A DNA stretch of 44,857 bases from a virus. The stretch lies in the IMG/VR virus record IMGVR_UViG_3300037087_000168, positions 1 to 44,857 of that record; one strand, 5' to 3'. Shown here piece by piece: positions 1 to 44,857 of the stretch (within the stretch, counting starts at the first letter, position 1; the number at the start of each line of letters is the position of its first letter). The notes beneath the pieces were generated by a model. It did not search any database. It was not told the origin of the DNA and worked only from the letters and a program-made list of their open reading frames with translations. Position numbers and translations under genes: made by a program.

Positions 1-273
1 TGCTGAACTGGTGTGGCGACGCGAACTTCCCTTCCACGAAGTGCATCCACGGCATCCCGGTTGGCGTGACCGTCGCCGGGCTGAACCTGACCGGCGCTTC
101 CGATGGGAACGAAGCGCTTCTCGATTGGTCGAGGGTGACGGTGACAGGATCATTTGTCTGCAAAGGGCGTAGCTTTGACATGCGCGATCTCGGTGGGTGG
201 GATGGCAACGTCTATCTCCTCGGCCTCGGCATCGGCAGCCAGACCTCCGATCCCAACTATGTCTTACGGGACG
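1..273. repeat. Terminal direct repeat, left copy (pairs with 44585-44857)
   Basis: Bases 1-273 correspond to 44585-44857 without gaps. Nine mismatches, all in the first 146 bases, separate the copies; the final 127 bases (147-273) are identical. A 127-base identical overlap is what a de Bruijn assembler run at k=127 leaves where a circular or terminally redundant path closes, so I infer a circular map. The divergent first part is then an alternative allele of the gene that spans the junction, or a paralogue. Confidence 0.9.
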
Positions 274-869
274 TGCCCACGGGCAAGAGCGGTGTGGTGA
301 CACTGGTAGCTAGCGGCGTTGGAGATGGTCCCCACATCGCCGGCACCGTTGCGAAGGGCTCGCCTGTTTTCACAATCACCGGGGGCAGCACAAACGTGTA
401 CCTGGACGCAAATCTCGGCGGGACGCTGGTGCTGAACGGCGGGATAAACGAAATCGACGCGGCAGGCGACATGTCGGCCGTGACGGACATCGAGGTGCTG
501 GCCGAGACCGGGTTCCTCGCGGGGAACTACAGCAACGCGAATTTGGTCGTGAATTGCTACAACTGGATTGAGGCTTACGGGGGTCCGCTCACGTTCAACG
601 GCTCGCTCTACTACAGATTCAACTCTCTCGATAACAGCACTCTGGCAAGCATCGGGAACGTGACAATCAACAAGTTCTATCTCTTGCAGACGACCGTGGA
701 GGGCACCTTTTCGGCCACCACCGGCAACACGCTCACGATCAGCCATCTCTATCCGGGCAATCCCGCGCAGACATTCGGGGTACAGACGGACGGCTCTGCC
801 GGGACCGTCGTCAACGTGACGGTGGATATGAGCAAGATGCCACGAGGCGGCGACATTCTACACCTCTAG
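3..869 (+). CDS. Secreted repetitive beta-rich protein, C-terminal part (5' end cut by contig edge)
   Basis: The frame is open to the first base, so this is the 3' part of a gene whose 5' part is at 44422-44857; joined at the overlap they make a protein of roughly 340 residues. The visible part is rich in Gly, Thr, Asn, Val and Ser with regularly spaced short hydrophobic strands, as in beta-solenoid surface or adhesin proteins, and has few charged residues. No catalytic motif is seen. Base composition is more C/G-rich than the capsid and portal genes, suggesting separate ancestry. It could be a receptor-binding, surface-exclusion or secreted accessory protein; virion proteins normally lack the Sec signal that the 5' part carries. 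The function is not known. Confidence 0.75.
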   Translation: MNWCGDANFPSTKCIHGIPVGVTVAGLNLTGASDGNEALLDWSRVTVTGSFVCKGRSFDMRDLGGWDGNVYLLGLGIGSQTSDPNYVLRDVPTGKSGVVTLVASGVGDGPHIAGTVAKGSPVFTITGGSTNVYLDANLGGTLVLNGGINEIDAAGDMSAVTDIEVLAETGFLAGNYSNANLVVNCYNWIEAYGGPLTFNGSLYYRFNSLDNSTLASIGNVTINKFYLLQTTVEGTFSATTGNTLTISHLYPGNPAQTFGVQTDGSAGTVVNVTVDMSKMPRGGDILHL

Positions 870-880
870 GCGAACCATGA

Positions 881-1216
881 GTGACCGATTTCCGGGCCAT
901 CGCCGATTCGTGGGCTGAGCGCCGGGCGCTGAGGGAAACAATGACACAACCAACTGAACGACACTGGAATCTGTTTCTCCGCTGGCTACAAGCCATCTGT
1001 GTACCACTCATCGTTGCAGGCGTCATCGTGCTGGTCAAGTATTCGGTCGAAGGGCACAATGCCTTTGTGGAGAACAAGGCTGATCATGTACTCCTATTCG
1101 GAGAGCTCAAGCGAGTTAGGATTGGTGTAAATCAACTCCGTGAGATGCACAACCTGTCACCGATTGATCTGACGGATGCCGACACTCCAGACCCTTACAA
1201 GAGAGCAACTCCATGA
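881..1216 (+). CDS. Small single-pass membrane protein
   Basis: About 111 residues from a GTG at 881; an in-frame ATG at 941, preceded by TGAGGGA at good spacing, is an equally likely start (91 residues). One hydrophobic segment (about residues 33-56 of the longer form) is followed by a charged, probably helical tail. It lies 11 bp after the preceding stop, at the head of a run of small membrane proteins and lipoproteins between the secreted-protein genes and portal. That context and the N-terminal anchor with helical tail are compatible with an inner-membrane spanin or holin accessory protein. I see no diagnostic motif, so this is inference from topology only. Confidence 0.65.
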   Translation: MTDFRAIADSWAERRALRETMTQPTERHWNLFLRWLQAICVPLIVAGVIVLVKYSVEGHNAFVENKADHVLLFGELKRVRIGVNQLREMHNLSPIDLTDADTPDPYKRATP

Positions 1217-1237
1217 AGTTCTCACCAAGGAGTAGAG

Positions 1238-1660
1238 ATGCCATGGCAAGTGGAGTTTGATGACGTCGGACTGCGCGTTTGGAAGGATGACGACTTCGTG
1301 ACGTTGAAGGTTGTGCATTCTCGAAAGAGCTTGATCCGGGATAAGGGCTTTTTGAACGGCATCCCAATGCCAGCAAATTGGTATGAGGTCCAGCATCTGG
1401 AGAAGGCCGACGAGAGACTCCACTCCATCCCAGACGTCTTTGATTTCATCACCGAGGTCGTGCCAAAGCTGTTTATGCTGTCAGGTGGACACCCACTAGT
1501 GTGGCAATGTTCGGCCCGACATTCTAGGTATTACCAAACGGTGTTCCGTCGGTCAGAGTGGGGATGCCAAGAGCTGGCTTCTCATCTGGTTGATGTCGTG
1601 CTAGGCAAGAACGACGACTCAGTAATGCTGCTATCGCAGCGGAAGGTAGGTGCAGGATGA
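1238..1660 (+). CDS. Hypothetical protein, 140 aa
   Basis: ATG preceded by CAAGGAG at ideal spacing. The protein is soluble, of mixed composition, with several aromatics and no signal or membrane segment. I recognise no family. Its stop overlaps the start of the next gene by 4 bp (ATGA), so it is translationally coupled to the small lipoprotein gene at 1657. Confidence 0.7.
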   Translation: MPWQVEFDDVGLRVWKDDDFVTLKVVHSRKSLIRDKGFLNGIPMPANWYEVQHLEKADERLHSIPDVFDFITEVVPKLFMLSGGHPLVWQCSARHSRYYQTVFRRSEWGCQELASHLVDVVLGKNDDSVMLLSQRKVGAG

Positions 1661-1860
1661 AGTGGCTTTTGGTGGTGATTCTGGGGATCGTGGTGGCTTG
1701 TGGCTGTACGTTGGAGCAAAGGAAGAACTGCGCCGTGTGTCGGTTCGTCAGTGGTGAGTGGGTGTGTCCGGCGTCTAGCCCTTCAACTCAACCCGACGGG
1801 GTTAGGTGGACTCCGAACGACCCGAGTTTGAGAAGGCTACCGTGGGAAGAGTACCAGTAG
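1657..1860 (+). CDS. Small lipoprotein (lipobox VVAC)
   Basis: A 67-residue protein with a classic lipoprotein signal: Lys at position 3, a hydrophobic run, then VVAC, with Cys15 as the expected lipidation site. Further cysteines follow (CGC at 15-17, CAVC at 25-28) and the C-terminus is short and polar. Start overlaps the preceding stop (ATGA). Short lipoproteins in phage lysis regions are often outer-membrane spanins, which would suggest a Gram-negative host. A second lipoprotein lies directly downstream and a holin-like gene follows. The assignment rests on signal and position only. Confidence 0.65.
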   Translation: MKWLLVVILGIVVACGCTLEQRKNCAVCRFVSGEWVCPASSPSTQPDGVRWTPNDPSLRRLPWEEYQ

Positions 1861-1887
1861 ACGCTACAGCGTCGGAAGGAGTTGCAG

Positions 1888-2118
1888 ATGAGAACAATCA
1901 AGATTGTGTTACTAGTGGTGATGCTGGTTGGGATCGGCGGGTGTGGGGTGATCATGGACGCGGCACACACCACGGCGCTCAACCAGTCGGCCGCTTATGC
2001 GGATCGGATGGCGGACCTGGCGGACTCTAACCAGTTGACGATGGACCAGGCTAAGGAGGCTCTCAACTCTGACGCTAACCAGTTCCGATACTTCCTAAAC
2101 GCTACGGTTGGAAAGTGA
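1888..2118 (+). CDS. Small lipoprotein, 77 aa (lipobox IGGC)
   Basis: I chose the ATG at 1888 because GGAAGGAG lies 6-7 bases upstream; a TTG two codons earlier is possible. A basic N-terminus, hydrophobic run and IGGC lipobox predict lipidation. The mature part is a single helical, Ala/Asp/Asn-rich segment. It is the second lipoprotein in tandem with that at 1657. An outer-membrane spanin subunit is a reasonable guess; the pair could be two spanins or two unrelated surface lipoproteins. Confidence 0.65.
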   Translation: MRTIKIVLLVVMLVGIGGCGVIMDAAHTTALNQSAAYADRMADLADSNQLTMDQAKEALNSDANQFRYFLNATVGK

Positions 2119-2128
2119 GGTCTAACCG

Positions 2129-2455
2129 ATGACTACGCAAGAGCTTATCGCAAAGCTGCCTACAGGACTGCAACCACTGGCAACACTCTACGCACCGATG
2201 ATTGTAACGTGGTCTGCCGAACAGGTCATGGCCTGGGTTAACCTCGTTGCGGCTGGCAATATTGAAGCCGCGTATGCACAGGTGCTGAAGGCGATGCCGG
2301 TCCAGGCCGCGGTTGACCAAGGTGCCACCGTGGTGGAGCAGTCATGGAAGGCCGCTAACGAGGCGAGCGCAAAGGTTGTGGCGACCGTCCGCACGGCTGT
2401 TGCCGCCGTGGTCGGGGTAGTGCTGTCGCTTGCACTAGCAATGGTGGGGCTTTAA
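2129..2455 (+). CDS. Small protein with C-terminal membrane segment
   Basis: 108 residues, Ala/Val-rich. An amphipathic N-terminal two thirds with a long Ala-rich helix is followed by a strongly hydrophobic C-terminal segment (about residues 85-107) ending at the stop, like a tail-anchored protein. Good SD (GAGG) 8-10 bases upstream. It sits between the lipoprotein and the holin-like gene, so a membrane role at lysis is plausible but no family is recognised. Confidence 0.6.
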   Translation: MTTQELIAKLPTGLQPLATLYAPMIVTWSAEQVMAWVNLVAAGNIEAAYAQVLKAMPVQAAVDQGATVVEQSWKAANEASAKVVATVRTAVAAVVGVVLSLALAMVGL

Positions 2456-2495
2456 CACTCTAGCAGTGGTTGCGCTGCTAAAGGAGGTGTCAAAC

Positions 2496-2723
2496 GTGGA
2501 ACAGAAACCGTGGTATTTGTCCAAAACAATCATCGGGATCGTGGTGGCTCTACTTGGAGCCGTCACACCCCGAGTCGCTGCGAGTTTGGGCACGGATCCT
2601 GCCTCGCAGGTTGCGGCAGTTGTGGATATCGTTAGTGGTATGGCCAGCCTTGTGGGTACGGTTCTTGCTATCTATGGCAGGTACAAGGCGACCACGAGTA
2701 TCGGCCCAACTCAGAATCCTTGA
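2496..2723 (+). CDS. Putative holin (two membrane segments)
   Basis: GTG start at 2496 is chosen because AAAGGAGGTG lies 9 bases upstream; an earlier GTG at 2466 has no SD. The 75-residue protein begins with KPWYLSKTI, then a hydrophobic segment (about 12-32), a short polar turn, and a second hydrophobic segment (about 45-66) ending YGRYKAT. The pattern of KPWY.SKT.. start, two helices and YGR.KA end is one I know from small holin-like phage proteins. Lysis function is inferred from family resemblance and topology. Confidence 0.6.
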   Translation: MEQKPWYLSKTIIGIVVALLGAVTPRVAASLGTDPASQVAAVVDIVSGMASLVGTVLAIYGRYKATTSIGPTQNP

Positions 2724-2739
2724 ACAGGAGATGGAACAA

Positions 2740-2943
2740 ATGAGTGTTGGAATGGACAAGTTGACCGCAGCGGTGGCTCGGCTTCAGAGTAGCGTCAACA
2801 GTGTTGTAACGTTGGTGGAGACGCTAAAGGCTGCGCAGGGCGACGATGACGGTGCGGTTGGTGTCGTGGCTGACCAGATTGCGGCTGTGGCCGATATGAT
2901 TGACAAGGCGGTTGCGCCGGTAGTCACTCCGACGCCGAGCTAG
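2740..2943 (+). CDS. Small coiled-coil protein
   Basis: 67 residues from the ATG at 2740, with CAGGAG nine bases upstream; the ATG at 2731 overlaps the SD and is less likely. Heptad-like spacing of Leu and Val (about residues 8-35) suggests a short coiled coil, followed by an acidic turn, another helix and a Pro/Thr tail. Same operon as the holin-like gene, 16 bp downstream. Function unknown. Confidence 0.6.
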   Translation: MSVGMDKLTAAVARLQSSVNSVVTLVETLKAAQGDDDGAVGVVADQIAAVADMIDKAVAPVVTPTPS

Positions 2944-2954
2944 AAGGAGATCTC

Positions 2955-3176
2955 ATGCCTGATAATCCGCTCCATAAGGTAAGTGAAGAGTCGTGCGAGC
3001 CGGCACCCGGTAGTATTACCGGGCTGAAGGGACCGGGACCCGCGAGTGGCAGGCCGTCGTCTGAGGTCAAGAACCCGTCGACGTTTGAGGGCAAGCAGTC
3101 CCCGAAGCCTGTCGGGTTTGATGACACCGTGACCAAGCGGCTGCCCCATTATGACACTGGTCCTGCAAAGGCTTAG
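2955..3176 (+). CDS. Hypothetical small polar protein, 73 aa
   Basis: ATG with AAGGAG at good spacing, 11 bp after the previous stop and 12 bp before portal. Rich in Pro, Gly, Ser and Lys, with no hydrophobic core, so probably disordered. No family recognised; position suggests a late protein co-expressed with portal. Confidence 0.55.
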   Translation: MPDNPLHKVSEESCEPAPGSITGLKGPGPASGRPSSEVKNPSTFEGKQSPKPVGFDDTVTKRLPHYDTGPAKA

Positions 3177-3188
3177 GAGACGATACCA

Positions 3189-4943
3189 ATGGCTAGGGCT
3201 TCCTCCAGTTCGAGAACCGCTCAGCAGTGGATGGACCTGGTTAACCAAGGTCTGGAGTTCCGCCGTCTCTACGGACTGGAGGAGGCTTGGGCCGACCTAG
3301 AGGCCAAGTTCTTTTCGGCGAGTCCATCGAGTGATACGGGACCGAACGTCATCGCCGCTAAAGGCGATACACTAATCTCGGCGTTGGCCGTCCCGACAGT
3401 GCGTGTGCAGGTGGAGCCTCAAACGGAGTCCGCCGCAGAGAACGCACCGGTGGTCAAGAGCTTCATGAACTCAACCTTGCGTGCGATTGAGGTCGACGCA
3501 GCGGTCGAGGACGGGTTGGTTTATAGCTACCTCCAAGGGGTGGGTTTCCTGAAGATCGGCTACGACAGTGAGTATGGCTTTGAGCCCCGACTCCAGCTTG
3601 GGCCCCTTGGTGGGAGTCTGTCACAATTTGACTCAAAGACTGGAAGGATGTTAGAGAGTGGCATCGCCAGAAGCGGCGAGCTTTGGATCGCGCCCGTCGA
3701 TGCGAGAGACGTCGTGATGCCCTGGGGAACGAGGAAAACTGAGCTGGCACCTTGGATCGCGCATCGGGTCGTGAGACATATCGACGATGTAAAGGCTGAC
3801 GAGAAGTACGACAAGGGGACGACTGCCAAGCTGGTAGGACAGCTCTCGATGAGGGATGTGGTTCAGGGCTACCTCCAGCCGAAGGAGCGTGTGGAGGAGA
3901 AGGTCGCACCGGTTGCGGCTCCGGGAGACTCCCACCAGCCGAAGGCCGATTACATTCAGTTGTGGGAGATTCAGGACAAAGCCACACGAAAGATTGTTGT
4001 GGTGGCTGTAGGGCTGACGCCGGTTATCATCCGCGAGTCCGAGAACACTCTCCAGATCGACAACCAACTGCCGTGGGCGGATATCACACTGACCTCTCGA
4101 ACGAGAGCCGTGTGGTCAACGCCTCTCTCGTTCTATGCCGCCCCGCATCAGAATGAACTGGATGATATTCATATCCAGGCTAAGCTCCAACGAAGGGCTT
4201 CAATCTTGAAGCTCCTTGTGCGGGAGGGTGTGCTGAGCGACGAATCGCTGGCCGCACTCGAAGACCGCCGTCCTGGGCTCTTTCTCATGGTGAAGGACAT
4301 GAGTGTTCCACTCGACGACGTGGTGAAGTACATCGGTGGGGACTCGCACATTAACACTCTGCTCCACCAAGAAGAGGACGTTATCAATGTCAACGCCCGT
4401 GAAGCCATTGGCATCGACCGGAACATGTCGGGCGAGTACGTGGACAAGACTCACATCAGCGCTGAGGAGACCGGGAATGTTGCACGGGGGGGTTCGGTTA
4501 GGATGGGCCGTAAGCAGAAGGCTCTCCGTCGGACATACAAGAGGGTTGTGCAACTGCTCGCCGGAATCGTCGCGACGCATTGGACTACTGAACAGGCTGT
4601 TAAAGTGGTTGGGCCGGAAGGCGCGGTGAAATGGGAAGCGTTCCGGGCAGAGTATCTAAAAGCTGGCCGGTACGTTTACGACATCCAGTTCTCGACTGAA
4701 CATTATGCGTCCCAGGAAGAGCGCCAGGCTGAGGCAATGGCACTGCTTCAGAACCTCTGGCAGGTGCCAGGTATTGACAAAGCGGCTCTCCTCCAGCAGG
4801 TTATCTCAACGTTCGGCAAGCCCGGAGTGAAAGGGCAGAAGGGTGGAGGTTCAAGTGGTTTACCTGTACAGGTGCCCGGAGTGCAGCCAGGAGCAAACGG
4901 TGGTGCGGCCAATGGCGGAGCGGGGGCGCCTTCCACTTTGTAG
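3189..4943 (+). CDS. Portal protein
   Basis: 584 residues, a usual size for podovirus portals. It would form the dodecameric ring at the capsid vertex through which DNA is packaged and ejected. Supporting features: an N-terminal helical region, a central beta-rich wing (about 90-300), then a helical stem region containing an ELDDIHIQAKLQRR stretch and conserved-looking segments around residues 390-430, and a Gly/Pro/Ala-rich low-complexity tail. It follows the small-protein cluster and precedes scaffold and capsid, the expected head-gene order. The last 89 bases overlap the next gene in another frame. Identification is by pattern and synteny. Confidence 0.85.
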   Translation: MARASSSSRTAQQWMDLVNQGLEFRRLYGLEEAWADLEAKFFSASPSSDTGPNVIAAKGDTLISALAVPTVRVQVEPQTESAAENAPVVKSFMNSTLRAIEVDAAVEDGLVYSYLQGVGFLKIGYDSEYGFEPRLQLGPLGGSLSQFDSKTGRMLESGIARSGELWIAPVDARDVVMPWGTRKTELAPWIAHRVVRHIDDVKADEKYDKGTTAKLVGQLSMRDVVQGYLQPKERVEEKVAPVAAPGDSHQPKADYIQLWEIQDKATRKIVVVAVGLTPVIIRESENTLQIDNQLPWADITLTSRTRAVWSTPLSFYAAPHQNELDDIHIQAKLQRRASILKLLVREGVLSDESLAALEDRRPGLFLMVKDMSVPLDDVVKYIGGDSHINTLLHQEEDVINVNAREAIGIDRNMSGEYVDKTHISAEETGNVARGGSVRMGRKQKALRRTYKRVVQLLAGIVATHWTTEQAVKVVGPEGAVKWEAFRAEYLKAGRYVYDIQFSTEHYASQEERQAEAMALLQNLWQVPGIDKAALLQQVISTFGKPGVKGQKGGGSSGLPVQVPGVQPGANGGAANGGAGAPSTL

Positions 4944-5160
4944 TAAATGTAACCAGTCAATGCCGCAGGTTCCAGCCCTTTGTAGTGTACGATCGTGGCC
5001 TCCAGCAGGTACGCGCAAGCAGGACCGTACGGCTGATGGTGGCTTGATCATGCACTCAGTCAGGGACAAGGCCCACCCGAAAGGGACTGTGTTCTACTCT
5101 CGTGACGAGATGCGTGCCCACTGCAAGCGTGCCGGGTTGGAAGCCGACGTCCTCGACTAA
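4855..5160 (+). CDS. FmdB-like zinc-ribbon protein overlapping portal
   Basis: GTG start at 4855 with GGAGG five bases upstream, inside the 3' end of portal in a different frame (89-bp overlap). The 101-residue product starts MVYLYRCPEC and has a second CSKC pair at about residues 33-36, giving the four-cysteine zinc ribbon typical of FmdB-type short proteins. The rest is basic with a KAHPKG segment. Zinc-ribbon proteins of this kind are common between portal and scaffold in phages; role unknown. The portal tail in this overlap is low-complexity, consistent with it being secondary to the zinc-ribbon frame. Confidence 0.65.
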   Translation: MVYLYRCPECSQEQTVVRPMAERGRLPLCSKCNQSMPQVPALCSVRSWPPAGTRKQDRTADGGLIMHSVRDKAHPKGTVFYSRDEMRAHCKRAGLEADVLD

Positions 5161-5181
5161 CGTCGAAGGAAGGCGTGTGAA

Positions 5182-5541
5182 ATGCTAAAGGTAGTCTTAG
5201 AACGATCAGACAGTGGAGGATGGCTCGCTACCATTCCGCCGGAGGACGAGGTTCACTTCTCCGAACGTGACCTCCGTCTGATCAATCAATCACTGGTGTT
5301 CAGTTATCGGAAGTGGAAGTTTGATCGGAAGCTGCGAATGACGCAGCGTGCAATGAAGGCGGCTTTGGAGAACCAAGCCACACAACGGAAGGAAGGTAGA
5401 GAACAATGTCTGACGAAGTCAACGACGGGATCGAAGACGCCGGACCAGGTGCCGATGCAGGCATCGATGGAAAAGGCAAGGGTGGCAGTGGAGAACTCCA
5501 AGCTCAACTCGATGCACAAACCACCCTTGCACAAAGGCTGA
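5182..5541 (+). CDS. Hypothetical protein overlapping scaffold start
   Basis: ATG preceded by GAAGGAAGG. The first about 75 residues look like a real protein (mixed, basic, with aromatic clusters); from about residue 75 the frame runs 136 bp into the scaffold gene and becomes polar and repetitive. Either the C-terminus is an overprinted tail or a frame error has removed the natural stop. No family recognised. Confidence 0.5.
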   Translation: MLKVVLERSDSGGWLATIPPEDEVHFSERDLRLINQSLVFSYRKWKFDRKLRMTQRAMKAALENQATQRKEGREQCLTKSTTGSKTPDQVPMQASMEKARVAVENSKLNSMHKPPLHKG

Positions 5542-6128
5542 TGACTCAGTTGAACGACCCGGATGTGGCTGCGGTGGTGCAGGCCAAGGCAGAGAAGAAG
5601 AGCCTTCGGATTGCCGTTGGGGATGTGGCAGTTGCAGATCCAAACGCACCAGAACCGCTCCCATCTGCGGCAGACATTGATGAGATGACGCCCTCACAGC
5701 TGATGGCATTGGTGGCTAAGCAGATCAGGTCGTCGGTCGCGGAGGCGGTGACTGGGGAGGTGGCTCCGTTGAGAGCTGCCGAGTCCGAGCGCCGTAAAGA
5801 GAAGCTGACCGCCGAAGCGACGGAACTCGTGGAGCGGTATCCCGACTTCGTCGACTACGGTGAGGCCATCAAGGATCTCGCTGGGAAGGGGCTGACACTT
5901 GAGCAAGCCTACATTTCGGCACGTATCGGTGCGGGGAAAGGTCTACCGACACCGGTCGTGAAAGAGGCGCCGGTGAGTTCCGAACGTCCAACCAGTGTCG
6001 AAGTCCGAAAAGAGATTCGTGATGCTCCTGGCCGTCTGGGTGTGAGAGGGTTCCGCCAGGATTTGGCCGAAGTAGCAAATGACGTCGTGGATAAGGTTAT
6101 ATCTGAAGCCCGGCGACGTGGTCAGTAG
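5406..6128 (+). CDS. Putative scaffolding protein
   Basis: 240 residues, acidic N-terminus, long predicted helices (about 30-170), many Ala, Glu and Lys, and a basic C-terminal tail ending EARRRGQ. This composition, the size and the position immediately before the major capsid gene match phage head scaffolds, whose basic C-terminus contacts the coat protein. ATG start has GGAAGGTAG upstream. No protease gene is seen nearby, so scaffold probably exits intact. Confidence 0.7.
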   Translation: MSDEVNDGIEDAGPGADAGIDGKGKGGSGELQAQLDAQTTLAQRLMTQLNDPDVAAVVQAKAEKKSLRIAVGDVAVADPNAPEPLPSAADIDEMTPSQLMALVAKQIRSSVAEAVTGEVAPLRAAESERRKEKLTAEATELVERYPDFVDYGEAIKDLAGKGLTLEQAYISARIGAGKGLPTPVVKEAPVSSERPTSVEVRKEIRDAPGRLGVRGFRQDLAEVANDVVDKVISEARRRGQ

Positions 6129-6162
6129 TCCTTAAACAAGCTTGGAAGGCTTGGAGATCGAA

Positions 6163-7281
6163 ATGGCCGTAACGGTTCCATCGCAGACCAGGGTAATCGA
6201 CGATTCGTTCACGACTACCTGGTACGAGATGCAGCGCAAGGCGACGGACAATATCCTGAATGGAAACGTCCTCCTTGCGGCTCTCAAGCAGTTGGGGTGT
6301 CTGAAACCGCAAGTGGGTAATGCAGGGATCGAACGGACGGTGAAGTACGGTCGGAAGAAGGCGATCTCGGTGACTAAGGGTGATACCCTGCCGACCGGAG
6401 AGACCGACCTTGAAACGGCTGCGTTCTGGCCATGGAAGTGGATTGAGGTGCACGTCCAACGGTCGCTGATGGATGATCAGAAGAACTCTGGTTCTGCGAT
6501 GATTAAGTCGCTGGTCCAGACCAAGCTCGAGGCAGCGCACGACGCGCTGAACGAAGCGTTTGAGAAGTGCATCCTCGGTTACAACTTCACAGCCGACATC
6601 GTCGCGAATATCGACGCCACTTACGGCGGGACTGAGCTGCGAGCGGCTCGTGATCCGTACTCGATCTTTAACTTCATGCCGGACACGGCCTACGTCAATA
6701 ACACTGGTGGCGTGTACAACTACACGGCGGCTGGGTCGTATTACTACGGTGGGATTGATACGTGGGGTGTGCAGGCTACCAATCCCTGCGATATCGACTC
6801 CTTCACGGGAAATGCGTGGTGGCAGCCCAAGTATCTGGTTGCCGTGAACCCGGCCCTCCAAAACCTGGAAGACCAGGTCCGCACCCTCTACAACTGGACT
6901 ACCGCAGGTGGGAACGACGAGCCGGATCTGATGGTTATGGACCAGACCCGATGGGAAGCCGCCGCGGATATCTTCGGCTCTCGCATTCAGATGACGTCGA
7001 ACGTCGGTGATGAGCTTGCGAAGCTTGGTTATCGGTCGATGCAGTACCTCAATGCGAGAATGATCTGGACCCCGAACGCCGGGTTCCCGTCCGGGAACAT
7101 CTGCCTCCTGAACTCCCGATGGATTGACATGGTGTACGATCCGAACTACTGGTTCGGTATGACCGAGTGGATGTGGCTGCCGAACCAGACTGAGCGGATT
7201 GCCCGGATTCTGTGCGCCTTCACTGGGCCTCTCTGCTACCAGCCCCGCCGTCAGGGCCGTCTCGCCACCTATACGGCTTAG
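6163..7281 (+). CDS. Major capsid protein
   Basis: 372 residues from the ATG at 6163 (GGAG six bases upstream); a TTG at 6142 is open but less likely. Position directly after scaffold, size, an aromatic-rich and Asn/Gly-rich composition and alternating beta and helical segments match HK97-fold coat proteins. No N-terminal delta domain of the protease-processed kind is evident, in keeping with a separate scaffold. The gene is followed by a strong hairpin (7302-7334) that may raise coat expression over downstream genes. Assignment by synteny and composition. Confidence 0.75.
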   Translation: MAVTVPSQTRVIDDSFTTTWYEMQRKATDNILNGNVLLAALKQLGCLKPQVGNAGIERTVKYGRKKAISVTKGDTLPTGETDLETAAFWPWKWIEVHVQRSLMDDQKNSGSAMIKSLVQTKLEAAHDALNEAFEKCILGYNFTADIVANIDATYGGTELRAARDPYSIFNFMPDTAYVNNTGGVYNYTAAGSYYYGGIDTWGVQATNPCDIDSFTGNAWWQPKYLVAVNPALQNLEDQVRTLYNWTTAGGNDEPDLMVMDQTRWEAAADIFGSRIQMTSNVGDELAKLGYRSMQYLNARMIWTPNAGFPSGNICLLNSRWIDMVYDPNYWFGMTEWMWLPNQTERIARILCAFTGPLCYQPRRQGRLATYTA

Positions 7282-7301
7282 TGCGACCGCAAGTTGTGCC
7301 C

Positions 7302-7334
7302 GGAGCGGGTAGCTGGTGTAAGGCTACCCGCTCC
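7302..7334 (+). terminator. Strong hairpin after capsid gene
   Basis: GGAGCGGGTAGC and GCTACCCGCTCC form a perfect 12-bp stem around a 9-base loop TGGTGTAAG, 20 bases after the capsid stop. No T-run follows, so it is either a partial terminator or an mRNA-stabilising 3' structure. Compare the hairpin at 8044-8073. Confidence 0.7.
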
Positions 7335-7361
7335 TGATTATAACCTCTTCAGGAGACCAAA

Positions 7362-8021
7362 ATGATCGGTTCGGAAAACAAGATCGGCACTACGCCGAAG
7401 ATCGCATACTTCACGGCGTTGACCGACGTATGTGCTGCGCTGGCGGCTGGGATGCTCCAGCCGCAGAGCGGGTATGGTGATGTGGAAGGTGTGGGAACCA
7501 CCCGCGTCGACCAGTACGGCAATCGCTATCGGTGGGTGTACAACCCTGCCCTGGTCGCGAGTCGTGCGGGCGCTCCGGCGTGTTATCTGTCGGCCAACCT
7601 GGCTGCAGCGACTTTCATGCAGCAGGCAACGTGCACACCAGCCGACGCTGATGTCAACTTCCTGGCAGGGATCTGGATGGCAGCGGTCCCCACCCTCGGA
7701 TATGGCTGGATCATGACCAGTGGCATCTACGGCACGGCTAAGATGGCCTGTGCGGAGACTGGCACCAGCTCGGCCGCCGCAGCGGTTAACGACGTGTTGA
7801 TTGCGTCGACACTGACCACCACGAGCGGTACGAACGTCGCTCGTGCGTACGCCTTCCTCAGCGACATCCTGGGTGTGACAGTTGCGGGGACCGGGGCGGC
7901 CGGCACGCTGACCTTCACCTCAATGGTCCGGTCGCGGGCTCGGGTGCTGTCCAGTGGGACGATTCCTGCGAGCGGCACGCCCACCAGCCCGGTGAACGTG
8001 CTGGTGCAAGGGTTCATTTGA
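7362..8021 (+). CDS. Putative structural protein (head decoration or coat-associated)
   Basis: 219 residues, ATG with TCAGGAG upstream. Rich in Ala, Gly, Thr and Val with beta-type segments, few Lys; C-terminal half repeats short Thr/Ser/Ala strands. It is isolated between two strong hairpins, so it may form a separately processed transcript segment with capsid. Such placement is usual for decoration proteins, but I recognise no family. Confidence 0.65.
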   Translation: MIGSENKIGTTPKIAYFTALTDVCAALAAGMLQPQSGYGDVEGVGTTRVDQYGNRYRWVYNPALVASRAGAPACYLSANLAAATFMQQATCTPADADVNFLAGIWMAAVPTLGYGWIMTSGIYGTAKMACAETGTSSAAAAVNDVLIASTLTTTSGTNVARAYAFLSDILGVTVAGTGAAGTLTFTSMVRSRARVLSSGTIPASGTPTSPVNVLVQGFI

Positions 8022-8043
8022 TCGCATAAGACGATGGACTGAT

Positions 8044-8073
8044 GGAGGAGGGAGTGGGTAAGCTCCCTCCTCC
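8044..8073 (+). terminator. Strong hairpin before glycan cassette
   Basis: GGAGGAGGGAG and CTCCCTCCTCC form a perfect 11-bp stem around TGGGTAAG, 26 bases before the glycosyltransferase start. The loop is almost the same as in the hairpin at 7302-7334. No T-run follows on this strand. Confidence 0.7.
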
Positions 8074-8099
8074 AGTTGGCTACTTGGAAGGATGGCACG

Positions 8100-8750
8100 A
8101 TGAAGATCGCAATTGGAATACACTCTGCCGGATACATCCCAGATGAGGTTGCTCGACACATCATCCCGTTGATACTCCACGCGGCGAAGAATGTCGAAGC
8201 GGACTTTGCCACGATCTACTTATCAAAGTCAAAGGTTGCTGCAGCGAGAAACCAGATTGTGGAAAACGCGCTGAAGATTGGAGCGACGCACTGGCTTAGC
8301 TTAGACGTAGACCACGTGTTCAGGCCTGACCTTGTGCAACGATTGGTAGCTGCAAGTGCGCCAGACGTTGCGGCGGTTAGTGGTCTAATCCACAAACGTA
8401 GTTATCCATTCCACCAGGTCGCGTTTCGCTTTGCGCCGGGAACTGATGGACATGAGTTGGTGCAGATCTCTGATACGGCGAAGGTTGTGGAAGTTGACGC
8501 GTGCGCGATGGGTTGCACGTTGATCAATCTAGAAGCTATCCTAAAGGCAGGAGTTCCGGGACCGTGGTTTGTGGATACCGCTCGTGGTAGAAGCGACATG
8601 AACTTCTTTCGTTCGGTCCGCGTTGCCGGGCTTCGCCTGCTAATCGACGCGCAGGCGCATGTGGGACACCTTCTCGATCCTCTAGCCATCTGGCCGGAGA
8701 ACATCGACGAGGCCCGAATGGTCTACGGCCCTCCAAAGGATGCCGAATGA
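8100..8750 (+). CDS. Family 2-like (GT-A fold) glycosyltransferase
   Basis: 216 residues from the ATG at 8100, with GGAAGGA upstream. The segment AAARNQIVENAL at about 47-58 followed by LSLDVDH (D69, D71: the DxD-type metal/nucleotide-sugar site) is the signature of GT-A fold transferases of the type often found in phages. It would transfer a sugar from a nucleotide sugar to an unknown acceptor in the host cytoplasm. First gene of a tightly coupled three-gene cassette (ATGA overlap with the methyltransferase). Acceptor could be a virion protein or host glycan. Confidence 0.7.
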   Translation: MKIAIGIHSAGYIPDEVARHIIPLILHAAKNVEADFATIYLSKSKVAAARNQIVENALKIGATHWLSLDVDHVFRPDLVQRLVAASAPDVAAVSGLIHKRSYPFHQVAFRFAPGTDGHELVQISDTAKVVEVDACAMGCTLINLEAILKAGVPGPWFVDTARGRSDMNFFRSVRVAGLRLLIDAQAHVGHLLDPLAIWPENIDEARMVYGPPKDAE

Positions 8751-9328
8751 CTACCAACCTAAAAACCGAGGCGTGGGATGACCGAGTGGAACTGGCTATT
8801 CAGCGCTGGAGAACCTCCGGCGACGTCCTCTGGCGAGGTTCTCGTCTTGCGTACCAGGCATTGGCCCCCTTGTGTGCGGGCAGGACCGTGGTGGACGTGG
8901 GATGTGGCGTCGGTGCCGGCACAGCAGTGCTAGCCACGACGGCGAAGAGTGCGCGAGGAATCGACCGACAGCAGTCCGCGATCTCCTTTGCGAGGTCGAT
9001 GAACCCTCTAATGCCATTGGAAGTGTGGGACATCACACTCGAGCCGTATCCTGGCGTTTACGATGATGTGGTCTGCGTTGAAGTGATCGAGCATATCCGA
9101 GAGGCAGGCATGGCGTTACGTTGTATGATGGCTATGTCTAAGAGTATCTGGCTGACAACGCCCGAGCGAGAGGCTGGAGAGGTAACTGACCCCCGCCATG
9201 TGCGAGAGTACACCTGGCCGGAGTTAGTAGCATTGGTAGAATCGACTGGCCAAGAGGTCAAGATCTCCGGTGGGCCTAGTCCTGGTTCGCACGCCCAAAT
9301 GGTTGCGCATGTGGAGGTGCTGTCATGA
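8747..9328 (+). CDS. Class I SAM-dependent methyltransferase
   Basis: 193 residues. Motif I VVDVGCGVGAGT at about 48-59 binds AdoMet, followed by GIDRQQSAI (motif II region) and the VEVIEH segment typical of Methyltransf_11/23 proteins. No DPPY/NPPY motif, so DNA adenine methylation is unlikely; small-molecule, sugar or protein methylation fits better. ATGA overlaps on both sides with the glycosyltransferase and deacetylase genes suggest one pathway acting on one glycan. Confidence 0.75.
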   Translation: MTTNLKTEAWDDRVELAIQRWRTSGDVLWRGSRLAYQALAPLCAGRTVVDVGCGVGAGTAVLATTAKSARGIDRQQSAISFARSMNPLMPLEVWDITLEPYPGVYDDVVCVEVIEHIREAGMALRCMMAMSKSIWLTTPEREAGEVTDPRHVREYTWPELVALVESTGQEVKISGGPSPGSHAQMVAHVEVLS

Positions 9329-9897
9329 ACCTGCGACCCACGTTGGTCTCATTCGATGATGGCCTGCTCGAAGGGTTGAAATGGGCTCGAACGATGGCTC
9401 AGCTTGGGCTCCAAGGCACGTTCTACATCTGTCCGGGACTGCTCGGTGGCGAGTTCATCCGTCCAGGGCAGTGGTGCCTGACGGAGGCTCAGGTCGAGCA
9501 GATTGTGGGTTGGGGCCACATCATTGCGAACCACACATGGGCTCACGAAGCTCCGGCGTCGCACGTGCATATCGTCGTGCTGGACTCTATCCACCGAACG
9601 GAAGCTTGGCTGGAAAAAAGAGGCTACGACGGAAAGCGCCTCGCGTTGACGTTCGGTTCGGAGGGTGGTCGTTGGGATGGCAACTTTGTGGAGACACTCC
9701 TTCAAGAGGGTTATGGGGTGAGAGACTTCACGGAAGGGCAGGAGTCGACAGAACTTCCATCCAAAGGACTCCGCACGTTCCACGGCAACCATTCGACATC
9801 CGACGAGGCATTTGCAAAGTTCATCTACAGCCTTGCTGAGGCGGTGGAGTCGGGAGGGCAGCCTTCCCCCGACCCGACCCACCCCTTGGCAGTTTAA
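9325..9897 (+). CDS. Polysaccharide deacetylase (NodB/CE4-type)
   Basis: 190 residues. The N-terminus has SFDDG (D11, D12) and then ANHTWAH with the H..xH pair H70 and H74, the catalytic base and metal ligands of carbohydrate esterase family 4. The family removes N-acetyl groups from chitin-, peptidoglycan- or capsule-type sugars. No signal peptide, so it acts in the cytoplasm or as part of a virion. The later family motifs are less clear and the protein is on the short side. Third gene of the glycan cassette, between decoration-type and connector genes. Confidence 0.75.
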   Translation: MNLRPTLVSFDDGLLEGLKWARTMAQLGLQGTFYICPGLLGGEFIRPGQWCLTEAQVEQIVGWGHIIANHTWAHEAPASHVHIVVLDSIHRTEAWLEKRGYDGKRLALTFGSEGGRWDGNFVETLLQEGYGVRDFTEGQESTELPSKGLRTFHGNHSTSDEAFAKFIYSLAEAVESGGQPSPDPTHPLAV

Positions 9898-9911
9898 CAG
9901 GAGACCTTTCA

Positions 9912-10268
9912 ATGGTACGTCCTATTGGCACCAACCTTACTCCAGTTGTAACGTCGCAGACGAGGATGATTTCTAAGGCGCTCTCAGAACTTCTCCACAT
10001 GATTCAGATGGAGACTATCCAAGCTAGTGCGCAGAATACCGGCACTCGCAAAACCATGTATGCTGCTAAAATAGGCCAACGTGTTTTCCGCAAGGCGGGC
10101 ATCCCTGCTGGTAGCACTGCGGCTGACGATCCTGGAGCCAACTTCAGCATTATTATTGATACGACCAATAACGATCTGTACTTCATCTCAGCATGGGTTC
10201 CAAACAACGACGCTGGTGCGACGAAGGCACTATCGACATCGTTCACGTCGACGAAGATTCTGGACTAG
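9912..10268 (+). CDS. Putative structural protein, 118 aa
   Basis: ATG with AACAGGAG upstream. Helical basic N-terminal half and a beta-type C-terminal half with NNDLYFISAW. It lies between the deacetylase and the connector gene. No family recognised; a minor virion role is inferred from position. Confidence 0.6.
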   Translation: MVRPIGTNLTPVVTSQTRMISKALSELLHMIQMETIQASAQNTGTRKTMYAAKIGQRVFRKAGIPAGSTAADDPGANFSIIIDTTNNDLYFISAWVPNNDAGATKALSTSFTSTKILD

Positions 10269-10286
10269 ACCCCTGGAGATTGCGTC

Positions 10287-11285
10287 GTGAGCACCATCGA
10301 AAAGCGATTTTACGACATCACCGGAGCCTTAACTGATGTGACATCCGTGGTGTTCTCGGACGCTGGAGCGACCTATGGAGTCAAGCGGACTGACACATCG
10401 ACGTCCGTCGTAGCAGTGAACACTGCGCTGGCGCATATCTCGACTGGCGTTTATGCTTATACTTTTACCGATCCAACCAGTGACCTGACATACGCATACT
10501 CTCTAAAGATCGTCTACGGTGGAGTAACCTCATACGAGGTGGGATCGCAGCTTGGACCTACCTCGACGGCGTCCACCATGACACGTCTCGCCCTGCGGAA
10601 CCTCATAATCCCACAAGTCTCCGGTCGCACTGACCTAACTGCTGTCATCGACACAGGCATCGACCACGCGTGCGAGGACCTTAGCCTCTACGAGTGGAGG
10701 GAGCTTCGAGAGAGGAACTCCACTCTGGTAATGACTCCGTCGCAGCAATATGTGGATCTTAGTCCACTAACCGATCTTGGCGAGTTGCGTCGGGTTCTCT
10801 ATCTCAACTCTACCCAGTCGTACCCGCTGCCGATCTGGACGTGGGAGGACGCCGAGAAGAAGTTCCCGGCGGATGACCAGATGGGAAATCCGACCACGAA
10901 CCCGACCGCATGTTATCGTGAGGGGATGAGGTTGTACCTCGTCCCGACACCCTCAGTCAGTTATAACCTCAGGCTGTTCTACCGTGGGAAGCTATCTGTC
11001 GGGGCACAAGCCTCTGATGTCCTCTCCGTCGATGGGTTCGACTCACTGGTCGTGGCCTGGGCGACAGCTGAGGTGTTTGAGAGTCTGGAGCTTGGCGAGA
11101 AAAGTGCTGCCCGCTGGTGGGGTATCTTTGAGCGTAGACGCCAGCTTAAGATGGTCTCGCAGAGGACGGGTTCTGGTGAGGTACGCCGTGTGGATACTGG
11201 CATCCCAGACCAAAACTCCGACCCGCGTATCCGTGACCCGAGAATCTCTTGGTGGCCCGACGGTGGAGCGGGGAGAGGTGGCTAG
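10287..11285 (+). CDS. Head-tail connector / adaptor (gp11-like)
   Basis: 332 residues, GTG start with CCTGGAG upstream. N-terminal ~95 residues form an Ig-like beta region; the remainder is a helical adaptor with ALRNLI, a mid segment DLSPLTDLGELRRVLY, and GMRLYLVPTPSVSYNLRLFYRGK, the beta hairpin pattern seen in phage adaptor (tail tubular A-like) proteins. It would bind below portal. Order after capsid is as expected for podoviruses. The N-terminal Ig-like extension is unusual. Confidence 0.65.
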   Translation: MSTIEKRFYDITGALTDVTSVVFSDAGATYGVKRTDTSTSVVAVNTALAHISTGVYAYTFTDPTSDLTYAYSLKIVYGGVTSYEVGSQLGPTSTASTMTRLALRNLIIPQVSGRTDLTAVIDTGIDHACEDLSLYEWRELRERNSTLVMTPSQQYVDLSPLTDLGELRRVLYLNSTQSYPLPIWTWEDAEKKFPADDQMGNPTTNPTACYREGMRLYLVPTPSVSYNLRLFYRGKLSVGAQASDVLSVDGFDSLVVAWATAEVFESLELGEKSAARWWGIFERRRQLKMVSQRTGSGEVRRVDTGIPDQNSDPRIRDPRISWWPDGGAGRGG

Positions 11286-11287
11286 TC

Positions 11288-11608
11288 ATGGCACTGCCGA
11301 ATGGAATGCAGCCACTCCACCAGGACCGCTGGCGAGTGGAGAAGGGTGTGGAGAGGGGTGGAATCCTTGGCACCCGTATCGTCGAATGGTTCTCCGTTCC
11401 GTCGACGTTCGACGGAGCGGCGGTCGGGGTGGTGCTTGGCGCGACGATGCCGGTCGCCATTGGTGACATCGGTGAAGGCATTAGAGCTACGATCTCTGAA
11501 ATTGTGAGAGCCCCGTCAGCAGCTATTCCTGATACGATTGGCACGAGCACGTGGTGCCTTGAGATCATCGGCTTCGAATCGACAGTATGGGAGGGGCCTG
11601 CACTATGA
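11288..11608 (+). CDS. Hypothetical structural protein, 106 aa
   Basis: ATG at 11288 with GGGAGAGG upstream, 2 bp after the connector stop. Mixed beta-type protein with alternating hydrophobics and a C-terminal tryptophan cluster. Stop overlaps the next start (ATGA). Probably a minor head-tail or tail protein by position. Confidence 0.6.
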   Translation: MALPNGMQPLHQDRWRVEKGVERGGILGTRIVEWFSVPSTFDGAAVGVVLGATMPVAIGDIGEGIRATISEIVRAPSAAIPDTIGTSTWCLEIIGFESTVWEGPAL

Positions 11609-12528
11609 GTATGCCTTCAAGCGCCAAAGAGCTGTCAAGATCCCGCGTGAAAACGATGGACTTGAAAAAGACGTCATTCTGGAGTGGGAAGCGAGTTTGG
11701 GAAGTTCCCGACTCGGACGCGGTCGCGGCGGAGTATGCGGCGGTGACGACGTCGTGGTCGGCGAGTGTTGGCATACTACGTCCACGAGCTGTAACGGTTA
11801 GTCCCCACCACCAACCAGGCCTCTGCCTGATAACCGTCGACTATGAAGGCTACGACCTGTCGGTATTCTCGCCGTCGCAACCTGCTACGATTGCGGCTGT
11901 CGAGGCGAAGATTGCTGGAGAGTGGGAGGACTTCACCTCAGTAGCGTTGCCTTCGGGAGAGGTTGACGTCACAGGCGAGCCAGACACTGATGGGTTCTTT
12001 TATCGGATCATCCGAGGCCCAAAAGGGTGGCTGGCACGGAAGACTTACCTATACCTCAACACGGCCATTCCCAGAGGAGACTTCGACTTAGGGGACCTCT
12101 TGGAGAAGACTGGCCTGGTTAGTGCTGGCTACTTCTTAGGTGCTGCACCAGGAACGGTTTTACTGGCCGGAGTTGAGGTTCCAAAGTTTTACCTCCTCGG
12201 CGCAAGTGACGAGGTCGTGCCACTTGTGTATACGTTATTGTACGACTCCAAGGGCTGGCCGACAGAGGTCACAATCCAGAAGTATCGGAAGGTTGTGAAG
12301 GGTGAACCAGTCGTGGCGGAGGTTGACGCGAATGGTAAGCCGACACGATACTTCGAGCCTGATATGGCCTCTTCAAACCCTGCCGACCCAGATGGATCCG
12401 CTCCGGTTGGCACGCTAATGCGCTCCGTCGCGAGGCCGATCCTTGCTGGGCCGACCATCATCCACCCCATCCTAGATGTGGACTCCTCTACGTTCAACTA
12501 CCTCCAGGGCTTGCTGTCCTGGTTATAA
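11605..12528 (+). CDS. Putative tail/virion structural protein, 307 aa
   Basis: ATG at 11605 overlapping the previous stop. Many short beta segments, abundant Pro, Gly and aromatic residues, no signal peptide. In a short-tailed phage the gene after the adaptor usually encodes the tail tubular B or nozzle component; this one is much shorter than T7 gp12, so I do not assign that function. Confidence 0.6.
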   Translation: MSMPSSAKELSRSRVKTMDLKKTSFWSGKRVWEVPDSDAVAAEYAAVTTSWSASVGILRPRAVTVSPHHQPGLCLITVDYEGYDLSVFSPSQPATIAAVEAKIAGEWEDFTSVALPSGEVDVTGEPDTDGFFYRIIRGPKGWLARKTYLYLNTAIPRGDFDLGDLLEKTGLVSAGYFLGAAPGTVLLAGVEVPKFYLLGASDEVVPLVYTLLYDSKGWPTEVTIQKYRKVVKGEPVVAEVDANGKPTRYFEPDMASSNPADPDGSAPVGTLMRSVARPILAGPTIIHPILDVDSSTFNYLQGLLSWL

Positions 12529-12541
12529 CAAGGAGATCGAC

Positions 12542-13177
12542 ATGAGACAGCTTGCTGGAGAGACGTTCCAACTGAAGGGCACGACTGACTTCCGTGGTGG
12601 GACGGTTGAGTTTGACGACGGACAGTTAGCCATGACCGTCATTGAGAAGGAACTTCTGAAGGAGATGCCTGCGTCGTTCACGGACTTACGTGTGTGGGAC
12701 GACCTTGCAGCGTTGCTGCCTGGGACGGCCGCGTCGGATGATCTCGCCATCATTGAGGGAACCTGGGGAGCGAACGCTCCGACCGTTCGTTCATCTGACG
12801 GTAAGAACACTACCATCACGCAACGACTGAGGACAAGGCAGATTCTGGATCCGCACTACGTGGCAGCAGGTGGGGTGCAGGTCGTGATCACGGCTGGAAT
12901 GAATACAACGGTTGCGTCTGTATCGGCGACTGTTGATGTTGAGTGCTATGAAGACGACGGTGATGGAGGGGTCTCGGCTGATCTCTGCGCGACGGCTGCG
13001 CAGTCGATTAACTCACTGACGAAAGCCACTAAGGCGTTTGTTATCACCCCGACCAACTTGGCGGGGGGTTCTGTACTCGATATCCGTATCACAATTGCGA
13101 TTACTGACTCCGCGACCGCGACTGCAGTCATCGGCGAGATCTCCAAGATCGCCGTGCTGGAGGACGTCCGTGGGTAG
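12542..13177 (+). CDS. Putative structural protein with beta-sandwich, 211 aa
   Basis: ATG at 12542 with AAGGAG upstream. N-terminal helical segment, then a Thr/Val/Ala-rich beta region with conserved-looking DPHYVAAGG and VDVECYEDDG stretches. Overlaps the next gene by 8 bp. Possibly a tail-tip or head fibre protein; unrecognised. Confidence 0.6.
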   Translation: MRQLAGETFQLKGTTDFRGGTVEFDDGQLAMTVIEKELLKEMPASFTDLRVWDDLAALLPGTAASDDLAIIEGTWGANAPTVRSSDGKNTTITQRLRTRQILDPHYVAAGGVQVVITAGMNTTVASVSATVDVECYEDDGDGGVSADLCATAAQSINSLTKATKAFVITPTNLAGGSVLDIRITIAITDSATATAVIGEISKIAVLEDVRG

Positions 13178-13820
13178 TACGTTCGATAGTCTGATCCAGA
13201 GGGTTGAGAGTCTGGAAAGGTTGCTGGCTCAGCCTCGCCTTGCCGACGACCCGCTGCCGCAACAGGTCCAGGCACTGCAGAGTGCTGTGGCCGTGCTCCA
13301 GCCGAAGGTCGAAGCAGTGGTGGACGCAACGCCAACTGCGACCGTCGATGCACCGCCAGAGGTGCCGGCGTTGACACAGCCTGCCCGCGTGGGAGGGCCT
13401 CCCCAGACGGAGTGGGTTGTGATAACAGACTCGGTAGTGACACCCAGTTTTTTCCTTGGCAGTCTTCACGCTGACTGGACTAGTGGAACAACGGTGTCAG
13501 TGGACCCGGTAGACATTCACGGTACGGTGACAGGTGCTGCAGCTGTATCCGTTTATGTTCAGGCGAGCCAAGCTTCTTACTCCATGCACAACTCGACGAA
13601 ACTGGCAGCCGGAACGATCATCCCGTACATGCTCGACGCGGACGGGGACGCCTACGTCGTTGGGATGCCGATTGTGGTGCAGACCAGTACGCGACTAAGC
13701 GCCATCGTCGCTGGCGTGGGCACGCTCCAGATCAAGACAATGGATACTTGGGGCGCGTTCAGCGGAACGGAATCCGCATGGGTGGACGCCATTGACGCCG
13801 AGGAGTGCGCCGATGCCTAA
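13170..13820 (+). CDS. Putative fibre or spike protein with N-terminal coiled coil
   Basis: GTG start at 13170 with GGAGG six bases upstream, overlapping the previous stop. Residues about 4-50 have heptad spacing of hydrophobics (SLIQRVESLERLL, ALQSAVAVLQPKV), a trimeric-coiled-coil type stalk, then a Pro/Thr linker and a beta-rich C-terminal domain. That layout fits small phage fibres. It overlaps the following cysteine-rich gene by 8 bp. Confidence 0.6.
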   Translation: MGSTFDSLIQRVESLERLLAQPRLADDPLPQQVQALQSAVAVLQPKVEAVVDATPTATVDAPPEVPALTQPARVGGPPQTEWVVITDSVVTPSFFLGSLHADWTSGTTVSVDPVDIHGTVTGAAAVSVYVQASQASYSMHNSTKLAAGTIIPYMLDADGDAYVVGMPIVVQTSTRLSAIVAGVGTLQIKTMDTWGAFSGTESAWVDAIDAEECADA

Positions 13821-14745
13821 CACTCCCGGCGCTCTGGTCCTGACTGGCAGCGGCAAGCTGGCCGTCACCGCCGACGGTAAGCTGCGCGTCTACAACGCCG
13901 CCGGCGAGTGCCCGGAGTGCTGCGGGGGGTTGACGATCTACGTCCTGACGCCCTGCGAATGCAACCTCTCGGACACCCTGTATACGACGAACGACCTCTC
14001 CGACTCGGTAGACAAGATCGTGACCATCGACAGCGCGGACGACGCCATCTGCTATGTGGTCAGCGTCTACACGGATGGCGGCAGCCCCACGCTCACGGAC
14101 GTGACCGTCGTCGATACCTACGACGATTGCGAGACCTGTTGCGATGACCACGGGCACAGCGAGGCCGCTGGCAACTGCACGTATTACTGTTCGGGGCATA
14201 TTCCAGAGTATCTGACGCTCACAGCCAGCAACCTCATCTTCCCGACGTGCCTGCTCCCGAGCAACTGCGGGGGCGCACTGGGCTCCAGCGGCCGGTACGG
14301 TTGGGACACGCAGCCGGTCGAGATCAATCAGTCGTTCAAGCTCGGCCCAATGACCGGGGTGCCGGGCGTTGCGCACGGCTGCCGATGGTCGTTGGCGCAA
14401 GAACTCGACATTCCCCAACTCTGGAACTGGTACGACAACGCGGACACGGACTGCCAGACCATCCTCAGCCAGCAGGGACCGTTCCACTGGCAGTGGAACG
14501 TCGATCTCTCGGACGGACCTGAGTCTGCCTACTCACCGGCGATCCTGGTTCGCGGCATCTTCCTATGGGGAGGCGCCTCTCGGGCCGGCTTCCGCGCCCG
14601 TCCGCAACTGATCGCCACCCTACCCATGAGCAACTGCGTGACCGGGTCTTTCTCGAACGCCGTGGACTCCTGCGACATGCGAATCCTCTACGGCGATGTC
14701 AACTACGGCGCCTACGCAGGGAGTGTGACCGTTGCCCCCTTCTGA
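13813..14745 (+). CDS. Cysteine-rich protein, 310 aa (17 Cys)
   Basis: ATG at 13813 after GAGGAG. Unlike its neighbours it has 17 cysteines, many in close sets (ECPECC, PCEC, DCETCC, NCTYYC, CLLPSNC), plus many aromatic residues. No signal peptide is present, so disulphides would need an oxidising site, or the sets may bind metal. Codons strongly favour C/G at the third position and G+C is higher than upstream. The pattern resembles cysteine-rich hypothetical proteins I associate with Planctomycetota and their phages. Likely an acquired virion or adhesion protein; function unknown. Confidence 0.65.
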   Translation: MPNTPGALVLTGSGKLAVTADGKLRVYNAAGECPECCGGLTIYVLTPCECNLSDTLYTTNDLSDSVDKIVTIDSADDAICYVVSVYTDGGSPTLTDVTVVDTYDDCETCCDDHGHSEAAGNCTYYCSGHIPEYLTLTASNLIFPTCLLPSNCGGALGSSGRYGWDTQPVEINQSFKLGPMTGVPGVAHGCRWSLAQELDIPQLWNWYDNADTDCQTILSQQGPFHWQWNVDLSDGPESAYSPAILVRGIFLWGGASRAGFRARPQLIATLPMSNCVTGSFSNAVDSCDMRILYGDVNYGAYAGSVTVAPF

Positions 14746-15283
14746 CTTCACAACCTCTTACGCCTGCCGCAACCCGGACCACACGCACTGCCGCGCCTGT
14801 CGCGCCGACGCGGAGTGGCGCACGCGAGTCGGCGCGCCGGGGGTGTGCCCATTCAACGAGAACCCGCCGCCCTTTGTCCCGCCGCCAGTGCCGCCGGAAC
14901 CGTCATGGGTGGCGGTTCGCCAGGCGATTTGCGAGGCCTGTGATCTGCGCAAGACGTGCGGTCTATGGTCAGGTACGAAGTGCCACGGGAATGCGCTCCT
15001 GAATCGTCCAGGGATGATCTGCCCCGCCTATCCGCCCCGATGGCCGTCGCCTCCGCCAGGTTCTCCTGCACCGAGGCCAGCCGGCCCCACGCCCCCGCCG
15101 GAGTTCTACTCCCGCCGGCGCGTCCTGTGCTGGGACTGCTGTCATGGCGGCCCCTGTCCCGTCACCGGCCGCAGTATCTGCCAGCGGGATGCGAGGCTGC
15201 GTGACCCGCTGGCCATGTGCCCGGCCGAACCCCCGAAGTGGAAACCAATACTAATAGGAGCCCCTTCTGATGGCCATCATTAA
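14732..15283 (+). CDS. Cysteine/proline-rich protein with duplicated motif, 183 aa
   Basis: TTG start at 14732 with GGGAG upstream, overlapping the previous gene. About 15 cysteines in a repeated unit: residues 61-104 and 130-170 both carry C..C, C, C and end CPA.PPRW or CPA.PPKW, and a partial unit lies at 12-41. Pro-rich linkers (PPPFVPPPVPPEP, PPPGSPAPRP) join them. The units look like small metal-binding or disulphide-stabilised modules. G+C reaches about 78% locally. It is followed by a 14-bp overlap with the next virion gene. Unknown function. Confidence 0.6.
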   Translation: MPPSDFTTSYACRNPDHTHCRACRADAEWRTRVGAPGVCPFNENPPPFVPPPVPPEPSWVAVRQAICEACDLRKTCGLWSGTKCHGNALLNRPGMICPAYPPRWPSPPPGSPAPRPAGPTPPPEFYSRRRVLCWDCCHGGPCPVTGRSICQRDARLRDPLAMCPAEPPKWKPILIGAPSDGHH

Positions 15284-16235
15284 ATCGACAGACCCTGACC
15301 TTGGTGAGATTATTGACGGGCTTCAGAACTATAAGCCCGCCACTCCAGCTAGCGCTGATGCAAAACTCGCCGCGACACGCTACGTCCCTCCCAAGCAGTC
15401 GTTGGCTGGTGCGATGGAGGAGATCGCAGCGAATGCAGCTGAGATCAACGCCAAGAGTGATGCGAAGCTGAAGGCTCGCGCAATCGACGAAATGTCCCAT
15501 GCGTATCAGGTTGGACCTATGCTGATGCCTGACAAGCATCTGAAGGTGTTGGTCGACGGGCTGGCCAAAGGTGTGACACACGACCAGATCAGAAGGCTCG
15601 GCGTGCTCCCACCCGAGTACAGGATCGACCCTAAGGCGAAGGGTAGTGGCGCACCTATCGGTGAAATCGTTCAAGGCTACCAGACCTCGACCACCATGAC
15701 GACTCAGCAGGCGTTGGACAGGATCCGTGACCCGAAGGAGCGTGCGACGGTCGAGGCAATCTTGGCCAAGCACGCCGCGCTACCACCGGCGCCTCAGCCC
15801 TCGGCTTCTGCTGCTCCAGCTCCAGGCACGCGGAACGTCTCTCCGGCGACGGCGAAGAAGGAGCAAGCCCAAGACGCGCAGATCGCTGAGTCGAAGGCGC
15901 GGATCACGGAGAAGGCTACAGAGTTCGCGGCCACGACAGCAAAGAGCAACCTGCTAATTGTCAAGCATTTGAAAGACCTGGTCGCTAACAATGGCGAGTC
16001 TGCTGAGACCCGAGTCGCTGCGAAGAAGCAATTAGACCAGATGGCCGAGTTTTTTGACGTCGAAATTGAAGACCTCACGAATCCTACCGCGCTGCTTTCC
16101 TGGTCTACAAAGCTCTATGGAGCAGGAACAGTTAGAGGTCAGGCTGGCATTTCTAGCGACCCTATCAAGCTCGGTAGCGACGGGAAGCACTACATCAAGC
16201 ATAAGGACGGGATGTACACGCCGGTGACAGAATGA
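15270..16235 (+). CDS. Putative internal virion protein, 321 aa
   Basis: ATG with ATAGGAG upstream. Nearly all-helical, Ala/Lys/Glu-rich, with a Pro/Ala linker at about residues 170-190 and a C-terminal segment LGSDGKHYIKHKDGMYTPV. Size and composition match the smaller core or ejection proteins that precede giant internal virion proteins in podoviruses. Its stop overlaps the next start (ATGA). Confidence 0.55.
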   Translation: MAIIKSTDPDLGEIIDGLQNYKPATPASADAKLAATRYVPPKQSLAGAMEEIAANAAEINAKSDAKLKARAIDEMSHAYQVGPMLMPDKHLKVLVDGLAKGVTHDQIRRLGVLPPEYRIDPKAKGSGAPIGEIVQGYQTSTTMTTQQALDRIRDPKERATVEAILAKHAALPPAPQPSASAAPAPGTRNVSPATAKKEQAQDAQIAESKARITEKATEFAATTAKSNLLIVKHLKDLVANNGESAETRVAAKKQLDQMAEFFDVEIEDLTNPTALLSWSTKLYGAGTVRGQAGISSDPIKLGSDGKHYIKHKDGMYTPVTE

Positions 16236-17344
16236 AGGTAATCCTGTTAGGAGCTGAAGGTGCAGTTGGGACCAGCCTACGTCGCATTCTGCGAGGGTGG
16301 GGTGTGGGGACGGTGTCGGTTGATCTGCCATCCCAATCGGAGGGGCCGAAACGTGACGGGCCTCGTGTAGCCAGGGAGGTGTCTAAGTTCACGATCCCGG
16401 ATGTCATGCGGTTGTCCGACTTCCGCCCTGGCGATATTGTGGTCGATCTGGTACCGACTCTAGATAAGATCGCTGCGGTGAAGGCTCTCTCGAAGTATGG
16501 CGTATCCGTGGTCAACACCACGTGTATCTCCGGTGGTGGGGCGACCTCCGAGTTCGTCGACTGTCTGCAAGACCCATGGCGGAAGAAGATGCAAGAGCTT
16601 CCAATGCCGAGTCTGCTAAACTGTGGTGCCAACCCAGGTAATGTCAACGTCGCCGTGGCGGATATGGCGCCGTCGTCAGAAGCCCAGGTCACGATCTGGG
16701 AGCAGGACGGAACCACTTGCGAGAACAAACCCGTACCTTTCACCACTTGGTCTGGTCGGTGGAAAGAGTTCTGGACCGAGTTCACTGACGAGGCAACCTG
16801 GAAAGCGCAATGGCGTGAGGGGAAGCTCAGCCTGGACTTCCTTGACGGACCGCCGGTCAAGAACATCACGACCATAGAGGTTCCGAACGTGGGAACGATC
16901 CGAGGTGGGATGTGCGAGCATGAGGAACTGATCTCCATCGCGAACCAGTGGCATTGTGGTTGTGACTACGTCTACGGCTGGGAGGATTCGAACTTGGACG
17001 CCATGGTGGCGTTTGCGGAAGAGCAGGCAACTCGACCGGAGGAGCCCACCAAGATCAAGCACGTGCTGAAAGGCCGAGACATTTTGGAAGGGACTGACAT
17101 CGTTGGCGTACGTATCGTCGACGGTGGGGCTACGCGATGGTGGTCACATGCAGTCGCTAATGAGGACCGAAGAGTCCCGGATGACTCCACCGCAACGGCT
17201 TATTTGGTCGCGGCGTCTATCGCCGTCGGGGTCAGCCTGCTACTCGAAGGGCGTGTTCCGAGTGGCGCTTGGTTCCCGGAAGATACCGACACTACCCTCT
17301 GGCTTGAACGCCTGGGGACACTCTGCGAGGTGAAGAATGGCTAA
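16232..17344 (+). CDS. Homospermidine-synthase / saccharopine-dehydrogenase-like enzyme
   Basis: 370 residues. The N-terminus VILLGAEGAVG is a dinucleotide-binding Rossmann turn (G7, G10, G13). NCGANPGNV at 130-138, WEQDG at 156-160, TTW at 171-173, EHEELISIA at 229-237, a YVYG segment and a late FPEDTDT follow in the order I recall for bacterial NAD-dependent homospermidine synthase, which makes homospermidine from putrescine/spermidine. Other saccharopine-dehydrogenase-fold enzymes remain possible, and one acidic residue I expect near 100 (in NTTCISG) is absent. ATGA overlap upstream and 8-bp overlap downstream embed it between two internal virion genes, so it is expressed late. Polyamines neutralise packaged DNA; whether this gene does so is inference. 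Confidence 0.7.
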   Translation: MKVILLGAEGAVGTSLRRILRGWGVGTVSVDLPSQSEGPKRDGPRVAREVSKFTIPDVMRLSDFRPGDIVVDLVPTLDKIAAVKALSKYGVSVVNTTCISGGGATSEFVDCLQDPWRKKMQELPMPSLLNCGANPGNVNVAVADMAPSSEAQVTIWEQDGTTCENKPVPFTTWSGRWKEFWTEFTDEATWKAQWREGKLSLDFLDGPPVKNITTIEVPNVGTIRGGMCEHEELISIANQWHCGCDYVYGWEDSNLDAMVAFAEEQATRPEEPTKIKHVLKGRDILEGTDIVGVRIVDGGATRWWSHAVANEDRRVPDDSTATAYLVAASIAVGVSLLLEGRVPSGAWFPEDTDTTLWLERLGTLCEVKNG

Positions 17345-20300
17345 GAAGGCGACAGGCTTGCCGGATGGGGTGTTCGAGGTCCAACCGAATGGGTTGCCGG
17401 TGGGTGTATATGAGGTCCAGCCGAATGGGCTTCCAGTTGGTGTATATGAGGTCCAACCTGGAGTTATTGGCGGGAAGGATTCTCCATTTAAGGCATGGTT
17501 GCGAAAGTCGTCCCGTCGGACTGCTGCTACTGCTGGGCTCAGCGTGCGTGACATGCCTGCGCCGCCGAAGCTGCAGTTAACAGTCCCTCTGGTGCGACCC
17601 TCTGAAGGGCCGCAGCCTGTCGTGCCTGGGAATATCAACCTGCTAACCCGTCCGAAGGTGGCAATGCCTGACGGTGGATATGCGACGGTCCGCTCTATCA
17701 ACCTCTCCGAAGACGGCAAGCATATCCTAATCCCCACCGTCGTCAACGGCAAGATGGTATCTAACGACGAGGCGATAGTTCACTACCATAAGACCGGTGA
17801 GCATATGGGCATCTATGGCAGCGACAACGAAGCAGTTCTCGCAGGGCAGTTGATAGATGCATCCGAGGCGCAGAGGTTAGTGCTGAAGGACGCGGTTGAG
17901 AGGTCGCCCCTACTGAAGAGCCTCTACACAAACATCCTTTCAACCTTTGCCTCACTTGATGCTGAGCTAAAGAGTTACGAGGCTAAGGGCGAGGTGGGAA
18001 AGTTTGTTCAACGGCTGGTCAAGCTGCCGGAGCAGATCGCGCAGTTTGGTATTGGTAAGGCCGGAGCGGCGTACCCTTGTGTGCTCACTAATGTTCTTAC
18101 ATCCCATGTGATGGGTGGTTTCTTTAATGATCCCCACCCTGAAGATGCTGACGCGGCCAAGCTTCTCTTGCAAATGCAGAGTATGCTGGATCAGTCAACG
18201 AAGCGTTCGGACTTGGTAGCCTTTGAGCAGTTCTTCAAAACTTTTACATTTGGCATTGTTAATCCTGCCGAGCCAGTTCTCCCTGGACAAAAGGGTGTTG
18301 GTGAATTATTCAACCTAGCAGCGATGATGGTACCAGGAGGCCAGTCTGCGATCTTCGGTAAGATTGCGAAGTACGTCGGAAAAGGCGGGTCGCTCGTACT
18401 CAAGTCGATGCCCTGGGCGGAGAAGTTGGTTGTGAAGGTCGCGGCTACGCCTATGATTGGTAAGTTGGTAGTGGGGTCTACAAAGGAGATCGCCAAGCTC
18501 CATATCTCCAATGCAATCATGGGCGTGCTGACACCGGAGAACATTCTGGAACTCGCCAGGGGAGCAGATCCTGCAACGCTCATCTCACAACGTCTCGCAA
18601 CCATTGCACATCCTGATGTGGGTGTCATCGTGTTCGGCACGGTCATGGGGATGCTCCACGAATCACTCCCACGCCTGCGAGAGAAGCTGCAGGAGAATCT
18701 TAAGAGCGCCGGTGTCGATAGGGTGGTCACTCTGGAAGAGGCCGCTGATGCGAAAGAAGCTGGAGCGAAGGCCATCGACGACTTCAACAAAACGCTGCTA
18801 GCTGGTCTGGCAAAACAGGCAGATGAAGCGGCTCAGGCGGAGAAGCCTTCGACGGCAGAGGTCGACAAGAAGACCGCCGAAACAGGGTTCGAGGTGGGGC
18901 AGACCCCGGTCCAGCCCCAAGTTGGCGCGGCAGCGCCCGCCCCGGTGGAGAAGCCAAAGTCCGGCCTTGGTTTCACGAAGCGTACCTTTGGGGCCAGTGG
19001 AGGTTGGCTGACTGCTGAAGAGAAGCCCGCGTCGAAGATCCTCCCCAAGAAGGCCACCCCGAAAGCAGCTCAGCCTGCTCTCCGCCCTGACGCCCTCGAC
19101 GCGTCAAAGATCCCGTGGAAGTCGACGAAGACTGCGAAAGCTAAACAGGCTGTCGCTCAGCTTCCGAAGCCCACCCTCACCACCTACCGTGTTGGGCAAG
19201 AGAAGGGCATGGCTGGAACCTATCATGGCACCAACCTTGCAGACTCCTCTCGCGGAAGCAAAGAAGTACAACTACCACGTGAGGGCGAGGGAGTGGTGTC
19301 AGTCAGCGCGCCAGAGCTGAAGGGCGACTTTGCCGGTTATCCAATGGTGGATTACTTTGAAAAGCACGCCACTCCAACAGATAGAAAGTTGCTGAAGGAG
19401 CTACTGAAAGGACGCGAAAACTCACCTTACTTATTCCGAGAGCTTCTCGGTGCGCTTATCGCAAAAAGGAATGGCGTGAAGGTGATTCACTTCACTAGCG
19501 ACAAGGGTGTTGTCTCTGTTGATCTGCGCCAGCATACGGAGACCGAGCTGCTGGCTTCAGCACACAAGGTAGCCCACGAGTACGGAAGGCCCCAGGAAGG
19601 CAAAGCGCCGGAGAAGGCTCCCGCCGCCCCGGCTCCGGCGAAAAAGGCCCCTAAAGGCCCCGTTGCCCCGGCTAGCCCCCCTGTGGAAGCTCCCTCGGCG
19701 GAGACCTCTCCCAGAGCTGCTGCCCGCACGGCGGTTATCGACACGGGTGATACTCACCAAGAGTCCCTCAAAGCACTACGACTACTGCAAGCTCACGAGG
19801 ACGAGTTAGACATGGCAGGACTCGACCAGTTACACGCTGCCGAAGCGGAGGCGGCTCGGACAGGGAAGGCGCTAGCGGAGGCAAAGGCTGCGTGGAAGAA
19901 GTACACTGGCAATAAGGGAAGGCCGGTGGGAACTGGTGGTACCACACCTGCTGCAGCCGGGACGGAGGCCGAGATCAGAAAGGCCAATCCCTATCGCACC
20001 ACTGCTTGGGTACGGGCAGAGGTAGCAAAGGTACGGGAGGCACAGCTTGATGCGAAGGCGGACGCCGTGGCAGGAATGGAAGTCACGAAAGCTGCGCCTG
20101 GAGAGCCAGTAGAGTCTATGGCAAGGTCGAAGGAGCCGTCGCCAGAGGACGTAGCTCAGGCGAACGCCGACCGGGAGCATGTCTATATACTCCATGCCGC
20201 TGGAGACTACGACGGCATTCGGAAGCTGGTTCAGGATCGAGCCGGAGAGGACCCCGCCGCTCAGCAAAAGTGGTTGGAGGGGATGCTCGGGATGACTGAA

Positions 20301-23300
20301 GCTCCGGCGATGAGTCGAGACGGGAGGCCAGTCAAAAAGACCCTCGCTCAGATTCTGGCCACCACTACGTTCGTCCCTGAGAAGGACCTCTCTCGTGCAG
20401 CGAAGGCCATTCGGGTCATGGCCCGCCGGTTCGGGGTTGGTGTACGCTTCATCGAGAACGACCCCGACGCATGGGGTTATCACGTGGCTGCCGGCCATGT
20501 GCTGATGTCCCATGACGCACCAGCTGAAGGCATGGCGCACACGCTGCTCCACGAGGTGTTCGGTCATGAGTGGCAAGCTCGCGATCCGGAGGGTTACAAG
20601 GAGTTCATGGACGAGGTCCGGCGGCAGGCTCCGCAAATCGTGGATGCTGCATCTCGGAACTACGGCGATCCGTTGCGACTTGTGACGTCGATCCTTGACG
20701 AGGCCGGTGCCGAGACGATGCCAATGATACTGACTAATGGAAGTTTTCTCCGAGGGCTTGCCAGGACAGCTCCACAGATCTGGAGGCGGCTACACCTTGC
20801 GTTCCACGACTTCATCCGCTCTACCATGCGCCGCCTTGGGCTAATGACCGATGTGGGTCTCGGCACGAAGGCGGAAGTGCTGGAGCACCTAGGCGAGATC
20901 GCCGGGCCTCTGATGGACCGCTGGCAGAGGCGGGCACTCGAGCAGACGCCCCTCGCATGGGAGGCCATCGAGAATGCCGAGCTTGCCGCGATGCCTCGCC
21001 CGCTTCCGCCTGGAGTCGACGACGAGCTTAATCGTCGGAACCGGCTACGCGAACAACGTGGCGAACGTTGGGCAGCAGTTGGGGCTGCACGTGCCTCAAA
21101 GGACCCTGCTCGCATCGAAGCCGCGTTGACCTCCTATGGGGAGCTGCGTGCGAAGCAGGCTGCGTCTGATGCTCGCCTTGACGAGCTTGGCTTTGGCACG
21201 ACTGCCCGTAGTGAGTACTACGCAGCACAGCGGGCAGAAGCTTTCAGAGGTCGTGGACGTGGAACTTCCAAGGCCACGACTCCTTCAACGTACCAACGTG
21301 AAGAAGCTCCTGGCCTGTCGAAGGCCGAGCTGCTCGCACTCGCGATGAAGTCAGCAACGAAGCTGTCGCTCACTAACCCGGAAGCGGTCAATACAATCCT
21401 TGCCACAAGAGGCCATGAGGTGGAGGGAGGCCGTGCGTATCCAAATCCAGAACAGCTCCTGTCAGATTTCCGCTCCTTCGAGATGGCCGCCGAACGTGAC
21501 AACCAAATGTTGAAGGCACCAGCTGACGTGCGCGAAGCTCTGGCCGAGGCGAAATCGAAGTCCGACCACCGCCGAACTGCCCTGCCGTCGAAGGTGGGGC
21601 AGTTCCTGTCAAAGTCCGAGAACTACCTGGCAGATGTAGGGGACCAGGGTGGAGTCAACTTCCATCGGGCGTTTGTCGAAATGGCCCTCGGCGTGTTAGG
21701 GGCTCGAAGCGCGGGCCGTTCTGCGAAGGTTGGCCTGAAAACGATCCTCCGGTCGCATGGGTCGTCGTATCGAAAGTTCTACAACAGCCGCGCGATGAGC
21801 GACCAAGTCACCGCGTTCATGGAGGGGAAGCTCCCTAATGCCTCTCCGCTGATCAAGGACCTCGGCACGTACGTCAAAGACTTCGCAAAGTTGAAAGAGA
21901 ACGACGTGTCGATAGCTCGTATCCGCACAGCGGTGGATGGCGTGCAGGACAAGGGCGTGAAGCCTGCTAACATGCCAGACGACGCTTACAGGCGTGCGCA
22001 AGAGATCGCGGCTAGTGGTGGTGATATCGACGCGAAGCTCCATGCCGAGTTTGACGGGAAGGGATATGGGATCATCGCCAAGAACTGGGCGCCTCGTACG
22101 TTGTGGGGCCAGGGTGGGAATAGCATCATCACACACGACCTGTCGTTCGCGTCGGTCAAACCGGGTGAGGGGATGCACTCTCGGATCGCCGACGGGGTAA
22201 CCGAAACGACGGGATGGCAGCGTGGAACAATCCCACGTCGAATGGAAGTTATGGAGCGGGACATCGTCAACGCCAAGGTCATCCGGCCGTGGCTGACGTA
22301 CATGGACAATGCGCTCGACATGATGCGCGAGCGGGTGAAGGTCGCGATCAAAGATATGCCGACGGAGAAGGCTAACGTTGCGATGAAGCGCTTCAATGAT
22401 ATCGTAAGTAACGTCCGCCAGTGGGCAGATGAGATTCGTGGGAGGCACGCGCCGTCCACGGGGTGGGGCAGGTTGAATGCCCAAATCCATGGGATGTTCT
22501 TCACGACTCGATTCGCGACGGGGGTGGCTGGCATTCGGAACTTCGTCGAAGTCCTCCGCAACGCGGATACCTTCACCGGCAGTCTAGTCAATCCACTCAA
22601 TTATCGTGGATGGGCTGGTGGGAAGACCTACTTCGAGCGGTACGTCGACCAGCTGCCGGGCCTTGGAGATGACATCTCTCAACTCGGCCAGCCACTGACC
22701 AACCCGTTCTGGCGACCGCTTCAACTCCTGGCGCACAGCTTTGGCCTCGGTGATTGGGCCGCCCGCAAGATTGCGTTCACGGTCAGAGGGAATCGAGTCC
22801 TGCAGGCGTTCGACGGGTGGAAGCCCGGCTCGACCAAAGGCCCTTCCATTCAGGATCGTATGCGGTCGGCTGGCCTCGACGAGTGCATCCCCGCACAGCG
22901 GGCTCGGTTCATTGAGGAACTACATCTGCACGGTGTGGAAGCCGCAGCCTCCTATGCCGGTGACAACCACACCGCCGTCGTCCATGGTCGCTACGAGAGA
23001 TGGGCTCGCTCGCCGGGCGAGCAAGGGCAGCTCGGCCGAGTGTTCGGCTCCGTGCTAGAGTACCCTAGAGGGAAGGTTCAGCAGCTGGCAACCGACGTAG
23101 GCAAGATCGCGAGGGGCACGTGGCCAGAGAAGGTCACAGCTAGCGGTCGAATTATCGGCGCCTACCTGACCATCGGCATGACCCAGATGCTGGTCGACCG
23201 AATCAGGGGCCAGAATGAGCAGCAGAAAGAGGATGATAAGGGGTGGTGGAGTCTGGCTAACCCTGCGAAGGTGCTAGGTGAGTTGGTCTGGAAGCCGGGT

Positions 23301-23927
23301 GGTGTGGCAACGGAGCTCTGGTCACAGATTGGGAATTGGATGGATGCCCTGGTCAGAGTCGCCGAAGACGGCTCTGACACCCCGGCGTGGGATAAGCTGA
23401 CCAAGTCGTCGACCACACTCGCCCGTGACTTCGCCCCATACTACCAGCAACTCGTCACCTCGATCAACGCCCTGACCGACCGATCGAACTACGAAGGGAT
23501 TGACGTCGAGTTGATCCGCAAGATGCGGGCTGCGGTTGATAAGAGTTACACTCCCAGGCCATCACCTAAGCTGCAACGTGACATAGTCCAGACCGGCCAG
23601 GCGCTGATTATCGGAACGAACCCGGGTGAGCAGAAGTGGTCCGTGACTGAAATGGGCTCGAAGGCGCAGCAACTCATACGACTCGCCGAAAAGACCGCCT
23701 TTGAGGATGGCTACTCCGATCCGGCCGCTCGTGAACGGGACCTCCTCCAGATGGAACGCCTGGCTGGGGCCTTCAAACGGAGGGGCCTCTCACTCGAAGG
23801 CGACTCTTTGCAATACTACCTAGCAGCCGCTGCAGAGGAGAACGCTCTCAAACCGGCGGCTCCCCCGAACCCTTATGGCGGTCATGGGCCAGAGCTTCTA
23901 CAGGAGTGGCTGCAGCACAAGAAGTAG
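17337..23927 (+). CDS. Giant internal virion protein (DNA ejection / large polyvalent protein)
   Basis: 2196 residues, typical of the largest ejection protein of podoviruses. Order: three 12-residue repeats (7-42), a domain with LIPTVVNGKMVSNDEAI (about 100-175) that recurs near the N-terminus of giant phage virion proteins, a helical region, an Ala/Pro/Lys-rich linker (about 480-600 and 740-830), HEVFGH at 1072-1077 as in large polyvalent proteins, and a long helical C-terminal part with hydrophobic stretches (about 1720-1740, 1935-1955). HEVFGH is spaced HExxxH and is not a standard HExxH protease. It probably enters the host with DNA. It is the last gene of the late unit. Confidence 0.8.
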   Translation: MAKKATGLPDGVFEVQPNGLPVGVYEVQPNGLPVGVYEVQPGVIGGKDSPFKAWLRKSSRRTAATAGLSVRDMPAPPKLQLTVPLVRPSEGPQPVVPGNINLLTRPKVAMPDGGYATVRSINLSEDGKHILIPTVVNGKMVSNDEAIVHYHKTGEHMGIYGSDNEAVLAGQLIDASEAQRLVLKDAVERSPLLKSLYTNILSTFASLDAELKSYEAKGEVGKFVQRLVKLPEQIAQFGIGKAGAAYPCVLTNVLTSHVMGGFFNDPHPEDADAAKLLLQMQSMLDQSTKRSDLVAFEQFFKTFTFGIVNPAEPVLPGQKGVGELFNLAAMMVPGGQSAIFGKIAKYVGKGGSLVLKSMPWAEKLVVKVAATPMIGKLVVGSTKEIAKLHISNAIMGVLTPENILELARGADPATLISQRLATIAHPDVGVIVFGTVMGMLHESLPRLREKLQENLKSAGVDRVVTLEEAADAKEAGAKAIDDFNKTLLAGLAKQADEAAQAEKPSTAEVDKKTAETGFEVGQTPVQPQVGAAAPAPVEKPKSGLGFTKRTFGASGGWLTAEEKPASKILPKKATPKAAQPALRPDALDASKIPWKSTKTAKAKQAVAQLPKPTLTTYRVGQEKGMAGTYHGTNLADSSRGSKEVQLPREGEGVVSVSAPELKGDFAGYPMVDYFEKHATPTDRKLLKELLKGRENSPYLFRELLGALIAKRNGVKVIHFTSDKGVVSVDLRQHTETELLASAHKVAHEYGRPQEGKAPEKAPAAPAPAKKAPKGPVAPASPPVEAPSAETSPRAAARTAVIDTGDTHQESLKALRLLQAHEDELDMAGLDQLHAAEAEAARTGKALAEAKAAWKKYTGNKGRPVGTGGTTPAAAGTEAEIRKANPYRTTAWVRAEVAKVREAQLDAKADAVAGMEVTKAAPGEPVESMARSKEPSPEDVAQANADREHVYILHAAGDYDGIRKLVQDRAGEDPAAQQKWLEGMLGMTEAPAMSRDGRPVKKTLAQILATTTFVPEKDLSRAAKAIRVMARRFGVGVRFIENDPDAWGYHVAAGHVLMSHDAPAEGMAHTLLHEVFGHEWQARDPEGYKEFMDEVRRQAPQIVDAASRNYGDPLRLVTSILDEAGAETMPMILTNGSFLRGLARTAPQIWRRLHLAFHDFIRSTMRRLGLMTDVGLGTKAEVLEHLGEIAGPLMDRWQRRALEQTPLAWEAIENAELAAMPRPLPPGVDDELNRRNRLREQRGERWAAVGAARASKDPARIEAALTSYGELRAKQAASDARLDELGFGTTARSEYYAAQRAEAFRGRGRGTSKATTPSTYQREEAPGLSKAELLALAMKSATKLSLTNPEAVNTILATRGHEVEGGRAYPNPEQLLSDFRSFEMAAERDNQMLKAPADVREALAEAKSKSDHRRTALPSKVGQFLSKSENYLADVGDQGGVNFHRAFVEMALGVLGARSAGRSAKVGLKTILRSHGSSYRKFYNSRAMSDQVTAFMEGKLPNASPLIKDLGTYVKDFAKLKENDVSIARIRTAVDGVQDKGVKPANMPDDAYRRAQEIAASGGDIDAKLHAEFDGKGYGIIAKNWAPRTLWGQGGNSIITHDLSFASVKPGEGMHSRIADGVTETTGWQRGTIPRRMEVMERDIVNAKVIRPWLTYMDNALDMMRERVKVAIKDMPTEKANVAMKRFNDIVSNVRQWADEIRGRHAPSTGWGRLNAQIHGMFFTTRFATGVAGIRNFVEVLRNADTFTGSLVNPLNYRGWAGGKTYFERYVDQLPGLGDDISQLGQPLTNPFWRPLQLLAHSFGLGDWAARKIAFTVRGNRVLQAFDGWKPGSTKGPSIQDRMRSAGLDECIPAQRARFIEELHLHGVEAAASYAGDNHTAVVHGRYERWARSPGEQGQLGRVFGSVLEYPRGKVQQLATDVGKIARGTWPEKVTASGRIIGAYLTIGMTQMLVDRIRGQNEQQKEDDKGWWSLANPAKVLGELVWKPGGVATELWSQIGNWMDALVRVAEDGSDTPAWDKLTKSSTTLARDFAPYYQQLVTSINALTDRSNYEGIDVELIRKMRAAVDKSYTPRPSPKLQRDIVQTGQALIIGTNPGEQKWSVTEMGSKAQQLIRLAEKTAFEDGYSDPAARERDLLQMERLAGAFKRRGLSLEGDSLQYYLAAAAEENALKPAAPPNPYGGHGPELLQEWLQHKK
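17355..17462 (+). repeat. Three tandem 36-bp units in the virion gene
   Basis: Three in-frame 36-bp copies (17355-17390, 17391-17426, 17427-17462) encode GLP.GV.EVQP-type units. The second and third are closest to each other, suggesting recent expansion. Confidence 0.85.
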
Positions 23928-24091
23928 CCACACACTCACTACTCTGTACCCACTCATGTGTCTGGTTCTGGAAGTTAAGTCTACATACTGTTTCACACTA
24001 CCACCTCCAGCCAATCCCATAACGGACCGACATACGCTCAGGTGCGCGGCAAAAAGGACAAGGCTGTGCATCACAGGAGTGTTTCTCTTTG
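23928..24091. other. Convergent junction of late and early units
   Basis: 164 bp between the stop of the giant virion gene and the stop of the leftward DUF3987-like gene. I see no convincing bidirectional terminator, only AC-rich sequence with no long inverted repeat. Confidence 0.6.
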
Positions 24092-25291
24092 CTATCTCCT
24101 TACTCGATAAGCGACTCCGTCCGGGGAGTCCATCCGTTCAATCCGCTTGGACGCAACTAAGGTCGAGATTCCCTCGTTAAAATCCCTCATAGACATTCGA
24201 TGGGACACGCCACGCAAGAGGGTGTGTCCCACCACGCCTCGCTCCCCGGCCATTCCAATATAGAGTGCCAGCATTTCAACGAACGCTCCCTTCTCGGTTG
24301 ACGTGATTAGGGTCATCACTCGTGGCATGTACGCTTCGGAACGGGCCAGAAGTACCTTGGCCCAGTTGAGATGCTTCTCCTCCACGATCACCTGCCTTTG
24401 GACAGGATGCTCTGACGCAGACATGATCATGCTGATCGCCAGCAGGTGGTAGTGCCATCGAGACGCATACCCGGAGAGGATCGGCGAGGATACAAACGGG
24501 TGTGACCGATGCTCGATATACATCTTGTCGTACAACTCCCACGCGGCGGGACTGAGATCGACCGGCCCTTCCAGACGACGGATCTGCTGGAGACTTCGGG
24601 TGATGGTGGACTTTCTCTCGTGGTCTTCCGATGTCAGTCGGGGCCTCGGAACAGGTGGCGGAAGCTCGTCCGTAAAAATGAAAAGCATACGACTGGTAAG
24701 GCCAGAGCCGACAGCGTCAAGAGGTACAGCGGCTCGAAGAAGGTCAGCGGTGGAACCGGCAAGTATCGAGAGACAGACATTGGTGAGTTTCTCTCGGCCA
24801 TCTTTAATCGTCTCCTTGGTCATTTCACTTTTGCAATCAAACATGCGGATCAGCACAGGCGCAATGCCACGCTCGTAGCTTTTCTTGTTCAGGAATATCG
24901 CCAGCTCGTCGGCAATCACCACACCTTCTGCCCTCACCACACGACCCTCCGGGAGCTCTACCATCCTCTCCCCCCGCTTCATCGACTTGAATAGCGCCTC
25001 TGGTGTGAGATCGGTCGAGATGAAGTTGACCGGAGGCTCAACCACGATTAGGGACTCTGCCAGGTTGATCACGGTCGATTTCCGATGTGCGCCAGAGCCC
25101 GCGACGAGGACCACGTACAGGTTCGGAAAGACTGTGAACACCCCCATGTCAAGCCAGATGGCCCTGCCAAGGGTGGCGGAGACCATAGAAAGCCCGCCCC
25201 ACACGGCGAACAACTCGGAGATCTCCGTATTTTTGCAAAGGCGACAGAAGTCCATCACCGGGTTGGACGGCTTGGTTTCGGACTCAGTCAC
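24092..25291 (-). CDS. DUF3987-like P-loop ATPase (helicase/primase-associated type)
   Basis: 399 residues, GTG start overlapping the polymerase stop (GTGA). Hydrophobic N-terminal segment, then VVLVAGSGAHRKST (about 59-72), a Walker A variant in which Arg precedes Lys-Ser-Thr, as in DUF3987 proteins; VVIADELAIF (about 123-132) is the Walker B with Asp-Glu. The C-terminal part has a winged-helix-like region. These ATPases often stand where a replicative helicase would be. It is the last gene of the early unit and no other helicase is evident, so it may load or drive the replisome. Confidence 0.7.
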   Translation of the reverse strand: MTESETKPSNPVMDFCRLCKNTEISELFAVWGGLSMVSATLGRAIWLDMGVFTVFPNLYVVLVAGSGAHRKSTVINLAESLIVVEPPVNFISTDLTPEALFKSMKRGERMVELPEGRVVRAEGVVIADELAIFLNKKSYERGIAPVLIRMFDCKSEMTKETIKDGREKLTNVCLSILAGSTADLLRAAVPLDAVGSGLTSRMLFIFTDELPPPVPRPRLTSEDHERKSTITRSLQQIRRLEGPVDLSPAAWELYDKMYIEHRSHPFVSSPILSGYASRWHYHLLAISMIMSASEHPVQRQVIVEEKHLNWAKVLLARSEAYMPRVMTLITSTEKGAFVEMLALYIGMAGERGVVGHTLLRGVSHRMSMRDFNEGISTLVASKRIERMDSPDGVAYRVRR

Positions 25292-26592
25292 GCTCGCACC
25301 TTCTCCACATCGTACCAGTTCGGGCCGAATGCAATCTCGGCAGGGATTCTGACCGTCAGCCCTGTCCTAAACGTGAGTGGCACCTCGAACTCTTCCCGCA
25401 TCATCGCAATAGTGGCGTCTTTCGCTGTGATCGGAACCTCTGCCACAATCTCGTCATGCGCCTGCAGCAGCGGGTAACCACCTGTCGAGATCAACCGCTC
25501 GTCCAATCGAAAGAACGCGTGGTTGATAAGGTCCCCTACTGTAGACTGAGGCTCAAACGCCGTAGCCTCACGGAGGGTTGTGTCGTCCAGCCGACCAAGG
25601 AAAATGCGTAATCTGCCCCAGCAGGTCCGAAGGCGACGGACATTAGAGATCTCCAAATCCACCCAGTCCCACCATTGTAGCAAAAGGGGATGAGTGGCAC
25701 GGTAGCGTGCAACTGCCACCTTTGCCTCGGCGAAGGGGATGTCTGCTTGCTTGACCGCGACGTTCGGTCCACCACGATAGTTCGCTCCATGTGTCACTCC
25801 CTTCGTTCGCTGCCGCCGACTGTCCCTTTGTCCCCCCACATTGCCCCCCTTGCTGATGGCCATCTTCCACGCGGAGTCCTCCTCTTTGAGTTCCTTAACC
25901 GTTCCTCCGTAGAGGAGTTGGGCATTTTCAAGATGGATGTCGAAGTCAGGATCTCCAAAGCGTCCCAGCAATGCTCGATCTCCACACAGCGCCGCAACAA
26001 CTCTGGCCTCAGCCTGACTACCATCTGCCTTAACAAAGACAAAACCTGGTCGGGCGATAAAACACCTTCGGCTAGGTCCTCGCTTTTGGTTCTGCAGATT
26101 CCCTCCAAATCCCAGGATATGTTCCGAAGAGCTGATGCGGCCTGTTGTAGTTCCTGTAGCGTTGTAGCTAGTGATAAAGTAGCTCTTTCCATCGCGAATC
26201 TCCAGAGGGCACTCAAGTTGACTACGGTCTTTCGACTGGCCCCGATAGTCGAGAAGGAGGTTGAGGATTGACACAGACGCTGGAACCAGCCTACGCAGCT
26301 TCTTGATCGCTTCCTCGTCAGAGGTGATGCCGCCTGGGAATCCTCCCTTCGACGGCTTCCTTTGCACAGGTAGTTTCATCTCGTCGTAGAGCAGTTCTTG
26401 GACCTGCTTGGGAGAGTCCGGGTTGATATCACGACCGAGCAGTTTGGCAAGACTGGCAGCAGTAGTGGCTTGAGCTACGACCGCCTCCGCGTGTAGCTTC
26501 TCGCGTAGTGTGGTATCGACCAGACAGCCTCGATTGCCGGCTCGGGCGAGGGCGAGCATGGCGGGTTGGGCGAAGTCGTGGTAGAAGGTCAT
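25288..26592 (-). CDS. Family A DNA polymerase (polymerase domain only)
   Basis: 434 residues from the ATG at 26592 (AAGGAG eight bases upstream). Motif A ADGSQAEAR with D190; motif B R-x3-K264-x3-H268-G-x2-Y271; motif C AHDEIV with HDE at 379-381. All catalytic acids are present. The 3'-5' exonuclease is missing and is supplied by the upstream gene at 26858-27988. Motif B has His where E. coli Pol I has Phe762. The protein is the phage replicative polymerase by inference. Confidence 0.9.
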   Translation of the reverse strand: MTFYHDFAQPAMLALARAGNRGCLVDTTLREKLHAEAVVAQATTAASLAKLLGRDINPDSPKQVQELLYDEMKLPVQRKPSKGGFPGGITSDEEAIKKLRRLVPASVSILNLLLDYRGQSKDRSQLECPLEIRDGKSYFITSYNATGTTTGRISSSEHILGFGGNLQNQKRGPSRRCFIARPGFVFVKADGSQAEARVVAALCGDRALLGRFGDPDFDIHLENAQLLYGGTVKELKEEDSAWKMAISKGGNVGGQRDSRRQRTKGVTHGANYRGGPNVAVKQADIPFAEAKVAVARYRATHPLLLQWWDWVDLEISNVRRLRTCWGRLRIFLGRLDDTTLREATAFEPQSTVGDLINHAFFRLDERLISTGGYPLLQAHDEIVAEVPITAKDATIAMMREEFEVPLTFRTGLTVRIPAEIAFGPNWYDVEKVRA

Positions 26593-26861
26593 TTGCAAAG
26601 CTCCTTTTTGGCCTCTTCCACATAGTCATTCAATGAGCACAACGCAGCTTCCAGCTTCACACACAGCAGACTCCTTATTTGTCCAAGTGACTTCTGCCGC
26701 CTAAACTCCTTCGGAGAGATGAGTGAGTCGGTTGCTATGCAAACTTGGAGCCTCCAACCACATGAGCCATCCTCACTAGAAGCTGGCTGATACCAGTATA
26801 TCCTGGCACGAAGCTTGGGAGCAATTCCATCCAGCAGTTGCTGCAGATCAATTACGCTCAT
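26589..26861 (-). CDS. Hypothetical protein between exonuclease and polymerase, 90 aa
   Basis: ATG at 26861 overlapping the stop of the upstream gene (ATGA); stop overlaps the polymerase start. Alpha/beta protein with several cysteines and a C-terminal helix. Strict coupling to polymerase and exonuclease genes suggests a replisome or polymerase-associated role. No family recognised. Confidence 0.65.
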   Translation of the reverse strand: MSVIDLQQLLDGIAPKLRARIYWYQPASSEDGSCGWRLQVCIATDSLISPKEFRRQKSLGQIRSLLCVKLEAALCSLNDYVEEAKKELCK

Positions 26862-27988
26862 ACCTTCAACGCCTCCATCTCTTTCAACAACGCCGTCGAA
26901 CACTCTAGCGTCACCATCGAGTCATAGCAACAGTAGACCCAGGTCTGGTGATCGTTCGCCGCGTCGTATTGCCAGTAACACGGCGTGCGGGTATAAAAGC
27001 TGCAAAGGAAGTCCAGCCCTTTCGGCAGCTCACAGTAGCAACAGTGTTGGGCAACCATGGTGTCCATCCACAACCCTTGTGTGACTATGCCGAACTCCCT
27101 CTCCACGATCCCTAGGTCGAATGGGGCGTTCTGGAGAACCTTCTCGATCTGAGGGTCCTCTAGCACCCTGGCCAGTGCTCCAAGTATCGCAACTTCTTCA
27201 TCCTCGGTCCAGTGGCTACTGAACGGGTGGTCGGTCGGGATTGGCATTTCGGTCACGCCAGGAAGGTGCTCTTCACGGGCTCTACGGCAGGAGCAAAATG
27301 GGATGCAAAGTGCCATCGCCGGAGTCGGTGCAACTGACAGACATCTGACCCTCGGGCCAAGGGTCTCGATATCCCACGCAATTCGAGGTCGCTTGCGCTG
27401 AAGGTCTGCCAGAAAGTCCATCGTCGTGGCGAATGAGGGGTCGACTACAGCTTCTCGTGATGGAAGGAAAAAGTTGCGAGAACTGCTTTCATCCCTCGCT
27501 CGCCTTAGGTCGTGTTCGACCACTCGACGATGTTCGTACAGTCGGATCGCGTTACCGGGATGCCACGTCGCAACTACTTTCCCGACTGGGGTTTGGAGGA
27601 TTGATCCCCTCCAGTCGCCAATGCCTCTTCGGCCAGTAAGAGCTCTGAGAGCCTCCTCGCCAAGAGCAATGGTGACCACAGGCGCTCGACGTAGAAGCTC
27701 CTGTTGCAACTCGTAAACGCACCTCTCAAGATCAGGGTGCGCAGTAAGGCGCTTCGCGTCGAGGTAGTAGCGGGAGAGGAAGTCGTTACCGGGAGGTCGT
27801 TCTTTCGCAACGTTCGTGACATAGCACGCATTCCTGTCGATGCCGGCCGAGGCCAGCATCTGGTTTAAAAACTTGCCCTCCGTTCCGACGAACGGCTGGC
27901 CAAGACGTTCTTCATCGGCGCCTGGAGCTTCACCGACCAAGGCGATCTTGGCCCCTGCAGGCCCATATCCTTCGACACGCCTACTCAT
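26858..27988 (-). CDS. Uracil-DNA glycosylase / 3'-5' exonuclease fusion
   Basis: 376 residues. Residues 1-165 match family 4-type uracil-DNA glycosylases: VGEAPGADE (18-26), G.PFVG..G (30-38), VTNVAKERPP, and WHPGN (142-146). Residues 195-376 are a DnaQ-type exonuclease: WDIET (D206, E208), QNAPFD (D291) and YCCYD (Tyr352 and Asp356, YxxxD), so all DEDDy residues are there. The exonuclease half is the proofreading domain the polymerase gene lacks. The fusion would excise uracil or mark it near the replication fork. It is coupled by ATGA to the next gene. Confidence 0.85.
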   Translation of the reverse strand: MSRRVEGYGPAGAKIALVGEAPGADEERLGQPFVGTEGKFLNQMLASAGIDRNACYVTNVAKERPPGNDFLSRYYLDAKRLTAHPDLERCVYELQQELLRRAPVVTIALGEEALRALTGRRGIGDWRGSILQTPVGKVVATWHPGNAIRLYEHRRVVEHDLRRARDESSSRNFFLPSREAVVDPSFATTMDFLADLQRKRPRIAWDIETLGPRVRCLSVAPTPAMALCIPFCSCRRAREEHLPGVTEMPIPTDHPFSSHWTEDEEVAILGALARVLEDPQIEKVLQNAPFDLGIVEREFGIVTQGLWMDTMVAQHCCYCELPKGLDFLCSFYTRTPCYWQYDAANDHQTWVYCCYDSMVTLECSTALLKEMEALKV

Positions 27989-28178
27989 CAGATCGCTCCT
28001 TCACTTGAAACCACATCACTCCGCCCTCTGCCAGGATTAATGTGTCACCAACAACCTCCCGAACGTGGCGCCAGGTTCCACAGTACATCACCTCGTCGCC
28101 AACCTGGGGCTGGAAGCCTAAGACCCACTGTGGTTCGCAGTTCTGTCGAGGGTGGTATGGTCGGGTGGCTTTAGTCAT
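27981..28178 (-). CDS. Hypothetical small SH3-like protein, 65 aa
   Basis: Basic, beta-rich protein with VGDEVMYCGTWRHVREVVGDTLILAEG-type alternation suggesting an SH3-like barrel. It overlaps both neighbours (start over the upstream stop, stop inside the fusion gene). Function unknown; part of the replication block. Confidence 0.6.
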   Translation of the reverse strand: MTKATRPYHPRQNCEPQWVLGFQPQVGDEVMYCGTWRHVREVVGDTLILAEGGVMWFQVKERSDE

Positions 28179-28534
28179 GGCACACCCATCGCCGGGACAA
28201 AGACCTCTTCACCTGTCCCGGCCTTCAGCACTTTCATCCCTGATAGAATGGCAACGTGAACCTCCAGCTTTGCTCCGCGTGACCGCTCCCACCCTGGCAA
28301 GACCACGATGGCATCTAACGCACACGTCAGCAACATGGCGACGTCTCGACACAGAAAAGCCTTCCAGATCGCGTCCGCCTCGGCTTGCGTCGTGGTCTCG
28401 TTCGGTGTGAAGTCAAGCTCTGTCGGGTCGAGCACCCAATGCCCTAACCCGCGAAGTCTCGCGGTTTCGACCTGGAACGCTGAACGGTTACACTGCGGCA
28501 GTCCGGTCATTGGACCACTCACATAAACTCTCAT
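28175..28534 (-). CDS. DUF4406 / nucleoside 2-deoxyribosyltransferase-like protein
   Basis: 119 residues starting MRVYVSGPMTG, the signature of DUF4406 proteins related to nucleoside 2-deoxyribosyltransferases; GHWVLDPTEL and the late LPGWERSRGAKLEV match the later conserved blocks (WxxSxGA.xE). It may bind or process nucleosides. Neighbours (glycosylase-exonuclease, methyltransferase) put it in DNA or nucleotide metabolism. Whether it is catalytic cannot be judged here. Confidence 0.7.
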   Translation of the reverse strand: MRVYVSGPMTGLPQCNRSAFQVETARLRGLGHWVLDPTELDFTPNETTTQAEADAIWKAFLCRDVAMLLTCALDAIVVLPGWERSRGAKLEVHVAILSGMKVLKAGTGEEVFVPAMGVP

Positions 28535-30102
28535 GTCTTCTCCTTCTGCTCTCGTTTCAGCTCAAGCATCCACTTCAGCATCGCATCCTGTTGGTCAGGG
28601 TGTGCCTTCCAAAACGCGAGCCACTCTGGCTGACCGGGTCTGGTGTCGTGGAAGTCCTTGACAAGAACGGCGGGTGCAGCCCCAAGTTGCGCGGGCAGCA
28701 AGGCCGGGTCAAGCTCACCCTTCTCTTTCAACGCCTTCTCGATTCGCTTACACGCCAGAGGAAAGACCGAGTTGTCCGGGTCTAGGTCGAACCCTAGACC
28801 GCGCCTCCTCGTGGCAATCGCTGCCACGACCGTCGACCCCGACCCGGCGAACGGATCAAGAACAATCTCCCCTTGGATCGTCGACTGGAGGATCAAAGTT
28901 TTTAGCAGATCGACCGGCTTTTGGAACGGGTGGATACCTCCCTTGATTGCCGAGCACTCGACCACCGCTGACATCGACCGTTCGAGAAGCCGAGTCCTCG
29001 GAGGCTTCCACCCGAACATAATTAGCTCGGTGCAAGGCGCATAAAGGTAGCCACGTCCTGGTACGGTCGTCCCTCTCTTGAGCCACAACACCGGGTACTC
29101 TTGCAGCTCTAAGCCTGCTTGTAAGACTCGTTCCCGGAGGAAGTGCCAGTTTTGCTGACACCAAAATATGTAGAAGTGTCCTCCAGGCAGGAGCACGCGG
29201 TGGAGTTCCGGTATAAACCAGTCCATCAGCTTAAGGGCTTGCACTGAGTTAAGGTTGTCGGAGTCTCTGAGGATCGAGGTTTGGACATTCGTACCGGAAC
29301 CTCTGTTCTGATCGAGCGTATTAATCCCAAAGGGAGGGTCAGTAAGAACGCACGCAACACTCGCGGACTCGACGTCTTTAAGCAGATCTCGACTGTGACC
29401 CCGGCGGAGTTTCCCTTCGACATTTATGGTCTCCTTCGCGGCCTGCTCGGCCGCCTGGATGTGCGACGCCCGACGTATAGCTGCATGAAGGGGCAGATGC
29501 CTTACAGCATCTGCTATGTCAGGCCGCTGCTTGAGTAATCCAGCAATTTGAATGTCTCGTCGAAGGGTCTCTGCTGAGACCTTCGTCCCGGCATTAGCCG
29601 GTGCGCCAGGAGCCGGAACACGATTCGCGGTATCCGCAACTGTCCAGCTGTTGTTACCTGACTTCCTTGCCCGCTCCACTAGCATCTGATGAAGCTGGCG
29701 CTCGAACTCGGCCCGACTCGGCCAGTCGATATTCTCACGCTGGATGTTCTCCTCTAGCTCCCACTCCTTCCCTTTGACCTCATCCCAATCGTCACGCACA
29801 ACGCAAGGGACGGTGTCGAGGGCGAGTGGCCCAGTCAAGGCCTTGAATCTCCTCCCGCCACTACGCAGCGTGTAGAACCCATCGTGGGGGGAGCTTACGA
29901 CTAGGGGATGATTCAGGCCAAACTTCTCTAAGGACTTTGCAAAGTCAATGATTCCGGTGTACTTGCGTCGACACCTCTCCCCAAACAAGATCTGGCTGAC
30001 CGGGATTTGCTGTACGTCCGGCACTGTTATGTTCATCTTCACCACAATAGGCTCTACTGGCGGACTCCTCATATCCTGCTCGGACTCGTCTTCCATCGAC
30101 AT
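28531..30102 (-). CDS. ParB-like nuclease-domain / DNA methyltransferase fusion
   Basis: 523 residues from the ATG at 30102 (GGAAGGAG upstream). Residues about 28-125 are a ParB/Srx-type domain (LFGERCRRKY, LRSGGRRFKAL, EENIQREN), 130-225 a helical HTH-like region, and 235-460 a beta-class DNA methyltransferase with TDPPFG (254-259) before DPFAGSGST (416-424). It should methylate adenine or cytosine N4 in DNA. No cognate restriction gene is seen. The fusion is a known phage arrangement and may protect phage DNA from host restriction. Confidence 0.85.
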   Translation of the reverse strand: MSMEDESEQDMRSPPVEPIVVKMNITVPDVQQIPVSQILFGERCRRKYTGIIDFAKSLEKFGLNHPLVVSSPHDGFYTLRSGGRRFKALTGPLALDTVPCVVRDDWDEVKGKEWELEENIQRENIDWPSRAEFERQLHQMLVERARKSGNNSWTVADTANRVPAPGAPANAGTKVSAETLRRDIQIAGLLKQRPDIADAVRHLPLHAAIRRASHIQAAEQAAKETINVEGKLRRGHSRDLLKDVESASVACVLTDPPFGINTLDQNRGSGTNVQTSILRDSDNLNSVQALKLMDWFIPELHRVLLPGGHFYIFWCQQNWHFLRERVLQAGLELQEYPVLWLKRGTTVPGRGYLYAPCTELIMFGWKPPRTRLLERSMSAVVECSAIKGGIHPFQKPVDLLKTLILQSTIQGEIVLDPFAGSGSTVVAAIATRRRGLGFDLDPDNSVFPLACKRIEKALKEKGELDPALLPAQLGAAPAVLVKDFHDTRPGQPEWLAFWKAHPDQQDAMLKWMLELKREQKEKT

Positions 30103-30124
30103 GCTCGCTCCTTCCTGCACCGCC

Positions 30125-30148
30125 GGAGCCCCCTCCATAGGGGGCTCC
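30125..30148 (-). terminator. Hairpin upstream of ParB-methyltransferase gene
   Basis: GGAGCCCCCT and AGGGGGCTCC form a perfect 10-bp stem with a four-base loop, between the stop at 30174 and the start at 30102. No T-run on the transcribed strand, so a partial terminator or processing structure. Confidence 0.6.
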
Positions 30149-30173
30149 TCGACGCAGCCTTACAACGTGGTGA

Positions 30174-30575
30174 TTACAGGCTGATGTAGCTCTTGACGGC
30201 TCGACTTTCGGGGAAGTCGCCCGAGGCGGGCTTGGCTCGGAGGATCGCCTTGACCACTTTCCCAATCAGCTGCTCCGTGTCGAGCGCTCCGGTCGGAGGC
30301 ATACCAGCGGCCGAGAAGAGCTGCCCGAACTGGATTTTCTGTCGTAGATCGCCGGCCGGGTTGACGAAGTTGACGTAGATCCTGTCTCCATCATACAGTT
30401 CTCCTGGGGCTTGAACCGTCAACACGACCTTATACATCGGCTGGCCGGGGTTCTTCGCCTGCTCGCTCGTCTCCCCAAGCTCGCAACTATCAATCTTGAG
30501 ATTAACCGGCGAACCAACCGGAGCCATCGGGACCGTCTTAGGCTCTTGCCCTGTGAACTCAATCTGTGGACTCAT
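30174..30575 (-). CDS. Putative ssDNA-binding-associated protein (DUF669-like)
   Basis: 133 residues, ATG with TAGGAG upstream. Beta-rich OB-like N-terminal region (KIDSCELGETSEQ, YKVVLTVQAPGELYDG) and a C-terminal part with ILRAKPASGD that recalls small phage proteins of the ssDNA-binding or DUF669 type. It lies after the Sak4-like gene, where single-strand binding proteins are usual. Family call is tentative. Confidence 0.5.
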   Translation of the reverse strand: MSPQIEFTGQEPKTVPMAPVGSPVNLKIDSCELGETSEQAKNPGQPMYKVVLTVQAPGELYDGDRIYVNFVNPAGDLRQKIQFGQLFSAAGMPPTGALDTEQLIGKVVKAILRAKPASGDFPESRAVKSYISL

Positions 30576-30599
30576 CTGAATCTCCTAAATCATTGTAAT

Positions 30600-30617
30600 C
30601 AGGCCGTCTTCGGCCTG
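30600..30617 (-). promoter_or_regulatory. AAGA-loop hairpin in leader of the 30575 gene
   Basis: On the minus strand CAGGCCG-AAGA-CGGCCTG, a perfect 7-bp stem with a four-base loop, about 25 bases upstream of the ATG. Related hairpins occur at 30819-30836 and 35924-35941. Confidence 0.55.
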
Positions 30618-30651
30618 GCCTTCACTCAACGCCAGGAACGTCCAGGCGCCG

Positions 30652-30668
30652 AAAAGCCTGCGCAGGCT
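30652..30668 (-). terminator. Possible intrinsic terminator after small membrane gene
   Basis: On the minus strand AGCCTGCGCAGGCT is a perfect palindrome followed directly by TTTT (overlapping one T). It lies 31 bases past the small membrane-protein stop at 30699. Short stem, so strength is uncertain. Confidence 0.5.
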
Positions 30669-30698
30669 CCCACACCAGGCACAGGCCCGTGGGCACGA

Positions 30699-30794
30699 CT
30701 AGCAGAACGGACCAGGCATACTGTCATTCCGCAACAGCAGCCAAAGCAGCACTACCACTCCTACCAAAGCCAGTCCTATAACTATCAGAGTCAC
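30699..30794 (-). CDS. 31-residue membrane peptide
   Basis: GTG start at 30794 overlaps the Sak4-like stop (GTGA), with AGGAGG seven bases upstream. The product is one hydrophobic helix (Val, Leu, Gly, Ile rich, residues 2-22) followed by RNDSMPGPFC. The strong SD and coupling support translation. A further structured stretch, 30576-30698, follows with no other gene. Confidence 0.6.
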   Translation of the reverse strand: MTLIVIGLALVGVVVLLWLLLRNDSMPGPFC

Positions 30795-31594
30795 TTCTTC
30801 ACCTCCTGTCCTGTCATAGGAGCCGTCTTCGGCTCCCACTTCCAGCCTATCATATCCAACAGCTTTTCCATCCCGAGACTGGCCGAGGTTCCATCCGGCA
30901 ACTGATACCTTGTCTTACAGCATTCTACCACGTCGGAGGGTTGGGACTGCACGAGACGCTTCTGACTGGCACTGGACCCTGAGGTTCGTAGATACCAGAC
31001 CTCGTCAAACATGGCAGGGATTTTCTGTGGAAGGGCCTTGCCATAAACCGCCAGCACTTCCTTCGTCACGTCTTCTTCCAGTTTGACAAACGCGCCTGCT
31101 GGTGTGATGAGTGAGTCCACCATGATCCTCTGTGTGTGCGCCAGCATCACGACTACCGTATTTGTCGAACGAAGCTTCCACATCAGGCGTTCAACCTGAG
31201 CTATCGCCACACCCCACATCGGTTGCGTGACTTTCGCTCCGCCGGCGTAGCCTGCGTCACCCAACGCTTCGCCGAGGCTCGCTTCTAGAAGGTCACTCAA
31301 GCCGTCGATCACCAGAGCAGGACGCTCTGGGCGCTGAACGTACGACTCGACATAAGACGCTGTGCGCTTCCACACGTCTCCGGGAGAACCGCCCCAACAG
31401 TTCTTCACGTCGCACAGACCTCTGGCCTCTTGAAGGCCGTCCTTTAATGTCATCGCCGAGCCGAGACCTCGGTTCAGGTCCAGCACCACCGCTCGCTTTC
31501 CGAGGGTCGTGGCCAGACAGGTCTTGCCGTTCCCGGACGGCCCGACCAGCAAAATCTTCAGCGCCCCGCTCGTCAAGCTCTTAAGATCAGTCAT
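30791..31594 (-). CDS. RecA-fold ATPase, Sak4-like
   Basis: 267 residues from the ATG at 31594 (GGAG upstream). KILLVGPSGNGKTCLA gives Walker A at 18-25; ALVIDGLSDLLE is the Walker B region; VVVMLAHTQRIMV matches the sensor-like strand. Size and P-loop position fit Sak4-type phage recombinases, which pair with ssDNA-binding proteins to anneal or exchange strands. Neighbours (winged helix, Cas4-like nuclease, ssDNA-binding candidate) form a recombination block. The 3' end contains one AAGA-loop hairpin. Confidence 0.7.
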   Translation of the reverse strand: MTDLKSLTSGALKILLVGPSGNGKTCLATTLGKRAVVLDLNRGLGSAMTLKDGLQEARGLCDVKNCWGGSPGDVWKRTASYVESYVQRPERPALVIDGLSDLLEASLGEALGDAGYAGGAKVTQPMWGVAIAQVERLMWKLRSTNTVVVMLAHTQRIMVDSLITPAGAFVKLEEDVTKEVLAVYGKALPQKIPAMFDEVWYLRTSGSSASQKRLVQSQPSDVVECCKTRYQLPDGTSASLGMEKLLDMIGWKWEPKTAPMTGQEVKK

Positions 31595-31598
31595 TCTC

Positions 31599-31913
31599 CT
31601 ACTCCTTCTCCCCCTCACCGACCAGGGCTTCCAGCCCACGCACCAGCGCCGCAACCAGAAGTTCCCACCCAGGTCGTAGTCCGATCAGTCTCTCCCTCCC
31701 CATTGCGTCGATTGTCACAACCCCCGTTGCCTGAAGGACGTGCGCGTTATGCGACAACGACCCGATATGCAGGTCGGTGTCTTCTGCGACCTGCGACATC
31801 GTCTTCGGCCCGCCGTCGATAAGCGACAGGATAATCTGAATGCGAGGTTCAGCGTGTAACGCCGTCCCTAGCAGGAGCAGCTGCTCCATTATTGCTTTCG
31901 AGTTCTCACTCAT
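31599..31913 (-). CDS. ArsR-like winged-helix DNA-binding protein
   Basis: 104 residues. RIQIILSLIDGGPKTMSQVAEDTDLHIGSLSHNAHVLQATGVVTIDAMGRERL follows the helix-turn-helix and wing pattern of ArsR-type regulators (turn near 36-60). I do not see the usual metal-binding cysteines, so it is a DNA-binding version without a metal sensor. Overlaps the Cas4-like stop by 8 bp. Possible early-late regulator or recombination partner. Confidence 0.65.
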   Translation of the reverse strand: MSENSKAIMEQLLLLGTALHAEPRIQIILSLIDGGPKTMSQVAEDTDLHIGSLSHNAHVLQATGVVTIDAMGRERLIGLRPGWELLVAALVRGLEALVGEGEKE

Positions 31914-32865
31914 TCCCCACCTCTACGTCTGAGTCGCGTTTGGCCTGCGAGAACATTCCGAGCAAGCCCGGCCATCTCGGACCAGCCAAACATAACGGCT
32001 GAAAGTCACAGACAAAACCTTGCGAGCCGAACATCGGATACGGCGTGCACGCCGTTCGGTTCATCGGCCAGTCTTCCACTCCACTCGAGTAAGTCTCCAG
32101 ACTCTCCAGAACGCGATCTTGCCACTTCCACCATTCCAACGTCGCGTCCAGCTTCTCCTGATCTAACTCCACCGGCACAGGGATGATTTCCGTCTTACCT
32201 CCCGCGACCAGAATCCCCTCGACCAGGGCTCCACTTACCTTAACTCCCGCAACTGCCAACGCCAGGGCGTAGGTCTCGATTTGGACATTAATGGTGAAGA
32301 TGTCCTTGAAGGAACCCCAAATGACCGACGCCGTCTTGTACTCTCTAATCCACAAGCTGGAGTCGCTCTTGCGTCGGATCAAACAGTCTACTCTGCCAGT
32401 CACGCTCTTACCACTCAACAGCCCTAAACTGACCTCAAACGTCGTCTCGTGCTCGCCCTCACCCGGCGTGAGAACTTCAGGCCTGACTGGCTCGTACTCA
32501 CCTGAAGTGTGTGCCTCGCACATAGCAATAATGATGCGGCGGGCCGTCACTGAGTTCCGCTTCTTGTCCTCCCACTTGTCATTGTCTCCCCAGACCATCC
32601 CAAACTCTTTCATCGCGGTGGTCAACGCCCCTGGGTACGTCGCTGGTGCGGCGGCGTGTATTGCAGACCCAAACGTCATGGCCAGATCTCTGAGTGGCGC
32701 CACGCTATCCAAACCTGCCTGCTTCCGCCAGCAGTACAACCGGGGACAGCGTGTGAAAAGGCACTGGCTACTGCAGCTCCGATGATCCATCGTGCGTAGC
32801 TGAAATGTCTCCGCCGACGCGGGAACTGGAGCTGAAGGCAGATTCGAGGTGTCAATTAGGGTCAT
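31906..32865 (-). CDS. Cas4/RecB-type PD-(D/E)XK nuclease with Fe-S cysteines
   Basis: 319 residues, ATG with AAAGGAGGT upstream. C31/C35/C40/C45-region cysteines near the N-terminus and C..., VC, LC cysteines near the C-terminus suggest a 4Fe-4S cluster. GSAIHA (H70), TGRVD (D160), REYKT (E175-x-K177) and QIETYA (Q195) are the PD-(D/E)XK catalytic set of the Cas4/AddB-C class. It would degrade or process DNA ends during recombination. No cas genes or CRISPR are present, so it is a phage recombination nuclease. Confidence 0.8.
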   Translation of the reverse strand: MTLIDTSNLPSAPVPASAETFQLRTMDHRSCSSQCLFTRCPRLYCWRKQAGLDSVAPLRDLAMTFGSAIHAAAPATYPGALTTAMKEFGMVWGDNDKWEDKKRNSVTARRIIIAMCEAHTSGEYEPVRPEVLTPGEGEHETTFEVSLGLLSGKSVTGRVDCLIRRKSDSSLWIREYKTASVIWGSFKDIFTINVQIETYALALAVAGVKVSGALVEGILVAGGKTEIIPVPVELDQEKLDATLEWWKWQDRVLESLETYSSGVEDWPMNRTACTPYPMFGSQGFVCDFQPLCLAGPRWPGLLGMFSQAKRDSDVEVGNE

Positions 32866-33031
32866 TTGATACCTCCTTTAACACTTCACATGCAGTCTCC
32901 ACTACCAGCAAGCTCTCCACCCATCCCCACATAAAATTTGCGCGTTTATTCCTATCTCCCTTGCCATACAGCTCTGCCTGACGATGTCCCTCTTCAAGCC
33001 TCTCAAGAAGCCGATCACTCTTTTTACCCAT
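32852..33031 (-). CDS. Small basic helical protein, 59 aa
   Basis: ATG at 33031 (MGKKSDRLLERLEEG) with AAAGGAA upstream. Highly helical, Lys/Arg/Glu-rich at the start, with a Trp/Leu-containing second helix. Overlaps the following nuclease gene by 14 bp. No family recognised. Confidence 0.55.
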   Translation of the reverse strand: MGKKSDRLLERLEEGHRQAELYGKGDRNKRANFMWGWVESLLVVETACEVLKEVSNDPN

Positions 33032-33059
33032 CTCCACACCGTTCCTTTCCGGACGCCAG

Positions 33060-34376
33060 TCAGGCGTCCATCGCGACCACAAACTCGACCACCGCACCCT
33101 TATCCTTGTCCCACAACGTGGCAGATGCCCCAACAGGGGACCCAACGAAACCCTTTTTCGTATGCCAAGCATCTCGGGATGTGAGGGCCATACACTGCTT
33201 GATCCACACTCCGTCGATGGTCTCGCCGACAGGGGCAAGGAGAGATCGACGATTGTGGAGGTGTCCAACTCGCCAGGTCCTATGTGTGGTCACCGCCCAT
33301 GCTGTCTTCTGCTCCGCCGCCATTAGCATCGGCAGGCGCTCTTTCTTCTCCTCACTCCCATGTGTGTATCCAATCAGGTTGTGGCCCCATACAACGTATT
33401 TCCGAAGGGGAGGTCTGAAGTCAACCTTAACTCTCAACCCGGCATTCCGATACCAAGCCGCAATTGTCTGGCCTAAATGGTTCATCGAGAACTGGTCGTG
33501 GTTTCCTGGCACGACCGGCACGATAACGCAGGACGTCCGTGGAAGAAGGAAATCAATCGCGTGAATAAGGACTTTCTTTCCGATCTCGAAAACTCTTGTC
33601 GCTCGAGTATCTGTATCCACGAGTGTGTCACCTGTCGTGGAACCGTGCTCAGTGTCAATATGCAGGAAATCGTTCCCAATAGGCAGACAGATTTGCTCCG
33701 GTCTGGAACAAACTCCACTTGCCAAGGCCACAAGCTCTCGTAAGACTTCGCCATATCTACTCTCCGCAATATCAACGTCATAATCCTTCCCGGTCTCTGC
33801 CGACCATGCAAGCGAGCCTAGGTGAACGTCCAAGATGTCGATCTCCAGCATCTTCCCCCTTTGCGTGTCCTCCCTCACCGGATATCTTTTCACGTCGTAG
33901 CTGGCACAGTGCAGCTTCATTTGCTCAATCGTTAGCTCTGCCACACGAGCCACGTCCAGCTCATTTTCCGGCTTGCGACTAGCCCAGACCTTAACCTGCC
34001 ATAACGGCGAGGTCACGACCGAACCGTCCGGCTGTTTAATCCCGACCTCCCACGAGTTCGCGATCCCACGATCGATCTGCCAGCCTCTCGGGAAGTCGGC
34101 TTTTCGTATAGCCTCCGCCACGGTACGGATCTGCGACCCAATAAACTCGACCACTCTCGTCAACCCGTCGGTCGAGTCCCGGACTACCGAGTCCTGACCT
34201 CCAGCTACGGCTGCCTTGACATCTGCCGGCATCATGGTCGTTCCTACCACCTCCGGCTCGGCCCACCCTCTCACCGACGAGACCGACACCCCAAGCTGTT
34301 TTGCGATGGCGTCTAACGTCATGCCGGTCGCTCGTAGTTTGACCGCTTCTGCCTTCAAACTCGGGTCATACCCCAT
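33060..34376 (-). CDS. HTH / metallophosphoesterase fusion
   Basis: 438 residues from the ATG at 34376 (a TTG at 34394 is an alternative). Residues 12-38 (AVKLRATGMTLDAIAKQLGVSVSSVRGW) form a transposase-like helix-turn-helix. The C-terminal half is a calcineurin-like phosphoesterase: LDVHLG (D183, H185), GNDF (234-237), VPGNHD (289-294), YTHG (H339) and VGHLH. Such enzymes hydrolyse phosphodiesters; a DNA end- or nucleotide-processing role fits the nearby polymerase and nuclease genes. The DNA-binding N-terminus probably directs it to DNA. Start is 1 bp after the sigma-like stop. Confidence 0.8.
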   Translation of the reverse strand: MGYDPSLKAEAVKLRATGMTLDAIAKQLGVSVSSVRGWAEPEVVGTTMMPADVKAAVAGGQDSVVRDSTDGLTRVVEFIGSQIRTVAEAIRKADFPRGWQIDRGIANSWEVGIKQPDGSVVTSPLWQVKVWASRKPENELDVARVAELTIEQMKLHCASYDVKRYPVREDTQRGKMLEIDILDVHLGSLAWSAETGKDYDVDIAESRYGEVLRELVALASGVCSRPEQICLPIGNDFLHIDTEHGSTTGDTLVDTDTRATRVFEIGKKVLIHAIDFLLPRTSCVIVPVVPGNHDQFSMNHLGQTIAAWYRNAGLRVKVDFRPPLRKYVVWGHNLIGYTHGSEEKKERLPMLMAAEQKTAWAVTTHRTWRVGHLHNRRSLLAPVGETIDGVWIKQCMALTSRDAWHTKKGFVGSPVGASATLWDKDKGAVVEFVVAMDA

Positions 34377-34377
34377 G

Positions 34378-34830
34378 TTAGCACGCTCTTTCAATGTCTT
34401 CCGATTCCACGGACAACCTCAACTTCGCTATCACCTGGTTGAACACTTCTCGGACCGACCCCACGTCGATACCTAACTCAGCAGAGAGCTCCTTAAACGA
34501 CATCCCCTCATACAGGTGTCGGTACAGAATCCTCCCTTCTAACTGTGTGACCTGAGTCGACTCCATAATCACCGCCGCCTCTTTTTCAGTGGAGTCCTCC
34601 GAAGAAGATTCTGGCACGACAGCCTCCATCCCATCCGGCAACTGGTCGAACTCCTGGCGTTTAAGCTTTCTCATCTCATCAAAACACATGTGCTTGAGTG
34701 TCACAAATGGTAAAGGCAGCTTCAACCCCTTCTCGTAGCAAGCAATCCAGGCGGAGGTGGCCACGTCGTCAGCCTGATCACACCACGTTACTGTTCGGGC
34801 CACCTGTCTCAGGCGATTCCACAACTCCAT
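34378..34830 (-). CDS. RNA polymerase sigma-factor-like protein
   Basis: 150 residues, ATG with AAAGGAG upstream. DDVATSAWIACYEKG and the following helix resemble sigma-70 region 2 (about 20-60); LEGRILYRHLYEGMSFKELSAELGIDVGSVREVFNQVIAKLR (about 96-140, given here in parts) is a region 4 helix-turn-helix. Length fits small ECF-type factors. It overlaps the diphosphohydrolase-like gene by 53 bp. It may redirect host polymerase to late promoters, since the genome has no RNA polymerase gene. It could instead be a sigma-like DNA-binding protein with another role. Confidence 0.65.
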   Translation of the reverse strand: MELWNRLRQVARTVTWCDQADDVATSAWIACYEKGLKLPLPFVTLKHMCFDEMRKLKRQEFDQLPDGMEAVVPESSSEDSTEKEAAVIMESTQVTQLEGRILYRHLYEGMSFKELSAELGIDVGSVREVFNQVIAKLRLSVESEDIERAC

Positions 34831-35305
34831 GGTCCGGCTCCTTTAGGGTAAGTGTCCGGGTTGGTCGGTCATCTAGATTATCCGGCAGCAATCCGATAGC
34901 AATCCGATGCTGAGTCTCCACCAAGCAGAGGAGGTTCCAAAGGGCCGAGATCTCATGAGGTTCCGACCGATCACCACCCCACCATTGCTCCAGATGGCGG
35001 AAAGCTGAGTCCACAAACCGACTAAGTGGAATGCCCTTCTCCCAATTCCGTTCCGGATACCCGCCTGGCCTAGAGCACTCCTCAAAGTGCCGTGCCAGGC
35101 GTAGGATGGTCCACGGCGGGAGCAGACTCGGCCGCCCTTTCCCATTCTCGTCGGACCTCGTAGCGCCAGTTACGGAGGACACTCTCGGTGTTGAAAGATC
35201 AACCTTATCCGGCTGTCGGACCCACTCACACCCACAAGCCAAACAGTGCCACTTGTCATCCAGCCCGTACTTTCCTGGTAGGCCACAACGTTCGCATTTA
35301 CTCAT
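34778..35305 (-). CDS. dATP/dGTP diphosphohydrolase-like protein with zinc ribbon
   Basis: 175 residues. An N-terminal CERC...CLAC zinc ribbon (about 4-26) is followed at about 60-140 by RPSLLPPW, GGYPERNWEKGIPLSRFVDSAFRHL and EISALWNLLCLVETQHR. Those blocks match the DUF5664 / dATP-dGTP diphosphohydrolase family that trims purine deoxynucleotides. The family acts on the dNTP pool. No PurZ-like gene is seen, so 2-aminoadenine DNA is not implied. Start has SD TATGAG-type sequence only weakly; it overlaps the upstream gene. Confidence 0.65.
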   Translation of the reverse strand: MSKCERCGLPGKYGLDDKWHCLACGCEWVRQPDKVDLSTPRVSSVTGATRSDENGKGRPSLLPPWTILRLARHFEECSRPGGYPERNWEKGIPLSRFVDSAFRHLEQWWGGDRSEPHEISALWNLLCLVETQHRIAIGLLPDNLDDRPTRTLTLKEPDHGVVESPETGGPNSNVV

Positions 35306-35532
35306 ATCCGAACTCCCTTCGCTTTCATTCTCGCCACCGCCTTGGCTTCTGCCATAGCGGCCCTGTTGTCGGCAGCTTGCTCTTTGGTTAACCTCATCAC
35401 TTGTGCCTTGCGTGCTTCCCGCTTCTTCCGATGGGTATGTGGCTCGGCAAGTCTCCGGCTGTCACGTAGGGTGGAAAGCCAACCGAGCGGGCGAAGCCGA
35501 ATGGTGATTGCATGGGGGACGAGTCCGGTCAT
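35302..35532 (-). CDS. Small basic protein, 76 aa
   Basis: ATG at 35532 with GGGAGGAAAGGG upstream, coupled by ATGA to the gene before it. Strongly basic, with a C-terminal Ala/Lys helix (RLTKEQAADNRAAMAEAK). Possibly nucleic-acid binding. Unknown. Confidence 0.55.
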   Translation of the reverse strand: MTGLVPHAITIRLRPLGWLSTLRDSRRLAEPHTHRKKREARKAQVMRLTKEQAADNRAAMAEAKAVARMKAKGVRI

Positions 35533-35690
35533 GCCCTTTCCTCCCGCTCTACAGCGGTAGCAAGCTGGCGGGCCAGGTTCACAACCTGTAATTCCAAGCA
35601 TCGTATCCGGGTGTGCCCAGACCATTCCCCGCCGAAACAGGGACTGTATCCTGCCGCCCCGCTGTTCGAGCACTTGTCGTTCTCACTCAT
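35529..35690 (-). CDS. Hypothetical small protein, 53 aa
   Basis: ATG at 35690 with GAGGAGG upstream. Contains several cysteines and a C-terminal helix. ATGA overlaps on both sides. No family recognised. Confidence 0.55.
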   Translation of the reverse strand: MSENDKCSNSGAAGYSPCFGGEWSGHTRIRCLELQVVNLARQLATAVEREERA

Positions 35691-35896
35691 CTCAAATCCT
35701 CCTCGCGTGAGTACCACGTGACGAGCTTCCCGAAGTGCCGCATCTGCGCAGCGTAGTTTTTCACTCGCCACTTAATCGCACTCACTTCACTCAAGCTTCG
35801 TCTCATCGCTGGCTCCTTTCGCTCACGACGCGGCGTCGCTCGTCCTGGTCGGGCCGTCCCTTTCGTAAGGCATCTCTCCGTACAGCAATTACGCAT
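35687..35896 (-). CDS. Small basic protein with possible internal restart
   Basis: The ATG at 35896 has AAGGAG six bases upstream; an in-frame ATG at 35806 also has AAAGGAG. The long form is 69 residues, the short 39. Both are basic, and the segment before 35806 is Arg/Cys-rich. Which start is used is uncertain. Confidence 0.5.
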   Translation of the reverse strand: MRNCCTERCLTKGTARPGRATPRRERKEPAMRRSLSEVSAIKWRVKNYAAQMRHFGKLVTWYSREEDLR

Positions 35897-36079
35897 CTGA
35901 CTCTCCTTATCAAAGGATCCACCGGAGCCATCTTCGGCTCCTCCTCGGCTTCAAAGCTACCTGGTGGGGATCGCACCCACCAGCAGTCCACCGCAGTGGG
36001 CTGGGTCACGCTGACCGTAAGCGGAGAGCTGGTTGTCGCACTATTACCAAACTCTCGGGTTCAGTCTCAACTGCAAACT
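35897..36079 (-). other. Intergenic region with two hairpins
   Basis: 183 bp with no gene. Hairpin 35924-35941 has GGAGCC/GGCTCC arms and a loop containing GAAGA on the minus strand (the recurrent early-unit hairpin). Hairpin 35961-35983 is a perfect 8-bp stem CTGGTGGG/CCCACCAG around a 7-base loop that resembles a tRNA T-arm, but no acceptor or D-arm partner is found. Confidence 0.6.
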
Positions 36080-36532
36080 TTAGGATTCAACCGTCTCAGT
36101 CTCGACCGGCACGGAAGACCCCATCGAAAGGCGCTTCTTCTCATACACTACCTCAAGAGTCGTTACGATCTGGGCGATGATCTGCTCCCGGCGGGCCTTC
36201 TTCGCAACCGGATCCCTGATTGAAACCAGCTCTTCGACCAAACTCTCGTTATCCGGGTCATCCCACAACGACGCCTCTGCCTGCTCACGCAACTTCGACT
36301 TAGACGGGGTCGTAATCTGAGCCTGTCTCCGAGTTTCATTCCGAATGTTGGTAGCGAGCTGGGTGTTCGCGAGCTTCAGGATGTCAGAGTCCCCGCCCGG
36401 CAGGGCCTGACGCATTTCGTCGAGACTTTCATACTCCACAACCTCCACCTCACCGATCTTCACTGCCTTCGGCACTTCAGCCACGGTTTTGCCGAATCGG
36501 GTGAAAACCGGCACCTTCGTTGACTTACTCAT
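36080..36532 (-). CDS. Hypothetical acidic protein, 150 aa
   Basis: ATG preceded by a weak AGGAG-type SD (CAGGAGAAG). Charged, with a long Ala/Glu/Lys/Arg helix in the middle and a Val/Thr/Glu tail. No family recognised. It begins a separate segment after the hairpin cluster 36533-36657, possibly with its own promoter there. Confidence 0.55.
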   Translation of the reverse strand: MSKSTKVPVFTRFGKTVAEVPKAVKIGEVEVVEYESLDEMRQALPGGDSDILKLANTQLATNIRNETRRQAQITTPSKSKLREQAEASLWDDPDNESLVEELVSIRDPVAKKARREQIIAQIVTTLEVVYEKKRLSMGSSVPVETETVES

Positions 36533-36657
36533 GAAAACTTCTCCTGATGTTGAGGGGTGTCACTCGGTTCCGAGTGCTACCCCAGTTTGGGGTGGGAGCC
36601 GGTAAACGCTCACCGGCCTTCCATTGTAGAACGGGCTTGTGTCTCGCCCGGTGTGGG
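36533..36657 (-). promoter_or_regulatory. Intergenic cluster of four hairpins
   Basis: Perfect inverted repeats stand side by side: CACTCGG-TT-CCGAGTG (36561-36576), ACCCCA-GTT-TGGGGT (36579-36593), GCCGGT/ACCGGC (36598-36617) and CGGGC/GCCCG (36632-36650). They lie between the zinc-ribbon gene stop and the 36532 start. This could be a terminator-promoter junction or an operator array. A promoter is not identifiable with confidence. Confidence 0.6.
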
Positions 36658-36861
36658 CTAGTTGGGGCCTGTCAAACTGGTAGCGGTTCTTCCGGCGGAG
36701 ACCTCTGTGACTAACTTGCTACGAACGGCGATGGCTTCTTCAACTTCCGCCCGGTGGCAATTCGGGCAGACCCAAACGTCCATGCCCACATCGCCGAGCT
36801 TCACGATCTTGACTTCCGATTCTTGACCAATCCAACCGCACTCAGGACAATTGTACCGCAT
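36658..36861 (-). CDS. Zinc-ribbon protein, 67 aa
   Basis: ATG at 36861 with AAAGGA upstream. CPECG (5-9) and CPNCH (about 32-36) form a C4 zinc ribbon; the remainder is a helix and a polar tail. It overlaps the next upstream gene by 20 bp. Probably DNA- or protein-binding. Confidence 0.6.
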   Translation of the reverse strand: MRYNCPECGWIGQESEVKIVKLGDVGMDVWVCPNCHRAEVEEAIAVRSKLVTEVSAGRTATSLTGPN

Positions 36862-37054
36862 AATCCGTCCTTTCAGCCTCCGGTAGTGATTCCGACCACG
36901 CAAACAGACACTCGACACACTGACGTCGAACGTGCGGCTGGCGAGGCCAGTCAGGTGCTGGTCCAACGTTGAACGTCGCTACGGTCCGACTCCGACAGGT
37001 CTGCCGAGGGCAGCGAGCTTTCCACCCGGAGTACATCGGTGGATAGTAGGTCAT
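36842..37054 (-). CDS. Small protein with two CxxxC-type pairs, 70 aa
   Basis: ATG at 37054 with GGGAGGAG at good spacing. CPRQTC (15-20) and CVEC (46-49) suggest another zinc ribbon. Overlaps both neighbours. One of several zinc-ribbon proteins in this early block. Confidence 0.6.
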   Translation of the reverse strand: MTYYPPMYSGWKARCPRQTCRSRTVATFNVGPAPDWPRQPHVRRQCVECLFAWSESLPEAERTDYAVQLS

Positions 37055-37239
37055 TTACTCTCCTCCCGATCTGCCTGGTCTGCCCGGTCATGCGGCCATG
37101 TCCAGCCGATCACCAGCCCGAGGCCGACAACCTCAATGGCTAACCACCACCAGTGGCGACCGCAGGCGAGGCGGCATCCGAGCCAGCCCATGCAGAAGAG
37201 GTTGAACGAGGTTAGGCCAATGCTGAGATAGTACCTCAT
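37051..37239 (-). CDS. Small membrane protein, two hydrophobic segments
   Basis: 62 residues with hydrophobic segments at about 4-26 and 29-48 separated by a short basic/Trp-rich turn, and a charged C-terminus. GGAGGG upstream. ATGA overlap with the downstream gene. Early membrane protein of unknown role. Confidence 0.6.
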   Translation of the reverse strand: MRYYLSIGLTSFNLFCMGWLGCRLACGRHWWWLAIEVVGLGLVIGWTWPHDRADQADREESK

Positions 37240-37523
37240 CAGCAGCCCTCCACAAAGCTTTTTGTTGGTGTGGTCGTCTGCTCTATCGAGACTACCTCCA
37301 GTCTGTAAGGAGTGTAGCCATCATCCCAACCTGGCTCTTGAAGCGACTCGACTAACTCCTTCACTTTGTGGTCTGGCATGTCTCGTAGTTTCACTGCTAT
37401 TAGCACGGTCACCAGCCGAAAGCTATGCGTAGCCAAGAAGCGCTCCCGTGCTTTCAGGCGACGAAGTGCACGCTCGTCGGCCGTTTCTGGCAGGCCTTGT
37501 CCACAACAATTACACTTTGTCAT
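37239..37523 (-). CDS. Hypothetical protein with N-terminal CxxC, 94 aa
   Basis: ATG with AAGGAG upstream. Starts MTKCNCCGQG; helical middle; ends in beta-type stretch. No second cysteine pair, so a full zinc ribbon is not certain. Confidence 0.55.
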   Translation of the reverse strand: MTKCNCCGQGLPETADERALRRLKARERFLATHSFRLVTVLIAVKLRDMPDHKVKELVESLQEPGWDDGYTPYRLEVVSIEQTTTPTKSFVEGC

Positions 37524-37872
37524 CTAAAAGCTCCTTCTCTAACTCCTCTACCAGGCTCCGCTCGATCGGCGGAGCACCAGGTGGAGGCGTAATTGGTGAG
37601 ATTGGTGGTTCAGTCGTTGGCACGATGTCGGCCAACGCTGAAGCCATTTCAACTCCGGGGTCAACACCTCGTCGGCAGGGCCGACGGAGTGACAAGGCTC
37701 TGGCTATTCCTCCGAGGTAGCGGGCACACCAGGCATTCCGGAGTGCGACTGCCGCCGAGAGTGTAGCCGCATATCCGACGTGTGCGACGTGGCCACGCAG
37801 GCGAATGCGAACCATCCACATTTGCCTGCCAGAATGCCAGACAACCCAAGGTTCGGTCGTCTGAGGGTTCAC
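37510..37872 (-). CDS. AP2-domain-like protein
   Basis: 120 residues, GTG start overlapping the upstream stop (GTGA). WVVWHSGRQMWMVRIRLRGHVAHVGYAATLSAAVALRNA (about 9-47, in parts) follows the AP2/ERF-like pattern of W..R...G..HxGxF.T...A..A.N.A found in phage DNA-binding and HNH-associated proteins. No HNH nuclease part is seen; the C-terminus is Pro-rich and acidic. Role unknown, possibly DNA binding. Confidence 0.5.
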   Translation of the reverse strand: MNPQTTEPWVVWHSGRQMWMVRIRLRGHVAHVGYAATLSAAVALRNAWCARYLGGIARALSLRRPCRRGVDPGVEMASALADIVPTTEPPISPITPPPGAPPIERSLVEELEKELLDDKV

Positions 37873-38063
37873 AAATCCTGTCCTTCCAGCACTTTGAAAG
37901 CCAGTCGAGTCAGGGCCTGTTCAGGCGTGGAATCGTTGGTGGTGACGTACACGTCTGTGATTTCAGCCGTATACAAGCCGAGCTGGTTTTTGTAAAGCCG
38001 AATGCTGTCTCCTATGTTAAGTAGCTCTCGAATCTTGTCGAAATCGATGGGGGTTTGTGACAT
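37869..38063 (-). CDS. Hypothetical small protein, 64 aa
   Basis: ATG at 38063 with AAAAGGAG upstream; an ATG at 38093 is possible. Acidic-to-neutral alpha/beta protein. Coupled to the AP2-like gene. No family recognised. Confidence 0.55.
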   Translation of the reverse strand: MSQTPIDFDKIRELLNIGDSIRLYKNQLGLYTAEITDVYVTTNDSTPEQALTRLAFKVLEGQDL

Positions 38064-38086
38064 CTGAGGCTCCTTTTGGTGATTAC

Positions 38087-38185
38087 TCACCATGTCCCAC
38101 CTACTAGGCGATACAAGTAGGTGAGAACGAAGAGAAGGGCAAGTGCCCAGGCCATTCCTTTGTCAGACGGGTTAGTAAACAGCAC
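38087..38185 (-). CDS. 32-residue membrane peptide
   Basis: GTG start at 38185 with AAAAGGA upstream; an in-frame ATG follows at the tenth codon after the start. The product is a short polar N-terminus and one hydrophobic helix (WALALLFVLTYLY). Shortness and position between two genes support a real small ORF. Confidence 0.5.
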   Translation of the reverse strand: MLFTNPSDKGMAWALALLFVLTYLYRLVGGTW

Positions 38186-38203
38186 AAAAAGGTTCCTTTT
38201 AGG

Positions 38204-38307
38204 TTAGTGCGTCGAAAGCCAGCCGAATAGCTCATGGCCGACCACGCATATGACCGCGATAGTGAGGACAGCTCCCAGACAGGCTAGTGCGATGCGGTGG
38301 TAGTCGG

Positions 38308-38311
<4 letters not shown>
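38204..38311 (-). CDS. 35-residue single-pass membrane peptide
   Basis: ATG at 38311 overlaps the DUF7666-like stop (ATGA) with GGAGG seven bases upstream. One hydrophobic helix (about 7-27). Early small membrane protein; unknown role. Confidence 0.6.
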
Positions 38312-38979
<668 letters not shown>

Positions 38980-39015
38980 TTTTGTGTGTTCCTGCTGCTG
39001 GTTTTGTTCCGGGAG

Positions 39016-39183
39016 TCACGGTGATACCATGCCGTCGAGAAAGGCTGAGGCTGAGGTCGAGGCCGAGGTCGAGTATGTCATGAACGCGGCGACTGCGTCG
39101 GGCTCGGGGTCGAGGTCAGCCAGAGGATCAAGCAACGAGAACCCGTAGGTCAGACGGTCGTCGTAGGTTGGAGGATCGAGCAT
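39016..39183 (-). CDS. Hypothetical acidic protein, 55 aa
   Basis: ATG at 39183 with TAGGAG eight bases upstream. Pro/Asp-rich N-terminal half and a Ser/Thr/Ala-rich C-terminal half encoded by repeated TCG/CTC-type codons (DNA repeats at 39045-39075). Small but with a good start. Unknown function. Confidence 0.55.
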   Translation of the reverse strand: MLDPPTYDDRLTYGFSLLDPLADLDPEPDAVAAFMTYSTSASTSASAFLDGMVSP

Positions 39184-39491
39184 GGAAAAGCTCCTAGTGC
39201 TAAAAGGGCCAAAAGGCTCGCGACGCTCGCGAGCGAAAGGACCACAACGCGGTTAGGCGTTGTGGCCCACTTTAGTGTGGCAACCCACTAGAGACTGCAT
39301 AAGTGAGACATGCTTCTGTCCGTCAGTGCTGCTCACTTTATTTCAAGTGATAACCAGCTCAGGACCGATACAATCCGCACATCTCGGAGTTATGCATGAA
39401 AGGGTTGACAACCAGTCAAGGCTGTCGACCCGGACCGACCAGGAAAAAGAGAGGAGAAACCTGGTCGGAGGTCGGAGGTCGGAAGTTGAAG
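39184..39491 (-). promoter_or_regulatory. Early-unit control region with inverted repeats
   Basis: 308 bp without a gene. Hairpin CCACAACGC/GCGTTGTGG (39242-39265, 9 bp, loop GGTTAG) and a CTCGCGAG palindrome lie near 39222-39265. A TTGAC-TGGTT-GTCAA palindrome (39405-39419) resembles an operator. An inverted repeat CCGACCAGG/CCTGGTCGG (39435-39443, 39460-39468) encloses a pyrimidine-rich (minus strand) loop, followed by three GGTCGGA copies. TTGACT upstream of CATAAC on the minus strand is only a weak promoter match. Confidence 0.55.
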
Positions 39492-39695
39492 CTACTTCAC
39501 AGATACGAGACGTCCGGCGGACATCTGGCCTTGGGCGTACCACCGATGGGGTCGCGGGTAGTGCGGGCCTTCCAGATAAACGACCCCGTCGTCGGGAACC
39601 TCACCAAGGCCTGGAGCGTAGACACGAACGAGCTGGCCACTCGCCAGGGCACGTTTCAACTCGACTTTAGACTCGAAGTCGTGGTCAGTGTACAT
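39492..39695 (-). CDS. Hypothetical protein, 67 aa
   Basis: ATG at 39695 preceded by AGAAAGAGAGAGAG, a weak purine-rich SD. Helical N-terminus, then a GEVPDDGVVYLEGPHYPRPHRWYA beta segment. It lies between the origin-like region and the inverted-repeat region. No family recognised. Confidence 0.55.
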   Translation of the reverse strand: MYTDHDFESKVELKRALASGQLVRVYAPGLGEVPDDGVVYLEGPHYPRPHRWYAQGQMSAGRLVSVK

Positions 39696-40000
39696 CGTAC
39701 TCTCTCTCTTTCTTCTGCTCCACGCAGAGGTTAGTGATGGTAGCCACGCCGGTAGACAACGGTAGACAACGGTAGACAACGCGACAACGCCGCACAACTC
39801 CCTGTAAGGGGAGGGGTGGGGGGGGGGGGGTACTACCTACCCTACCCCCGGAACCGAGGGGTTGTCGGGGTGTCGGGGCGTTTACCGGCGTCTACCGGCG
39901 TCCGGCCTACGACCCGGTAGCGCGTCCGGCCCCAAGTTGGGGTAGGACCGAGGCGACTATCCACGACCCCTCCACACGGGCAGGGGGCGTAGGAGACGTC
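39696..40000. other. Candidate replication origin with iterons and G-run
   Basis: Three tandem copies of GGTAGACAAC (39751-39780) follow ACGCCGGTAGAC (39746-39757), whose exact reverse complement lies at 39890-39901 and a one-mismatch copy at 39880-39891. A run of 13 G (39818-39830) in a G-rich block lies between them. The region has no gene and separates two early genes. Iterons with flanking inverted copies suit an initiator-binding origin, though no initiator gene is recognised and the role is inferred. Confidence 0.55.
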
Positions 40001-40540
40001 CTAGTCATGCTTTGTCAGTCGCTTGGACGTGCGAGCCAAGACCTGGGCGTAGTACCCGTCGGTGACTGCTTTGAACGCCCTGTCCTGAATCTTCGCCGTC
40101 TCTTCCGTTGCATCCTTGTCCGCCGCAGTCTGGCCGCTTGCTAGAAGGTCGCGGGCGTAGGCGATACGTTCGTCGGACGTCCGCCCGCGAAGCTTGCTGA
40201 CATGCTGCTCGTCGAACCCGTGTTCGTTAATCCAAGCTTCGCACGTCGCGTCGGTTATCTTGCCACGATCCTTCCATGTCTTCGCATGAGCTACGAGCGT
40301 AGCTCCGGCAAGATACGCCTCGACTACGAATTGCTCATTCCCGGATTCTTCCATCGCGGCCACAAAGGCTGAGAATGGCGAGTCGTCCGGCTCGGGAATC
40401 GGCACGGGCACCGTCCGATAGTCGTTCATCGCAGACCCATCAGGGTAGCGTCGGACGTTGCCCTTAACGTCATGCTGGACCCTGGACGAGCATTTCGGTT
40501 GCCAGACCACGTGCGGAACGTTTGGGCCTACTTGCGTCAT
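40001..40540 (-). CDS. Hypothetical first early protein, 179 aa
   Basis: ATG with TGGGAG upstream. Soluble, charged, with many Ala, Asp, Glu and Lys; helical C-terminal half. It is the first full-length leftward gene after the structured leader 40541-40805. No family recognised; as first early gene it may be a host-takeover or anti-defence protein, which is speculation. Confidence 0.6.
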   Translation of the reverse strand: MTQVGPNVPHVVWQPKCSSRVQHDVKGNVRRYPDGSAMNDYRTVPVPIPEPDDSPFSAFVAAMEESGNEQFVVEAYLAGATLVAHAKTWKDRGKITDATCEAWINEHGFDEQHVSKLRGRTSDERIAYARDLLASGQTAADKDATEETAKIQDRAFKAVTDGYYAQVLARTSKRLTKHD

Positions 40541-40616
40541 GGGAATCTCCCAATCTTGTAAGCGGCCCGCCGAACAGAACGCCTGCTCGGCGTTCCGCTG
40601 GTGGTTGTAAATCGCT

Positions 40617-40707
40617 AGAGGGACTGGCCCCCGGGCAGGAGAGCGTTAGGCAACGCCGCTCGGAGGAGGTTGGAACCTGGCCTGAATGTCTGGGGGCCAG
40701 TCCCTCT
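40617..40707 (-). promoter_or_regulatory. 16-bp perfect inverted repeat in early leader
   Basis: AGAGGGACTGGCCCCC at 40617-40632 pairs exactly with GGGGGCCAGTCCCTCT at 40692-40707, with a 59-base loop containing GCGTT-AGGC-AACGC. It lies between the leader ORF and the first early gene, so it may act as an attenuator or structured RNA. Confidence 0.6.
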
Positions 40708-40739
40708 GGCAGGCAGATACGCTGCCTTTGCTCGTAGCG

Positions 40740-40805
40740 TTACCGCTGGTGGTTCGCCTCGCTGGCCCTTGCCGTAAGGGCGAACCTAATCTCATCGTAT
40801 AGCAT
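40740..40805 (-). CDS. Possible leader peptide, 21 aa
   Basis: ATG at 40805 (MLYDEIRFALTARA...) and TAA at 40740; AAGGA lies about 13 bases upstream, so the SD is weak. It precedes the large inverted repeat and the first early gene, an arrangement like attenuation leaders. It could also be chance. Confidence 0.3.
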   Translation of the reverse strand: MLYDEIRFALTARASEANHQR

Positions 40806-40970
40806 GTCCGTTAGCGATAGTCCTTGGGGCCATACGTCTCCGGCTTTGGTGGTCCCGCCTGCTACGCGGGGGCGTCCGCAGCCTACATAAACCAGACCGG
40901 TATGTCGCGGGCTGAGCGGGCGGGCTTCCCCCCACCCCCGGCCCGCCAAGCATGATCTGACCCTCTGGAA

Positions 40971-40986
40971 AAAATTGTGCAATTTT
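40971..40986. promoter_or_regulatory. AT-rich palindrome, operator candidate
   Basis: AAAATTG-TG-CAATTTT is a perfect 7-bp inverted repeat in a C/G-rich region upstream of the terminase genes, flanked by divergent units. It is a candidate binding site for a regulator such as the winged-helix protein at 31599-31913. Confidence 0.45.
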
Positions 40987-41070
40987 ACCACTCCCCAATA
41001 CTCATCGAACTGTCGTTCGCCGGTCGCACCTCGCCACCCTCTTGCCGGCAGACCGGCGAGGAGTCTCTCG

Positions 41071-41607
41071 ATGGCAGTGGGTGACCAAGGTAATCACGAG
41101 CTTCAGCGTCTTCAGTCCGTCCATCTTCAGATGGTGGAGATGAAGTTGCAGTCGATGACGAATGTGGCCATTGCTCTGGCTCTCGGGATGGAGGAGAAGT
41201 CGGTTTCGCGGATCGTCACCTCGCCGATGTTCCAAGGAGAGATGGCCAGACGACGCCGAGATCTGGAGGTTCGCGTCTCTGAGACAATTACCGAGAACCA
41301 ACGACGGATGAGGGAGAAGACCTCCGAGGCAGGTTATCGTGGTGCGGAAGTCCTTTTGGATCTCATGGAGAACTCGGAAGCAGAGGGATTACGACTGAAG
41401 GCTGCCGAGATCGGACTTCGCCAAGCGTTCGAGATGGAGGGGAGTGGCAAGGATCACGGCCCTGCGCAGATGCCGACGACTGTGAACTACAACCTCCTCC
41501 TCGAAGGCCTCCGCGAGTCCAAGGCCCCGTCAGGGCCGGATCTCTCCGACGACATCATCGACGTAGAACCGGCGCAGCTTCCGGCTCCGGAGAAGTTGAA
41601 TGCCTGA
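41071..41607 (+). CDS. Terminase small subunit
   Basis: 178 residues from the ATG at 41071 (GAGGAG eight bases upstream). MKLQSMTNVAIALALGMEEKSVSRIVTSPMF (in parts, about 24-54) is an HTH that would recognise the packaging site; a helical oligomerisation region follows and an acidic, Pro-rich tail. It starts the late unit and overlaps the large terminase gene by 8 bp, the usual order. Identification by position and HTH. Confidence 0.75.
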   Translation: MAVGDQGNHELQRLQSVHLQMVEMKLQSMTNVAIALALGMEEKSVSRIVTSPMFQGEMARRRRDLEVRVSETITENQRRMREKTSEAGYRGAEVLLDLMENSEAEGLRLKAAEIGLRQAFEMEGSGKDHGPAQMPTTVNYNLLLEGLRESKAPSGPDLSDDIIDVEPAQLPAPEKLNA

Positions 41608-43444
41608 CTTTACCAACCTCACTGGTGACGAGGTCCTGGGGACCGTCACGCCTCCCACTGCCTCGGCGATGCTCCCTGAGGCCCTCCTGGTGGTTGAGGC
41701 GGACGGTCCCCAGACCCTCACGCCTGAGCTGTTGGCAGCGGTCAGGACCAGAGCCGAGGGTGACCTCTATTTCTTTGCGAAGTGCGTCTTGGGCTTTGAC
41801 AAGTTGAACTCCCGCATTCACCGGCCTCTCTGTCGATTGCTCGAACTCCATGGTCCATACGACCGAATGGCTCCGCGACTGACCCCACCTTGGAGGGAAT
41901 ACCGGGTGGCGATCTGTCAGGCCTTTAGAAAAATGGGAGTCGAACGTCGTGAGTGGCCGGCCCGGTTACAGCGCATACGCTTCCGTGGTATCCAGCGTTT
42001 GATGATCAAGATGCCTCGGAGCTGGTTCAAGACCACACTATGCTCCATCGCATATCCGCTCTGGCGGGCAGTCCGAAACTCGAACTACCGCTCGCTGCTG
42101 GCACAGAACACTGCCACCAACGCCCGAGCCAAGGGAATGGCGCTGGCGAGAGTCGTGGAGGGCTGCGAACTCTTCCGGCTCTTGTGGCCAAGCCTACTTC
42201 CGACTAAGGCTGAGAAGTGGTCGGAAGACGGAAGGTGTATGCGGAGGACTAAGCCGTATGCAGAGTCCACCTTCGAGTTCGTCGGAACGCGGACGCAGGT
42301 GACCTCCAGGCATTGCGACGACGTCATTGAAGACGATACAGTGGCTCCTGACAAGGATGACCTGTCAGGTGAGGTTGTCCTACCGAACCCGGTCGACATT
42401 GCGCAGGCTATTGGGTGGCACAAGCTGGTTCAACCTCTCTTCGACGACCTTCGCACTGGTCGGAACATCATCGCTGGCACTAGGTGGTTCGTGCTCGACC
42501 TCTTGCGTTGGGTGGAAGACAACGAGAAGGACTTCGTCGTGTTCCAGTGGGCCGTTCGGGAAGACCTGAACGGACAACCTTCGACCGGTGGCGTCCTCGT
42601 CTGGCCCGAGCACGCAGGGGAGGAAGAGCTGGCGCACCTAGCTGCTGCTCTCGGCCCGTACCTCTACTCGTGCCTGTTCATGAACACGCCAGTCACGGTT
42701 GAACAGATGCTATTTCGGCCAGACTGGTTCCGATTTTATGACACCGAGCCCACTGGGTTGATGGTGTTTACCACGGTCGACCCGGCTGGAGACCCGGCCG
42801 AGTCGAAGGGCCTTCCTGATTATAACGTAGTGCTGACCTGTGGAAAGGACCAGCATGACGGGAAGATCTACGTGCTGGACTACACTAGGGAGAGGTGTTC
42901 GCCAGGAAGGCTCCTGGATATCATCTTCGACCATCGAAAGCGCTGGCAGCCGGTTACGATTGGGTTGGAGCTGGTGGCGTATGAAAAGTCGTTGAAGTAT
43001 TGGATTAAGCAAAGGCAGAACTCCGAGTCCGACTTCTTCGCGATCACGACGGTGAACCAATCGAAGCGGTCAAAGAGTGCTAAGATTAGAGGTCTGCAAC
43101 CGGCTTTTGCGCAAGGGATGGTTTGGATAAGACACTGGATGACAGAGCTGCACAACGAGCTTTGCCAGTACCCACTCGCCCCGCATGACGATCTGGCCGA
43201 CGCGCTGGCGATGCAGCTGGAGCTTTGGCGATTGACGCCGTCACACCATGAGAGAGCTGCCGAGTGGGAGCAAGGGCCGAATGATTTTGAATTCTGTCTA
43301 AAGAGTGTCCGTCAGGCGAGTGAGGCTTCGAAGGTAGCGGCAGATGCGAGCCGGAATGCAAACTGGGCCTCGTCCGCCCCCAACTTGTTGTGGCACGGGG
43401 ATGGGATGATGAATCGCCTACGCAGGGGCGTGGCGGTCAACTAG
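41600..43444 (+). CDS. Terminase large subunit
   Basis: 614 residues. MIKMPRSWFKTT (about 135-146) is the ATPase Walker A in a form common in terminases, and CDDVIEDD is the Walker B region. The nuclease domain has TTVDPAGD (D of the first acidic residue), a central block ending in VAYEK, and PHDDLADALAM near 535-545. It packages DNA through the portal and cuts concatemers. Tight overlap with the small subunit. GTP-type motifs are not needed. Whole length looks intact. Confidence 0.9.
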   Translation: MPDFTNLTGDEVLGTVTPPTASAMLPEALLVVEADGPQTLTPELLAAVRTRAEGDLYFFAKCVLGFDKLNSRIHRPLCRLLELHGPYDRMAPRLTPPWREYRVAICQAFRKMGVERREWPARLQRIRFRGIQRLMIKMPRSWFKTTLCSIAYPLWRAVRNSNYRSLLAQNTATNARAKGMALARVVEGCELFRLLWPSLLPTKAEKWSEDGRCMRRTKPYAESTFEFVGTRTQVTSRHCDDVIEDDTVAPDKDDLSGEVVLPNPVDIAQAIGWHKLVQPLFDDLRTGRNIIAGTRWFVLDLLRWVEDNEKDFVVFQWAVREDLNGQPSTGGVLVWPEHAGEEELAHLAAALGPYLYSCLFMNTPVTVEQMLFRPDWFRFYDTEPTGLMVFTTVDPAGDPAESKGLPDYNVVLTCGKDQHDGKIYVLDYTRERCSPGRLLDIIFDHRKRWQPVTIGLELVAYEKSLKYWIKQRQNSESDFFAITTVNQSKRSKSAKIRGLQPAFAQGMVWIRHWMTELHNELCQYPLAPHDDLADALAMQLELWRLTPSHHERAAEWEQGPNDFEFCLKSVRQASEASKVAADASRNANWASSAPNLLWHGDGMMNRLRRGVAVN

Positions 43445-43461
43445 CTTTCAAGGAGAGACAG

Positions 43462-43746
43462 ATGGCAGATTGGGTGAAGATCCTGGGTGACAGCGTCTTG
43501 CACGTGCCGGTCACTCTAGGAGCAACAGCTACTATTGAGACGCTGCTTGGATTAACGTTGAACGCAAAGTTGAAAGGGGTAACGTTCATTTGCTCTGCCG
43601 CCGGGGCCTTCTTTGCGGTAGGGCCTGCCACGAACGCGAGCGCACCGCTTCCAGCAGCGCTGTCATTGCGGATACAACCGTCAACACTGAGAACTTGGCA
43701 GTTTTATGGAACCGGCCAGTCCCTTACAGTGATAGAGGAGTATTGA
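43462..43746 (+). CDS. Small structural-type protein, 94 aa
   Basis: ATG at 43462 with AAGGAGAG upstream. Beta-rich, with GDSVLHVPVTLGAT and hydrophobic strands; no signal peptide. Its position after terminase and before two secreted proteins is odd for a virion gene. Unknown function. Confidence 0.6.
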   Translation: MADWVKILGDSVLHVPVTLGATATIETLLGLTLNAKLKGVTFICSAAGAFFAVGPATNASAPLPAALSLRIQPSTLRTWQFYGTGQSLTVIEEY

Positions 43747-43749
43747 GAT

Positions 43750-44418
43750 ATGCAGAGGTTGAGAGTCATGGCGTTGGTGCTTGTTGGGGCCGGAGGAGTG
43801 GGCTGGATGGGAGTGCGCCCTGTGTTGGGACAGGGTTATGCAACTCCTTTCGTGATACTCTCTGTCGACGCCAACAAGATCACGTTCACGCCCGACCCCA
43901 ATGTCCCGTTGTACCTCTCGCAGATATTGACGGGAAACCTGATCTCCCGCGGCGACGGCAACACGCTCTTGAGGTGGTTGCGAGAAGACGCCAATACCAG
44001 CGCCAACAACATGCGCTCCGACGCGAACGCCTCTATGACAAAGCTGCTGGCGCAGCAGGCGGCGATCTACACGGAGGCGAACGCCGTCCTGACGGCGGCG
44101 CTGAACCGCGATTATGTCATCTCAGCCGTGTACCGAGTCGTCATCGACGGGAACTCTCGTCTCCTGACCGATCCCAATACGGCCGGCCTGGCGACGGTCC
44201 CTGCCAATCTCGTGAGGCTGGCCCTTGCGCCTGAAGCCGGTACTACCGACCACATTCGATTCACGCTCACCGGCGCCGCCTCGGGAACGGCCAGTGCGGA
44301 GTGGATGGATTCTGGCGTGGATGGGCCGCTGACTCCCGCCACGGCCGGGACCGCACAGTTCGTATCGACGGGCGGAACGATCTACGCAACCCTGTTTGTA
44401 ATGACACGGAGGAACTAG
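43750..44418 (+). CDS. Signal-peptide protein with helical and beta domains, 222 aa
   Basis: ATG 3 bp after the previous stop, preceded by ATAGAGGAG-like sequence. N-terminal basic-hydrophobic signal (residues 2-27, VLGQG cleavage region). The mature protein has a beta segment with DPNVPLYLSQILTGN, a helical Asn/Ala-rich segment (about 75-110) and a beta-rich C-terminal domain of the type seen in surface proteins. Composition turns more C/G-rich after the signal. Exported proteins next to the terminase are unusual for a phage; it pairs with the secreted gene downstream. Confidence 0.65.
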   Translation: MQRLRVMALVLVGAGGVGWMGVRPVLGQGYATPFVILSVDANKITFTPDPNVPLYLSQILTGNLISRGDGNTLLRWLREDANTSANNMRSDANASMTKLLAQQAAIYTEANAVLTAALNRDYVISAVYRVVIDGNSRLLTDPNTAGLATVPANLVRLALAPEAGTTDHIRFTLTGAASGTASAEWMDSGVDGPLTPATAGTAQFVSTGGTIYATLFVMTRRN

Positions 44419-44421
44419 GCC

Positions 44422-44857
44422 ATGAAACGACTTCTCTTTCTCTTCGTCCTGCTCTGCCTGGCCGCGCCGGCATGGGCTACGGACGCGAACATCAACACCT
44501 GGACCGGCGCGGTGGATGGGAATTGGAATCAGGCCGCCAATTGGATCGCCGGTCGCGTACCGTGCGCTACGGACGTGGCGGTCCTGCTGAACTGGTGTGG
44601 CGACGCGAACTTCCCTTCCACGAAGTGCGTCCACGGCATCCCGGTTGGCGCGACCGTCGCAGGGCTGAGCTTGACCGGCGCTTCCGACGGGAACGAAGCG
44701 CTGCTCGATTGGTCGAGGCTGACGGTGACGGGATCATTTGTCTGCAAAGGGCGTAGCTTTGACATGCGCGATCTCGGTGGGTGGGATGGCAACGTCTATC
44801 TCCTCGGCCTCGGCATCGGCAGCCAGACCTCCGATCCCAACTATGTCTTACGGGACG
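44422..44857 (+). CDS. Secreted beta-rich protein, N-terminal part (3' end cut by contig edge)
   Basis: ATG with GGAGGAAC upstream. Clear signal peptide (LLFLFVLLCLAAPAWA, cleavage after AWA) then NTWTGAVDGNWNQAANW (about 26-42), a W.G..DGNW...ANW motif typical of autotransporter-like or planctomycete secreted proteins. The frame runs open to the last base and continues in 3-869 on the other end. Base pairs in the 44585-44730 part differ from 1-146 at nine sites (four amino-acid changes). Confidence 0.75.
   Translation, partial: MKRLLFLFVLLCLAAPAWATDANINTWTGAVDGNWNQAANWIAGRVPCATDVAVLLNWCGDANFPSTKCVHGIPVGATVAGLSLTGASDGNEALLDWSRLTVTGSFVCKGRSFDMRDLGGWDGNVYLLGLGIGSQTSDPNYVLRD
44585..44857. repeat. 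Terminal direct repeat, right copy (pairs with 1-273)
   Basis: Matches 1-273 with nine substitutions in the first 146 bases and 127 identical bases at the end. See the left copy. Confidence 0.9.

Follow-up and report, generated by a model that had tools for sequence, protein, structure and literature searches.

The window analysed here, a stretch of 44,857 bases, is an entire IMG/VR virus record. A rightward virion operon runs through it from the portal (3189) and major capsid (6142) genes, both of which match profiles, to a gene for a 2196-aa protein ending at 23927. Within this operon lies an intact open reading frame, ATG to TAA, for a 370-aa protein (P0001) that resembles homospermidine synthase (HSS). 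It is coupled to the upstream gene through an ATGA, in which its own start and the upstream stop overlap, and its last 8 bp overlap the downstream gene, whose ATG lies at 17337.

12529-17336, no strand: variable block, for which no counterpart was found in an otherwise collinear sister phage
15270-16235, + strand: upstream gene, 321 aa, of no known family, joined to the P0001 gene by the ATGA overlap
16232-17344, + strand: gene for P0001, an HSS-like Rossmann-fold enzyme of 370 aa (open reading frame, profiles, fold, tree)
16250-16270, + strand: dinucleotide-binding loop GAEGAVG, codons 7-13, with GxxGxxG spacing (GxGxxG in HSS)
17337-23927, + strand: downstream gene, for the 2196-aa probable DNA-transfer/internal virion protein, with the 8-bp overlap

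The coordinates, both overlaps and the order of five motifs given in an earlier, sequence-only reading of this DNA were all confirmed: GAEGAVG lies at residues 7-13 of P0001, NCGANPGNV at 130-138, WEQDG at 156-160, EHEELISIA at 229-237 and FPEDTDT at 348-354. The dinucleotide loop is one residue longer than that of HSS. FPEDTDT had been counted among the blocks common to HSS, probably wrongly, as it matched the C-terminal FPEDLDT of HSS solely in a three-sequence alignment, and an alignment with 68 HSS places it on a variable EADExD segment.

The gene and its place in the virion operon

The same reading had placed P0001 between internal virion-type genes, which is supported for the operon at large, with its portal and capsid genes, and for the downstream side, where a 100-aa domain of the 2196-aa protein shares 41% identity with the minor structural protein of Salmonella phage SPN1S; the annotation in Escherichia phage Bas106 is ‘DNA transfer protein’. 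Such support is missing upstream, where profile and sequence searches with the product of 15270-16235 matched nothing. The 2196-aa protein starts, at its N-terminus, with a repeated EVQPNGLPVGVY stretch, and its HEVFGHE motif looks, by eye, metallopeptidase-like.

One sister phage, IMGVR_UViG_3300033145_002303, was recovered by a portal scan of viral contigs; its portal and capsid share 54% identity with those of the window, and the gene order of its virion operon is nearly the same. Scanning viral contigs for terminase or capsid recovered no related phage, and a further record (L016), reached via the 2196-aa gene, has just one domain of approximately 70 residues in common with the window. Searches of the whole sister record with P0001 and with Pfam PF16653, plus a local tblastn of the region, found no homolog of P0001 (the record may be incomplete), and the slot ahead of the sister's 2134-aa homolog of the large gene is occupied by an unrelated 516-aa charged protein. 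Because the sister's collinear operon is without a homolog and has an unrelated gene in the slot, the P0001 gene counts as accessory, in a part of the operon that varies. The tight overlaps had been taken to argue for long residence, a view that the sister, with the same collinear operon and no P0001 gene, does not support. The GC content of the gene (0.580) and its codon use, both in line with the rest of the phage, indicate that its arrival was not very recent, or that the donor was similar in composition; the idea that its composition looks foreign was dropped on the same figures.

Elsewhere in the window, a fusion of uracil-DNA glycosylase and 3'-5' exonuclease domains adjoins a separate family A DNA polymerase gene (26858-27988 and 25288-26598), 28531-30138 encodes a fusion of a ParB-N domain with an N6/N4 DNA methylase, and 38204-38720 is a low-complexity stretch that would be read as Gly/Glu-rich or Pro-rich repeats on opposite strands.

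Likeness to homospermidine synthase, and distance from it

Reference sets were gathered for HSS, carboxyspermidine dehydrogenase (CASDH) and other saccharopine-dehydrogenase-like (SDH-like) proteins, the HSS profile being built from 50 sequences. P0001 scored best against HSS (34.1 bits), compared with 15.8 bits for CASDH, 8.6 for saccharopine-reductase-like proteins and -0.1 for other SDH-like proteins. This likeness exceeds chance, since 200 shuffles of P0001 with equal composition scored at most 2.0 bits on the HSS profile and the best 24 matches in a mixed, HSS-rich pool of open reading frames were all HSS (24/24). Nor is the lead due to the bigger HSS set, as HSS models cut to eight sequences still gave P0001 26-33 bits.

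In the same test, true HSS score at least 471 bits, left-out divergent HSS 387-574 bits and CASDH at most 30.0 bits, so that P0001 falls outside the range of the family and just above the CASDH maximum. It shares 19-26% identity with 68 HSS and is approximately 110 residues shorter, being without the segment after GANPG, several loops and the C-terminal 60 or so residues. Pfam PF16653 (Sacchrp_dh_C) matched residues 132-361 at 21.5 bits (E 2.8e-4), short of its gathering score of 31 bits, and phmmer against solved structures returned homospermidine synthases at E ~0.06. PHROGs and NCBIfam profile searches gave no relevant match, scanning viral and genome contigs with patterns drawn from P0001 by itself, or DNA for GANPG, gave no relatives, and tblastn against 50,697 phage records gave no match at E 1. 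Against plasmids, tblastn yielded two weak matches, one a CASDH and one an HSS, and only two places among 398 Pseudomonadota genomes matched P0001, both inside HSS frames of 484-495 aa. As P0001 stands so far outside the family, the name ‘HSS-like’ is justified but plain ‘HSS’ is not yet: on present evidence it is an HSS-like outlier and not a member of the HSS family.

Phylogenetic analysis grouped P0001 with HSS, against CASDH and SDH-like proteins (support 100/99), as sister to all canonical HSS (95/97) and on a very long branch (3.66). A tree with P0001 joined to CASDH was rejected (p-AU 0.031), and one with P0001 nested in the main phage-HSS group was not (p-AU 0.112); P0001 may thus represent an ancient sister lineage of HSS, or else a phage HSS that has evolved fast.

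An AlphaFold2 model, computed from 69 sequences in which all the helper sequences were HSS, had a pTM of 0.77 and a mean pLDDT of 67.8. The 13 best VIA-align matches were all HSS (Z 26.0-23.3), followed by CASDH (Z 23.2), lysine dehydrogenase (20.0) and saccharopine reductase (approximately 19), an order in which HSS leads CASDH partly by construction, because the alignment behind the model was HSS-only. Superposed on bacterial HSS, 355 residues aligned to 6Y87 at Z 26.0, with the same bias of ranking towards HSS. Foldseek also placed HSS first and CASDH next, then lysine dehydrogenase and saccharopine reductase, and the top two matches of a BFVD structure search were virus HSS. Judged by the predicted model, the saccharopine-dehydrogenase fold class is not in doubt, and the homospermidine-synthase-like identity first proposed is upheld in that profile, predicted fold and tree all point to HSS as the nearest family.

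Active-site residues and proposed chemistry

Alignments with HSS locate the following sites:

16526-16534, + strand: codons 99-101 (I S G), at the site of HSS E117 (EPW), with no acidic residue
16625-16639, + strand: GANPG, codons 132-136, with N134 matching BvHSS N162 (inner/centre amine site)
16700-16702, + strand: codon E157, matching BvHSS E210
16748-16762, + strand: codons W173-W177, one Trp of which probably matches BvHSS W229 (alignments differ; predicted model)
16778-16780, + strand: codon E183, matching BvHSS E237 (Glu-His-Glu triad)
16919-16927, + strand: codons H230-E231-E232, with H230 matching H296 and E232 matching E298 (Glu-His-Glu triad)

In BvHSS, changes at N162, E210, E237, H296 or E298 abolish activity, while W229F/Y leave 1-2%, E117Q 1.5% and D94N 61% (PMC8489232). 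The first five residues are invariant in 50 HSS clusters and all five are present in P0001, where three alignments equate them with N134, E157, E183, H230 and E232, respectively. A counterpart of W229 is probably present as well, either W173 (in TWS) or W177 depending on the alignment, in a part of the model that is of low confidence; W173 is favoured, because the model begins the following helix at residue 175 and W229 occupies a short loop just ahead of a helix (PMC8489232). The acidic residue reported missing near position 100 is truly absent and corresponds to HSS E117, a residue of the ionic slide: P0001 has I99/S100 at a site that is E in 65/68 HSS and Q in 3/68. The Gln variants occur in three phage HSS clusters (L191:5962-7353, L194:5965-7311 and L197:5971-7326), so that an acid at this site is not strictly conserved even in HSS of phages; the same E-to-Q change costs BvHSS 98.5% of its activity (PMC8489232).

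More widely, P0001 keeps 30 of 72 near-invariant HSS columns and is HSS-type at the positions of D289 and T322, where CASDH has T and V/I. At the positions of N162, E210 and W229, where P0001 has N, E and W, CASDH shows D, a gap and F, respectively, and SDH-like proteins are without H296/E298.

We give about an even chance to the reading that P0001 is a compact, very divergent enzyme of the HSS branch, for which HSS-type diamine chemistry would be likely. By analogy with BvHSS, it would most likely be NAD-dependent and join diamines, possibly yielding homospermidine. Bound NAD+ would oxidise a diamine at one end by accepting a hydride, the diamine being likeliest putrescine supplied by the host; the resulting imine or aldehyde would be held over the Trp by a cation-pi contact while a second amine adds, with His230 of the Glu-His-Glu triad as base; and reduction of the Schiff base by NADH would release homospermidine or a closely related product. 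The gene would be expressed late, together with the virion genes, and the benefit for the phage could lie in packaging, translation or surface modification. Against this reading stand a profile score far below that of any HSS, the loss of E117, the altered glycine spacing, the missing residues and the very long branch; nor were other polyamine genes recognised among the genes searched.

A lesser but substantial possibility is that P0001 has the same fold and catalytic core and a different substrate pair, other than putrescine alone, on which it would work with NAD(P) as an amine dehydrogenase or an enzyme of reductive condensation, with carboxyspermidine-type chemistry or another amine and aldehyde as examples. 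The E117 acid that draws diamines in is lost, H230-E231-E232 is the HEE triplet typical of CASDH, and P0001 stands outside all canonical HSS (95/97), about as distant as CASDH is. Against this, P0001 shows none of the CASDH-type residues at the N162, E210 and W229 positions, and its union with CASDH in a tree is rejected (p-AU 0.031).

The operon also contains an enzyme trio at 8076-9897, encoding a glycosyltransferase-like protein, a methyltransferase and a polysaccharide deacetylase, which may modify the particle or cell surface. The glycosyltransferase-like call was made by eye, its only profile match being phrog_1574, to which no function is assigned. It is unlikely that P0001 works with this trio as a decorating enzyme, placing an aminobutyl-type group onto a lysine of a virion protein or onto a sugar, even if its gene lies in the same virion operon and HSS-type chemistry is similar in principle to that of deoxyhypusine synthase: the sister phage keeps the trio, at 34-43% identity and with the first two genes in swapped order, and has no P0001 gene, so the two are not obligate partners. 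Just as doubtful is the combined proposal that P0001 forms a family of its own, intermediate between HSS and CASDH, uses a distinct amine substrate, is made with the virion proteins and acts on the particle itself, whether by neutralising the charge of packaged DNA in the head or by decorating an ejected protein with amines. Least probable, although the very long branch, missing segments and missing E117 would fit it, is that P0001 is a relative of HSS that has lost its catalytic activity or is decaying, and either serves in binding or structure or is on its way to loss, since five or six of seven catalytic residues and the 30 near-invariant columns persist at approximately 22% overall identity in an intact reading frame with phage-typical codon use.

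Comparison with known systems

Virus-borne HSS is already known, and what is new here is the degree of divergence of P0001 and the location of its gene. Virus-borne polyamine enzymes have so far been mostly canonical HSS of large phages; P0001 extends them to a small podovirus-like phage, in a minimal, outlying form among putatively late genes. If active, it would represent an HSS-type enzyme smaller by approximately 100 residues and make it simple to test whether polyamine is produced by a phage for use in its particle; if its substrate differs, it would represent a new branch of the saccharopine-dehydrogenase fold. For some phages it has long been established that the particles contain polyamines and that these take part in packaging (PMC7226272).

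Ralstonia phage phiRSL1 encodes a functional HSS, and homologs occur in Achromobacter phage Motura and in giant viruses, among them Tupanvirus and Harvovirus (PMC9992855), and at least 88 IMG/VR viral contigs encode ordinary HSS relatives. In the two such contigs inspected, HSS neighbours were clamp, clamp loader and dCMP deaminase genes in one and RtcB, NinI-type and endolysin genes in the other. The ‘homospermidine synthase’ of JG004 (PMC3120641; 32% identity, E 0.32) was not accepted as a precedent. Two further phage records carry SDH-like genes, one of 636 kb from an uncultured phage (L024:1501-2616, falling among SDH-like proteins in a quick tree) and one of 5.3 kb from a faecal phage (L025:1276-2733).

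Saccharopine reductase and lysine 6-dehydrogenase (1FF9, 3ABI) share the fold of P0001 at Z 19-20, and its [ST]WS motif occurs too in saccharopine-reductase-like proteins, but these enzymes are without H296/E298, on which ground a saccharopine reductase identity was dropped, and their profile gives P0001 at most 8.6 bits. CASDH (8DEB, 8H52) is closer, with fold Z 23.2, similar length and the HEE triplet, a CASDH hallmark in place of the H-[S/N]-E of HSS (PMC10413350); CASDH nevertheless has GFDPG, D for N162, no E210 and F for W229, where P0001 has GANPG, N, E and W, and membership of CASDH was dropped on these residues and the tree (p-AU 0.031). The HSS-type enzymes of phages and giant viruses are, like P0001, virus-borne, yet they are full-length and canonical, whereas P0001 is short, outside their radiation and encoded in a virion operon. 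Bacterial HSS (B. viridis 4PLP, P. aeruginosa 6Y87, L. pneumophila 2PH5) resemble P0001 in predicted full-length fold and have GANPG, E210, E237, H296, E298 and probably W229 in common with it; they differ in being approximately 480 aa long with E117 and GxGxxG, compared with 370 aa, no E117 and GxxGxxG in P0001, at 19-26% identity.
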